From Tubulanus polymorphus (lineage: Eukaryota > Nemertea > Palaeonemertea > Tubulaniformes > Tubulanidae), in assembly GCF_964204645.1 (NCBI RefSeq), contig NC_134031.1, positions 16,737,307-16,801,306 on the forward strand: a stretch of 64,000 bases of DNA, read 5' to 3'. Position 1 is the stretch's first letter. Each line of letters starts with the position of its first letter. The notes beneath the pieces were generated by a model, which searched no databases, was not told the DNA's origin, and saw nothing but the letters and a program-made list of their open reading frames with translations. A program made the translations under genes and the position numbers. Shown here piece after piece: positions 1 through 64,000 of the stretch.

Positions 1-519
1 TGATCACAAGTAATGTCACTGACTGTCTGTCTGTCTGATATTGATTCAATCTCAAATTACATGAAATGTTATGTGTATGAAATAAACGATTCAATCATTC
101 TAAAAATTATTTCTTACGTCTTGTATTTTCACGTTCGTGGCTCATCGCTTGGTGATTATGAATTTAATTTATGCCATTACCCAAAAGATCACCATTTATC
201 CATTGGGTGCTCCTTATGTTTATCTGTCCATTAAAACAAATTATCACTGGTCTAATATAAGCGGCGAAAAAGTCTTCAAGGGTAGTTCCAAGCTGCAGAG
301 TGATACCCGTTCTAGATAGGGGCCTGTATGCTGAAGGAAGCATTAATTTCGATTCCTTATAAATTCAAGGATGTTCCAACAAATTACTCGTAACAGATTA
401 TGGTATATTTAAATGCGTATGATTATATGAACAGTGTGTACGAATAGTAGCCTCAAAATTCAGACTTTATCTCATAGAAATCGAAGCACAGATGAAAGAA
501 ATTGATCATTAATTGATGT
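1..519. other. 3' flank of the caspase gene, no gene seen
   Basis: AT-rich sequence downstream of the minus-strand caspase stop. It probably contains the caspase 3' UTR, but I see no convincing AATAAA on the minus strand. Short open frames here have no recognisable protein pattern and no splice-site support. Confidence 0.5.
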
Positions 520-3366
520 CTATTCAGAGGATAAACCGTCCGGCTTGAAATACCACTTTTTCTGCAGCGTATAAGTTGGATTAGGAGTCATTTTTTCACC
601 TGTTTCCGTCGTGAAGCTATCAGCAACCTTTTGATTGACCTGTAATGATACAAGTTTGAGTGTATTAGCAAGACGTGCTCTTGCAATGAAACAATTGCCC
701 ATGGGCCAATAGTTCAATCACTTTCTTTTTAAAATCGAAAGTTGGGCTTTTTTGTATTGTTTGCTCATAAAGAATTGAGTGACGATAAAGTAGGTGATGA
801 ATTAAATTATTTAAAGAAATTGGCAGTGGACTCATAGTCGAGTCTGACATTAGATCACAACCTTTTTTAGCATTATACTCATTACTTTCCAAGGAGTCAA
901 CAGTTATAGTCTAAATTGGTTCTTTGCATGATCCGCAGTATCAGACAACAACGGTAAGACAAAACCTGATATAACGATGGTTCATATCTTACTTTAGTCA
1001 ACAAATCCAATGCGTGTTCATCATGAGCATGGGAGCTGAATACCTCGCACAATGCTTGAATATACCAGCTTCCTTTTTCTTTATTACGCCATGAAACATA
1101 ACCTACAAGTATGCAAACAAGTAACACAATACACCGTCAAACATTCTTAATCGTTAACTGCGTTAAGAAATCTAGAGAAAATTCCTACCAGGCAAAGTAG
1201 AGAAGCCAATCAAGAGATCTGTAAAATTAGGCCATTTTTGAGACATCATCTGAACATCATTTTGGCATTTGGAGGTTAGTTTGTTTCTCGGAGGATCTGG
1301 GTCACTATCAGGAAAACCACCGCTACCATCACTATCAGTTGCTTGTACATTTACTATAGTACCACCATCCTTCATACCTGCAATCAATATTTAACATGAC
1401 TGCCATTCGTTAAATGGTAAGGACTTTGTTTCAGTTTTTGTTAACTATAAGTTCTCATTTACTCACCCCCACGACACGCTTGTATGATGAATAACTTCGG
1501 TTTTGTTTTCAAGGCGTCACAATTTCCGAACAAGCCGACTATTCCATTTAACTCGACTGTATCTAAATCAGTTCCGTACACGACATCTTTCGATCCGTGC
1601 GTAAGAATAGCAAACGCACACGAATCAACGAGATTGTGCTGTGGTTTTGAAACAAATTCATTCACTGCTTTCACAATATCCTGAAACATTTAAAAAATAA
1701 ATTTCACGTGAATCAGAGGCCAATTTTGAAGAACTCAAAAGAGCACTTTGATGTCCAAAAGGGCATTATTAGGTGTACTCCCACACTGAGGGGTTTATTT
1801 TGAAGGACTTTTCAAGTTCCGAAAGGGCACTATTAAAGGCAATATTGAGCATACTCACGCACTGAAATGCACCAACAATCATCTTTGTTGAAAAAAGGAA
1901 AAGGGGAACTAAAAAATTTGATAGACTTGCAAAAGTCTCATAAGTCCCCCTGAGAATCTATAAACATAATCAATGATTCAGTGATAGACATATGTATATA
2001 AAAACTTACCACTGCTTTTAGGTTATTTTTAATCACGATTTTGAAACCGAGCTGTGAGAAAAGTGTTTCCAAATTCTTGCAATCGATATCGGTACCATTC
2101 CGATCCCACCCCGAACTGACGAATGTTTTATTATTAATGATCAGCATATATCCTTTAGGTGATGATTCTACTTTATACATCTAGATAGAAATGAAATTCA
2201 CAAATAACTCGATTCCTTCCTGAACTATTTTGCAATTTTAGACTATTGAAGATAGTGATATCTAACAAAAGAACTTACACTTTTACTATCTCTAGAAAGC
2301 TTTTCTCGTAAATCACTAGGAGTTGCAGATACTTTAATAGGCAAAATACCTTGGGTTTTAAAAAGCTCTGTAAAATAGATATGGTTATAGATACACGTTC
2401 AAAGTGAACATCAGGTTTTGTAGTTGGTCTCGTGCGATCATACGAATTTCACAGTGTCGGCCATCTTGGAACAATGTCTGTATCACAGCGAATAGTGAAC
2501 AGTGCAATTGGGCATTCTGACAATCTGAATTTCAGAAAATCTGAACTACAGCCAGAAAATATCCTATTTTCTGGCTATAATTCAGATTGTCAGAAATTCA
2601 CTTAGTTCACTAATTTAACTTAGTTCGCAAATAGTAGACTAACTCCGATAACCGAAGTTCATCACCTGTGAACTGGTGATCACAATTTGAACACTGCGTG
2701 CTTACCATCAGAAGCCTGTATCGGTTTACTAGTATCGGGATCGTCAAATGAACCTCTCTTCTTTCCGCTAAAATCCATTAAACAAAATGAAGGTTCATAA
2801 ATCTTGATTAGATAGTCTTAACCAATATTCTTCAATGTTATACATCAAAATCAATTGCTTTAAGCAAAAAATAGAAGGCAATTCTAGATAAATCAAGTCA
2901 TAGTCATTAAGACTACCTTATTTCAGCTTCTGTACTAAGCAGTTTATCTCGTATGTGACATTGTTCGGACTCTTCTAACGCTTGTAGAAATAGTTCGTAT
3001 GCTTTAGGTCCTCTTGTCGGTAGTTCTGTCAGCATCAATCTCGCCTGATCAACATTCGTCTTTTCTCCCTATAATATGATAAAGATTAATTGTATCAATG
3101 ACGAGGCCTCTGAAAATTGTACCCATACTTTCTAAAAAGTGGATATATCTATGAAGTGTTTACTTCTGTTATTTTATCTTACATCATTGTAAAAATTATA
3201 ATATTAACTAATGTATTAACAAGCTAAGGCCTACCTTGAATTTTTCAATCATGTTGTCACTGAATATACATTTAGAAGGCAGTATATCCCAAAGCAAATC
3301 CATCTCTAGATTTTTTGTCAAATAAGGGCGACATTTTCGAAGAACGTCTTTATGAAGTTTTTCCAT
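520..3366 (-). CDS. CARD-containing initiator-type caspase (caspase-2/9-like)
   Basis: Cysteine protease of the apoptotic caspase family. Nine exons on the minus strand: 3366-3235, 3068-2917, 2767-2706, 2367-2279, 2180-2010, 1680-1467, 1377-1189, 1102-993 and 639-520, giving 412 residues with phases matching at every junction. Residues 1 to about 94 form an all-helical CARD-like prodomain (begins MEKLHKDVLRKCRPYL). The p20 subunit starts near residue 146 (YMLIINN). The catalytic His is H230 (ILTHGS) and the nucleophile is C271 in QACRGG. An Asp-rich linker near residues 290-300 is the likely processing site. The p10 subunit carries the S-W-R substrate-pocket motif in GYVSWRN. CARD plus caspase domain is the apoptosome or PIDDosome initiator layout, so activation by adaptor clustering is inferred. 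Whether it is orthologous to caspase-2 or caspase-9 cannot be decided by eye. The ATG at 3366 is the first one in frame with the CARD. Confidence 0.9.
2515..2593. repeat. Imperfect hairpin in a caspase intron
   Basis: The sequence TCTGACAATCTGAATT near 2516 is matched by its reverse complement near 2578-2593. A second pair, GCCAGAAAATA and TATTTTCTGGC, lies inside. Together they form a hairpin of roughly 75 bases with a tiny loop, typical of a short non-autonomous inverted-repeat element. It lies in the intron between exons 3 and 4. Confidence 0.7.
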
Positions 3367-3901
3367 CAGTACACGGCGAAATTAAAATATCCCAGCAGAA
3401 AGAGGTTTCACTTTCAGTTTGACAGTTGAACTGCTCGACGACCTTCAGAATGCCTCATATGTTTGTATCTGAATCAATTCAATATGAGCCGTCAAGTGCT
3501 GCCGCTATCCTTGGTGGTGAACTGGTGAACTATATTACTCGCATGCCGCAGTAGATACAGTTGTTTGGTGATTTTGACATATTTGCTGGTTTTGTTCGTG
3601 ACCCACACCCGTAAATATTTTTTTTTGAGTTTGTGTCAGTATTTTAGTCGACAAACTGATCAGTAGGAGACTACTCTTCCAAGCCTGGGTGGTGTTTACC
3701 AAGAACGTCCGGACTAAACGGATGATTTTTAGCTTAAATAAAATTTGAATTGAATTGAATCAATCGTTCGGCAAACTCCGTCAATTTCCGTCGATCATTG
3801 TCACTCATTGCGCGAAAGCCCGAATGAACTCAATTTGCCAACTGCATCGCTAACAAAATACGATTTATTCGAACGTTTGTAACGATTAATTAACTACGAA
3901 C
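3367..3901. promoter_or_regulatory. Head-to-head intergenic region, caspase and RCC2
   Basis: The two start codons are 535 bases apart and the genes are transcribed away from each other, so this interval must hold both promoters. I see no convincing TATA box. A repeat remnant lies in the middle, around 3675-3765. Confidence 0.5.
3675..3765 (+). repeat. Possible SINE/LINE 3' tail with TTGAA-type microsatellite
   Basis: A stretch ending in AATAAAATTTGAATTGAATTG resembles the 3' end of a non-LTR retroelement with a short tandem tail. A similar TTGAA-type repeat appears on the other strand near 63005. No coding part is present. Confidence 0.35.
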
Positions 3902-6900
3902 ATGCCACGAGTAAAAAGAAAAGTCGACGATGTTGACAACGGTCCGACGAAAAAGGGTAAAGCAAATAAAAACGGTGACAAGGAAGCCGATCAAAACAGT
4001 GGTGATTGCATTCTAATTCAAGATGTTCCCCCTGAATTATTGATAAACAGCGAAGCTCAACCAGAAGTTGTCGCCAAAAAAGTGGTAAGCTTCACAGTAT
4101 GAAGTCTAACGTTACTTGATGAAGAGAATTACTATTGTCAGAATTCTATTTACGTTCGCCTCATTTCATACTGAATATCATGAACAAACACAAACATTAT
4201 TTTTTGAAATGCCAAATTTCTCCAAAAAGGGCCAAATCCACTCCACTTCACTTGGCTACACTGCCTGGGGCCTTTATGAATAATAAAAAAAGGCTTTTAA
4301 GATTGCTAAGGACTAGATCTCGGCATGGAAATTCAGTGCGAACTAGGCCTATGCGGCTATGAAGTAAAAATTTAAAGAATATTTTTGATTAATTAAAAAG
4401 AATGATACAAATGCCCCAAAAAAGCAATTAGGGGAAACTTGTTCTCGAATACTCCAAAATGCTAAATGAACTAAAATTCACAAAATTGCTCTGCAGTGGA
4501 GACCAGTAGTGAGATGCCTGCAGGCGCGATATCATGATATTGCTTATAAGATACCGGGGACCATGCAGGGAAGTGGGGATCAATGATGAATTGGACTATA
4601 CCGCTACCCCCTTGGCCTTGAACTTGAATCTGCTCAGCGACCAGTGTAGCCCTAATATTGATAACATCATGCACATTTGACTCATACCCCCTAAATAATG
4701 CATTTTAGTTATCTATGGATTTAAGCATTATTGTAACAATTTTTATGGCATCAAAATAGAAGTTCAGCCTGACTCAACAATCTCTCTTTTGGTTTGACAC
4801 TCTAGTATTTATTTGCTACACAAAAATCTCTTCATCTGAATAAATGATTTGTTTGTTGTATTGATTGCAGGTGAACTTCGCCCCGACCAATCACGGGCAG
4901 GTATTATTCACTGGTGGAACTAACTGGGATCTGATTGGACGGAAAGTCACAGCCAAAACCAGTACGTCTATTTTATTTCAACGTAAAATTTTAGCATCAG
5001 CCTCAGACTGAAAAATATATGTCAGGGATGCGATTGATGTGATAAATTTGAAAAATCTTTCTTATAAGTTTAAATATCTGTGGAAAATTTACAAATTTGT
5101 GTGAAATTTTATTTTCAGAAAATCTGTGCTGCAGAATGTTCTTTCTGTTTAACATTTAGAAGCACAGAGGGCCTATGCATGTATCCCTTGTGCTCCTCTT
5201 CATTTAGGCGTATATATTTGGAACTTGAGTCCTTCGATTTCATATACAGGTCCCTATCACTCCTTAAGCTCCTTACTAAATAGAAAACGCTAAATAGAAA
5301 CACCAATAAAGGTGCTTTGAATCTCCCTTAATTTGAGCAAAATGCTTCTGTATAAAGGACCCTGATATACCATGATGGGTTTGCTTCTTATCGTGGCAAC
5401 TGAACACTGTTTTAAGCGCCAGTTTTACTGCTGGTTTTGTCGCACAATACTCAGTTGACTGAAACGCCGGTGAAAGGTTTTAAAAAACGTAAAAACTGGA
5501 TGTGAAAATATGTGAATTCCACATAAAAGTGTTAATTAAATGTCATTGTAATTTATTTTCTTAGGCCTCAAAGTTGGGGGCGGTCCAAATCTTTTGGGGC
5601 CGCATCGATTGTCGACTATTGAAGATTTAGAAGTTCACACGGTTATATCAGGATGTGTGGCCTGTCACAGTGTCGCAATAACTAACAATGGAGCAGCCTA
5701 CACTTGGGGTAAAAGAAATAAATTCAATCTTATTATGCGTCCAGATTATTCAGTTGTAGTACTAATAATCTCTTGAACTTTTATGTAAATTTTGATCTAG
5801 GAATTTAAAGTTTAATATGACGAAAACCCTACGGTAAACCTCGCCTTACTCGGACATGTGCAACTCAGACTTTCAACTCTGACAAAAATGAAATCAATTT
5901 TGTCATTTCCAAACTAACCTTTCCTATCTTTAACTCCGACTTTGCTAACCTTGGACCAATTTTACCAGTACCCGACCAAGTTTACCAGCCCCATACCAGT
6001 ACCAGTCCCAAATTTAAAAGATTTATGACGATGATCTCCGAAGAGATACTGATATGTTGTGTCTTTTATTTTAATTCTCGATAAAAAAATTTTTAATGAC
6101 CCTTTTCAGTTTGTTTTGGCCTATAGTGGGTTTCAATCTCATTTTCTATTCTCCACACCCGAGTTTTGGCTATTTTCCTAAATAGTTGTGAATATCAAAC
6201 GGGAATTTTCGAAGATTGTGAGTAAACCTTTGTTACGCATACGGTAACTTCTTTCAGGACGGAATGAAAAAGGTCAAGTCGGCAACGGAACCATCAAAAG
6301 AGTCGATGAACCAACGTTGTTGAGTTCGATGGAATCGGTAAAATTTGTCTCCGCCGCGTGCGGAAGAAATCACACATTATTATTGACAGGTAAGTGAACA
6401 AAACTCGTTAATTCTTTTAATCATCAAGGAAACACAGACACAATTTTCAATTATTTAATTCTCGAGTAACATTTTAACCTATAAATCTGTGGAACCCGCG
6501 ATGACATCGACGATTCTTATTTATGTTTTTTTAGATACGGGGGAAGTTTATGCAATGGGAGATAATAAAAACGGTCAACTCGGGATCGGAAGCAACTCCG
6601 TCGAAACAGTTCTGACACCTAAAAAGGTAAATTCCACAGTTCTATCCGCGTCTGAATCTTACAGTTGACCCGAGGAAAAGATTAATTTCGTTTTTAGTTG
6701 TCTTTTTGTTGATGACTTATCCGAATGATGACTTACTTTTAGTTATTGCAATTAGAAATTGGGACATAAAAATAAAGACTAATTAAGTGACTTGATGTTT
6801 CAACGGATGACACGTTTACCAAATTCCACTGTAATTCATTTTGTTTAATTCAGATTGATTATAGTGGACACCCGATTGCTAAGGTCGCTTGTGGTGCCGA

Positions 6901-9900
6901 GTTTTCGATGATACTCGATGTAAAAGGAAATCTGTATTCTTTCGGTTTGCCCGAATACGGACAATTAGGTAAACACCGTTTCGCGAGAAATCTTGGCTAA
7001 AATGAAAATCGTTTTTCACTTCACAGTCGTCCATTCTTTCTTTAAGGGCATAATACGAACGGTGAATATTTCGTAACGGCGAGCAGGATGGGTTTCGCTA
7101 GCGAGCTGCGTCCGAGAAGAGTTGTCATATTCATCGAGAAAAGTCGCGACGGTCACGTGACACCGGTGAAAGATGTGACGATAACGGATGTTGCATGCGG
7201 GGCTAATCACACGGTATGTACGTCAGTCAACGTCGAGTTTTTAGCGTGGATTACGCGATGATGCGCAGAGTATTTCTCCTACGAATTAACAGCAATCAAT
7301 AACAAAAATGCCGAAGCTGCATAATATCTGGTTTATAGATGTTTAAATTGCCTTCTTATATATCATGTGGTTACAATTAAAGTCACTTGAAACTAGGCAC
7401 CGTCATTACCGGTAAATGAAGGAGGTCAAACAGTTGGCTCCTATTATATTCTCAGATTTATATGTACTACACTTTTTACATGTACTACACTGGTCTGTCT
7501 TCATACACGCTGTTATAAGTTTTTTCTCCACAAATTTATATACCTGACGGATGACACATAAGGTTTTAGGTAGAAATTGAAAAAAAAATGGGGACGGAAT
7601 AAGTCGAGATGTGGATTTTATTATGTAGGAAGAATTTTGCGGCACAAATGTTAAAAAAAGAGGATTACATTAGTTAGAAATAGGAGCACTATAAATGTAT
7701 ATGCACAGATAAAGCAACTACATTGTACTATACGGTTTAACCGAGAATAGATCAACCAAGCTTGACTTCTCTATCCTTTCAATAAGTAAATGCTCCTAGA
7801 CCTTATATGAAAGTAGGTACTACTATTTCAAGAGCTCAACAACGACCAAAATTTAACCAAAATTTATGGTAAAACTCACAAAATCAGAATGATTTCTGTT
7901 TGTTTTCGATTAAACTAAAACTACTACAAAGAGAGACACCAAGGTAGTCTGTTTTTGTGAAACTTTATAAAGTTCATCAGTTCTTTTATTTGTACATTCC
8001 TCTTCTTTGTTATTAACAGATTGCGATTGATGCGAAGAAGCGACTGTATTCGTGGGGTTTCGGTGGTTACGGTCGGCTGGGTCATTCGTCGCCGAAAGAC
8101 GAAATGGTGCCGCGTTTGTTGTCGTTTTTCGATCGCGCGAAGATGGGTGCCGTCAAAATCGCGGCGGGAACCGCGTTCAATCTGTGCCTCAACGAACTAG
8201 GTATGAACCATTCGCATGAAAAATGAATACATTTTAAACCTAGAGATTTCTCTGATTTACTTGAGTTAAGGGGAGTCTGCTGTATTTTGGATTTGGATAT
8301 TTTTCATCACGTTTCAATCAATGCGCGGCTATTCGACTAATCCCTGACTATTGAAAATTGTAGGTTGTTTGTATCAATGGGGTCAGACTAAATCAGCAGG
8401 CGAAGCAATCATGTATCCTAAACCGGTGAATGATCTCGCTGGTTGGATGGTCAAAAAGTTTTCCTGCGGGTGAGTAAACAGTTTGAATGATAAGCAAAAT
8501 ATGTTTGTGGATTGCCACAATTTTGCTTCAATGACAGAGCTGCGAACTGTTCCTGATTTTCGGTACTTGCTACTTTTTCATTCTGAGAAACACTGATCTG
8601 ATTTGTTTGAAATATGAAATATGTGTAAAGAAATATGAAAGATGTTACTGATGGCCTTAGTGTTGACTACTGATTTATATGAACATTTTCTTTCATATTT
8701 CAATGAAATGTTCAATTTGGTACTGATTGCGCTTTTCAGAGGTTGACATCCCTGCAATGTTGGTTTTCATGATTTTGAATTTGTCAAGTTTTCCGCTTTT
8801 GTAGGAGTCGTTCAATGATAGTTCATGCGGATGACAGCATTATCAGTTGGGCTCCAAGTCCCACGTACGGAGAACTGGTTCGTAAATTTTAATAACTTTT
8901 CTACCCCATTAGATAATTCATATTCAATTTACCTTACTAAGCGCATTACCTTACTAAGCCATGGTAGCCATCGATACTTTTTGGGGCGTGTTTATATCGT
9001 CACGAATTCTATTGATCTTCGCTCGATTCTATACTGGTCTGTCAATATTCTGACAGAACACCTGTTCTCATTGTTTGCCACTTGATTTGTCAAATACTAA
9101 CACTGTGCATAGATTGCCTGATGCACATGCTCGATGATAAGTGCCACTGTTATCAAAATACACTGGAGTGTGCTATTGCAAATAGAAAATCAACCTGTTT
9201 TTAACAACTACGTTAAGCGTTTTATTTGTCGCTTCTATGGTAACTTTTTAAATTCTCCTAGTTATTCCAGTAGAAGCGGCTTCATCGTGTACTCGGTTGT
9301 TCTTTTTAGGACATTTAATTTTCAGAAGTTATAATTTCTGTGAGATATAAATTTGTTTAAGACCCGTATGAGTAATCCTGCGACATCAACTGAACTGAAC
9401 TATATGATGAAAACCCACTATTTACAGATTAAGTATAAAAACCGATAATTTATTGAATCAAAAAATATATGTTAAAAGACACAACGTTTCGATCTCACAC
9501 CTGATGAGGATCTCTAGGTTGAGTACGAAAGTCGTGTCTTTTGATATATTTTTCGATTCAATAAATTATCGGTTTTTAATCTTGTAAATATAGGGTTTTT
9601 ATTACCGGGGTATATCGTCTTCTCTCGACGTTTGATTGTGGCTATTCTACCATGAACTGAACTATACTCGGTATAGGTCGCTGGGTTACTATTTCAGGGG
9701 CGAAATCTGGGGTTAACAACTCGGCCGTGTTTTACGGTAACCGAAAAACAAAACGTCTAAATGTTCGATATCAAGCGCCGTTTATTTTGATTTGTAGGGT
9801 TACGGCGAACATAAACCGAAGTCATCGACGATGCCGTTGGAAGCGAAACCTCTCACCGGACTGAAAATTCTAGACATCGCCGCCGGGTTCGGGCACACGT

Positions 9901-9974
9901 TGTTCGTCGTCAGCAAAGAGACGGACGAAGACAAAGAATTGCTGGAGAAACTTCCCGTATTCAAGAGTACTTAG
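3902..9974 (+). CDS. RCC2: RCC2 (TD-60), RCC1-repeat protein
   Basis: Regulator of chromosome condensation 2, an RCC1-type seven-bladed beta-propeller that in vertebrates localises to inner centromeres and the midzone and interacts with small GTPases. Eleven exons: 3902-4084, 4871-4961, 5565-5708, 6258-6389, 6535-6626, 6854-6968, 7047-7213, 8020-8200, 8364-8469, 8808-8877 and 9798-9974, giving 485 residues; human RCC2 is about 520. The N-terminus is a basic, probably nuclear-localising tail (MPRVKRKVDD). Blade motifs follow in order: GGTNWDLIGRK, ITNNGAAYTWGRNEKGQVG, AMGDNKNGQLG, SFGLPEYGQLGHN, SWGFGGYGRLGHSSPKDE, LYQWGQTKSAGE and ISWAPSPTYGELGYGEHKPK. The last two are diagnostic of RCC2 rather than RCC1. 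The exon 10 acceptor uses the second of two AGs (ends 8807), because the first brings a stop into frame. Confidence 0.96.
9404..9660. repeat. Fold-back repeat family F, copy 1
   Basis: Long inverted repeat. AAAACCGATAATTTATTGAA near 9437 is mirrored at about 9555-9578, and outer parts also pair (TATTTACAGATTAA against its complement near 9583-9595). The centre carries CTGATGA followed about 25 bases later by CGAAA. The segment ATATCGTCTTCTCTCGACG at its right side recurs reverse-complemented in the 18868-19135 copy. It lies in the last intron of RCC2. Confidence 0.75.
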
Positions 9975-10469
9975 TCGGTGAGTGAGTGAGTGAAAATCAC
10001 TGTGAGAATCGCGGAGAATTCAAGCATTCCACACTACCTCAAACACAGCTCGCGTGCAATGCTTCGGAAACTTAAAACGTCGACTTCGATGGTCGAAATT
10101 CGGGTATCGTGGACGTCATGTATATACCGGGTATATATACCCTGGGGACATTCGCAGATATTTCTACCTCAGTTTATTCGTGGAGGTTGTCGTGCGTGCA
10201 ATGTCGCCGATTGTTGAAAATATAAGTGTTTCGAAATCGGGAGGATTAATTGATTGATCGTAGAAACGATCGAGCGAGATTTCAACGTGCATTTAAAACT
10301 AGGAAGTTGCTGTAGGGGAAAACTGGGATAAATCACTTCTTTACGATGGATGGAATAGGGTTTTAGGGGGAATATGATTGATTACAATGTGACAACGTCA
10401 GCTCTTACCGAAAATCGCATTTACGGTATGTGAGGCTTAACCCTAGAAGTTCTGTTGCCCAAAATGGTG

Positions 10470-10765
10470 CATCCTCCCTCGGCAGGGAATCAAACCTGAT
10501 GGCATGGCTATAATCAGCCACGGTTGACTGGGCGCACCGCTTTGCCACACGAAAACTTGCGGCACCAATCAGATTGCTTGTTGTATAATCGCTGAGGCAA
10601 ATTTCACGGCGGAACTATAAATGGGAAAACCCGGGCTAAAATAAAACAGGATTCTGATTGTCTAATAATGATATCATCTAAGCTGCACACTCGGTCTAGT
10701 GTGGCAGGGTTTCGCACCGTGGCAATCTCGATGCCATCCGGTTCGAATTCCTGCCGGGGAGGATG
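10470..10765. repeat. Element with two inverted tRNA-like arms, copy 1
   Basis: The left arm starts CATCCTCCCTCGGCAGGG and the right arm ends CTGCCGGGGAGGATG, so the ends are inverted copies. The right arm contains a pol III B-box-like GGTTCGAATTCC preceded by GTGTGGCAGGG, as in a tRNA-derived SINE head. The left arm holds the same sequence inverted and more decayed. About 135 bases of non-repeated sequence separate the arms. A second element of the same design is at 48681-48828. Confidence 0.7.
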
Positions 10766-11400
10766 AAAATGGTGTTAGTATCAGTACTTTGAGAAATATT
10801 ACTAAGCAATTATCTATAAGAAATCTCTATGCGATATATGTACGCATATTGTAGAGAAAAGTGTTAGTTTAGTTTAGTTAGGATAAGATCCCGAGTCGTA
10901 AGTTATCATTTTATCTTATATATATACAGAGAGTTGATGATATTAAGTTGGCAAAATTCAATTCTTGTCTGCCTAATCTTAATCTAATTTAACTAATGAA
11001 AAAGATCTTTCAAAGTAAACTACTACACGGATATATTTATTCAAGCTAGAGGATGATCCAGGATGTCATTTGCAGTTTCTTTCATGACTTACATTTCGTT
11101 TTAAGACGGGCGCATTCGTTAATTTTTTGTGCTCTTCGAAATTACCGCATCTTAACTTTTTACTTATCGTTTCATATTTAAACTTTTTTTTGTTTTTTCG
11201 AGAAAAAAAACCACTTTTTTGCATTTTGATTGTTTATTAGTAAGTGTTCGATGTTATGTCGTCTGGTGAAAGTGTGCAAATATTATATACATATGATATT
11301 TTTTTGTACCTGTATAGTTTTAAAATCTTGTACTGGCCATAAATATCTATATACATAAATATCACCTGTAATTGACTTGTAAATAATGTTTTTTTTTTGG

Positions 11401-11406
11401 AATAAA
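11401..11406 (+). terminator. Polyadenylation signal, RCC2
   Basis: AATAAA preceded by a T-rich run, about 1.43 kb downstream of the RCC2 stop. It is the first canonical hexamer in a sensible position. Confidence 0.6.
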
Positions 11407-11662
11407 AACCAAATTCTGTAAAAATTAGATTAAGTGTAGTTAGGGTTGTTTGACTGATATTTCTGAAGGCTGATAAATATTCACAGTTTCAAATGAGAAT
11501 TTAATTAGAAAATTCCTCAGCAGTCAATAACTGCGCGATGCTGCATTCGATTTTAATTGGACAAAAAGATGATTGGATCATGGCACAGATTCTAGGGTCA
11601 TTCTAAGAATGCTTTGTATTGTCTTAAGAGGATCGAAGGACAAATGGTCTATAGGATGTAAT

Positions 11663-11906
11663 GGGGTGGTCGCTTGCCTGGAAATCGGGAAATTTTCTTA
11701 TGTTCAAGGAAATTCAGGGAATTTTGTATGAAAAAGCTAAAAGTCAGGGAAATTCGTTGAGATTGCTAGATCGGGTGTAAAGTCAAACAGTTTCCATCTA
11801 TGTCTTACATATTTGACTTAAATTGTTTGGATTCTTAGCAGATCAAGTCATGGAAAACAATGTACACGTCGGGAAATAGTCTGGGAAAAATAAAAGTTGC
11901 CACCCT
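11663..11906. repeat. hAT-like MITE (AGGGTGGYCA termini)
   Basis: Starts GGGGTGGTCG and ends TTGCCACCCT, imperfect terminal inverted repeats. The interior is rich in variants of TTCCCTGACTTT and its complement. The same family, with the shared interior phrase around GATGTAGACAGAAAC, recurs at 23301-23536 and 33257-33523, and as fragments near 25128, 28850, 33890, 41300 and 61565. Confidence 0.7.
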
Positions 11907-12504
11907 GTGTTACTTACACAATCAATGTTTTTATGGAGAAACTCTTGGATGACGATGGTGCATGGTAATGGTATATTTATTGGCGAGGCTACAAGTCTAT
12001 TGGATAAACAATGTTTATCATCTCTCCTGCGTAGCTGGTCTTATGACGGTGAGCTCGTGTACTGAACCATTCTCTACATTCTGTTATATATAGCTCTTGA
12101 GAGTAGCAATCATACTACCTCATACTGTATTATCAGTTGCGATGCTTCTCGTTCGATAGAAACATATGTTTCCTTTAAAAAGTGAGGAATTTAGCCGTTA
12201 AAAGTTTCTTCAATGCACAGGTATACGGATGGTAAGTTTCATTCATGCACCGATTTCAATTCCGGCGAAATTTCAGACATTTTAATTGCGAAACATTTTG
12301 TGTGCAATTTATATCTATAGTTAGGTCGCTGAAGTTGCCTTAAAAAAGAGGATTATCGTAAGGACTCGCTGAACTCGGAGAAAAGTCCATGAGGATTATA
12401 CGCGATAGACTGTTTATGCTAGTAGCTTCTATTAGAGGATGCAGTGCTGTGAGTAGAATAAAGTACCGATAGAGTTGAGAAAACGCGAAAGAAGTATTGG
12501 TAAA

Positions 12505-15500
12505 ATGGCCGATGATATGAAATCCGAGTTATTGTGTCCGATCTGTTTGGATTTATACAAAGTACCCATAATTTTGCCGTGTTCGCATATACTGTGTCAC
12601 GAGTGCACGAGTCAGTTGTTTAATCAGAACTTCGTGAAATGTCCGGTTTGTCGCGATCGCTCGTACGTGACCGGCGGCGTCGATACGCTACCGCGCGTTA
12701 TAACCCTCGAAAATATCATACACCGAATTCACCACGGATCGCTGAGCGAAGACGCGTCTACGCGAAGACGAGACGACAGCGGCGGCTCGACCGACGACGA
12801 TCGTGACGAAGCTAGCGACGCTACGATCTCGTGTCAGATGTGCGACGGTAAAACGCCGCGTCGCGCTAAACGGTCGTGTCAGGATTGTAACGCGTCGTAC
12901 TGCTCGGATTGTTTGCAGATATCGCATCCGGCGCGGCCGCCGTTTACCGATCATCGGCTGATCGAACCGTCGTTGCACCCGCGACCGAACGACGCCGTCT
13001 GCACCGAACATAAAGAAAAAGGGAAAGTTTATTGTTCTGATTGTAAGCAGTTAGCGTGTATCGTCTGCGTGGAGTTACGCGTGCACGAAAATCACCAGTT
13101 ATTGTCGCTAGAACAGGCGTTCTTGATGACTAAGGTAAGAAATCTATTTCCTTCAATTTTTCTTATTTCGCTTGGCTTAGAAATTTTCTGCAGCAATTTC
13201 AAGTTCATTCAAGCTAAGTATGAATGAGCGTTAGTTAGTTACCTAATTGTCGTTGGTAGTAAGCTTTTATAATCGAATGGGCTTCGTGAAAATATGCAAT
13301 CGTGAAATTAAACCACAGACCAAGGGACTGACAATAACGAGCAAAAACCACGGTTCATTATTTAACGGTTAATTCTGACAGCTTCGACAGCTTTTGACTA
13401 CTAAACTTTTTTATCAGAGTAATGAAAAAATTGAGTTTCTCTCATTATGAAATTTAGTCAAAACTTTGAAACGTATACCAGTAGAGCAAACTGTTATTTC
13501 ATCAACTGTGGGGTTTGCTCATCAATTCTGTACTGATATTAATAACAGTCTACCTGTCATTAAAGCTATGTATGTTTTGATCTTTTATAATCTTTATCCG
13601 ATCTATGTTGTCATCACGTAAACATTGGCTGAGCATATTTTATATTTAAAGAAAATCACATTTGATTTCGCTTTATTTCAAGATCAGAGGCGATAAAAAG
13701 ACTTTCAAGTATTGGTTTTTACGGCTTGGAAGTGATCAGATCTCTATCATACATGCACTTTTATGAATGGGAAAAAAAGCTTGCCAAGGTGAATGTACTA
13801 TCTTTGTCTTTTCAGGAAGTTGTCACTGAAAATCTGAAGAAATTAGATTCTGTACATATTTCAATCACCGATGCAGTATCCAGACATCAGGAACAACTTA
13901 CAGAATTACAGGTAAGAAAAATATCAGATTTTCAGTTACCAGTAAAAAATTTTTACAGAATCTAAGAATATGAGCAGGAATCAAAGTTATTGGTTGAGAT
14001 ACTCGAGTACTCAGCAACTCTCCCAGGTAACCCGGAAATAATGCACTGCATCATTAACTTGGCTTTCATCCAGTATATAATACTTAATAAGCGCCTTGTT
14101 CTTCTGCCAATTACGTAAAACACTTCCAGCCGAGCTTCCCTGTTCGTATGATTATGTTATTGGCGTAATTTTCACCAACGGAAAGCTAATAAACAATTTC
14201 AAAAAATGCAGCAATTTTCCCTAAATTATATAGGCGCAGTAACTATTCTTAATCAATAGTTTCTCTTGAAAAATGCAGATTGCCTTCTATATGAATGTAT
14301 GATACTGTATGTACATAATGGTAGTCTTAAATCGGGGACAGTTGGATATTTGATTCTATGCTTAAGCAAATTCTTGAAAGATGCTTCTTTATCTATTATT
14401 CATTTTATCATATACGATTAACAGGTTTGATTTTATCATAACATTGATATTGTTATTGTAATGGATTATTGATTATGATTATCGTGATAACTACATTATA
14501 TCATATTATTTTCATCTTTCTTATTTGCTTATTGTTGATATCAGCACTGTCATTGTCATCTTTTTGTAAATCATCCTAAGGCAATGGGCCTCCACTCGAG
14601 TACAACCTCCTGGATTGTCCATTGTCCTTTCCCTTTTTACGCACACATTATCTAATAATACTTTATTTATAGAATTGTGTATAGGTTTGTTGTTATATAG
14701 CAGATGAATTAAGAAATATCATTATTATTACCAAATCGACAGCCACCCCACAGCCACCCCTCCTCCCTGACAGTACATTGTTTTCCCAATTTCTTATTCT
14801 TCTGGGCCTGGTTTTAGACTAGGATTATCTTTAACCGAGGGGTGAACTCAATTGATAATGAATTAGTTAAAGTTGATACTGGGGCCCTGGTCTATTGATT
14901 TAATCTGTTTGATTCACGCAGAAATACGTAAAGTATTGATGATGATTTTGATATTTTCTATTTTCGATAGAAAATGTTCCTGTATCGTAAACCAGATATT
15001 GACTTCTTACCTAAAAAAAAAATCTTACCTATAAAAAAAGTACTGCAAAGGTTGACAGCCTAGTAAACGTTTTTTGTTAGATGCGTCTGTTTTTTCGTGT
15101 ACAGGTGTCGGTTGAGACTCGTCGACAGAAGATCAATCGAGAATGCGATTCATTGATCAGAGAAATCGAGAATAAACGCAGTTATTTCATCGCCGATCTC
15201 GAATATGAAAATCGCAGTAAAACCAACGCCATACAAGACATACAGAACGAATATAAAATCCACTGCACCAAGGTGACTAAACTTGTCCATGTGCGCTAGT
15301 TCCTCTCCGTCCCTGTCCTTAGAAATGATATATCATAAATGTAGATTTGCAATTTGTGGCCGGGTTAAGACAAAAACCGAAATAAGACAAAGCGAACTTG
15401 GATTTATGATTGCCTTCTATTTCTGGTAGTTGTTACCAGTATTTATAAGAGAACGATAATTCTGTGCTGCTTACAAATTCGAAGTAATAAATGGATTCAC

Positions 15501-18500
15501 GCTAGAAATAGATGTTTGAAGTCGGTTTATACCGTATATAATTCAGTCATTCACTGGTAGAAGGCCGGGTGATGGTAGTTAAGTATCTGTGCTTCTAACT
15601 GGTGTTGGGTCTTGTGAATTGTATACCAGCATTTTTGCGAGTCCCAGTAAACCTGTACCAGATGTTGGATCTTCTTATTCCACCAATTGCAAATTTATGA
15701 TTCGTGGCATTGTATATGGCTGTAAAACTGAACTTTGTTGTCTCAACTTACCTTTACTTTTGCTTCTTTTGAGGTTTTCGGTTGTAGTTAAACTGCAGAG
15801 TTAAGACGGAGACCAAAACAAAGAGAACTTTGATTTTGAAAGATTGCCTTGCTGGTAGACCCATACCAGTTTATATTAAGAACAGTAGATAACAGTATTC
15901 CATGCTGTATAACAAATTCAAAGTACCGGTAATGGATAGTTTCACACTAGAAATAGATACTTAAAGTTTGTTAATTCCATCAGTCCCTGGTCTAGAAGGG
16001 TGATGCTGTGGTCGTGAAGTATCTGCGATTGTAACGGCGATTGTAATCGGTGTAGCGTCTCCTGTACCTGCGAGTTGGAGTATAGCGGTACCTGCGCGTA
16101 CCAGTATACCGGCGAGTGGGAATAGTAAATCGTGTGTTGAAACGACGCGTCGGACTTAGGTCACTAGTTGTTCCCGTGTAGCGACGCGTTGTGCTACCCG
16201 TCGTCCGTATTAAACGCTGCGACGATCGTCGTCTGGTATACGACTCACAGTCTGGAAAAATTAAACTGTAAATTAAATTATAACTGTAGAAATATGATTT
16301 TGAAATACTAAGGCCCTTCCCTTTTCTGCCTAGAATCGTCAATAAGTTAGGATATTTTCTACAAAGTATGTGTTGATTCAGCAAGTTCAGTTTTAGTTAA
16401 AAGGCTTACCATGTAAAACAACTGCGATGACTATCAAAACGTATAGCAATACTAACGCGATCTTCATTTTTCGACGTGAGCTCAGTTAGATCTCAGCGAA
16501 GATTATCAAATCCACCCCAATATATATCAATTGTTACGAGCCTCATTTGTTAACTCAGATTTATATGTTTTACACCTGATTAAATTCAGAACAAAGGTAT
16601 TGTTTGTTATATCTGTGGGAAGATTTGTTGACATGCGCGGAATGTGTTTTTTACCTTGTTGAGTTAATTAAATTATGTGTATGAACAGTTGGCTGAGGAA
16701 GAGGAATCGTGGCACCATTTTTGCCCTTCGTTTAATTCCTCTCCATTCGGATCATAAAAAAAATTCCACCATGTTTCTTTCCAGATTTCTTGATCCGAAT
16801 TAATGATTCATAGCATCGAATACCGTTAAAGCTGAACTTCGTATCAACTTACCCGTTATATTTGCTACTTTCGTTTAAATTTTTAGGTTTTCGGCATCGC
16901 TGTCCATAGAAATGAAACCTCATGTTTTCCATACGGACTAACTGTTGTAGTAACATTGCAGGGTTATGACGTAAATGACAATAGAATATTCGTTTAATTC
17001 CTCTCCATTCGGATCATAAAAAAAATTCCACCATGTTTCTTTCCAGATTTCTTGATCCGAATTAATGATTCATAGCATCGAATACCGTTAAAGCTGAACT
17101 TCGTATCAACTTACCCGTTATATTTGCTACTTTTGTTTAAATTTTTAGGTTTTCGGCATCGCTGTCCATAGAAATGAAACCTCATGTTTTCCATACGGAC
17201 TAACTGTTGTAGTAACATTGCAGGGTTATGACGTAAATGACAATAGAATAAGGAGAACTTGGATTTATGATTGCCTTCTATTTCTGGTAATACTGACCAG
17301 TTTCATAAGAGATCAATATTTTTATACTGCTTATACAAATTTCAGGTTATGGATGAATTTAAGCTAGATACATTTTTTGAAGTCAGTTTATATATTGTTC
17401 ATTCGGTCGACGTTCTAGAAGGGCGGTGTTGTGGTTGAGAAGTAATCTTTTTATCTGCGATTACGATCGGTGTATCGTGTCCGAGTATACCGGAACCTGC
17501 GAGTCGGAGTCTGAGTATACCGGAACCTGCGAGTCAACCTGCGGGTCGGAGTCAACCTGCGGGTTGGAGTCAACCTGCGGGTCGGAGTCAACCTGCGGGT
17601 CGGAGTACTCGGGTCAAATCGTATGGTGTAACGACGGTTCGTACTAATGCCACTGCGCGTCCCAGTACGTGTCCCGATTGAGGAACGTGTCCCTATCGAG
17701 GTACGTGTCCCTATCGAAGTACGTGTCCCGATTGAACGACGTCTGTCATACGACTCACAGTCTGCAACAAAGACACAAAAAGAAAATGCATCTTAACCCT
17801 TTTGTACACCGCAGCACGGTGTATAAATCGGTTATGGGCTTAGTTTAGTACACGGCATCATGGTGTATTGATGTTATTAGTTATAAGTTTTTATCTCTAT
17901 GGAAAAATGGCAGGACCTGACAAACATTACCTGAAATATTAGTAACTAACTATACGCTGATGCACTAAAAGGTAGAACACTGGGTTGGAATGTTTTTAAA
18001 TGTTTAAATTATCACCAGCAATTTTGGTTATTAATTAGCCAGTACTGAAAAAGCGTGAAAACTGATTTTTCCAAGCATTGAGCCTCACATATTTCTACTG
18101 TTTTCAGTTTATTCCGCCAGAAAATTATTATTTAAATTATTATTATAGGAAATTCCAGATTTCTGTTCTGTTTGAAACCTACGCAACAGGTTTATAATGA
18201 AAACCAACTTCCATAATCACAAATGAAATATCCAAGTACATACTCTCAGAATTCATGTATGTCTGGCAGAAGGTGTCAAAATGAATTTGTTCTTCTGCTA
18301 AAGTCGAGGACTTACCGTACAAAAGAGCGGCGATGATAATCAAAATACACAGTGTTGCAATCACGATCTTCATCTTTTGCGATCTGAAAACAGTAACTCG
18401 ATTTCCATAGATTTTCGCTCCTTAAATGAATAAAGTATCCAATTTTTCCTAGTACACTCTATTTTATGTACCTCACTTGTGCTCACTCAAAACATCAATG

Positions 18501-21500
18501 TGTTTTTATCCTGGTTTATTGCAGATGAATATTGTTCCTAAGTTGTTATTAGTAATTTTGTCAAGTACATATAATTAGCCTTTGATCGTTTATGCTTAGC
18601 ATTCATCATTATTTCCACGATCGAATAATTACAGCATCTATTTTTGTGTCATCTGTGATTGTTAACATAGTATTCAAACATCGCTTGACATAAAAAGTTC
18701 CTGTGTTGAGCTATTCGTCTGTGTTCACAAATTCACCCTAATTTTTTGATTCCAGAATTACTCATTTTCTCATTTCGTCCCCACTCCCTAATTTGTTTGT
18801 TTGGTTTGTTTTTCCGTAAATAATGTTACACATTTGTACAATGATATTCATCCACATATTGTATTCATGGTTTTAGTAGAATAACCACACTCGAACGTGG
18901 AGAATAGACGATATGGCAAAAACCGACCATGAACAGAACTAAAAGAAAACCAAGAATTTATTTAATCCAAGATTTCAAATGACACGACCTTTTGAACTCT
19001 CTCTAGAGATCATCGTCATATGTGAGGCTAAAGTCTGTCGCACCTGAGGATGATCTCTAGTGAGAATTTGAAATGTCGTGTCATTTTTAATTTTTGATTG
19101 AATGAATTCTTGGTTTTTAATTTAGTAAATTTATAAATTTTTGGTCAAACAGATTCGTAGAATTGATTACACTTGCATTTGAAACATTACAGGTTGAGAA
19201 TCTGATATCATATGCTTACGAATTACTAAAAGAAGAAGATAAAGGAAGATTCCTGCAGTTGTCGGCAACTGTTAACGACCAGTGAGTTATATGTATTTTT
19301 CTCTCAGTTCAAAGGTTCCAAACAATGAATGATATCTGACGCTGTAATACATACAAATTTTATATTTGTTATAGGCTGATGAAAGGAACGACAGTTGGAG
19401 AAGATTTTCCTGTTTTACCTGCCGATGTAGCTCAGTTGAAAACCAAATCTGTTGATTTCCGGAAAGAATGTGTTTTACTGAAAGATCTCAGCTATTTGAC
19501 AGGTTAACTATGATATTAAGAATTGTGTGGGGCTATGTCACCCAGTTTTAATAACTGTTTAGAATTTTGCGGGTACTTCTTCACCCAGACACCACAAGAA
19601 GTTTATTTGCAAGTACCGGGGGTACATTTTGAACTCAACTGTTGCGCATATGCGAAGGCATACAAATGTATGTACATGTATTGAGTAGTGGTCTGAAATC
19701 AGAAAAACATAGATATTTCTTATTTTAGCTCCTTCAACGCCGGTCATTGATGTGTTAAAATGTTCGCGGTCATTTGATACGGTGGTCTTGGTTATACACA
19801 ACAATGATGAAAAAGTAGCGGAAGTCGTCAATTTTTACAATGTTCATTATTGCACTGAACATGAAAAGAGTATGGGCGACCATGTGAGTGATTGTCTTAT
19901 TATAGGTCATCAATGGTTTAAGTAGTTAGTTACCTAATCGTTGGTGGTAAGCTTTTTATAATCAGATGGGCTTATACCATATATGTGGTTTGTGAAAATA
20001 TCCGATCGTGAAACTAAACCACTGTCTGGTTACTGACTATGGTTTAAGCAAAAAGTTTTCAAAATATCAATCTTGATAATCCATGGTTCAAACCCTGGTA
20101 TGGCAGACGCTTTTGCAAATTTCTAGCTGTGAATATCATTGAGAGAATCCCACAATATAAATCTAAAACAACTGTCCACCCATCTTCAGAGTTTTTTTGA
20201 AAATAAACCCTGATGATGGGTGGAATGATTCAACCCCGAAACATAAGGAAAAACAATAGCAGTTTTTCAGATTTATGTTTTGGGTTTCTCTCAATAATCA
20301 ATTGTTCTTTTAGGGCTTTTCACGTTCATGTAATCGTCATACATTCGTGAATGACCATTCGTTCTGTTTTTTTCTCCAGACATTAGCCATTTTCAAGATG
20401 CCTCAGGAAGAGAGAAAATCATTCAGATCAATGGAAAAAGGAAACGCTATGGTTCTCGTTATTACGAACTTGGTCAACAACACTCTTTATTATTTCTGCG
20501 TGAAAGCTGTAAATTCTGCTGGTGAAAGTGATACCTCGAATATCGTTAATTGTACAACTCTGGAAACGAATGACTCTTCAGTGCCTGGTAAAAAATACTG
20601 TTTATGATCTTCAACCTTATAGCTTAGTTCTATTTCCAAAATCTCAATGTATTTACTTAGGCAGCCAACAAAGTTAACCCCAATCAGTCGCTTACTGGTT
20701 CAGGCTGGTCGGAATATTGAATGAACTGGAACTGAAATTTCCAATTATGTACTTCGATTTAAACAAAACATTCTGTAAATTAGACCGCTGATCACACAAC
20801 TATATCCGTACTTCAACTTCTGATTTCAAAATCAAACCCCCTGTTTCACTCCCGGCAGGTGCACCCTAAATCAGACCAAATCTACCAATGAAATAAATGA
20901 AGGGTCAATCCCTATTTCAAGATCAGAAAAGAGATACCAAATCTACCAATGAAATAAATAACTGGTCAATCCCTATTTCTAGATCAAAAATGAAATACTG
21001 TTTTAAAATGTTCTAGGCTTATTCTCACAAACTGTTGAAACTATGATTTATTTTCCAGTTCCTGAAATTGAGAAAAGATTTTGTCGTACGTACACGTCAT
21101 CTATACAGATATATTGTAACACACCTTCTTCGTCAAATCCTCCGAGCGGCGTAAACTTCTATCTGTTATACTGCGAAGCCAACGTACATTCACCGCGAGT
21201 GTGGAAGAGTAAACCGATGTCGCAATACGGAATTTATGAACATCGAGTGTTCGGTCTCGAGCCAAATACCAGGTAATTATGATTGTAGATCATTTTCATA
21301 TCAGCTGACCTAACGGCGACTACCAATTGAGAGTAGTTTCTAGTCATTAAGGGCTTAATTACTCCCTAAGAATAAAGAATACTCTCAAAAAACCAGATAA
21401 TTTCTAGTTCGTTTTCAATGAAACTACTTTTTGGCGTCAAATTACTCTTATTTTTGGTGACAATTACTACAATCGATGGTATAAGGTACCCCTGGTAGTG

Positions 21501-21701
21501 CGATCAGTGTCTGGAACCCTGGACTAGACAACTAGATTAGTATCTGTTACTGCAAAACTGGTGATGGCATTAGTCTATGCCCTTTCTCAACCATTGAACA
21601 TATTCATTTTCAGGTATGAGCTTATGATACTAGCTACTGGATCTAACGGTGCTTGTCAAATATCTGGTTCCATATTCTTAAAAACCAAGGATTCTGCTTA
21701 G
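12505..21701 (+). CDS. TRIM-family RING E3 ligase with two FN3-like domains
   Basis: Probable RING ubiquitin ligase of the tripartite-motif family. Nine exons: 12505-13134, 13816-13911, 15105-15272, 19193-19281, 19375-19502, 19729-19883, 20380-20587, 21059-21272 and 21614-21701, giving 591 residues. The RING is C3HC4 with ligands C11, C14, C26, H28, C31, C34, C46 and C49. An acidic, Arg-rich linker follows. B-box 1 lies near residues 110-155 and B-box 2 near 163-205 (VCTEHKEKGKVYCSDC). A coiled coil occupies about 211-330. The first FN3-like domain starts at the A-P-S-T-P segment (exons 6-7, ends NSAGESDTSNIV), and a second FN3-like domain is in exons 8-9. There is no SPRY domain. RING-BB-BB-CC-FN3 is the C-I/TRIM42-like architecture; the exact orthologue is unclear. 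Translation starts at the ATG at 12505. Intron 3 hosts an antisense gene cluster. Confidence 0.88.
13232..13334. repeat. MITE family M1, copy 1 (diverged)
   Basis: Begins TTAGTTAGTTACCTAAT and ends near GGGACTGACA. It carries the family's internal motifs GTAAGCTTTTATAATCGAA and GTGAAATTAAACCACAG. It lies in TRIM intron 1. Other copies are at 19923-20040, 35167-35280 and 38720-38854. Confidence 0.75.
15364..15802 (-). pseudogene. Decayed third copy of the Arg/Thr-rich secreted peptide gene
   Basis: Read against the two intact genes, this segment matches their 3' UTR (15395-15560, for example TGGATTTATGATTGCCTTCT, also at 17259). It then matches the last part of exon 2 (about 15565-15680, where GTATCTGTGCTTCTAAC parallels GTATCTGCGATTGTAAC of the 15992 gene). 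After that it matches their upstream flank (15720-15802, ACTGAACTTTGTTGTCTCAAC). Exon 1, the intron and most of exon 2 are missing and the stop is lost, so no protein is expected. Confidence 0.65.
15992..16467 (-). CDS. Secreted Arg/Thr/Tyr-rich peptide, paralogue 1
   Basis: Two exons on the minus strand, 16467-16410 and 16251-15992, encode 105 residues. Exon 1 is essentially a signal peptide (MKIALVLLYVLIVIAVVLHG); exon 2 encodes the mature region. The mature region begins DCESYTRRR and is dominated by T-R-R-Y and T-P-T-R-R units, for example RRYTGTRRYRYTPTRRY. It has about 24 Arg in 85 residues, many Thr and Tyr, and a single Cys. The net charge is strongly positive. I do not recognise the family. 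Possible roles are a cationic host-defence peptide or a structural/adhesive secretion; neither is shown. It lies antisense inside TRIM intron 3, beside a tandem paralogue with the same exon 1 length (58 nt), the same phase-1 intron and the same D-C-E-S-Y start. A TATATA-like stretch lies about 65 bases upstream of the ATG. Confidence 0.72.
16727..17250. repeat. Tandem duplication, two copies of 262 bp
   Basis: Positions 16727-16988 and 16989-17250 are almost identical; I noticed one C/T difference in the stretch TTTGCTACTT(T)CG/TG. The unit lies between the two peptide genes, upstream of the 15992 gene and downstream of the 17451 gene. Its near-identity points to a recent duplication or to an assembly duplication. 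The part from AAAGCTGAACTTCG on also has a diverged match in the decayed copy at 15720-15802. Confidence 0.9.
17451..18373 (-). CDS. Secreted Arg/Thr-rich peptide, paralogue 2
   Basis: Two exons, 18373-18316 and 17761-17451, encode 122 residues. Exon 1 is a signal peptide (MKIVIATLCILIIIAALLYG). The mature part opens DCESYDRRR, like paralogue 1. The centre differs: a hexapeptide S-I-G-T-R-T is repeated four times, then L-T-P-T-R-R about four times, followed by paired R-R-F-R-Y-T units. The stop is a TAA created by a short insertion. The frame downstream of it still encodes a tail like that of paralogue 1 and ends at the equivalent TAG, so this protein is about 12 residues shorter at its C-terminus. 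The family is unknown; see paralogue 1 for possible roles. Confidence 0.7.
17531..17605 (-). repeat. 18-bp coding tandem repeat (L-T-P-T-R-R)
   Basis: About four copies of an 18-base unit, AGTCAACCTGCGGGTCGG on the plus strand, inside exon 2 of peptide paralogue 2. They encode repeated L-T-P-T-R-R. A related 30-base duplication (GTATACCGGAACCTGCGAGT) lies immediately to the left at 17484-17535. Confidence 0.9.
17665..17736 (-). repeat. 18-bp coding tandem repeat (S-I-G-T-R-T)
   Basis: Four copies of an 18-base unit of the form GTACGTGTCCCTATCGAG on the plus strand, in the same exon as the other repeat. They encode S-I-G-T-R-T/S. Paralogue 1 lacks this block. Confidence 0.9.
18868..19135. repeat. 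Fold-back repeat family F, copy 2
   Basis: Inverted repeat in which TGACACGACCTTTTGAACTC (18980) and CTCTAGAGATCATC pair with GATGATCTCTAG and AAATGTCGTGTCA (about 19052-19082). Outer arms AAAACCAAGAATTTATTTAA pair with the complement ending at 19118. The left flank, GTAGAATAACCACACTCGAA, matches the reverse complement of copy 1 near 9640, which links the two as one family. Confidence 0.75.
19923..20040. repeat. MITE family M1, copy 2 (most complete ends)
   Basis: Begins TAGTTAGTTACCTAATCG and ends GGTTACTGACTA, imperfect terminal inverted repeats. An inner palindrome pairs TGTGGTTT with AAACCAC around GTGAAAATATCCGATCGTG. It lies in TRIM intron 6. A tRNA-like B box (GGTTCAAACCC) follows at about 20087, possibly a separate SINE fragment. 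Confidence 0.8.
20160..20290. repeat. Small fold-back element with hammerhead-like boxes
   Basis: CCACCCATCTTCAG near 20177 pairs with CTGATGATGGGTGG near 20210. The plus strand then reads CTGATGA, a GGGT/ACCC stem and CGAAAC. These are the two conserved core boxes of a hammerhead ribozyme around a plausible helix II. I cannot identify a helix III or a cleavage site, so activity is not supported. Confidence 0.5.
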
Positions 21702-22096
21702 AAGACAAATTAAGAAAACAGCACACATTTATTGTTTTTAGTCAGATTGTCAGAAATATACTTTTAAATGGTGAATTGAACTAAACTGTTGATACCTGTG
21801 TGTATTCCATATCAATCTGTATGATACAGTATATGTACCGTAGTATTATCCTCAAAAATTGAATACTTTTGTTCATTGACTGTTTTTCAAAATGTCTTCA
21901 TTGCGGATTCAGAATATGAATCCTGTGAAGAAATAAGATAGCTGTACATTTTGTTTGAATTTATTACATTCAAGGATTGACTTGATAAACCTGGTTTGTT
22001 TAGTATGGTAGACCCGCGCGTGACAACCTGTACTATAATATACCATTCATATATCATCCAATATTGTGTAATTACTTTTCTATTTGAATATTTGAT

Positions 22097-22102
22097 AATA
22101 AA
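22097..22102 (+). terminator. Polyadenylation signal, TRIM gene
   Basis: AATAAA about 400 bases after the TRIM stop, followed by a T-rich stretch. Confidence 0.65.
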
Positions 22103-22404
22103 ATTTGTTTTTCAATTTACTACAATAGTTATTTTTCTGTGCCAAATCTCGATTTCCCCGGTTATACTTTAGGTAGAGAGTCAAATGAACAATATTCTAA
22201 ACAAAGACGAAATTCATCCTTGTGTGATGATCGTAATATATATTATTTTCAAGGAAGAATTTCGTTTTAGTTGTGATTCTGTTGCAGATATTCCCGATTA
22301 TCTCCTTAACATGTACATCTGATCTCTCATCATGTCTCCAACAATCAAAAAGCAGACGAACTCGAAAACAAAGAAATATTGAAACTTTCTAAATTTTAAA
22401 TCAA

Positions 22405-22410
22405 TTTATT
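22405..22410 (-). terminator. Candidate polyadenylation signal, NEURL4
   Basis: TTTATT on the plus strand reads AATAAA on the minus strand, about 650 bases past the NEURL4 stop. Confidence 0.5.
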
Positions 22411-23062
22411 GACAAACATAATATCAGATCAATAACTTATGGCAAATCATATTTAATAAAACAAGTTAAGTTTTCACAATATTTCTTCCTATCTCCTTTC
22501 ATTAAAGGAAGCTTTACTGGTTCATCTCAACAGATTCATAAATCTTCGGTAATTGATAGCAGTAGTATTTCAATAATATTCTAAAACCAAAATAATTAAT
22601 ACGCTTTTTAAGGAATGTCACTTATTTGTGAGTCTCGATGATCCTTAGTCCTAAACATACATATACTAACAGTTTTATCAGACAATTCACATTCGCAATA
22701 AAAAAATCTACTTAAAAAGGGTTTTACGTACATCTGTATTCAATCTGTTTTTACTATGTTTGACAAAAGTAACATTTTGCAATACGAATCATCTAGCAAA
22801 AACAGCAGTCAGAAGAGAAGAAAATCTCACAAAATGACACATAGAGCTGAGTAGAACATAATCACCATGGCAAGATGATAAAACCTTTTAATTATGAACT
22901 ATAATTTTCGGATTGTCCGCAGAATTTTTCGCGAAAACTGTCGAAATTGTTTCGCGCAACTCTGAACCGCAGACGATGAAATACAACCGGTTTTTACCGC
23001 GATGTCGTTTATAAATTCGTAATCGGACGTTATTTCAGAATTTAAAATAACGTCTGCAATGA

Positions 23063-26000
23063 TCACTCGACGCGTATTAACAAGTCAACTAACATGGTGG
23101 CGCCGCGTTCCTTCGTGCACCATTCGATTTCGTGATTTCCGATTCGCGGATCGATTTGTTCGTTCGCCTCCACTGATTGACTACTAACGCGATATGAGCC
23201 CGGTTTCATACGAACTTGGAATGCTAACTTCGCTTGATATGATTTCTTCGTTTTCGGATCGCGAAATCTAAAATGAGAAAATGCGTACGATAAGTATTTC
23301 GGGTGGCAAATATTCCCTGACATGCACATTGTTTTCCCTGACTTGATCAGCCAAGAATTCAACCAATTAACGCAGTCAAATACGTAGACACAGATGGAAA
23401 CGGTCTAATTTACGAGAGACCTAGCAATGTCAACAGATTTTCCTGATTTTGGGCTCTTTAACATAATTCTCTGACTTTTTCCCCTTAATTTTTTAAGAAA
23501 AGAAAATTCCCTGACTTTCAGGCAAGCAGCCATCCTGCTATAACGTGGCAAGTAAATGAGGGGAGAGGGGAAAGATATGGTACTGTTCTAATAGTTCAGT
23601 GCATAAGATAAAGTCAGACAAATTTTCTAACATTCATGAAACGTAGTCTTAAACGTAGACTTGACATGCCCCACATATACCAGTATACATATTATACCGA
23701 CACCAAAAACAGTAGCAGTAATTGATTGCATGCACGCGCGCGCAACTGGTGTAATCAGTTAACGGTACTTACTCGTGTCTGGGTGCGTACGTATCACACG
23801 CCGCGTAACGTATCGAAGGCGACAAAATAATCTGTTTCACGTCGCAATCTTCCGGTTTACGTTTCTCTGAGAATAGATCGTGTTGAGCTGCCAGAATCGC
23901 CGACCCCATCACATCACCTAACAAACGATGACAATCGCCGCGTGGTTAGAATGTTTTTGAATTTCAAAACGAAACTGATGAACGTGACGACAGGTAGTGC
24001 TTTTTAGGTAAACTGGTTATGATCTCATGCTACGAGTGTAAAATGATTTCATCAGGTAAATGAATGAAATCTATGAAGAAACAACAGTTATTAATTATAT
24101 ATATCTTACTCCATCGATTTCAATTATTAACCAGATGAACCTAAAACCTCAATAAAATACTACCTATCTTCACATCTATAATTGATTTGATACCAGGGCA
24201 AAACGGCTTTTCTACGAAACAGTATTGACTGAAATGACTTACTTGGCATGTGTAATTCACCGTAATCTAAAATTTTTCTAATAGCACCAACTTGCGTGCC
24301 ATGATAGGCTATGTGCCATTTGTCGAAAACATTTAGCGCCTCCGCTTTGGATGGTAACCTGAATAGAAAAAGATTACTCTGAAATTCTATATAACTGTTT
24401 TCCCTATTATCGATGCCATAATGAATGCTTTGTCATTGCAATCAAAATGTTCTACTTCATTGTCAAGTAAGAGAACCTCTCTACAATAAGCAACTCTCTA
24501 CACCACAAACAGTTAACACTTTTTTCTGGTACCAAGTGAACATTTGACCACTCTACAGCAAACAATACCCATGCGGTGGTTAAAAGTTGTTAATTGATTT
24601 GTTTTCACTGTGATAGTGTTTTCACTCATCATTACACGTGGGTAACTACTGAGAAATTCTATTGAATGGTTGCATATGTTTGGGACTGATTGACTTGAGC
24701 ATTTGGGAAATTAATGACCTAATTGGCAACTAGGTTCGTACCTCTCCATAGCAAAGCCTCTCCACAGTGAACGTTTTGCCCAGATTCAAAAGCTTTTTTG
24801 CAGAGAGGTTTTACCGTATGCATTTTACCAAAAATTCATAAAAACTATATGACTTTTTGGTTTTACTGACCTGAGTGAAAATCTGCACCAACCGAACGGT
24901 ATTCCGTACTCTTTCGGCGGTTCACCTTGACGACAATAGGCCTCGTCTGCTCGGACTTTATGACAAGATTCGCAATAACAGACGCTGTACGATTCAGTGC
25001 TGAAATATCCGTCTGCAATCAGAACAAACCCAATCAAATGAACAACTCATAGACTTTCTAAACGATTGAAAATGATTGCATAATTAACAGCTTTATCTTT
25101 AAACCAGTTTTATCCGATATATTCAATTAGTTTTCCCCGACTTAACCTTCTAAGAACCCAATCAATTTTCACATTAAAATAATATGTAAGACATAGATGG
25201 AAACTGTTAGATTATTAAGCGCGATTCATTTTGACAAATTTCCCTGACTTTTGCTGATTTTTAGATTTACACAAAATTCCCCTGACATTTCAAAAGAGAA
25301 GGAAATTCCCTGATTTTTCCCAGATACTAAAGATATTCACACACGGAAGAAAAATCAACTAAATTCGAAACCGCAATGAGCAGTGGAGTTTATCTTACCA
25401 GGAAGACCTAAAGATGACTTATATCTAGTACACAGTTTTTGGTAATCACAGTTTTTAATGAGATTACTAGAATCCGCTGGGGATGAACAGATCATTTTTT
25501 CCTTGACGCCGTCCTCCATGTCGGCTTTTTCGCGATAGTCCGGCGACGGAGAATGAACGGGACTCTCGTTGCCGGCGACGATCGTCACTTGTTCGCATTG
25601 TCCATATAAATCGACGATCGCGTAGCAAACGTTCGGCAGGTCCTTCGCCGCGATTCCCTGATCGACGTCGTTTACGTATAAATGTAAACACGAATCGTCG
25701 TCTATTAGAATACCGACCACTGAGCCGACGCCTACGCTGTCGAGATTTTGTCCGTACAACGTTTTCATCTGCAATATCGTAGCAAAGGATGTTTTGAATT
25801 TGACAATTGATTCTGTTTAACTTGCTACCATGCTAGGAATGAATGTAATTTTAAAGGCCTGTTACTGCGTCCTTCCAGATCAGTCATTCCTGGATATACA
25901 GCAACGAAATTTAAAAGAGAAAATTTTGAAGAAGTGTCTGCATCACTTTTATATCCCAATTACAGTAAACTCCTACTAAATCAGTACTGTTTATCTCGGT

Positions 26001-29000
26001 AAACCATTAATTTGGCGGGATTGTAAGCAATTATTATCTTTTACACCACTAATCTCTGTTTCTCTATTTTCGGTAACTGCCTAATTGGGTAAAAAAAATC
26101 CAAGTTTTTTTTACATCTATAAACATTTCTCATTGCCTATTTCTCAAAATTGAAAGAGTTTTAAAGGAGTTTCAGGCGTTTTGTTCAAATTAAAGGAGTT
26201 TCGAGCACCTTTAAAAGCATATTCTGTTTAAAAGGAGTTTTTAAGGAGTCGGTAGGGACCCTGTCTTACCTTCGTGCCGGAGTGAAAAACAGAATCCGTC
26301 TGCACGATCCAACTCGGTTTCTTGATGCCGACGGCAGAAACCGGAAACGAACATTTATCTGGCTGAAATGCGATAACGCCGAGCATCAACGACGAAGTCC
26401 AACGGGTCGAAACACAATCTACTTTTACCTGAGAAAAGAACAAGTGTTAACGTGCTATCGATGTCATAGCATTCGAAAAGCTTCATCATCAAAACTAAAC
26501 AAACAAAACGCTTACTTTGAATATATAATTCTTTGGTAGAGGCTTATTGCTGACCACTATACCCTGGTTGTAGCTGGCCGTACGACGCGCCGTCAAATTA
26601 TGGTTGTTCAACGAAATATTTTTGCCGTGATTCGAATGAAAATCTAGCAGTAAACTGTTCGCCGTGTCCTGGTCTTGGTCGTTCTACAAAAATTTTAAAC
26701 GAATCGGTAAATCGAATCGGTGAATCGGAATTTCATTTTCCCGATCGGTCATCGAACGATCGACTTACGTCGGCGTTGTTTACGTCTGCCAAGTCGGAAT
26801 AGATGAGTTGAGGTTGCGAAGTGATCGGTTGATCTAACGACGATGAACTGGTTATCGTGATGACTTCGACCATTCCGTACAAATCGATCACCGCGAACAC
26901 GTTCTTCGGTATATTAGTAGCGGCCACGCCCATATCTTCGCCATTGATGTGGATGCGCATTTCACCGTTAGTTGTTCGCCGTACACCGATCCTATCGCCG
27001 ACCTAAAACAACAATTTTGTCGGATAAAGCTACGGTACATTCACCGCGTACAGGCGCCAGTTGCATTATCATAAGACCAACTTAGTTCTATAGCCAATCT
27101 GACAACTTAAGACCAGTCTTAAGATTTGAGACCACTTTTGGACTTAAGGCACGACTGTGCAACTTGCCCTTGAGTCTAAATCAGTTCATATCAATATTTC
27201 AAATTTAGGTTACTACTGTGAAACTGAAGCCTCAGGACCCAGTTCCACGGTTCTGAGTTAAGATTTGACTCTGAGTTAACTCATTGAAAATGAACTTATT
27301 TCAACTCAGAGTTAACTAGAACTCACAACTGTGGAACTGGGTCTTGATCTGCTAAAATATTAGGCTTTTATATTCAAGCCGTGGAATTTCTATTTTAAAG
27401 AGAAGTAAGTTAAAAAGACTTTAAATTACATCCAATCTTTCCAATGGAGGGACATAATTTTCGTTGATGACGACGCCGTTTTTAAGAACGGTAGTTCCCG
27501 CTACGAGCCAGATCGGTTTCGTTGTCATTTCCATCGCAGACGCCGGTATGTTAGCGATCGGTGTACTGTCGGATATCGCCATACTCGTCAAACCAATCAT
27601 CAAAGAGCCCGACCACTGTTGAGACATACGATCTATTTGTACCTAGGAAACAAGAGCAATATTCTGTGATGCACAGCAGGGGTACATCTAGGGCAAAGAT
27701 CTAAAGGTATTGCCAAATTCTTTAAGGGTAAATTTATCAACAAAATACATCGTTTTCCGCATTTTTTGCAAGGAAATACATTCTTTTCCACATTTTTTGC
27801 AGAAAGTGCAATTTTCAGATTTTTTTCATCAAAATTGTGCCCTATATGACATTGAGTGTCTTAAACTATAGATAAAGGGGCACTCAAAAATTTCAGAAGA
27901 CCCTCGGGATCCATCCTCTTCGTAGGACATTCAACTCATAGGTTCTAACCGTCTTAATACTAGTTAATTCAAACTTTTTTATACAGTTCATTTGGAGAAT
28001 CATAAATTACACGTATTCACGTACCTCAAACATTTCATCAGCTCTTAACGGATCGCAACTGAATACAATGCCGTAATTAAAATTCTGCGTACGTTGCGCT
28101 ATGCAACCATTCCTCGTGTTCTTCAACGTAACGTGTTTACCACAACACTGACTAAATCTGTGAACTGTCAATTCTATATTCATGACAAAAAAAAACCAAG
28201 AGTCCATCATTTGCTGGTAACAAATATTTCACTAGATCCGGGGTAAGATTGATAAACTCTGAAATTTTCACGTTCTTTCACATCCTAACAATCTGCAATT
28301 TTCACAATAAAATTTCAGGATTTTTTATGTATTATTCATTCACACAATTTGACCCCTACTAGATACTGATATTCGAAAGATAAATTTTTGTACAAACCTG
28401 AATTGGCGGGCGTTACTATCTGAGGGATGGTGGTCAAAACTGGTTCATCTAATAGTCTATTACTCAATGGTTGGATACCAGATCCATTAGTGATAGAAAC
28501 CTGTGCACATTGCCCGTACAAATCAACAACAGCAAAAATACCTGAAACACAAACGTAGATTGCTATAAAAGTAGGGTCGATGCCTTCTTCTAAAACATCC
28601 CTTAACGCTAAGAAATGCAGTTACGTACCTCGTGGAATATAATTACAAGCGATTCCCTGATCAATTCCGTCGAGATAATAGTGTAACGATCCGTCTGATT
28701 TACGCATCATTCCAACTCGTGATCCGGTAATCAACGTATCCAAATCGCAAGAATAACCGTTATGTACGGTCGAACCATCCTTCATTATAGCAGATCCACT
28801 GAAACAATCAACAGGGTTCCTTTAGATCAGGGAATCCGAGATTTCCACACGCGGTGTATTTTCGGAACCTACACCAAAAATTCCTGATTGACTTTTAAGA
28901 TATTGTCAGTGGGGGCTGTTTCTGCTGCCACTCATCACCGGCAAGAATGACAAGGTACCAAAATTCAAATTTCCTGACATTCCCCTGATTTTCAAGTGAT

Positions 29001-32000
29001 AATTCGCTATGCAAAAAATAAATCTGAAATTCCCTGATTTTCTCTATTCACTCTGCTGGTCCCTCCTAACCTATTTCAGTAACGTATATCGTATTCACTT
29101 AATGATTCATTTATGCATTTAATATATCATTAATTCATTCATCCAAATATATACCAGGGTCCGGTTTCATAGACTGAGTATCAAAGTTATCCTTAGGGGT
29201 AAATCCTCAATTTGGGTGACAACCTGTGCCCAGGACTGGGTTTCATAGACGTGGAAGCAAAATAATCCCTGGGAAAATTTTGAAATTTGTCAGTTACATC
29301 CATGGTTTCTCATTGTTACTACATTGGTTGTTACCCAGATTAAGAAGTTACCCCTAGGGATAACTTTGATACCAGCCTATGAAAACGGGCCCAGCATTAC
29401 AAAGTCATTATGCTAACTAATCATGTTTAATTACCTATAACAGACATTAAAGAAGCGAATAAAGATAATAAATACCTCAACATCCACGTATCGTATTCGA
29501 TATCAGTCATCGTGTTCGGGAATTCGATTTCTTCGGGACGAATCATCGTGACGCCGGCTTCGATCGAGCCCGACCACCGATCGACCATCTTATCGATGAT
29601 CACCTCGAACAGTTCGTTATCGCGTAACGCTCGACTGCTCATGACGATCGCGTCGTTGAACTCGCCGCGCGCGTTCGGTCGTTGCGCCGTGCGTCCGTTG
29701 TTGACGATGATCGCGTTTTTGCCGTGCACTGTGTGGAAGAGGAGGTCGTCGGCTTCGACGATGACCGGACTGCCGAGTTCGCTCGCTGAATCCAACTCCG
29801 GAACTAAATTCATCAAATAAAACCACTTCAGTGTTCTCAACAACAGGTTTTAGAGGGGCGGCCACCACTTTCATTTTTACATACAACCCTCTAAAAATCA
29901 GCCACCCCTTATAAAATATCTTCTGCCCCTACTAGAATTGATGTCAATATTCTATCAATGCTGATAATTGAATGTGAAAAATATAAGATTACACGAAAAT
30001 TAAGCTTAGATTTTCTGTACTTTTTGGGGGATTGAAAGCCTTGCTACATTAGCAGTCATGATGTTATACACTGATCAATGAATGCGGCCTCTTAAGAATT
30101 CCCATCCCAATGAATATGAAATGCCCTTTAGCCCCTTAAAGGTATTGCAGGTATAATTGGAGACATCTTTTTTCACAGTGTATTTTGGGCATATATCGCA
30201 GGTAGAAATACCAGGGGGATGTCATTACACCGAAATTTCATCCAAACATTTTTGATGCAATTATACATTCTCGATATTATTTCATATGCCTTTAAATTCT
30301 AAAAATCGCCAACTTAGTTTACAGAGAAATGAATATCTTACTCGTAGCAGCAGCTGCTATCGCTCCCTGGTCGACTATCGTAGCTTGCGCCGCTTGGCCG
30401 TACAGGTCAATAACGCCGTAGATGTTCGACGGTACGTTGGACGCCGCTAAGCCCTGATCGATTCCGTTCACGTAGAAATTCAGCGTGCCGTTCTCCTTCC
30501 GGCAAACGCTGACTCTATCTCCGCACTGAAATCCGAATAACATTTCTTCTAATCGTTCCTAGATTTAACAAGATCCAACGATCAATGCCTGCTCGTCATT
30601 CAGTGTCAATCTGAGCCAGGCATAGCGCCTTCTCATACTCTACCCCCAATACCTGTACTCCGAAATACCTATACCCCATTACCTATACTACGGACAAATT
30701 AATACTTTATCTAGTCCAATCAAATCTCGTCTTTCAATCAACATTTTTATATCAAATTCAAAACCCATTTGTGCATCGAAGCTTTCAATCAAAATCAAAT
30801 TAAGTTTTCCCTGTTCTCTTTGTATCATGTAAATAAAGTCGTGGGCTGATTTTATATGGATTTCAGGCTCAACAAATCATAATAGTATAAGTAGTATCAT
30901 TCCAGGGTTCTATCAGATAAGGAAAATTCCCTGTATTTCCTCGCAGCAAAAAAATGAATCCAGATTTTGCTGATTTTCCCGATCTGATAAGAACCCTATA
31001 TAGGCCTAACCATCGATGTAATAATAATAATTGTCATTTATATAGTGCAGGTATCCAAACTAGTCGGTTAAAATGCGCTCCAAATTTGGTATTATCACCC
31101 AAGCCTATAACTCTATGTATCAGTCTCCCAGGGGAGAAATAACACTTTTTTACCTTCAATCGATCTAAATTTTGTCCGTATTCATCGATGACCGTCGTTC
31201 CGTTGTGCATGACCCCGTTCCCGGTCATCATCCACGTTCCCGAGCGAATGTTCGTCATCGTCGACGGAAAGTCTAAATCGGCCGCCGAATGCGTCGTCAC
31301 GCCGATCTCAATCGACCCCGCCCACTTATCGACGATTTTATCGATTCGAACTTCGAACATTTCGCCGGCTCTGAGGGGTCGGTTCGTCAGAACGACACCG
31401 TTATTAAAATCATCCGTTGCGCTGAAATAAAAACAATCCAAAAATAAATATAATTAAATGAAACCTTTGCGATGAATAATTACACTGAACTGTACTGCCA
31501 ATCATTTATAAATATCTCAATGTTATTGAGTTATTTTTGAAAGTTTTCTTTTCATTTCAATTGCAGCCTGGGTAGAGATTGCTGTCAGATTGTTGAATGA
31601 AATTTTCACATTCTTCCATTTCTTTCACAACAAAATACCAGCATTTTTCACACTCTAACGCATAATTCTTCCAAAATTTCTTTAACTTAAACACAGATTT
31701 TGCATAATTTCTGGGCTCAACAGTGTATAGCATACAAAGACAAGGACCAAAATATTTTGTCAAGCATTTTTCTTGAATTTTGAACACATTTTCTGGATTT
31801 TTTTCTTTTTCCAATTTTTTTTCACAATTTTGATTGAGGTTTTCAATTTTCCAGTTTTTTAGACCAATATGACTGACTACTGCATTTGTTGGATTTTATG
31901 GAAAAATGTGCTTCTATCTGTATGCAAATCAATGTACTGATAAATACTTACTTCGGTCGGTAAGCCGTTTTCTGACCATTACTGACAGCCGAATGAGATC

Positions 32001-34882
32001 CACATCTATTGTCGAACAATAACGGGCCCGCATCGCCAGCACCATCTATCATCAAGAAATTAAAACAAAATATAGGAATTTGAAGATTCACTATATCGAT
32101 TAAATTAGCGACAGTCGGCATGCGGCTGACCTGGATCGTCGAGATACATGTCTCTGAATTGTCGGAACACGTTTTTAACGCGACGGTCGATATTCTGCTG
32201 CTGTTCGAGGTGTAATGAATCGTCCGCGCGGTCGATGATTTCTACTTTCACGGCCATTCCGTACAGATCGACGACGCCCCAGACGACGGACGGAGTACGA
32301 CTCGCCGCCACTCCCTGATCCATTCCGTTGATGTAATAGTGCAACGTGCCGTTCGATTTTCTCATCAATCCGATTCGATCGTTTTCCTAAACGTCACGAG
32401 ACACGATTTAAAATCAGGGTTATGCAAAACTCTATTAAACTCATTTCAAACAGGAGCCAGTTGGTCAAAGTTTACTAGTGGATAGTTGACATTATCAAAA
32501 CTTCATCACTTCAATGGTATATATCTGATTGTTAGCTAAACTGGCCCCTGATAAAAACAGTGAATTCTCCCTCACTCGTGTTAGCATGGCGACCAAAAAA
32601 ATATCGAGATCACTGGAGTTCATATTCACAACAATGTTTTTCCAAACAAATGCTACCAAAATTAACTCAGACTTGAGCTGTTTACCTAGTTACCAGTAGC
32701 CTGCTGAGTTAAGGAATAGTCTACTAACAGATTGTGAGCTCCTGGCTGTATAGAAGAAAATATAAAGAAAAACTTACGACGAGTTCATCCAGATTATATT
32801 CTCCATATTCACGACGCGTGCCTTTACCATTAGTTAATATTCCACAACCACTCATCATTATTGTACCAGCTGAAATACAGAGTTAAACATCAGCCCAATG
32901 ATTATGAGTTTCTGATCTGACTATCAGAAAAATTGGAGTGAGAGATGATATTAGATCAGAATGAACGAGAGGGAGAAATGATTTTTTACTTACCAGATCT
33001 CATGTTTGTCATCGTAGCCGGGAAATCTAATGTCGAAGGGTTATGAGTAGTGATTCCCACTTCTATCGATCCCGACCACTTATCAACCAATCGAACTAAC
33101 CTTATCTACAGGAGAAAAACACAACAGAAATATTTTCAATTCATTCCTCTCTGATTTTCTCAAGATAATTTGGTTTTTGATATCTAAAATTTATATACAG
33201 TTAGCTTTAATTGGATCGTCTATTCTCCATGTCTGAGTGAAGATGAATTCAACCATAGGGTGGTCAATTTCATTTGACTTGCTTTTCCCTGACTGACTTT
33301 TCCCTGACATGCATGTTGCTTTCCCTAACTTGATATGCTAAGAATCCAAGCACAATTAAATACATAAGATGTAGACAGAAACTAAATAAGGAATCTAGGA
33401 ATCTCAACTAATTCCCCTGAGCTTTTAGCTTTCTTTTTCTAAATTCCCAGACTATCCCCTGACTTTTACAAAGCAAAGAAAATACCCTGAATTTTACCTG
33501 ATTCCAAGTAAAGTGGCCACCCTGACTCTGGAAAGATAAAATTCCTTACCTCGAATAATTCATCGTCGTTAAGAGGCCTGTTCGTCATGACGACGCCGTT
33601 GTTGAATTCGTCCATTGGACGGCGTCGTTCGGCCGATCGACGATTGTTGCCTAATTTCACCAAACTGCCGCATCTCTCGTGGAACGTGAGCAGTTCGTTC
33701 GAATGTAAACACGACGCTTCGTAAATAGCCTCATTCGCCAGTTCGTTACTTATTGCTGCAAAATAGATTCGAATTTTAGCCCGAGTGGTAAATCTTCAAC
33801 CTGGTCGACTAACACCACACTTACAACGAGAAACCATGGTAATAACTGACAAATTTCAAAATTTTCTTAGCTAGGATTATTCTGACCACACACAGGGTGG
33901 GACCACCTTCCACCCATTTACAAATCCCCGAGTTTTCAATATGAGTACAAAAAAATTCCCTGAGTGAATTAGAGAAATATCTAAGCTTTAAATCTAAGAA
34001 TTCATCCAATTTTAATTGAATTACGTATTGATAAAGACACAGTTTCCCAGGTTTTTGGTAAAATTTGTCAAATTCCCTGAGTTTGGCATATTTTCCAGGG
34101 GCCAGATGCTTAATAAAAGTTGGTTAAGAGTTATCCAGTGGATAGTAGACATAGTGACAATTGAAATTTCATTGACCCCTGGTCAGTAGCCAACCGGCCA
34201 TATAAAACTCAGCCTTAGGAAAACATAAGTGATTACCGTAAATACTAACCGTTTACGACCATATCCTGTTGACTGTTATCATCTACGACCGTGATCTGCG
34301 AACATTTTCCGTACATATCGATGACCGCGTAAATTTTACTGGGAATGTTCGTCGCCGCGACGCCCTGGTCTTCGCCGTTCACGAAAAAATGTAACGATCC
34401 GTTCGACGTTCGTAAAACTCCGACGCGATCGTTCTCGCCGAGTTGATCTAAATCTCGGCCGTATTCCTCGATGTGAGAGTGTCCGTCTTTTAGCACGGAA
34501 CTGCCCGACATCACCCACGTGCCTTCTCGGAATCCGGTGGCGCTCGTCGGGAAATTCAAATGTTGCGGATCGCATGTCGTCACGCCGACTTCAATAGATC
34601 CACTCCATGAATTAATCTAAATATCAATTAGTTAATACATTTATTACCCTAGACTCGATCTTATGATCTACCTTCTACTGAATTCACCAACACCAACGTA
34701 TAACAGACAGACTATTATGTTACCTTTTTGTCGATTCTGACTTCGAATAATTGGTTATCTTTCAGCGGTTGGCTGCTCAGAACTACCCCATTGTTGAACT
34801 CCTGCGCCGGGAAATTTCTCTGCGCCGTTTTATTGCCGTTTGAAAGTTGAACGAGGGAACCAGTGCGGGGATGCAACAACAT
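23063..34882 (-). CDS. NEURL4: Neuralized-like protein 4 with six NHR domains
   Basis: Centrosome- and centriole-associated adaptor that binds HERC2 and CP110 in vertebrates. Twenty-two exons on the minus strand: 34882-34724, 34616-34250, 33755-33550, 33105-32994, 32869-32778, 32386-32131, 32045-31952, 31421-31154, 30525-30342, 29803-29476, 28798-28629, 28541-28398, 28173-28025, 27642-27430, 27002-26769, 26683-26516, 26428-26270, 25768-25399, 25012-24871, 24358-24243, 23917-23773 and 23267-23063. They give 1426 residues; human is about 1560. Six neuralized homology repeats begin near residues 1, 195, 410, 600, 800 and 1000. Each has the F-N-N-G-V-V, W-x-G-S-I-E-x-G-V-T and D-L-Y-G signatures; the fifth and sixth are the most diverged. 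A Cys-rich C-terminal region ([19 protein letters not shown]) and the [12 protein letters not shown] end are NEURL4-specific. It lacks the Gly-rich N-terminal extension of the mammalian protein. The ATG at 34882 is used because the upstream one is followed by a stop. The intron 6 donor (GTCAGC) is weak. Confidence 0.95.
23301..23536. repeat. hAT-like MITE in a NEURL4 intron
   Basis: Starts GGGTGGCAAATATTCCCTGA and ends AGCAGCCATCCT. Its interior phrases (CCCTGACATGCACATTG, GATCAGCCAAGAATTC) match the 33257 copy closely. It fills much of the last intron. Confidence 0.65.
25868..26264. repeat. MITE family M2 (CAGGGTCCCTAC termini), copy 1
   Basis: The right end reads GTAGGGACCCTG and the left end is a diverged complement. 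The interior contains AAAGGAGTTTC units and CCTAATTGGGTAAAAAAAAT. The reverse-complement copy at 55849-56279 has the same order of motifs (CAGGGTCCCTAC, GAAACTCCTTTGATTTGAAC, TTTACCCAATTAGGCGGTTAC). This copy sits in NEURL4 intron 17, immediately after the splice donor of exon 17. Confidence 0.75.
27233..27346. repeat. Short MITE with 25-bp inverted termini
   Basis: CAGGACCCAGTTCCACGGTT at the left end is mirrored by AACTGTGGAACTGGGTCTTG at the right. Inner CTGAGTTAACTC / AACTCAGAGTTAAC pairs continue the hairpin. It lies in NEURL4 intron 14. Confidence 0.8.
29157..29393. repeat. MITE with ~65-bp inverted termini
   Basis: GGGTCCGGTTTCATAGACTG at the left pairs with CAGCCTATGAAAACGGGCCC at the right. 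Inner arms ATCAAAGTTATCCTTAGGGG and CCCCTAGGGATAACTTTGAT also pair. A third, shorter copy of the CTGGGTTTCATAGACG motif lies at 29247. It lies in NEURL4 intron 10. Confidence 0.8.
32451..32550. repeat. MITE with CAGGRGCCAGTT termini
   Basis: CAGGAGCCAGTTGGTCAAAG at the left and AACTGGCCCCTG at the right form terminal inverted repeats around AGTGGATAGTTGACAT. A related copy at 34096-34200 starts CAGGGGCCAGATGCTTAA and shares CAGTGGATAGTAGACATAGT. Both lie in NEURL4 introns. Confidence 0.7.
33257..33523. repeat. hAT-like MITE, best-preserved copy
   Basis: Termini are AGGGTGGTCA and TGGCCACCCT, an almost perfect 10-bp inverted pair. The interior has repeated CCCTGACTTTT-type motifs on both strands. 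It lies in NEURL4 intron 3, just downstream of exon 3. Confidence 0.8.
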
Positions 34883-35929
34883 TACAACGTCATATTATTA
34901 TTTATTTCATTGGGAAAAACTGACAAATCGAAACGACGGCCATTACGAACATAGGTGTCTACAATAGCTGAACTTTGTATTCGATACAGTTGGTAGGGTG
35001 TTTACCACGGCCGCGGGCCGGTGGGCGATTTGATTGCAAATGAATGACGGACAGTTTCACTAAACACCGTTTAGGGGCTCAAGACCCCAGTGACACCTAA
35101 ACATGAAGCATGACTGATGGATGATAAATCCAGTGATGACCTACCCCAGTATTGTTAAAAGGAAACTTAGTTGAAGCTTTGTCCTTTTGGCGGTAAAGAT
35201 CGAATGGGCTTATACCAACTTATGTGGTTTATGAAAATATCCGATCGTGAAACTAAACCACAGACAGGTTACTGACTACAGTCCTTCGGGCTTCCAGGGG
35301 TCCCCAGCCTGGCCGATGTCGAAGGTCTGGAGGGTGTTAAGTTGCTACTTTTTCCATTGTACAGAGATACCGCCGGGGTTGGTCATTGATGCTGGGTTTT
35401 ATTCAAGATGAATTGTGAAAATTCTCTGTGGGATTATGTTGCAAGGACTCTACGATGAGACAATTGTAGAGGACATCTCTTCAGTGTAGATAAATGATGC
35501 TGGGTGCATAACATATTTCAAATTTCGTATTGACTGCACTTGTCGAAGCAACCAGTACCATTGCTGAATTTCTGAAAATCCAGTGTCAAGAAGACGGGAA
35601 CCACACCAGAGCCATAAATCAATCATAGTGAAAACAACATTCATAAACAAATCGGTGTATTTATTTACTATATCTAACAAACTTAGGACCTCCAGCATTC
35701 AATACAATGAAAAAGAAAATCCATTTTCAATCAGATATTCAAGTCATGTTAAAACCTATAATTAAACATGATTTTAATTGGTCAAACTTTCGAATATTAC
35801 AAGATGAAAAACTGCACAATTCAATAGAATACTGGTTTTAATGCATCGCACATAGTCCTCGCGAAGGACTCCCTCCGATTGTAGTTCTCGTCCAACTTCA
35901 CAGTATACATATTTCTATCTAAAAATCTC
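34883..35929. other. NEURL4 upstream region and PHB2 3' region
   Basis: The right part should be the PHB2 3' UTR, with a candidate minus-strand AATAAA at 35660-35665. The left part is the NEURL4 5' UTR and promoter, with a GC-rich patch near 35010. One M1 MITE copy lies at 35167-35280. No coding exon is seen. Confidence 0.5.
35167..35280. repeat. MITE family M1, copy 3 (5' end diverged)
   Basis: Shares GATCGAATGGGCTTATACC, TATCCGATCGTGAAACTAAA and the end CAGGTTACTGACTACA with copies 2 and 4. The left terminus is degraded. Confidence 0.75.
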
Positions 35930-37876
35930 CTATTTCTTCTTCGGCAGCAATTTCTCTAGATTCTTATCGAAATCCGACTCGTTAATGTTCATCATAAGAG
36001 TACCGGCGTTAAGATACACCCTGTTCTGCGAGTTTGCGATCTACAAATAAATGCGTAACATTCACTATTCACTTGATTCACGAGATTAGGCAGAAATTTC
36101 AACCGAACCGATGTGATAAACTTACAGTTCTGGCAATGTTCTGCGCAGCTCGAATTTTACGTAGTTTAAGGTAACCAGGATTAGCAGTAATAGCTTCACC
36201 GATCAGTTTAGCAGCTTGAGCTTCACCCTCGGCTTGCACTACTTTTTGTTGTTTCTCCTGTTTGGCAATCTCGACGACCAATTGAGCTCTTTGAGCTTCT
36301 TGTTGAGCGACCTAATAATCACGAACACACGAATATAGTTATGTTGCTTCGAACAAAGCAAGCCTACAAGTACTGACCAAGTACCACATGTGATATATGT
36401 CTCAATCTTTAAACCGAATTCCACCGATCAACAAAACTGGGTCCAGATGACATTTAATTACATAAATTCTTAAATGGTTTCTCATGGGCGGTTGGAAAAT
36501 AAATGAATGATCCCTTACATATCTTTCAAAATTCCCAATTTTTGTATTTTCGTGGAGAAAGGCTTTCAATTCAAACATTCAAAATCAGACCTAAAGTCAC
36601 TGGTTAATTTCACGAGATCTGGACTGTAACTGACCTGCTTTGATTCGACGGCTGCCGTATACTCTTTTCCGAAACTCAATTCAGTGATGGAAACGTCGTC
36701 GACGATTAGACGGAAATCTTTCGCGCGTTCGGTCAGTTCACTACGAATGAGTAACGAAACCTGCTGTCGTTGTGTGATCAATTGTGAAGCGTTGAATTTA
36801 GCTACGACCGCTTTCAAAACCTTGAAATATGAAAAAAATCGAATTTGGTTTTTTCCATCATTCGTTTTCTACGCAACATGAGACATCGACCAGGATTCAT
36901 AAATTCATGACATTACCTCATTCACAATTGAAGGTAACACTCGGTCATCATAGTCCGTTCCCAGTTGACGATACATATTCGGTAATTGCATTGCATCTGG
37001 TCTGGCTAACACACGTAGTGAAATATTAACCATTTGTAAATCTGAAAAATGTATACATTGAATCATTGCATCAACACAATTAACTGACTAATTTGTAAAA
37101 ATAACGCATATAAAAGTATCAATCGTTTGCCTATTACCTTTGCTACCAGTTGGTGAGGTAATTTTTCTTGGCCTCGATCGAATGTCATAGATTATTGGAT
37201 AATGAAACCACGGAACTCTGTAAATGAAACATATTTCAATTTGCAATCAACTCGTACAGGGGCTGCGCAGTGACCTCCAGATTGGGAGGGGGTTAATTTG
37301 CAATGTACTTCTAGCTAGGATCAAAAGAACTGAAAGTGCTCATTTGCAATCAACTCGTACAGGGGCTGCGCAGTGACCTCCAGATTGGGAGGGGGTTAAT
37401 TGGCAATGTAGTTCTAGCTAGGATCAAAAGAACTGAAAGTGCTCAATAAGGGATCCAGGGTCCATGCTTAAAAACTGAAACTTTTTGGGGAGAGCCCTGG
37501 TTGACACATACTGTCACTAGGAAAAGGAGACTGGCTGCTGGGGCGAATGTTTTCAACTACTAACCGGAAATGAAGTCCTTCTGTATAAACATCATTTTTC
37601 ACGCCACCGATTCTGCTGAAAATAATAGCACGGTGACCACCATCGACTGTAAAGAATAATCAACAATTGTGTAACTGTTGTTGCATCAGTAGGTTTTACA
37701 AGTTACATGACATTACAGCGCCATCTGGTGATAGAAATCTTACCGGTGTAAAACGAGTGTGCGGCTCCATATGCGAGTCCAGCTGCGGCTGCCAGCAGCC
37801 CTACACCTTTACCCAAACCTTTGCCACCCTTGCTTAACCTTCCAGCGAGGTCGTTCATCATGTTCTTACCCTCCAT
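35930..37876 (-). CDS. PHB2: Prohibitin-2
   Basis: Subunit of the ring-shaped prohibitin complex of the mitochondrial inner membrane, which scaffolds proteases and cardiolipin domains and acts as a mitophagy receptor in vertebrates. Seven exons on the minus strand: 37876-37744, 37646-37565, 37217-37138, 37041-36917, 36820-36635, 36311-36126 and 36040-35930. They give 300 residues; human PHB2 has 299. The N-terminus is [19 protein letters not shown], followed by an Ala/Gly-rich membrane anchor at about residues 22-42. The SPFH/PHB domain follows ([51 protein letters not shown]). A C-terminal coiled coil ([20 protein letters not shown]) and [14 protein letters not shown] complete the match. This is PHB2 rather than PHB1, judged from [10 protein letters not shown] and [12 protein letters not shown]. 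Confidence 0.97.
37241..37446. repeat. Tandem duplication, two copies of 103 bp
   Basis: Units at 37241-37343 and 37344-37446 differ at about two positions (AATTTGCAATGTACTT versus AATTGGCAATGTAGTT). They lie in PHB2 intron 2 and have no coding content. Confidence 0.92.
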
Positions 37877-38053
37877 TACCAGTTTCTATTCGACTGCGCA
37901 GAGTTAAAAGTGAACCCGGAAGTAAGCCGGTACCTATACCACGTGGTTTCAGATCGAAAAAAGGTCGCTAGCTTTCACGGTTCGGATGCCGGACCGGGCT
38001 CGCGCAGCGGTCGCTCGCTTGATTGTCAAATTTCACTTCCTGGTTTGAAAAAG
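37877..38053. promoter_or_regulatory. Divergent promoter of PHB2 and TRAPPC13
   Basis: Only 177 bases separate the two start codons, which point away from each other. The interval is GC-richer than its surroundings and has no TATA box, as expected for a CpG-type bidirectional housekeeping promoter. Confidence 0.75.
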
Positions 38054-39908
38054 ATGGAAGGCAGCAGGGAAAGGGAGCAGCTTCTGGCTTTGAAAGTGAT
38101 GCGTCTGACGAAACCGTCGTTGATGTTGGGTCACAATGTTATCTGTGATAGTTATGATCTACCCAAGGATGCGTTCAATACGGTTCAGTTGCCTGATTTA
38201 GCCACTGTTCAGGGCGAACAGAAATTGGGCCTCAGCGAACTGTTGACTTTACCCCAGAATTTTGGCAATATATTCTTAGGCGAAACGTTCGCCAGCTACA
38301 TCAGCGTTCACAACGACAGCAATCAAGTGTGCAGAGATGTCCACGTTAAAGCAGACCTACAAACTAGTCTGCAGAGGCTCCCCCTATCAGGTGCGATCTT
38401 CGTCATGTCCGTCATTTGGCTTTCTGAAGAACTAGCTTTTTTAATGCCTTATATCACAGGCACTCGCCGATGGGCTTGGGATACAGTTGCTGGGGTTTTC
38501 GATAGTGTATTTGTGTTTTCACTCGTTATTCTGCAATAAATCCGAGAAAAAACGTCTCGATACTAGGTCACACGGGCACCTGCTACAAGTATTCCCAAGT
38601 ATTCTTAACTACCTTTTCTTTTATCTCCCAGCTACATTTATGCCTGTCCCGACATGGGCCCTAGTAGCTTGTTTACTATTGATTGCCTTATCTTCGCTCA
38701 TGACCTACTCTTAAAACCCTAGTTAAGTTACCTAATCGTCGGTGGTAAGCTTTTATAATTAGATGGGCTTATAGGCCTACCAAGAAAATATAAGAAATGC
38801 GGTTTGTGAAAATATCCGATCGTGAAACTAAACCACAGACAGGTAACTGACTACTATAACCCTAGACCCTAAATTCTGCAAACTTTCCCTTTTGAATAGA
38901 TATGGAAGAAGATGTAGGAAATGGCAGGGATTTTTTTCTACAAAACATGTCAAAATAGCCATTTGAATAATAATAGATTCGCTCTTCATTTCAGGGGCTA
39001 CGACTGATGTCGTTCAGGAATTGAACCCAGATTGCAGCATAGACGACGTCATTCAACACGAGGTTAAAGAACTCGGCACTCATATTCTGGTATGCGCCGT
39101 CAGTTATTTAACCATGTCCGGCGAGAAAATGTATTTTCGCAAATTTTTCAAGTTCCAAGTTTTGAAGCCGCTGGACTTGAAACCGAAATTCTATAACGCC
39201 GAATCCGATGAAGTTTACCTCGAGGCTCAGATCCAGAATTTGACGCCGATGCCGATATTTCTGGAGAAAGTCTCGATGGAACCGTCGCTGGAGTACACGG
39301 CGACCGAACTGAACACTCATACCATAAACGAGGATAAAGATCGATACGTATTCGGGAAAATAAACATGTTGAACCCGATGGACACGCGACAGTATTTGTA
39401 TTGTCTAGTTCCGAAGCCGGAATTGTACGGAGAGTCGAAAGTCATAAAGGGCGTAACGAACATCGGAAAACTGGACATCGTTTGGAAAACGAGCATGGCC
39501 GAAAAAGGCCGCCTTCAAACTAGTCCGTTACAACGCGTAGCCCCCGGTTACGGAGACGTGCGACTGGCGATCGAGTATATGCCGGACGCGATCGCGCTCG
39601 AGAAACCGTTCAACGTTACGTATAAAGTTACGAACTGCAGCGAACGTACGATGGACTTGACACTGGCGCTCGAGAACAGCCCGTCGTCGGGGTTAATGTG
39701 GTGCGGTATATCCGGTCGTCAGCTCGGGAAAATCAGCGCGAACGAGAGCCGCAAAATTAATCTCAGTCTCATCGGAATCGTTCCCGGTTTGCAAACTGTG
39801 TCCGGATTGAAATTGATCGATACATTCCTGAAGCGTACGTACGAACACGACGACATGGCGCAGATTTTCATCTTTTCGGCGAATAACAAAAACGGTTCAG
39901 TAAATTAA
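38054..39908 (+). CDS. TRAPPC13: TRAPP complex subunit 13
   Basis: Accessory subunit of the metazoan TRAPPIII tethering complex (Rab GEF, ER-Golgi traffic and autophagy). Two exons, 38054-38390 and 38995-39908, give 416 residues, nearly the human length. Diagnostic stretches are [112 protein letters not shown] and [10 protein letters not shown]. They cover the beta-sandwich core from end to end. An in-frame open stretch extends upstream to about 37910, but the ATG at 38054 gives the family-typical N-terminus. All 305 C-terminal codons sit in one exon, unlike the heavily split vertebrate gene. The single intron carries an M1 MITE. Confidence 0.96.
38720..38854. repeat. MITE family M1, copy 4 (in TRAPPC13 intron)
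   Basis: Begins TAGTTAAGTTACCTAATCG and ends CAGGTAACTGACTA, so both inverted termini are present. It has a short internal insertion after GGGCTTATA compared with copy 2. Confidence 0.8.
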
Positions 39909-40464
39909 AGATTATATCCGCATCTTCTCTTCATTTCAAACTGATTGTATTTAGCATGTATGTTATAATATATCACAAATAAAGATTGATGGGCTCTGTT
40001 GAAAGTTTCAAATTTATATTTCTTGGCTTGTTCACAATAGTGACTATGGTCAACTGGTTAATAACAACTCGAGCAATCTTCTTGACAAATAGTGATGATA
40101 ATTGGGATGACGGACATGCAATTTATCTATTATTTCTAATCTTCATAATCTATGTGACCCTAGTTGAACCTGGCCCGCAAGATTTGAGCCCGTAGCCCGC
40201 ATAGATTGCCTTCTTTAAACCGTCTTATGCTGCCATCTACATACATTAGTCAATCGGTTGTATTCTATTGTACTAATACGTATATGCCTGTAGCAAAATG
40301 ATTGAAAATTATGTTTAGAAAATAGATAAATTGATCATCTGGGTATCTGTACAAAGAGAAAAAGCTTAAATCTTTCTCGACAGAGCGTATTTTGAAGTTT
40401 TGAAAAATTGTCTAATATCGTCATTTCGGTTTGAAATTCTGCTCGATTGGATTGAATTTGCAAC
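39909..40464. other. TRAPPC13 3' UTR and SF3B4 promoter
   Basis: An AATAAA at 39978-39983 ends the TRAPPC13 transcript about 70 bases after its stop. The rest is the SF3B4 upstream region. A hydrophobic open frame at about 39986-40195 has no support. Confidence 0.6.
39978..39983 (+). terminator. Polyadenylation signal, TRAPPC13
   Basis: Canonical AATAAA about 70 bases after the stop codon. Confidence 0.75.
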
Positions 40465-43400
40465 ATGGCGGCCGGTCCGATCGCTGAACGTAATCAAGGT
40501 AAGATTTTCTTTTAATTTAACCGATTTCCTTGCATTAATTATCTTTCATAACTCTACACAATTGTATATGAACAGCCACCATTTAAAATAACAAAAAATT
40601 CAATCATTCACCACCTGAATTGTCGGAATTTAGTGCGTTTAGGTGTGCTCAAATTCCAATTCAATTAAAAGACTCACTTACCAGAGGCAGCGCCAGTAAA
40701 GAAAGTAGCCGATTTATTTTTTATTTTTAATACTTAGATGCCACGGTTTATGTTGGTGGTCTTGATGATAAAGTATCAGAAGCAATTTTGTGGGAATTGT
40801 TTTTACAATCAGGACCAGTCGGTAAGGATATTTCAAGATCTTGATGAATCTGCCAATTTATATTTTTTTCCGTTCGTAAAATGTACACTTTTCTGTTTCA
40901 CAGTAAATGTTCATATGCCAAAAGACAGAATTACTCAGTCACATCAAGGTTATGGATTTGTGGAGTTCATGAGCGAAGAAGATGCAGATTACGCGATCAA
41001 AATAATGAATATGATAAAACTATATGGAAAGCCTGTACGGGTGAATAAGGTAAACATCTTTCAATCCCGTTAAAAATGCAAAAGAATCATATTTTTGTAT
41101 AATCCTACATGAATAATCATCTAATTACAGGCGTCGGCTCATCAGAAAAATCTTGACGTCGGCGCGAATATATTCATCGGAAATCTTGATCCGGAAGTCG
41201 ATGAGAAACTGTTGTACGATACGTTCAGTGCATTCGGTGTCATTTTACAAACTCCTAAAGTAAGTTCAATGTCTTACAGGATGTAATTCCACATTTGTTT
41301 CAGGGGATTGGGACTCTTTTCTTGAAAATTAGGAAAAAAACGGGAATTTTAATTTTGGGTCATCAAGGCTTTCACAGGAAAATTTTGTGATTTTGTGACT
41401 CTTCTTGGAAAAATTGACAGGGAATGTCAGGGAATTCAAATGAATTTTTGGTGTCTCTTTCCTGCTGGTGACGAGTAGTTCAACTGCCTGTAGGCCGACA
41501 ATTCAATGAACTTCACTGACAGCTCGTGGAACCTCTTGAGAAAATAGCTTCCACTGAGGATGTTTGATCGATTATTCAATCATTGTTATAAAGAATTTGA
41601 TAGATTTCTTATTTTCTTCCATATTTCGTTAACAGATTATGAGAGACCCAGAAACAGGAAATTCAAAAGGTTTCGCGTTCATCAATTTCGCCAGTTTTGA
41701 AGCGTCCGACGCATCAATCGAAGCTATGAACGGACAATATTTATGTAATAGACCTATCTCCATATCGTACGCATTTAAAAAAGATTCAAAAGGCGAACGC
41801 CACGGATCTGCTGCCGGTAAATATTAACTCTTCTTGATAATCAGTAATTTCTTTTAGAATCACTAAAGAGTTATTGATTTCCAAATAGAATTATACAAAA
41901 TTATAAGATAAAAAGTTCATTCATCAAAGTAAAGACAACGTTTTGGACTTTCTCTATAGAGACCATGGTCATATCTTTTTGATTTAAAATTTTGAAAAAT
42001 TAATTTTGTTTTCAATCTTCTATTTTTGTATACCAGTATAGTAGGTTAAATTCTCCGACTCTACTATTGATTTGTTATGATTGTTTTCCTATTTTCAGAA
42101 CGCCTGCTAGCCCAACAGAATCCGCTGTCGCAAGCCGACCGACCTCATCAGCTATTCGCCGATGCTCCGCCTACTGCGCAATCGATGAATCAAATGTCGA
42201 TGAGTTCAATGATATCGCCGATGGCACCGCCCCCACCCCCTCCATCAGGTTAGTATGGCGCTTAAATTGGCCATGCCTTGTATTTGATAATATAGAATAC
42301 CACACGAAGAATGAAAAACAGCATGCAAGAAATTTTCTTCATCTAGTAGTTCATTTAGAATTTTGCCTATGTCTTGATAGTGATTTTCAGGTGTAGTAAT
42401 ATACAGCATAAAAACAGTTTACAAACTACCGTAATCAAGCAGTCGGCTATGACATAGTTGTGAAGAGCAAAAGTGAAAAAATATGATATAATGAGGGGGC
42501 AATTAATGAGTGAAAATGAATGACATGCATGATGTATTGAGTTAAACCAAATTGCAGAGGAATTAAGACATAAGTTTGCTGTGAGCGGAAAAGCAATTGT
42601 TGAGATTGACACAGTTTTTTTGGATTTATGAATTTTTGATTGTCAATTCAGATTCTTTAGATGCGTCTATTTTTATTAGGGTCACGCTATCGAGGGTAGA
42701 TTGATTCACCGTTTACTAAGTCAAGACTTTCATTTGAATTTCCGCTTTGTTTCTGTCTTATTTAAAATATAATGAATGTAATAATGTACTCGTTACAGGA
42801 ATGCCGGGATCTCACATGCCGCACCCAGTTCCACCTCCCGGCGGTATACCTCCACCCCCATCAATGCCTCCACCTCCTATGCCTCCAATGGGAGGTAATA
42901 TGCCATTCATGCCGCCTCCAGGCATGCATCCTCCTGGTAAGTATGAGTATGTCTAGCATCATTTACGAAGTCATATATATATATTGTCGGATCAATAACG
43001 ATTGGTGTACTGTATTACTGTATTCTAGGAATGGGTATGCCTAGGCCACCACCCCCACCATCTGGAGATTCAAGCCAAGATCACATGGGTAAGATGTTTC
43101 AATGTTATCACCTTCAAATAGAATTTCTTCAAGATGTTTGAAATGGAAATATATATTGATTTTCAAAATTTATATATTTCAGGGCCGATGGGAATGCCTC
43201 CACCTCCACCGCCTCCAGGGATGCGATTCCCTCCGCCTCCACCGGGATGGAGAGGACCTCCTCCAAGAGGACCGCCACCATTCGGTAAGTTATGAACCTG
43301 CTTATCTGGATCACTGTAATCCGTATTCTCAGAAAACTTGCATGCTGTCAAGCAGCCCTACGCTTCCTACTTCCATGTCAACAATTGATCTCGCTACAAA

Positions 43401-44037
43401 TAATTCGTAATTTTAAAAAGGTGAAAGGATCCTTTTTCCCGGCTTTTCCCAAAAAAATTCCAGGCCACGTCTGTGTTAGACTGTCACAAATCATCTGAAA
43501 TTCTTATGTTAGTGTGTTCCAGATCCCATACCCTTGGTATTAGTTCTGGTACTGTCATCTAATTTGATGCCGATTCCTGTTGAAATGTATCATGTTTTGA
43601 TGGTGGAAGTATTGGAAAATAATTGTCACATTCCTGTAGCAAAGTAAAACAGGAAATTAGGCCCATTAGGAAAATATCCTGTCCAGCAATTTAAAAATCC
43701 CTACTTGAGAGCCCTGCCAAGAATGAAGTTTGATCCTATTTTCTCCCTGCTTGACTGCCTAAACTTGGGGCAGTTCCTTACTTATGGATTGTCGGCATTC
43801 TTGCATTGATAATAATGGACATGTTTTATATTTTTAGGTCGAATGCCGATGCCGCCTCGAGGTCCACCACCGCGAGGTATGCGACCACCTCCTCCGAGAG
43901 GTATGCGACCTCCACCGCCGCCTCCGCCTAGGTATGACTATAGCGAAGGTTACTCCGAAGGTTACGATAATACGTATGATGGCAGCTATGACGGTAGCTA
44001 CGATAACAGCTACGAAAACTACAGCGAAAGTTATTAA
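40465..44037 (+). CDS. SF3B4: Splicing factor 3B subunit 4 (SF3b49/SAP49)
   Basis: U2 snRNP SF3b component that contacts pre-mRNA near the branch site. Ten exons: 40465-40498, 40738-40821, 40904-41049, 41131-41259, 41636-41816, 42099-42248, 42799-42936, 43029-43088, 43183-43284 and 43838-44037. They give 407 residues; human has 424. The N-terminus [11 protein letters not shown] is typical. RRM1 spans residues 13-91 ([23 protein letters not shown]1 GYGFVEFM). RRM2 spans about 100-180 ([23 protein letters not shown]1 KGFAFINF). A long Pro/Gly/Met-rich tail follows, and the end is a S/Y/D/G repeat ([20 protein letters not shown]), which differs from vertebrate proteins. The start ATG has a good context and lies in a 34-nt first coding exon. 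Confidence 0.97.
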
Positions 44038-44135
44038 GCAGCTAATAACAATCGACGCTGGTGCTTTTTGAATCGAATTTATTTAATTGTACAGTTTTGT
44101 AATCATGCGAATCGGTGTAATGTCTAAATTATGTA

Positions 44136-44141
44136 AATAAA
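44136..44141 (+). terminator. Polyadenylation signal, SF3B4
   Basis: AATAAA about 100 bases after the SF3B4 stop. Confidence 0.75.
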
Positions 44142-44285
44142 GTGAAAAAAGATATTTAGAAAATGAACTTGAATTGTATTTTTATGGAGCGGAGTACCGG
44201 TATTCAATTTTTCGGAATGTGTAATCGACGTATTTTCTGAACTCTGGCTGTTCTTTTGTGGGGAAAAAATAACTTCGCCAGGTCG

Positions 44286-44325
44286 CTTCATTATTCGGGA
44301 TTCGAACCCGCTGAGTAAGCCGAAC
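44286..44325 (-). repeat. tRNA-like fragment (B box)
   Basis: On the minus strand GCGGGTTCGAATCCCG forms a T-arm-like stem-loop with a perfect B box, preceded by GCGTTCGGCTTACTCA. No A box or acceptor stem is found, so it is a SINE or tRNA remnant and not a tRNA gene. Confidence 0.4.
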
Positions 44326-44993
44326 GCTTAAGGTTCAAGATGGGGGGTATTCGATTGTGTTATCGTTTAAATCTAGCCTGTGGACAATCCTTCTAAATTT
44401 ATAGATCAATTAATCGCAATAATTACGAATATAATTACAAAATCATAATAAGTCCTATTGAATATATCTAATTTAAAAGCTAGCATTGAGTCCAGCTGAG
44501 ACGTGGAATAAAGCAGTGAATTCGACGCGACGTTTCGTTTCGTCAGTTAATCAATAACTATCACACGTAAGCGATGCGGAAGAGAAATATGTCAACATTT
44601 CCAGATGCATCTGTTGTGTATTTCACGCTTGATTTAATTGGATTCTAAATCGGAATATCTACCCGGGACGATAATCTAAACATTGAGATTATGTACGCGT
44701 TGTTTTAATCGCGGTTTTATAACTTCGAAGGCCATTCTAATCGAACATTTCCAGTTTCTTAGACTTCTTAAAAATTCGTTTGCTCATCGTGACATTGACA
44801 AAATAGCGTAGGCCTACTCCCCCTTTGCCTAACATAAATGAAAAGGATTGTGGTTGAGATAGGGTTATATCTAACAACTATCAAATGGCTTGAGAAGCGC
44901 AATTAAATCTGTTAATGTTCAAATTTCACTGTTTCCCTCTAGCTAGGCCTGTATCTGTATGTCAATCCATATTTTGTTTATTTGCAGTTCAGC

Positions 44994-47900
44994 ATGAGCC
45001 AAAACGCGCCATGGCAGGTCCAAGAAAATCAGCATCAGAAGGGCCAAGTTCAGATGTTCGACCCGACGCAGTTCAGTCAACCAGCTGCGGCACCTGGTGG
45101 ACCAGCTACATCGCCTGGCCAGCAGCAACAACAACAACAGAATTCATCTAATAACGTGAACGGCGATGGATGGGATAACAGTTGGAATTGGGGGGATGAA
45201 AACCAACCAAACGCCGGTCAACAGAATAATCACCAACAGCAACAACAATGGCAATACGACCAGCAACAAAACTGGAATAATTATTACAGTACTCAACAGC
45301 AGTATGGATACAGCGCTGATAGTACTGTCGGGCAGAATTATAACGATACATCCAACCAAAATTACGGAGATACCGGATCTTTTAATCAGAGTTGGAATAA
45401 TCCGGAGCAAGCCGCGAACGATTGGAGCAATATTAATCAACAGCAGTGGTACGCTCAACAGCCGGTAGGCGGCGCCGATAGTTTCAATTACGCGAATACC
45501 GCCGTCGATCAGGCGGGAGCGGTAACCTACGGCGACGATCGTAATACGAATAACGTCGATCCGTCTGCCGCGGCGTCGACGACGATGAACTATCAACAAT
45601 ACGACGGATTTCAAGGCGTCGTCGATTATACGTCGTCGGCTCAACCGAATCACATCGATGCTCGGTACGACCATGACGACGGAGGAACCGCGTCGGCGTT
45701 CTTCGGTAAAAATGATGATTACGATGACTCCGGTATCGTTAACGCTGCTCCGCCGCCACAGCCATCATCGACTGCTGACCAAATGCAAGATATAAATTTA
45801 GGCGACGATTCGACGGGTAACAACGAATCGGGGAATTCGGACGCGTTCGGAGAACACAGTCGACAGAGTTCGTACGGCGGAGGCGCGTCATTCGTAATCG
45901 GATCCGGGCCGAACAGTCGTCGAACGTCTGCTTTACCCGACGACGTGCAAACTTTTACCCCGTCTAATCCGGCGGTTGAATCGGCTCAAATACCGGCGCA
46001 GACGACGAGCTTATTGTCGGAAAACGTCGCGGTGAACGAATCGTTTCAAACGCGGTCTTACGGCGATTCTTATCATCAAGATTCGTTTCAAGGTCAACGT
46101 TATCAATCGCAGACGTCGGTCGATTCGTTTAATTCGGAACGCGCCGCCGTGCTCGATTCGTTCGCCCCGAATCAGAACCATTCTCGTCCGGCGAGCGCGG
46201 TCGAACAAAACGCTCGTCCGATCGGTCTGTTCGATCCGGCATCTCAGTCGCTACCCGCGTCTCCGCATCCGGCTAGTCGCGCCACTCCGACGAGTCCAGC
46301 TGCCGGATATTTTCAACAACCGGCGCAGATTCCGGCGTCGGAGCCGAGTCGATCGAGACCGCCGTCGTCTCATTCGACGAAAAGTCACGACAGTTTCGTC
46401 GCGTCGTCGGTTCATTCCGATTCGATGCCGACGACGAATCGGTCGCCGGCTTCGACTCCGTATTCGGGAAGTATCCGCGGTCCGAGTCCGCTGGCGCGTG
46501 ACATGTCGCCCGTGCAGAAATCCAACGACAACGCTGCTCATCATCAACATCACAATCATCCGCCGCGTAATCTACCGGCGATGCAAGCTTTACAAGAACA
46601 CGGCTCGGAAACTATTCTGAACGACGCTGCGTCTATTGGGGTGCAGTCGCAGCCCATTAACATTCCTGGTCAGCCGCCGACTGATTTACCTATATCGCCT
46701 AACGAGCACGCCATGAGTATCTATCACAGTCCGATACAACCTCATCCGAACAGTCTGTTCAGACCGGTCGGTAAGGTGGTTACGCCGACCGAACCGGATC
46801 AGAATCGAAAGCTCGGAGGCTCGACGGAGAATGTCGCAAATGTCGAGACCGATCAGCCGGGAATGACGACGACTCAACCACCTCCAGTGAGGCTACCGCA
46901 GATGGACCAACATCAACAGGCAGGACCAGCCAGTAGTCATACACCTCAGCCGCAAACAATGTTTGATCCTCATCAAGCCTCACTCTCTACTACCACTCCT
47001 CAGCAAGTACCAATAGCGGTTTCTCTACAGATGCAGTCATTAACTTCTGCTAGCCAGCCTCATCTGGTACAACCAGCTGGACCACCCGAACAACTGCCAC
47101 CAGCCAATCAGCCTCAGCAAGTTCAGCCGGTTACTTCTGTGCCTCAGAATATGGTGAGCAGCGCTCAACACGTAGCTCCCTCACCACCAGCCCAGCCTGT
47201 CAACCTTCAACAGACTCCGGTGGAAAGTATCAACGAGGGGCCACTAATTCACAGCTCCGATCATCCTCAGAATGTATCCGCGCCGCAGCAGTCGGTACCT
47301 GCACCGGTTATCACCGCAGCACCTGCTGCCCAATCGGCGAGCGATGTCGATTCTCAAGCTCCGATGTCGCCGTCGAGATCGGTTCTAATGAGACAGCGTT
47401 ACCGCGAAGGTAACAGTCTATCTCCGGCGGCTACGCTGTGGGATAACCCGGTCAGCGCTAACGTCGTACTAGCAGCTCCCATAAAACAGCCAGCTTCTAC
47501 TAGTTCTACTGCCGGTCTGTTCGAAAATCCTAGTCAGAATGGAACGACGTCTTCGGCCTCGACCGCTGGCTACTTTCCACCTCCTGGTCAGAGCGCCGAC
47601 AGCGGCACGGCTGCTCCAAACCCTCGACAACAACAGCCAGTAGTTACACAAGCTCAGCAACCAACTTTTACGCAACCGAAACCATTGAAGGATGCTAATT
47701 TGGCACCGATCATTGATCAGGGTAATACACAAGATCCTATAAATAAGCATAATGAACCGAGTCCTTCAGTTCAAAACGAACCTGTAGGAGACAGACCAGT
47801 TTATAAAGGCGAGTTTCGGTCAATGAAGTCTCCTAATACAGACCAACTGGCATCTAATACTGGTGGTCAAGTCAACCAAGGTTTGAATAATACATCCATC

Positions 47901-50900
47901 GCTGAGACTTCGCGTATACCTAATGATAATATCGGTAATCTTCAACAAGTTCGCGGCCCCGATGAAAGCAGTTCCGCACCTTTATATCAAGAAAGTCGTC
48001 AGGAACAAGCGGTTGTTACCAATCAGCCTGGTACACCACAGCCACAGCAGCAGCGACCCGATAATTTGACGATGTCGCGTAGTTTCGATACGCCGGGCGG
48101 TAGTTCTCAGACTAGTAGCACGCCGGCTAGACGCCGCAGTGATGATCAATCACGAGACCCAAAAGACCGTGATGATGACAGACGTTACGGCAGACGTGAT
48201 GACGACAGGTCGGACAGCAGACGTGATGACGACAGACGCGATAACGACAGACGTGATGACCGACGAGACAGCAGACGCGATGACGACAGGTCGGACAGCA
48301 GACGCGTTGACGACAGACGCGATGATCGCGGTTATAGAGGGCGTGATCGTAGATACAACGACCGATCGCGATACGACGATGACGACCGTCGTGACGATTA
48401 TTACGATCGCGATTACCGATATCGACCGACGACACCGTCTAGGGATTACGAGGACGGCGGTCGTGATCGTCCGCGTACGCCGAGTCGGGAAGATCCATCG
48501 AGGCGACCGACTACTCCGTCGCGGGAATATGACTACGATCGGCGATACGGAGACTCGAGAGACAGGTAAAAACCATCTTACATTCACATGTAGATATAAC
48601 AATACTATACAACGAAATACCACATTATAAAAGAAAAACTGAAATTTTTCCTTGAGCTATTATTTATATGATGTTTCAACCATCCTCCCTCGGCAGAGAT
48701 TTGAACCTAATGGCATTGAGACTTGTCACATTACAAAACCCAGCCACACTACCCCGAGTGTGGTAGGGTTTTGTCCCGTGGCTGAGTCTCAGGCGATGCC
48801 ATCAGGTTCGAACCCCTGCCGAGGGAGAATGTGTTTCAAATGCCATCCTTATAGTCATCTTCAGAAATACTGTATTCAATTCCTTAGGATAAAGTCAAAA
48901 CGTCGAAAGTATCACCTCAAGGAAACTTTTCGTACTTGTTTTTCTTAAATATTGCGGGATTATATCGTGAAGATCAACGTCTGCTTAACACTTTCTCATG
49001 CTTAAAACTCGTTAAGAAAAAAGTTATGCGAATTCAATTCAATATTGAAGGTACAAAATTATTTGATTTTAGACCTTATAAAATCTAATGTTGATTATTG
49101 AGCTCAATTAGATCGGGGGTATCCGTGTAGTTTTGGATCAATATTAGAAGTGTTTCGTTGTATTGTGTGTCAGTGACAGCTGTTTTAACTCACAGATGGC
49201 AGCAGTAATCAGTCTCTACTGACGTGTAGACACTCTAGTTCTCTGTACTATATCTTATATATACGTCCATTTTTTGGTGAAATCTATTAGCGGCAGTTAG
49301 TCTCATTGTTAGAAGACACGCGTAGATTTCTACTTTTAGATATAGATGAAATTTGATAAGTATAGTCAGTTATTATGAAGTGCGCACCGAGGATTAATAT
49401 TAGAAAGGATGTAATTTAGATTTATGGAGGTATATTTGAATATCACTTATGAGATTTCATAAATTTAGCTCTTCACCCTTCTTTCTATACCTCCCCCGCT
49501 AAATCTCCGTTAGTGAGATCGCGTACATTCAGCCCCCCCCTCAAAGTTCTTGAGTTCATTAGAATATTCCGACAATTCGTTAATCAGAACGTCTGTTGTT
49601 TTACAGGTGGTATGATAGAGATTATTATGATCGATACGGTGAACGACCCTCCAGTCGTCAATCACAGGACTACCGCGACTCACGTGATCAGTATGAACGA
49701 CCCAGGTCTAGACAGGGACAGGGTATGTAATGCTAGTGGATTTTCTTGTCCTGACGGAATCGTGTCAATTACGCTGTTGCATGTGCGGTTCACTTTTATG
49801 GATGTCCGGTTTACATTTGGGAAAATTGAAAAATCACCCTTGAAATATACTAGGGAAAAACTTGGGAATTTTTAATTCATGTTACTGTGGGCGTAGTGTT
49901 ATCGTTTTACTCCGTGATTCTAGGTGAAGTAGAAACGCAGCAGAGATCCCCGTCTAGAGGTAGTCAGAGTGAAATGGAGCGCCCTCGATCCAGAGGAGCT
50001 CATGATGATTATTACAGGGATTATTATCGACAAGCGGGTAAGAGCTCTTTAATGGCGGGTTCATCATTCAATGTATTACTACCTGGTGGTCATCCTATAA
50101 ATACTAGAGAAATGCCACAATAGTTCAGCCAAAGGCGTAAAGTTTTTGAATAAAGGTTTATATATCTGAGCAATGTTTTGGCTAAGGACGATTAGCAATA
50201 ATCAGACTCATATTCATTTTACACATATATTGTGAACCAGATCTTCTCGTTTTATCCTATAAATGATTTTAAGCAGATAAATCCTTGAAATTCTGGGTAT
50301 CCACCTCGACCGTGTTAATTGAGCGTGTAAATGGGATTTGTTTCATAATTCAATATCTTCGATTGCAGAATATGATCGTTACTATGGCTATGGCAGACGC
50401 GACTCTCATTACTACGACGACCGATATTACGAGGATTACTATAACTACCAGAGACAGGATCGGTATAATCGCGGTTACTATGAAGAAATGCAATATTATG
50501 GCCAGCAATACGCCGACGATCGGTAGGAAAAAATAGTCATTCGCAAGTTACTACGTAGTTTCTCTCCTTAAAAAAGTGGTCCACATCAGAATCCCTTTCC
50601 TTTACGCATCTTGTTAAAAAACCTTTAGAGGTTGTTTTTGTGTTTAGTTGCTTCGTTCAATTGTCGAAATTGAAATGCTTCACTTGTATCGTTTATTCGC
50701 ACATTAGCTCAAGTTTTATTCAAAGATAGATTACCTACCTACCGGTACTTATTGCTTTTCTTAGTCTTTCGGGAATGTTGTGATTTCATCTTTCAAATCG
50801 ATGATATATGTAGGAGTAGTAACATCTTTGACAAAATCTTGCTTTATCTAAAGCGCATTTGTTCAAAAGCAAACTGATTACTCGGTTTAGAAGCCATTAG

Positions 50901-53900
50901 AACCCAGTTTACATGAAGTATGCAACAATGTAAGATGGCGGTCAATTACTTCTCTTGGTTTAGTTAATTCCATTAAACCGCTTCTCGGGCGGTTTAGTCG
51001 GTTTACTTCTTTTCCAGGGCATTCCCCTTTATTGATCCAGCCTTTAGGCTTTGGAATCTCATCAACTATTTAGGATAGGTATAATTGGTAAACGAACAAT
51101 TTTATCGCACTCTTACATATTGATAAATGAATTATTATTTCTTTCTCAAAACCACTGCAACAAAGCAGATTTGTAAGACAAATCATTTTACAAACTGGTC
51201 TAAACAAATGCTGCTTTTCACAGTGAACCTAATCGCTTTGCTCTAAACAAATGCGCTGTTAGTGTCGTATAGTTTAGATATAACGTTTATATGTTTGTTT
51301 TCTGTATGTACGCTGCAGGTATCGGGATTACTATCGCAACGGACACAATTACGTCGGGTCGGATCGTGGTAGCCAATATTCGTCGTCGCATTCTAGAGGC
51401 GCCACGCCGTCGCACTCGAGAGGTGCCACGCCTTCCCCGAATGACGATGATAGTCTGTACGTGTAACCCGCGTTAACATTGTTACAGTATCACCACACAT
51501 AGTAATAAATGAAAACACTTTTTGAAATCGATTCGAACTGTTGCTTTATACTGAAATTATCAAATTTCATCGCTACAATGGAATTTTTCTTCAAATATTC
51601 CAATAATAATATGTTAACTGTTTGACTTGAAAAATGGTCCGCTTATTCCAACCTATGCACGATACCCGCATGCAAATAGTGTTATTAGTAGAATAAGACA
51701 TATATAGTATCTAGTATATAGTATAGTTTATCTCAGAATCTTGATGCTTCAATTTATACGCAAACTTAAAGCATAAACGTCGCGTTTTCAGAGCCCGGGT
51801 CATCGACTATCGACATCAACAATCGTACGAACAGCAGACGCCTCAACAGCAGCAGCCACAGCAGCAGCAAAGGTCAAGGCCGTCTAGTCGGCAATCGTAC
51901 CACGACGAATACGACGGTTACTATCGTCGTGACGATGAGCGTCGTTATAGTTACGGACGGTCGCATAGTTACGACAGCTATGGCGAACAGAACTGGCAAC
52001 AATCGAAACAATCGGGTAAGGGTCGGATTATTTCGAATTAATAAAAAATGGGGGAACTTCGATATAAGCTATCCCAGCTTATAGGGAGTAGAGCACTCAG
52101 TCTTAACATTGTCAAAATTAGTTCATTATCAATCAACCTTGGCTCCCAAATCCAGGACCTACCAGATATACATTGAATTCATATTATGCTCAGTTATTGG
52201 TATAGTTTAAATAAATTGATTATTGATTTATTTAAGTTAAAAGTTCACTTGACTTTGATTGAAATGTAGAAGAAATTGAACTGGGAGACTGAGCCCGGTG
52301 GATCCCTGCTGTCATGAGAGGGATCCCTAATCGCTGCAGTAGCGTTGAAGGTTCCCTTGGATTCGGATATAATTGATGAATTATTAAGCAATATTATTTG
52401 TAGAAGGTCGTATGACGCCGGTGAAGTATGCCATGCCGCATGTTCGAGCATTTTTTGGTCCGTGTGGTCAGCTGATAAAGGTTCTGCCCAATCGGCCGGC
52501 AGACGGACAGCCTGCTACGGTTGAAATACATGATCTTGAAAACATGTTCGCCGATACGTCCGAAGTAGAAACGCTTAGAACATTCCCCGGTCCTCTAGTC
52601 AAGTGAGTAATAGAAAGGTGTCTGTTTTCGCCTTCAGAGCTGATGCTTTACGAACCATTTTGAGGGTTGATCGAATTACAAATACGTTTATTTTCAGTAT
52701 TGAAACTCATAAGAATGACGTGCTATCGTTCTGTCACCACCAAGCGCGAATGCACCACGAAAATGTTAACATGATCGATCGTAGCTCGGCGGAATTATTG
52801 TGGAAATATCTGGAATTACTCATCAAACAAAACGGAGTGAGTACAAAAAAACATCTCGAGTTTCTAATTAAAGATCTAACGATAAATCGATGAAGTTTAT
52901 TTCTCAAATATATATGAATATGAATATAAGTATGAATATGAATGTTCAATTGCATATCAATTTGAAACTTTTAACATTTGAGGAGGACACCTCTGAGCCC
53001 TCAGAGCTGTTATAAAGATAGATAAATAAATGGATAAAAAAAGGTGCTTAAGGCGATGATGATAGTAGAAATAATACTGTGGTAATAAAAAATGGAGAAA
53101 CAAGAAAAAATATTGATAATGAATAATTAGAATAACAAAATAAGAAAAACGATGAAAATCATGAAAATAAACTGATATTTTATTTTTGCGGTATAGACTG
53201 TGATAGGCACTGATATTGCTGAATTACTGCTGGATGGACACATGCCGTCGTCCGATGAATTTCGACGTACCGGTATACCGATCGTGATGAGTCACGCGAA
53301 CCTGCAGGATCTACAGGCGTCCGGTATGGTCGAACTGCAGGAGGATAATCTCGTCGTGACTAACGACCGCGCGTCGGTGAACGCTGCGCCGGCGACGACG
53401 CGGGGTCAGCTGTCGATCGACGATGCCACCGATCGATTCAGACATTTACTCTTATATGGCCGGAAAAAGGTGCGTCGCCGAGAAATATTGCAAATTTTTG
53501 GAATGAGATTCTGGTACATAATAGATGGCGCAATGATACGTTACTTGTAGTTGAAATCGGTTCATTTTCGATGATATTTGAACTGTGTCTTTTAAAGCTC
53601 CCAAATTCGAATATTATCAAACTACTAACCATCCAACCAACCAACTACTCGCTTGCTGCAGTAGCAGTGCTGGTATCACCTTAATTTGAAATCCTGTGAT
53701 ATGCATACAGTTAAACCTTAGATCGTTCGATACTGATAAATTTATATAATACAATTACATCAGGTATAGTGCAGCAGCTGGGGTCAAATTTTGACAGAAT
53801 AGTTAGTATAGTATAGTTTATTTTGCATAATAGATTGATACAAAGATATGTAATTATACAATATGATACAGTGTGAAGATATAATAACAATCAATCATGA

Positions 53901-56900
53901 ATCCATGAATTTTGGCTCAAGGTCTGAAAGTTTCACAATTAGAAGAAAAGTCGGATGGTTCTGAAAAATATGGAACACAGCGCCAAGCAAGAATACCGTA
54001 TTTGAGAAGTGCTTAGTATTGTTTTGTTATCTGTTTTAGGATGCATTAGAATCGGCCGTGAAGAATCACCTATGGGGTCACGCTCTTTTCCTTGCATCGA
54101 AAATGGACACTAGAACATACGCTAATATTTTAACTCGGTAAGTGTCGTATTCTCATTGAAATATAACGGTTTTCTCATTCTTTCCGTCGTGAAATATTAC
54201 TAAAAGTCGAAAACATTTTCAGATTCGCGAATAATTCAATGAAGATGAACGACCCGTTGCAGACGCTGTATCAGATAATGTCTGGTCGTCAGCCGTCTGC
54301 CGTAACCGGCGTATCGGATGATAGATGGGGGGACTGGCGTCCGCATCTGGCGATGATTTTATCGAATCAATCCATATCGAAACCGGAACTGGATAAGAAA
54401 AGTATTTCTTCATTAGGAGATACGTTAGGTAAGAGTTTCTGGAGCAGACGCACGGCAGATTTGGACAGGAGCGCTAAGAAATGCGAGAGGCATATCGTTA
54501 AATAGGGCAGTAGCCGTACTCAAGCCAACGCAATGTAGGGATCTTGAAAATTTTGAAATTTCAGTGCATTTTAATGCGATATCCAGGCACTTGAGTTACA
54601 TTTAAGAGAAAATAGGCATCAACCAAAGTTTTGTGCACGCTCTCTTTTTGCTGTGGGTGGAAAAATTGGAAAATTGCTAGTTGTGATGCCTTATGCTTCC
54701 CTCTGGGTTTGATTCTTTGATCGGTTGTTCACTTTGTTTTCCGATGCTGAATATCAGTTGTTCGTATATATTTCAGCGTCGCGTGGTTGTCTACACGCCA
54801 GTCATTTCTGTTATTTGATGGCTCAGCACAGTTTCGGCACGTTCTTGAAGAAGACGTCGAAGCTCGTGTTGATCGGTTCTAGTCACGTGTTACCGTTCAA
54901 CGAGTTCGCGTCGAACGACGCCATACAATGTACGGAGATCTACGAATACGCCGTAGCTTTAGGGAATCCGCAACATGTGCTTTATCACTTCCAGGTACCG
55001 GTATAATCGATCTATACTAGAGCGATATAAACATTCCGTACTAAGAATGAAAGAATTGAGTTCGAAAAGTTTTCTCGAGGTATACCCTAGTTTTTTCATC
55101 TTCATTCATTGTTTCGACTATGTCCTAATAGTCATTGTAGTCATAGGATATTATGGAAACATTAGATAATCTATACCTCTAAGATGGGGATTTTATATCT
55201 TCACAACACTGAATTATTCATCAATGGTTACTAATTTGAGTATATTTGCTCTCATTCTTTTCAATTACAGCCATATAAGTATATCTACGCTACGCGTCTA
55301 GCCGAAGCCGGTCTGTCGCAGGAAGCGTTACATTACTGCGAAGTTATCGCCAACACCGTTTCATCGAATCCATCTGTGTACAATCCGATATTCGTCAAAT
55401 TGCTCTACGAAGTAAGCTTCCGCGCGAATGCGAGTTGTTAGTATTTTATACCTCTTACCGCGCACGTCGTAATCGTTCAATTTCGTTTTGTAGCTTTCGA
55501 GTCGTTTGAAATACAGCGACCAGAACCGTATGCAATACGCCGTATACGAAGATCCGATTTGGTTGCAACGATTGGCTCAGGTCGTCGCTGCCTTTGACGT
55601 AAGTTCATTTCGAATAAACAAATCGTCGTATTTTCATCGTGATTGATTTTATCATGAATTATTTACTCGTCTACGCAGGATGGAAGTTTACAGCCAGTAT
55701 CCGGTGTCGTAACCCCAGGTTACTCGTCGACTACTGCCGGTAGCGAAGCCGGGGATGTTTTGCCGCCCGATAATCAGCAAACTGATCAGGACTCGCATAA
55801 CCAATCACAACAACAACAACAAGGTACATTCTTTCACAGTTGTGCCGAATAAAGCAGGGTCCCTACGATTATTTGATTCCTTAAAAACTCTTTCAAAACG
55901 GAAAATGCTTTTAATGGTGCTTGAAACTCCTTTGATTTGAACAAATTGCCCAAAACTCCTTCAATTCTGAGGATAGGCCTTTAGAAATTTTTGTCTAGTT
56001 TGTAGTTGTACATAGTACAGTAAACTACGCCTAAATGGATACAGTTGGGACCAGGATTTTTTTACCCAATTAGGCGGTTACCAAATAAGAACCAAAGTTT
56101 AGTTAGTGTAAAGGATTAACATTTGCTTACAAAACCACCGAAATAACGGTTTACCAAGATAAACAGTACAGTGTAATTAGGATATGAAACTGACACACCT
56201 TGAAATATGAAATTTTCACCTTGAAAACTCCTTGAAAACTCCATTTATCCAGGAATGGCTGATCTGTAGGGATCCTGTAAAGTAGAAATCTTTCAATCGA
56301 AATTTAGCTATTGATATTTTAATCTAATCTAGGTTATTACGGTTACTACAATCAAGAGGGTGGAGACCAGCAGCAGCAGCAGCAGCAGTGGGCTCAATAC
56401 TACAACCAACAACAAGTTACTGCTACAGGGGACCAACAACAAACTGGTTCGTAATCCAAGCCAGCCAGCTCCACCAAACAAATTCGATAAACTTCCCATT
56501 CTTATTTACTCTGAAAATTCGTTGAATTCAATGTACTTGATTTTTATATCCAGCTGTAAATGCGTTACTTGGAATTTCATTACGTTTTAGATGTTACTGC
56601 TCAACAACAACAACAACAAGACTGGCAGCAACAATGGCAACAACAACAGCAGCAGCAGCAGCAGCAGCAGGGTCAGTACTACGACGGGCAATATTACAAT
56701 CAGTACCAACAACCGCAACCAACTGATCAAACTGATTCTCAGCAACAGCAACAGGTTTGTATCAAATTTCTATCAATCTCATTATTTGTCGAAGAATTTT
56801 GATAATACGTACTGAACTTCGGTATTTCAGAGCGTCGATCAGGTCGATTACGCCGGACAGAACGTTAATCTCGGAAGTAGTATGAACAGTAATTACACGG

Positions 56901-59900
56901 CTACGAGCGATCGATCTGAAGATACCGTCAGTCAATCTCCCGAAGCGGCTGCCAGTTCGTTCGATTACTACGGAGCTTCGCAACAACAGGTAAAACTAGA
57001 ATCGTTCTAACAATCGTTTTTTGTGATAGTTATTCGAGATAACGGAAGCCACCGTGAATTTATCTATGATCCTTCGTAACTGGCTCCTTTTATCAGGTTG
57101 ATATTAGAACCAAATTCCTCTCTGAACTCTTATGTTATGGTCGAAGATTTCATTCTCTACGATGAATCCCTGACTCGGTTCCCGCGGCGTTTAGCCAAGC
57201 CGGTGCTATTTTCTTATGATCCAAATTGGAGTTGATTATAGACTTATTATATAGTCTACTGTAGCTATTCCTTGCTTTTGATATTTCTTATGACGATATG
57301 TTACGAAGCATTATGTTCGATAGTTATAATCCGCTAACTTTATCCTGCTATATTCTGGATATATCTATATAAATAGATGAATGATTAATATGGCTGATGG
57401 TTTAGGGGTGTGTGAAGGTGAAGGCTTTACTGTTTATTGCATGCTTCCTTTTCTTCTAACGTTCGTTTCAGTTTTCAAAATTACCTCCGCTGTCGATCAG
57501 CAACACGACATCGAGCTCGCCTCACGAGCTGTCTCCGGGCGGTGGCGGCGCTAGCACGCCGGACACGGTAACTAACAGTGTCTCGTCCCCTCTGTCATTG
57601 TCTCGTAAATCAAGCGTCGGCTCGACGTTGAGCAGTAGCCTTGATCGCCAGATGGCTAAGGAGGTGGGTAGTCGCGTATGCATGGCTTTTAAACACAGGG
57701 GTCACTCTTGCGAAATACTAAGCACGTTACTTACAATTTCTTCAATTTCTTCTGATTCTTCCATATTTTGCTACAGTTTTAAGAGTGGCTCCTGCCGGTT
57801 TTTGTTCCATCGTTTGCTATCGTGATTTTCATGCCTGATTTGTTTCTATCATCGCGAGTCTGATTGATGCATGTGTATTATGCTATTAATGATGTGTAAA
57901 TCATGTTAATCGGCATTTTGATTTGATTGTATGTTATACATATAATCAATATTTCTGATCAAAAACAAATCTATTCAGACTCTTTTCTTTTTTTCCTCTC
58001 AGCAAGCCCTTTACTTAATGCACCCATTGTGTGAGTGTGTATATATATATATATATATACAGCACCCTGCACCTCTTTCTTTTAGGAGTCATCCATTCCC
58101 AGTTCCTCCCATTCTTCTGAACGACTTCCAGATGTTGTGTATCCGAGTGTTACCGCTCCTAAATTCTGTGAGAAATCGGAATGTAGCGCAGTTACTGCCG
58201 CGTCAGCTTCTAACGCGGTTAACACGAAAACTCGACACCGCCCAGACAGGACAGATAAGCAACAAAACTGTTCAATGTTGACTCTTTCTAGATCAGAAAA
58301 TTGTGTTTCACCTTGTGATATTGAAAATTTCGATATCTCTACAACTCCTACTTTTAGTAGTTGTCATAAGACACTATCCGTTGATTCCAAGCTCACCGAA
58401 AAAAAACAAGAATGTTGTATCGCTGCACTAAAACCTCGTAGATTATCGGAAATCGTTCCATTTCCCGAGAGGAAGGTTAACAAATCGAAAATTATTCGCC
58501 GTGGGCAGACGACGGAATTGTGTCGTAAAGCGATGGTCAAACAAATTCGCGATCGTTTGAAAAATCTATCCGTAAAAGTTGCTGCGTCGACCGACTGCTG
58601 CAAGCATCTCATCGATATTAGTAAGAAAACTTCAGATGAGCAAGGATTAATGACCGAATCCGAACAAGCTGAAATTATAAGTAGTGAAAAGTCGGAGAAT
58701 ATGATTGAACCAAACGTAGGGAATGTGATAAAGGATGAGGATGGAGCGCCTACTTGTCCGTTGATTCAATCTTGTGTATCCTCTGTTGTACTACAGTCAG
58801 TGAATAGCAGTGATGTAGAGATGATTACTGGTAATGCTGAGAACCTTTCGAATAAAAGCGCTATGATAGCAGATTCTAAAGAAGAAGAGCTATCAGAAAG
58901 TATAAGTGTATCGGGTATCCGAGAAAACAAGGAAGCGTCGACAGAATGTGAAATAGTTGGTTGCGATGAAACTCGGAAGCCTTATCAACCACTTTTACAT
59001 GGACTCACTCATTTAGACAGAACTTTGTCGCCGAAACAAAGAATACAAGTGCAGCTAGAGTTGTTTGAGAAAATCAAATCTGTGAACCAGCATGGAAATT
59101 ACCGGTATGGTAGCACGTTCCCTATAGATGCGCCTTTAGAAGAGTCTGAAGATGTCGATCGGCTTTTAGATGATGAGAATGTCGAAGCTGCGCCGATGTT
59201 TCAACTACCGATCTCGCGAGCGATCGAGTTCATCGGTTCGACTAACAATACCAACCGGTTCAATCTCTCTCGGCAGACGGATGAGAAACAGGCGTGGTCG
59301 CCGTGGTTACAGATTCGCAATCGGTCGTTGATCGAAGATATTAAATACAAGAAGGATTTCGCCGCTTCGAAGACGTATCCGGTAGATGAGCCGTTAGATG
59401 AACGCGAGGTCGCTGAAATCATAAAAGATAATTCTGAAAATACTGAGAAAGCTCATAAAAATTCGAAGGAAAAGCCGGATGTATCTGATGAGAACAATAA
59501 TGATAGCTATACGTCTACCGATATCACGGGTCACCGCAAAGATCAGATCTCTGAGCGGGAAATTACAGATTTAGAAGACGATATCCGGGAATGTGAACTT
59601 TACTCGCCGTTACCACTTCCGCGGATAGATTCCGATTTCAATCTTGACGAACAGTTTCCGCTTATGAATCGAATCGTCCATTGGATCACGGAAGTTATGG
59701 CTCCCGATGACGTTACTAAAAATCTGAAATCTGAATGAAAACAGCAAAAACATGTAAAGAATACAGATCATTTTAACTACGAGATGTGTTTGAATTATGT
59801 ATGCATTTACTTTATTGTTTGCCATTTTGTTTGATTATATTTTTTTCACTAAGTTGTTTATATAACGGAGTTAAGTAATTGTAATTATATTCAATAATTT

Positions 59901-62502
59901 GCCTTTCGAGTTATGTATGAATTTTGTTGGTTCATGTCAATGTCTGAGGTTCTCCATTAAAAAAGGAACTTTGATATTTTTGATATTAATAAAGTTCGTT
60001 TTACAGTATATACTCGGTGTTTTTATCTAAACGATATTATGGAGCTTTTCCCGTGGTGAAAAATCGTGAGGAATCTGAAAACACACACCGTTTTCCCGCA
60101 CTGCTTATGAAAATCTTTTGTATTTTTATTTTTCAAAATTTCACATGGCAATGTGCACCTTATTTGTCGTATGTTTTAAAACATTTTGAAGTAATGCTAC
60201 GTATGCATGTTACGATGTTATTCATGATTGTTGCATTATGATTTGTGTATTTTTGTTAGGCTATGAGGAGATTGCGTCAGACATCAGTCGGATCGAACAG
60301 CTCGTCACGATACAGCCAAAGTCCAGTATGTTACCACAATCTGTGTAATATGTAACATCTATCTTATATTACAAATCTCATCATACTTCACTGATAATCA
60401 AGACCGAAATCTCTCCAAGAATTAGCGAGCAGCTCATTTCGGTCGTCGGAATGCTTGCGGTTATGTGATTGAATGAAAAAGTGGTCAATTAAATACACTG
60501 CTCTCTAAAAATTCATGCTACGCTTCATCCTCATAAGTCAGTGACTCAAAGCATGGACGTATAAACTAGTTTATACGTCCATGCTCAAACCTGCACTAGC
60601 TTAACACTGCATACACTAGTCACTGACTGATAAGGATGGCTATTTGATAAGTTTCGGACAGTTATTCACATTTTATTTCACCCTTCTAATGTTATTTGTA
60701 ACGCAGTTTCGAGTTATTGATAAGACACTAATATTGCCGCTTTATATATATAGTCTAGTATTATAGACATGCATGTGTGCTTTATATGATAACTATTGTT
60801 GTAGCAGCTGTGTGCATGCGTTCTCATTTGAGGGGCATTTTTTTGTTGTGTAAATAAAGAGAAATTTACTGTTAACGTTTTACTCAATTTTGTTATGTTT
60901 GAACATTTAGGTGATGGAATGTAAAAATATTATAAACCGATATCAAATTCGTTCGAATTAACTTCGCCATATTATCTGTTAAGTTTTTGGTTACATAGCT
61001 TTTTTTTTCGTCCAACAGCCTGGATCGTTGCCGGGAAGCCCTACCGAAAAAACACCCCCTGGTGGTCAGTCTATTGATAACAAATCGCCGACACCGACGA
61101 TCACTGCCGCCAGCAACCAGTCCAATTCACAGGTATGAATTCGAAATTCGGAAATCGGTATTCCTGAGAAAAGAAGATACTCAATAGAATTTCAAATATT
61201 TCTATCCTCAGGCCGGATGGTTTGGTGGACTCTTCAATAGATTTGCACCGAAGAAGAAAAACGAAATTAAACTTCCGGATGATAAAAATCCGACTGTAAG
61301 TATAGATTTACATATAATAAATACGCTTTTTACCTTGAAAGAAATATCGTTATCGATTCTAATGAAGCTTGTTCGTGATTTTCCCACAAATATTTTTTTT
61401 TGCATCGGTGGTGGCTTAAACGGATTATATCTAAACCTATCACGTGGCACTGTTTAGTTATTTGCCCAATTTCCTACATTATTATTATTATCCATGACCC
61501 GCACAAAATAAGATTAGACTGAGTTGATTTCGACCTCGCGCTAAAGAAGTTCATTGCTGTTAGAATCAAGGTTCTTACAGACCGGGGGAAATCTGTGTAA
61601 ATTCAGGGAATTCCAGATTCATTTTTCCCTGCAGGGGAAATCCGGGAATTCTGACTCGTCTTAAAAATCTGGGAATCAGAATTTTTGGTGTCTTGTTATT
61701 GTCGGTGACGAGTAGCACAAGGAACCTCATTGACTTAACTGAGGATATCTTATGATTTGAGAATTTTTGGTCGAGGGTCAGGGAAATATCAGGAATTTCA
61801 GATTGCCTGATCCGTAAGAACCCTGTAGAATAGCGCTTGTAAACCTTTCACGCCTACTTATCATACGATATACATAATACAAAACCGTGAAATATTGCTC
61901 TATCGTTACGTAGGTTGTGCCACGTGATGGGGGAACTCGGCCACCTGTCGCTCACACGAACAGACCGCCGCCACCGCCTAAATCCGCAGGTACACGTACA
62001 GTTTTTCTTTTTCACGTCTGATTTCCTTCCAGATCATCTGGGATCCGGTGAAAAAACGGTGGACGAACGTCGACGGCGACGACGAAGATGAAACCAACGT
62101 GGCGCCGCCTCCCAAAGACATCGATCTCATGAATAAAACGAGCCCCGCTAATACGACAGCTACCTCGGCGGCGCCCATTTCAGCCCAACCTACACCCGGG
62201 GCTCCACCACCTTCCGGTAATAGGTTTGCCCGGCAAAAAGTAAGAGGTGTGTGTTGATCTAACAGCCGTCCGTAACGCCGGAGCATCTATATCCAACATG
62301 TTTTCTATGATACTGTGAAATTTTGACGAATATTTTTTGAACAGAATTGCTGAACGTTTCCCTTTGATTTCAGGTGCGCGTGGTCAGTACGTAGATGTAC
62401 TTAAAGGATCGAGTACGGCTGCACCTGCCGCACCTGCTAGTCTGTTTAACGTTATGCCGAACTCGACCGCTACGCCTGCAATGCCTAATATATTCATGCC
62501 GG
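44994..62502 (+). CDS. SEC16: SEC16, COPII coat scaffold (3' end outside window)
   Basis: Organises ER exit sites by binding SEC23/24, SEC13/31 and SAR1. Twenty-four exons seen: 44994-48565, 49607-49722, 49924-50037, 50369-50522, 51319-51462, 51792-52015, 52404-52602, 52698-52836, 53197-53469, 54040-54137, 54223-54428, 54777-54994, 55271-55411, 55494-55598, 55679-55823, 56333-56446, 56591-56754, 56831-56989, 57472-57663, 60260-60325, 61019-61132, 61212-61295, 62033-62246 and 62374-62502, about 2361 codons. The N-terminal 1190 residues are disordered and Q/S/P-rich, ending in an Arg/Asp block (about 1045-1190). The central conserved domain starts at [20 protein letters not shown] (about 1443), followed by the ACE1 alpha-solenoid to about 1900. 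PolyQ tracts are in exons 16-17. The conserved C-terminal pieces [25 protein letters not shown] and GQYVDVLKG confirm the family. Alternative exons are listed separately. The last coding exon or exons lie beyond the window. Confidence 0.94.
48681..48828. repeat. Element with two inverted tRNA-like arms, copy 2
   Basis: Starts CATCCTCCCTCGGCAGAG and ends CTGCCGAGGGAGAATG. Both arms of about 70 bases have the order GTGTGG, GGGTTTTG, GTCTCA, GATGCCAT, B box. The right arm has a perfect B box, GGTTCGAACCC. The arms are almost directly joined, so the RNA would fold into one long hairpin. It lies in SEC16 intron 1. Confidence 0.8.
53805..53905 (-). repeat. 3' tail of a LINE/SINE family, copy 1
   Basis: Minus-strand reading ends ATGCAAAATAAACTATACTA with a TATAC-type microsatellite. 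A diverged copy in the same orientation lies at 62555-62660 (ATAGTTTATTTCATATAATA on the plus strand). Only the tail is recognisable. Confidence 0.45.
55849..56279. repeat. MITE family M2, copy 2
   Basis: Reverse-complement orientation relative to the copy at 25868. Ends are GCAGGGTCCCTACGA and CTGTAGGGATCCTGT. The interior holds GAAACTCCTTTGATTTGAAC and CCCAATTAGGCGGTTACC. It fills most of SEC16 intron 15. Confidence 0.75.
58086..59738 (+). CDS. Alternative last exon of SEC16 (or nested gene), unknown domain
   Basis: A 1653-nt open frame, 550 residues plus stop, preceded by a pyrimidine-rich tract and TTTTAG acceptor at 58080-58085. It is in phase 0, exactly compatible with the phase-0 donor of SEC16 exon 19 at 57663, and an AATAAA lies 250 bases past its stop. 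The simplest reading is an alternative terminal exon that would replace the SEC16 C-terminus with 550 novel residues. The alternative is an independent nested gene starting at an internal Met (near 58275). The protein is acidic and Ser/Glu-rich with a basic patch ([20 protein letters not shown]). A module of about 50 residues is present at least twice (59022-59180 and 59290-59438), with the core S-x-T-[FY]-P-[IV]-D-x-P-L-[ED]-E. No family is recognised. Confidence 0.65.
   Translation, partial: ESSIPSSSHSSERLPDVVYPSVTAPKFCEKSECSAVTAASASNAVNTKTRHRPDRTDKQQNCSMLTLSRSENCVSPCDIENFDISTTPTFSSCHKTLSVDSKLTEKKQECCIAALKPRRLSEIVPFPERKVNKSKIIRRGQTTELCRKAMVKQIRDRLKNLSVKVAASTDCCKHLIDISKKTSDEQGLMTESEQAEIISSEKSENMIEPNVGNVIKDEDGAPTCPLIQSCVSSVVLQSVNSSDVEMITGNAENLSNKSAMIADSKEEELSESISVSGIRENKEASTECEIVGCDETRKPYQPLLHGLTHLDRTLSPKQRIQVQLELFEKIKSVNQHGNYRYGSTFPIDAPLEESEDVDRLLDDENVEAAPMFQLPISRAIEFIGSTNNTNRFNLSRQTDEKQAWSPWLQIRNRSLIEDIKYKKDFAASKTYPVDEPLDEREVAEIIKDNSENTEKAHKNSKEKPDVSDENNNDSYTSTDITGHRKDQISEREITDLEDDIRECELYSPLPLPRIDSDFNLDEQFPLMNRIVHWITEVMAPDDVTKNLKSE
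59988..59993 (+). terminator. Polyadenylation signal for the alternative SEC16 end
   Basis: AATAAA 250 bases after the stop at 59738, followed by a T-rich stretch. It supports a real transcript end here. Confidence 0.6.
61565..61830. repeat. Diverged hAT-like MITE fragment
   Basis: Contains the family's AAATTCAGGGAATTCCAG, GGGAAATCCGGGAATTC and GGTGACGAGTAGCACAAGGA phrases, the last also near 41465 (GGTGACGAGTAGTTCAA). The termini are not clear. It lies in SEC16 intron 22. Confidence 0.5.
61914..61989 (+). CDS. Candidate mutually exclusive Pro-rich exon of SEC16
   Basis: Between an acceptor (TACGTAG, ending 61913) and a donor (G|GTACAC at 61990) lie 76 nt that start in phase 0 and end in phase 1. 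They encode [15 protein letters not shown] and then [10 protein letters not shown], a poly-Pro segment. The next exon (62033-62246) also enters at phase 0 and leaves at phase 1, so either one, but not both, keeps the frame into 62374. The intron between them would be 43 nt. Confidence 0.5.
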
Positions 62503-63051
62503 GTAAGAATCTAAAATTTATAAATCTATGTTATATTTAGCTAAAGTTTTAGGTATGTATGGTATAGTTTATTTCATATAATATCTATTTGCAAAGATAT
62601 TTGATAACAATATGGCACATATCAGTATGAAAATATAACAGTAATAGATAATACAACGAGAAAAGCTTAAGTTGGCTTAAAGTAGTCCAAATACCTTGAC
62701 TAGCAACTTATTTCCATCGAGTACTGTACCCTTTCCTATGGTTTTTGCCAATATTTTCTAAATTTGGATTTATCGCCAATGGTTTTTCTATACGACCCGG
62801 CCCTGCGGTATTGCATTTAGCCACCGGCGAAATCCGCCATCTTTTTTCTTGGCGTTCTCGCAGTAGAACGCGTTGGATTTTTTCGCCGTAAAAATCTGGG
62901 AATTAGGATATTAGGGAGTTTTCACTCTCGTAACGGTGAGTCCGTTCGGTTTGGGGGTTATCCCTGATTTCTTTTTTTCCGTAAGAATTTTATTTACAAA
63001 TATAATTTGATTGAATTGAATTGAATTGTTTTGATTTGTAACAGGATAATT
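62503..63051. other. SEC16 intron, left flank of the DIRS-like element
   Basis: After the exon 24 donor comes a LINE/SINE-tail fragment (62555-62660), then AT-rich sequence with CGCCAATGG-type motifs. The sequence leads into the retroelement ORF. The element's left terminus cannot be placed. Confidence 0.4.
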
Positions 63052-64000
63052 ATGCCACCCCCTCCTAAGGGTCAGCATCGTGGCGGGGAGGGATGCGGGC
63101 ATTTGTTTGGCGCCTGGGACAACCACGATTCATGTGCGTCGTGCAGGCGCAAATCCGGTCAAATATGTGCAAGGAGCAATCCTTGCAATATTTGCGTCGT
63201 GTGGTCCGAGGACCTTTGGCTTCGGGCCGATAAGGCTCTTAAACTAAGAGATCGTCGTCGAGTTAGCAGGGATTCGTCGGTTTCGGCCGATGTGCCAACC
63301 GACGTTTCTAATCCTGTTTCTTATCGTAAAGCGGAGCGGTCGCCGGTCGTTCAGGTACGATCGGCTTCCCAACTCCGTTCACCGGGGAAGAACGCTGGTT
63401 CACCGGCACCGGTCTCCGGTCATTCACCGGTCTCTGGTCGTTCACCGGTTCGGCCGGTTCGGCCGGTTCAGACTACATGTTCGGAACCGAGCGCGCGCCG
63501 CGGTAGTCGCGAACGGCCCGCACCGGTTCGGTCGGTACCGGTCCGGTCCGGGTCGGGCATCGGTCCGGTTCGGTCCGGTTCGGCCACCGGTCCGGTCCAG
63601 ACGTCGTCCGGTACAAAACATCCGGTACGTTCATCGTCTGATTCTGATCGTCGCTCCGGGGATAGAGCTCGCTCTCCCACTAGATTTAGACGCCGGGAGC
63701 GTAATAAACGAGCAAGATCTCCTTCTCGCAGATCAAGGTTTGATCGCGAGAGGGACTACGATCGTTATTGTCGGAAGTTTCGCCGTCGGTCTTCTCATCG
63801 TTCGTCGACGTCGGTTAGCGATGAAAGCGATTCTTCTAGTAGGTCACGATCCCGTTCGAGGGACCGTCACCGAAGTCGGCATGATCGTCGGGATACTGGA
63901 AAATACCTGACTCAGAAGGATTTCCATGTATTTGAGGAGAAAATTTTAAACTTGTTATCTTCGTCGCAACAAGTCGCTGCAACTTCTACAACAGGTAAGC
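63052..64000 (+). CDS. Gag-like ORF1 of a DIRS-type retrotransposon (runs off the window)
   Basis: An ATG at 63052 opens at least 316 codons with no stop up to the window edge. Near the N-terminus is a Cys-rich motif: HDSCASCRRKSGQ, then CARSNPCNICVVWSEDLW. Its C-x2-C ... C ... C-x2-C-x2-W pattern is typical of the first ORF of DIRS-like tyrosine-recombinase retroelements in marine invertebrates. Next come degenerate P-V-R-S-G-S repeats (63370-63610), then an RS-rich basic domain (SRSRSRDRHRSRHDRR), then a likely helical segment (FHVFEEKILNLLSSSQQ). Reverse transcriptase and tyrosine recombinase would be expected further right but are not in the window. It lies in the same orientation as SEC16, in its intron. 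Family assignment rests on motif memory only. Confidence 0.6.
   Translation, partial: MPPPPKGQHRGGEGCGHLFGAWDNHDSCASCRRKSGQICARSNPCNICVVWSEDLWLRADKALKLRDRRRVSRDSSVSADVPTDVSNPVSYRKAERSPVVQVRSASQLRSPGKNAGSPAPVSGHSPVSGRSPVRPVRPVQTTCSEPSARRGSRERPAPVRSVPVRSGSGIGPVRSGSATGPVQTSSGTKHPVRSSSDSDRRSGDRARSPTRFRRRERNKRARSPSRRSRFDRERDYDRYCRKFRRRSSHRSSTSVSDESDSSSRSRSRSRDRHRSRHDRRDTGKYLTQKDFHVFEEKILNLLSSSQQVAATSTTGK

Follow-up and report, generated by a model that had tools for sequence, protein, structure and literature searches.

Two nested antisense genes for putative secreted arginine- and threonine-rich polycations within a TRIM intron of the nemertean Tubulanus polymorphus

The DNA analysed here, a stretch of 64,000 nucleotides from Tubulanus polymorphus that we call the window, contains at 15.3-18.4 kb a cluster that is read from the minus strand in the order B, A and remnant. 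The sequence and substitution evidence presented below supports the view that A and B are genuine genes encoding small, putatively secreted polycations. The most likely function, which we propose tentatively, is that of a linear, cysteine-free antimicrobial peptide comparable to the myticalins. In assigning the pair to host defence or to secretion chemistry we go by inference; we rank defence first, with a glue or matrix role as a close second, because A and B have kept their charge and the pairing of Arg with hydrophobic residues, and not their Tyr content or Cys. The features of the locus, in window coordinates, are as follows.

about 15105-15272, plus strand: TRIM exon 3, coiled coil (splice sites by eye)
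15359-15700, minus strand: decayed third copy, consisting of an exon 2 end with stops and the 3' flank (similarity to A and B)
16251-15992, minus strand: gene A exon 2, from D-C-E-S-Y to YFTTTASPF and TAG (open frame)
16409-16252, minus strand: gene A intron, 158 nt, phase 1, GTAAGC...TTCCAG (splice sites)
16467-16410, minus strand: gene A exon 1, 58 nt, predicted signal peptide MKIALVLLYVLIVIAVVLH (frame and splice sites)
16727-17250, no strand assigned: a 262-nt element present twice in tandem, the copies exactly identical, in the interval from B to A, akin to the sequence around the remnant
17415-17450, minus strand: frame past the stop of B, KDYFSTTTPPF and TAG (matches the C-terminus of A)
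17761-17451, minus strand: gene B exon 2, coding part, from D-C-E-S-Y to RNRR and TAA (open frame)
18315-17762, minus strand: gene B intron, 554 nt, phase 1, GTAAGT...TTGCAG (splice sites)
18373-18316, minus strand: gene B exon 1, 58 nt, predicted signal peptide MKIVIATLCILIIIAALLY (alignment to exon 1 of A scores higher than shuffles)
about 19193-19281, plus strand: TRIM exon 4 (splice sites by eye)

A preliminary description of this DNA had placed both genes correctly to the base, and the signal exon of 58 nt, the phase-1 intron and the D-C-E-S-Y start that it reported are present in A as well as in B. The first exon of each gene encodes one Lys and a hydrophobic run; the introns, located at codon 20, start with GTAAG and end with CAG behind a pyrimidine-rich tract; and the second exon opens with (G)AC TGT GAG TCG TAT, which gives D-C-E-S-Y. 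Protein A has 105 residues (MKIALVLLYVLIVIAVVLHDCESYTRRRS...YFTTTASPF) and protein B 122 (MKIVIATLCILIIIAALLYDCESYDRRRS...RNRR). The description of both genes as intact has to be qualified, as B is truncated at its C-terminus, stopping 11 codons early relative to A. Because KDYFSTTTPPF, encoded in frame after the TAA of B, still corresponds to RYFTTTASPF of A, a minor change in the sequence of B must have introduced the stop and cost it these 11 residues, and on this comparison the ancestral C-terminus is retained by A alone.

The two copies differ at about 31% of the aligned sites. Exon 1 and exon 2 each align between A and B with scores above those of all 300 shuffled pairs, whereas the introns give no alignment above shuffles (P 0.23, 300 shuffles). 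The 3' flank also aligns between the copies, as is expected of a shared duplicated unit. When exon 2 was aligned as nucleotides only, all 257 aligned bases fell in one phase, and the internal gaps (6, 15, 60, 9 and 3 nt) were all multiples of three. With exon 1 included, 44 of the 99 codons differ in the amino acid, compared with 56.4 expected when the same substitutions are placed at random (P 0.0002). Purifying selection on a different frame, which the preliminary description had named as grounds for doubt, was looked for in six frames and not found: the deficit of amino-acid change was significant in the proposed frame only (P 0.0005; next best 0.068), and each of the other five frames contains at least two stops in each gene. 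A codon alignment gave a dN of 0.32 and a dS of 0.70, a ratio of about 0.46 that leans low since the method favours identical residues; the bootstrap range of pN/pS was 0.42-0.81. It should be noted that these estimates of selection are coarse because only two copies are compared, that gene conversion between A and B could mimic constraint, and that conservation extends to the 3' flank as well, which counts against the coding argument.

These results bear on the view that A, B and the remnant are decaying or non-functional duplicates, all three being lost, whose frames stay open because GC-rich tandem repeats in frame are poor in stops. This view may draw on the death of one copy, on the truncation of B, and on the long Arg/Thr-rich frames that 18-bp satellites give elsewhere in the genome. 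Moreover, the chance that no new stop arises is 5% under the null, so that the openness of the frame alone is weak support for a gene. However, the substitution deficit is specific to one frame, the indels preserve the phase, and the splice sites and signal exon are conserved next to introns that have diverged, and we therefore regard decay of the whole family as improbable.

The decayed copy that had been reported is borne out by its sequence. The remnant, at about 15500-15700, corresponds to the end of exon 2 and contains stops; positions 15484-15614 match the ends of A and B, and the downstream flank (15359-15440) shares 79% identity with that of B at 17220-17301; no exon 1 of this copy is recognisable at the locus. 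Since the sequence between B and A is related to the surroundings of the remnant, gene and downstream sequence appear to have been duplicated as a unit. As judged from these similarities, A, B and the remnant all belong to a single unit that was duplicated in tandem, in agreement with the head-to-tail arrangement on the minus strand that had been described. The array would have originated when a unit of gene plus flank was duplicated in tandem within the TRIM intron; later, the repeats of B may have expanded, its tail may have been truncated and the third copy may have decayed. The 262-nt repeat was also considered as a transposon; this was rejected, as a genome search found the element nowhere but here.

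The surrounding gene is read from the plus strand. Its exons, with limits set by visual inspection of the splice sites and reading frames, lie at about 12505-13134, 13819-13911, 15105-15272 and 19193-19281, with further ones beyond, and join in frame. They encode a RING domain, two B-boxes and a TRIM coiled coil (PF25600, 33.8 bits, cut-off 30), with fibronectin III downstream. Exons 3 and 4 meet in phase 0 and flank the cluster, which confirms its antisense position inside intron 3 of a TRIM gene (about 15273-19192).

The 268-Mb genome was searched with protein, DNA and motif queries, the results of which are lower bounds; no further family members were recovered, and the family is, as far as detectable in this genome, confined to one locus. 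Several candidates were rejected. C4, C7 and C10 gave weak tblastn matches close to chromosome ends, which are minisatellites of 18 bp that are open in several frames; the matches on C6 (1.1-1.7 Mb) belong to a unit of about 2.4 kb that is repeated there at 90-97% identity; and the sequence at C1:9974553 contains a stop and resembles the query in composition only. Where the YAGAYTGYGARTCNTAY motif was matched beyond the locus, no Arg/Thr frame follows, and looser motif matches on C10 lie within a tandem array. Long Arg/Thr-rich frames are likewise a product of 18-bp satellites elsewhere in this genome. Among general markers, COX1 was absent from the assembly, five contig ends showed no clear telomere repeat, and GH6, annelid linker-globin and arthropod cuticle proteins had no matches, a weak result since their controls did not score either.

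The preliminary description recognised no family for these proteins, and this holds against the databases searched. No curated Pfam family fits, the only match being that of A to New_glue (20.0 bits, cut-off 31; no match for B), and NCBIfam has no match to either protein. PDB contains no match for A, and a profile of the two sequences yielded one chance match to a nucleoporin (E 1.6). No relative was found in prokaryotic (bacterial and archaeal) genomes or viral contigs, and Rfam detects nothing in the window. The pair belongs to none of the described families with which it was compared, and it is unusual in combining Arg and Thr without Lys.

Both proteins have a clear hydrophobic core at the N-terminus and are predicted to be secreted, a prediction supported by their sequence and by the substitution pattern. 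In a signal-peptidase weight matrix (usual cut-off 3.5), the best site shared by A and B follows C-E-S, scoring 3.83 in A and 3.27 in B, both near the cut-off; with the same matrix A also scores 6.59 after Ala15. Taken as a lead, the predicted cut between C-E-S and Y would leave a chain from Tyr24 without Cys. After exon 1 each protein has a single Cys, as had been described, but this residue may be lost with the signal peptide. Over the same part the composition is indeed Arg/Thr-rich and close to the 28% Arg reported before, with 27.9% Arg and 23.3% Thr in A and 29.1% and 24.3% in B. Counted from Tyr24, Arg makes up 24 of 82 residues in A and 30 of 99 in B, and Lys, Met, Trp, His, Val and Cys are absent from both. 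The Tyr content is 11.6% in A and 4.9% in B. Exon 2 of B contains 18-nt repeats encoding SIGTRT and LTPTRR. A single-sequence AlphaFold2 model of the second exon of A has no confident fold (pLDDT 55, pTM 0.10), which is consistent with, and weak evidence for, a disordered mature chain.

Each protein contains nine Arg-Arg runs; the residue before a run is mostly Thr or Asn, and the one after it mostly Tyr, Phe or Leu. In A this is an excess over the 4.9 found in shuffles (P 0.002). The number and the regular context of these runs would suit a multi-peptide precursor, cut at Arg-Arg by convertases into short signalling peptides (LTPT three times, YTGT, YRYTPT and FRYTQTPT). However, the excess in B is marginal (P 0.056) and stems partly from the 18-nt repeat, the pieces set free would be very short and poorly conserved between A and B, and Gly-based amidation sites beside Arg-Arg, Lys-Arg sites and acidic spacers are lacking. 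We thus give a precursor of this kind little credence.

A role as a glue, mucus or extracellular-matrix protein deserves more weight, although we would still call it unlikely. The product would be a disordered Arg/Thr/Tyr chain, stored in secretory granules with its Thr perhaps glycosylated and then set free into a glue, mucus or coating, like the Drosophila Sgs and new-glue proteins or the mussel foot proteins. The Thr content of 23-24%, the repeats and the occurrence of Arg together with Tyr or Phe are in line with this role, as is the organisation into nested, tandem, short signal-peptide genes known from the Drosophila ng and Sgs loci. The weak New_glue match of A (20 bits) points the same way, and mussel fp-3 offers a precedent in that hydroxyarginine occurs in a small adhesive protein (PMC4275877). 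On the other hand, that New_glue score is under the cut-off of 31 and B has none; the fall in Tyr from A to B argues against a conserved DOPA chemistry; Cys for cross-linking is lacking; and there are two genes only, where higher copy numbers, or chains of much greater length, are common among structural secretions.

According to the defence reading that we prefer, signal peptidase would cut near the junction of C-E-S with Y and release a disordered chain, about 80-100 residues long, whose predicted net charge of about +20 to +25 is due wholly to Arg, without any Lys. This chain, composed of T/N-R-R-(Y/F/L) and TPT or SIGTRT motifs, may bind anionic surfaces through many Arg contacts, aided by stacking of Arg on aromatic residues, and may exert its antimicrobial action at the epithelial or mucus surface. 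The following features speak against this reading. A complete lack of Lys is unusual for antimicrobial peptides, and Lys is absent here; the high Thr content is at least equally compatible with a glycosylated secretion; and A and B have neither an anionic C-terminal extension nor a short mature peptide of the myticalin type. It is also conceivable, though we do not expect it, that A and B represent a new animal gene family of Lys-free Arg/Thr secreted polycations, born and kept in the TRIM intron, whose chemistry, be it phase separation through Arg-aromatic contacts, glycosylation of Thr or processing at Arg-Arg, is unlike that of the described antimicrobial or glue families.

Small, repeat-rich secreted genes are easily overlooked in annotation because of their short exons, low complexity and nesting. 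Here, a clean pair and its dead sister show repeat expansion, loss of a tail and gene death, while the frame and the signal exon persist. If the products are antimicrobial, a Lys-free, Thr-rich class will join the few cysteine-free cationic peptides of invertebrates; if they are adhesive, they will provide a small natural Arg-aromatic polymer of simple repeats, suited to chemical synthesis and direct testing.

Genes nested in antisense, secreted repeats in tandem and linear peptides rich in Arg are each of a known kind. The Drosophila ng genes, which were first found inside an intron of the unrelated gene dunce, encode short, basic proteins rich in Thr, and at the ng and Sgs loci regularly spaced basic residues are thought to hold the threads extended (PMC10835880, PMC6352337). 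Like A and B, the ng genes (PF21827; PMC10835880) are tandem and intron-nested and encode Thr-rich proteins of fewer than 180 residues with a basic C-terminus, which are secreted, as is predicted for A and B. They lack an intron, however, and their products have an Ala-rich region with runs of three or more Thr and a C-terminus rich in Arg and Lys; A and B agree with them in length and predicted signal peptide but have an intron, one Ala (A) or none (B) in the mature part, at most one TTT run and no Lys. Sgs1, 3, 7 and 8 resemble A and B in having two coding exons, of which the first is short, and an intron of phase 1 near the signal peptide, which in A and B is a predicted one; the Sgs genes are likewise clustered, with fast turnover and, in Sgs1 and Sgs3, a repeat-rich second exon (PMC6352337, PMC10835880). 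Their intron lies at codon 10 inside the signal peptide, and they carry a C-terminal IRXC[L/V]C (PMC6352337, PMC10835880); in A and B the intron is at codon 20, and the C-terminal part has no Cys and hence no such motif. Mussel foot protein 3 (Mefp-3; PMC4275877), compared by description, is small and secreted, like the predicted products of A and B, with Arg residues that serve a function, and is a Gly-containing adhesive with hydroxyarginine.

The myticalins of Mytilus are lineage-specific and cysteine-free and occur in tandem clusters, with a phase-1 coding intron and pseudogenes; subfamilies A-C contain 25-31% Arg, subfamily A being built of Pro-Arg-Tyr-type triplets, and the precursors carry an anionic C-terminal extension, with mature peptides of 17-47 aa (PMC12294457). 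That extension follows a dibasic site, whereas A ends in YFTTTASPF, without an acidic residue, and B in RNRR. Myticalins are Pro-rich, and A and B are Thr-rich with a longer mature chain; they are also modelled with two coding exons and no 5' UTR exon, unlike the myticalins. The likeness, which is drawn from description and not from alignment, comprises a predicted signal peptide, an Arg-rich chain (about 29% in A and B) without Cys after the predicted cut, Arg-Tyr repeats as in subfamily A, and the combination of a phase-1 coding intron, a tandem cluster and a pseudogene.

The spurious Arg/Thr-rich open frames returned by tblastn searches of the same genome come from long arrays of 18-bp minisatellites (CGGAGTACTGTGTACCGA-like; loci L011, L012, L016 and L022, on contigs C4, C10 and C7 near the contig ends), both strands of which are open in several frames. 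A tandem array on C10 (L045-L049, C10:13133643-13133990), with a spacing of ~49 bp in part, contains a motif with three mismatches to the D-C-E-S-Y start of exon 2 of genes A and B, the secreted Arg/Thr-rich peptide genes. On C6, at least seven copies of a ~2.4-kb unit (L017, L030-L035), sharing 90-97% identity, are spread across 0.55 Mb (C6:1.15-1.69 Mb); the unit contains an internal repeat array and open frames of 190-262 aa, and is unrelated to genes A and B.

The following other features lie in the window:
16727-17250, two 262-nt tandem copies, between genes B and A
18946-19117, inverted repeat (80 nt, 12-nt loop) in TRIM intron 3, close to its 3' end
25355-31453, minus strand, Neuralized-domain exon(s)
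37838-39908, plus strand, TRAPPC13 gene
44943-48569, 1208-aa open frame rich in Gln, Pro and Ser

The 262-nt copies are exactly identical in sequence, and may reflect either a very recent duplication or a duplication in the assembly. The 1208-aa frame, which had no match in a Pfam search, ends in Arg/Asp repeats that derive from 15-81-nt tandem repeats at 48168-48325; judged by eye, it is possibly Sec16-like. Each of the twelve large contigs carries relatives of the inverted repeat, whose complementarity is 81%, at 70-90% identity; the counts were 82 matches and 530 first-look candidates, and the inverted repeat is accordingly read as a MITE-like element.
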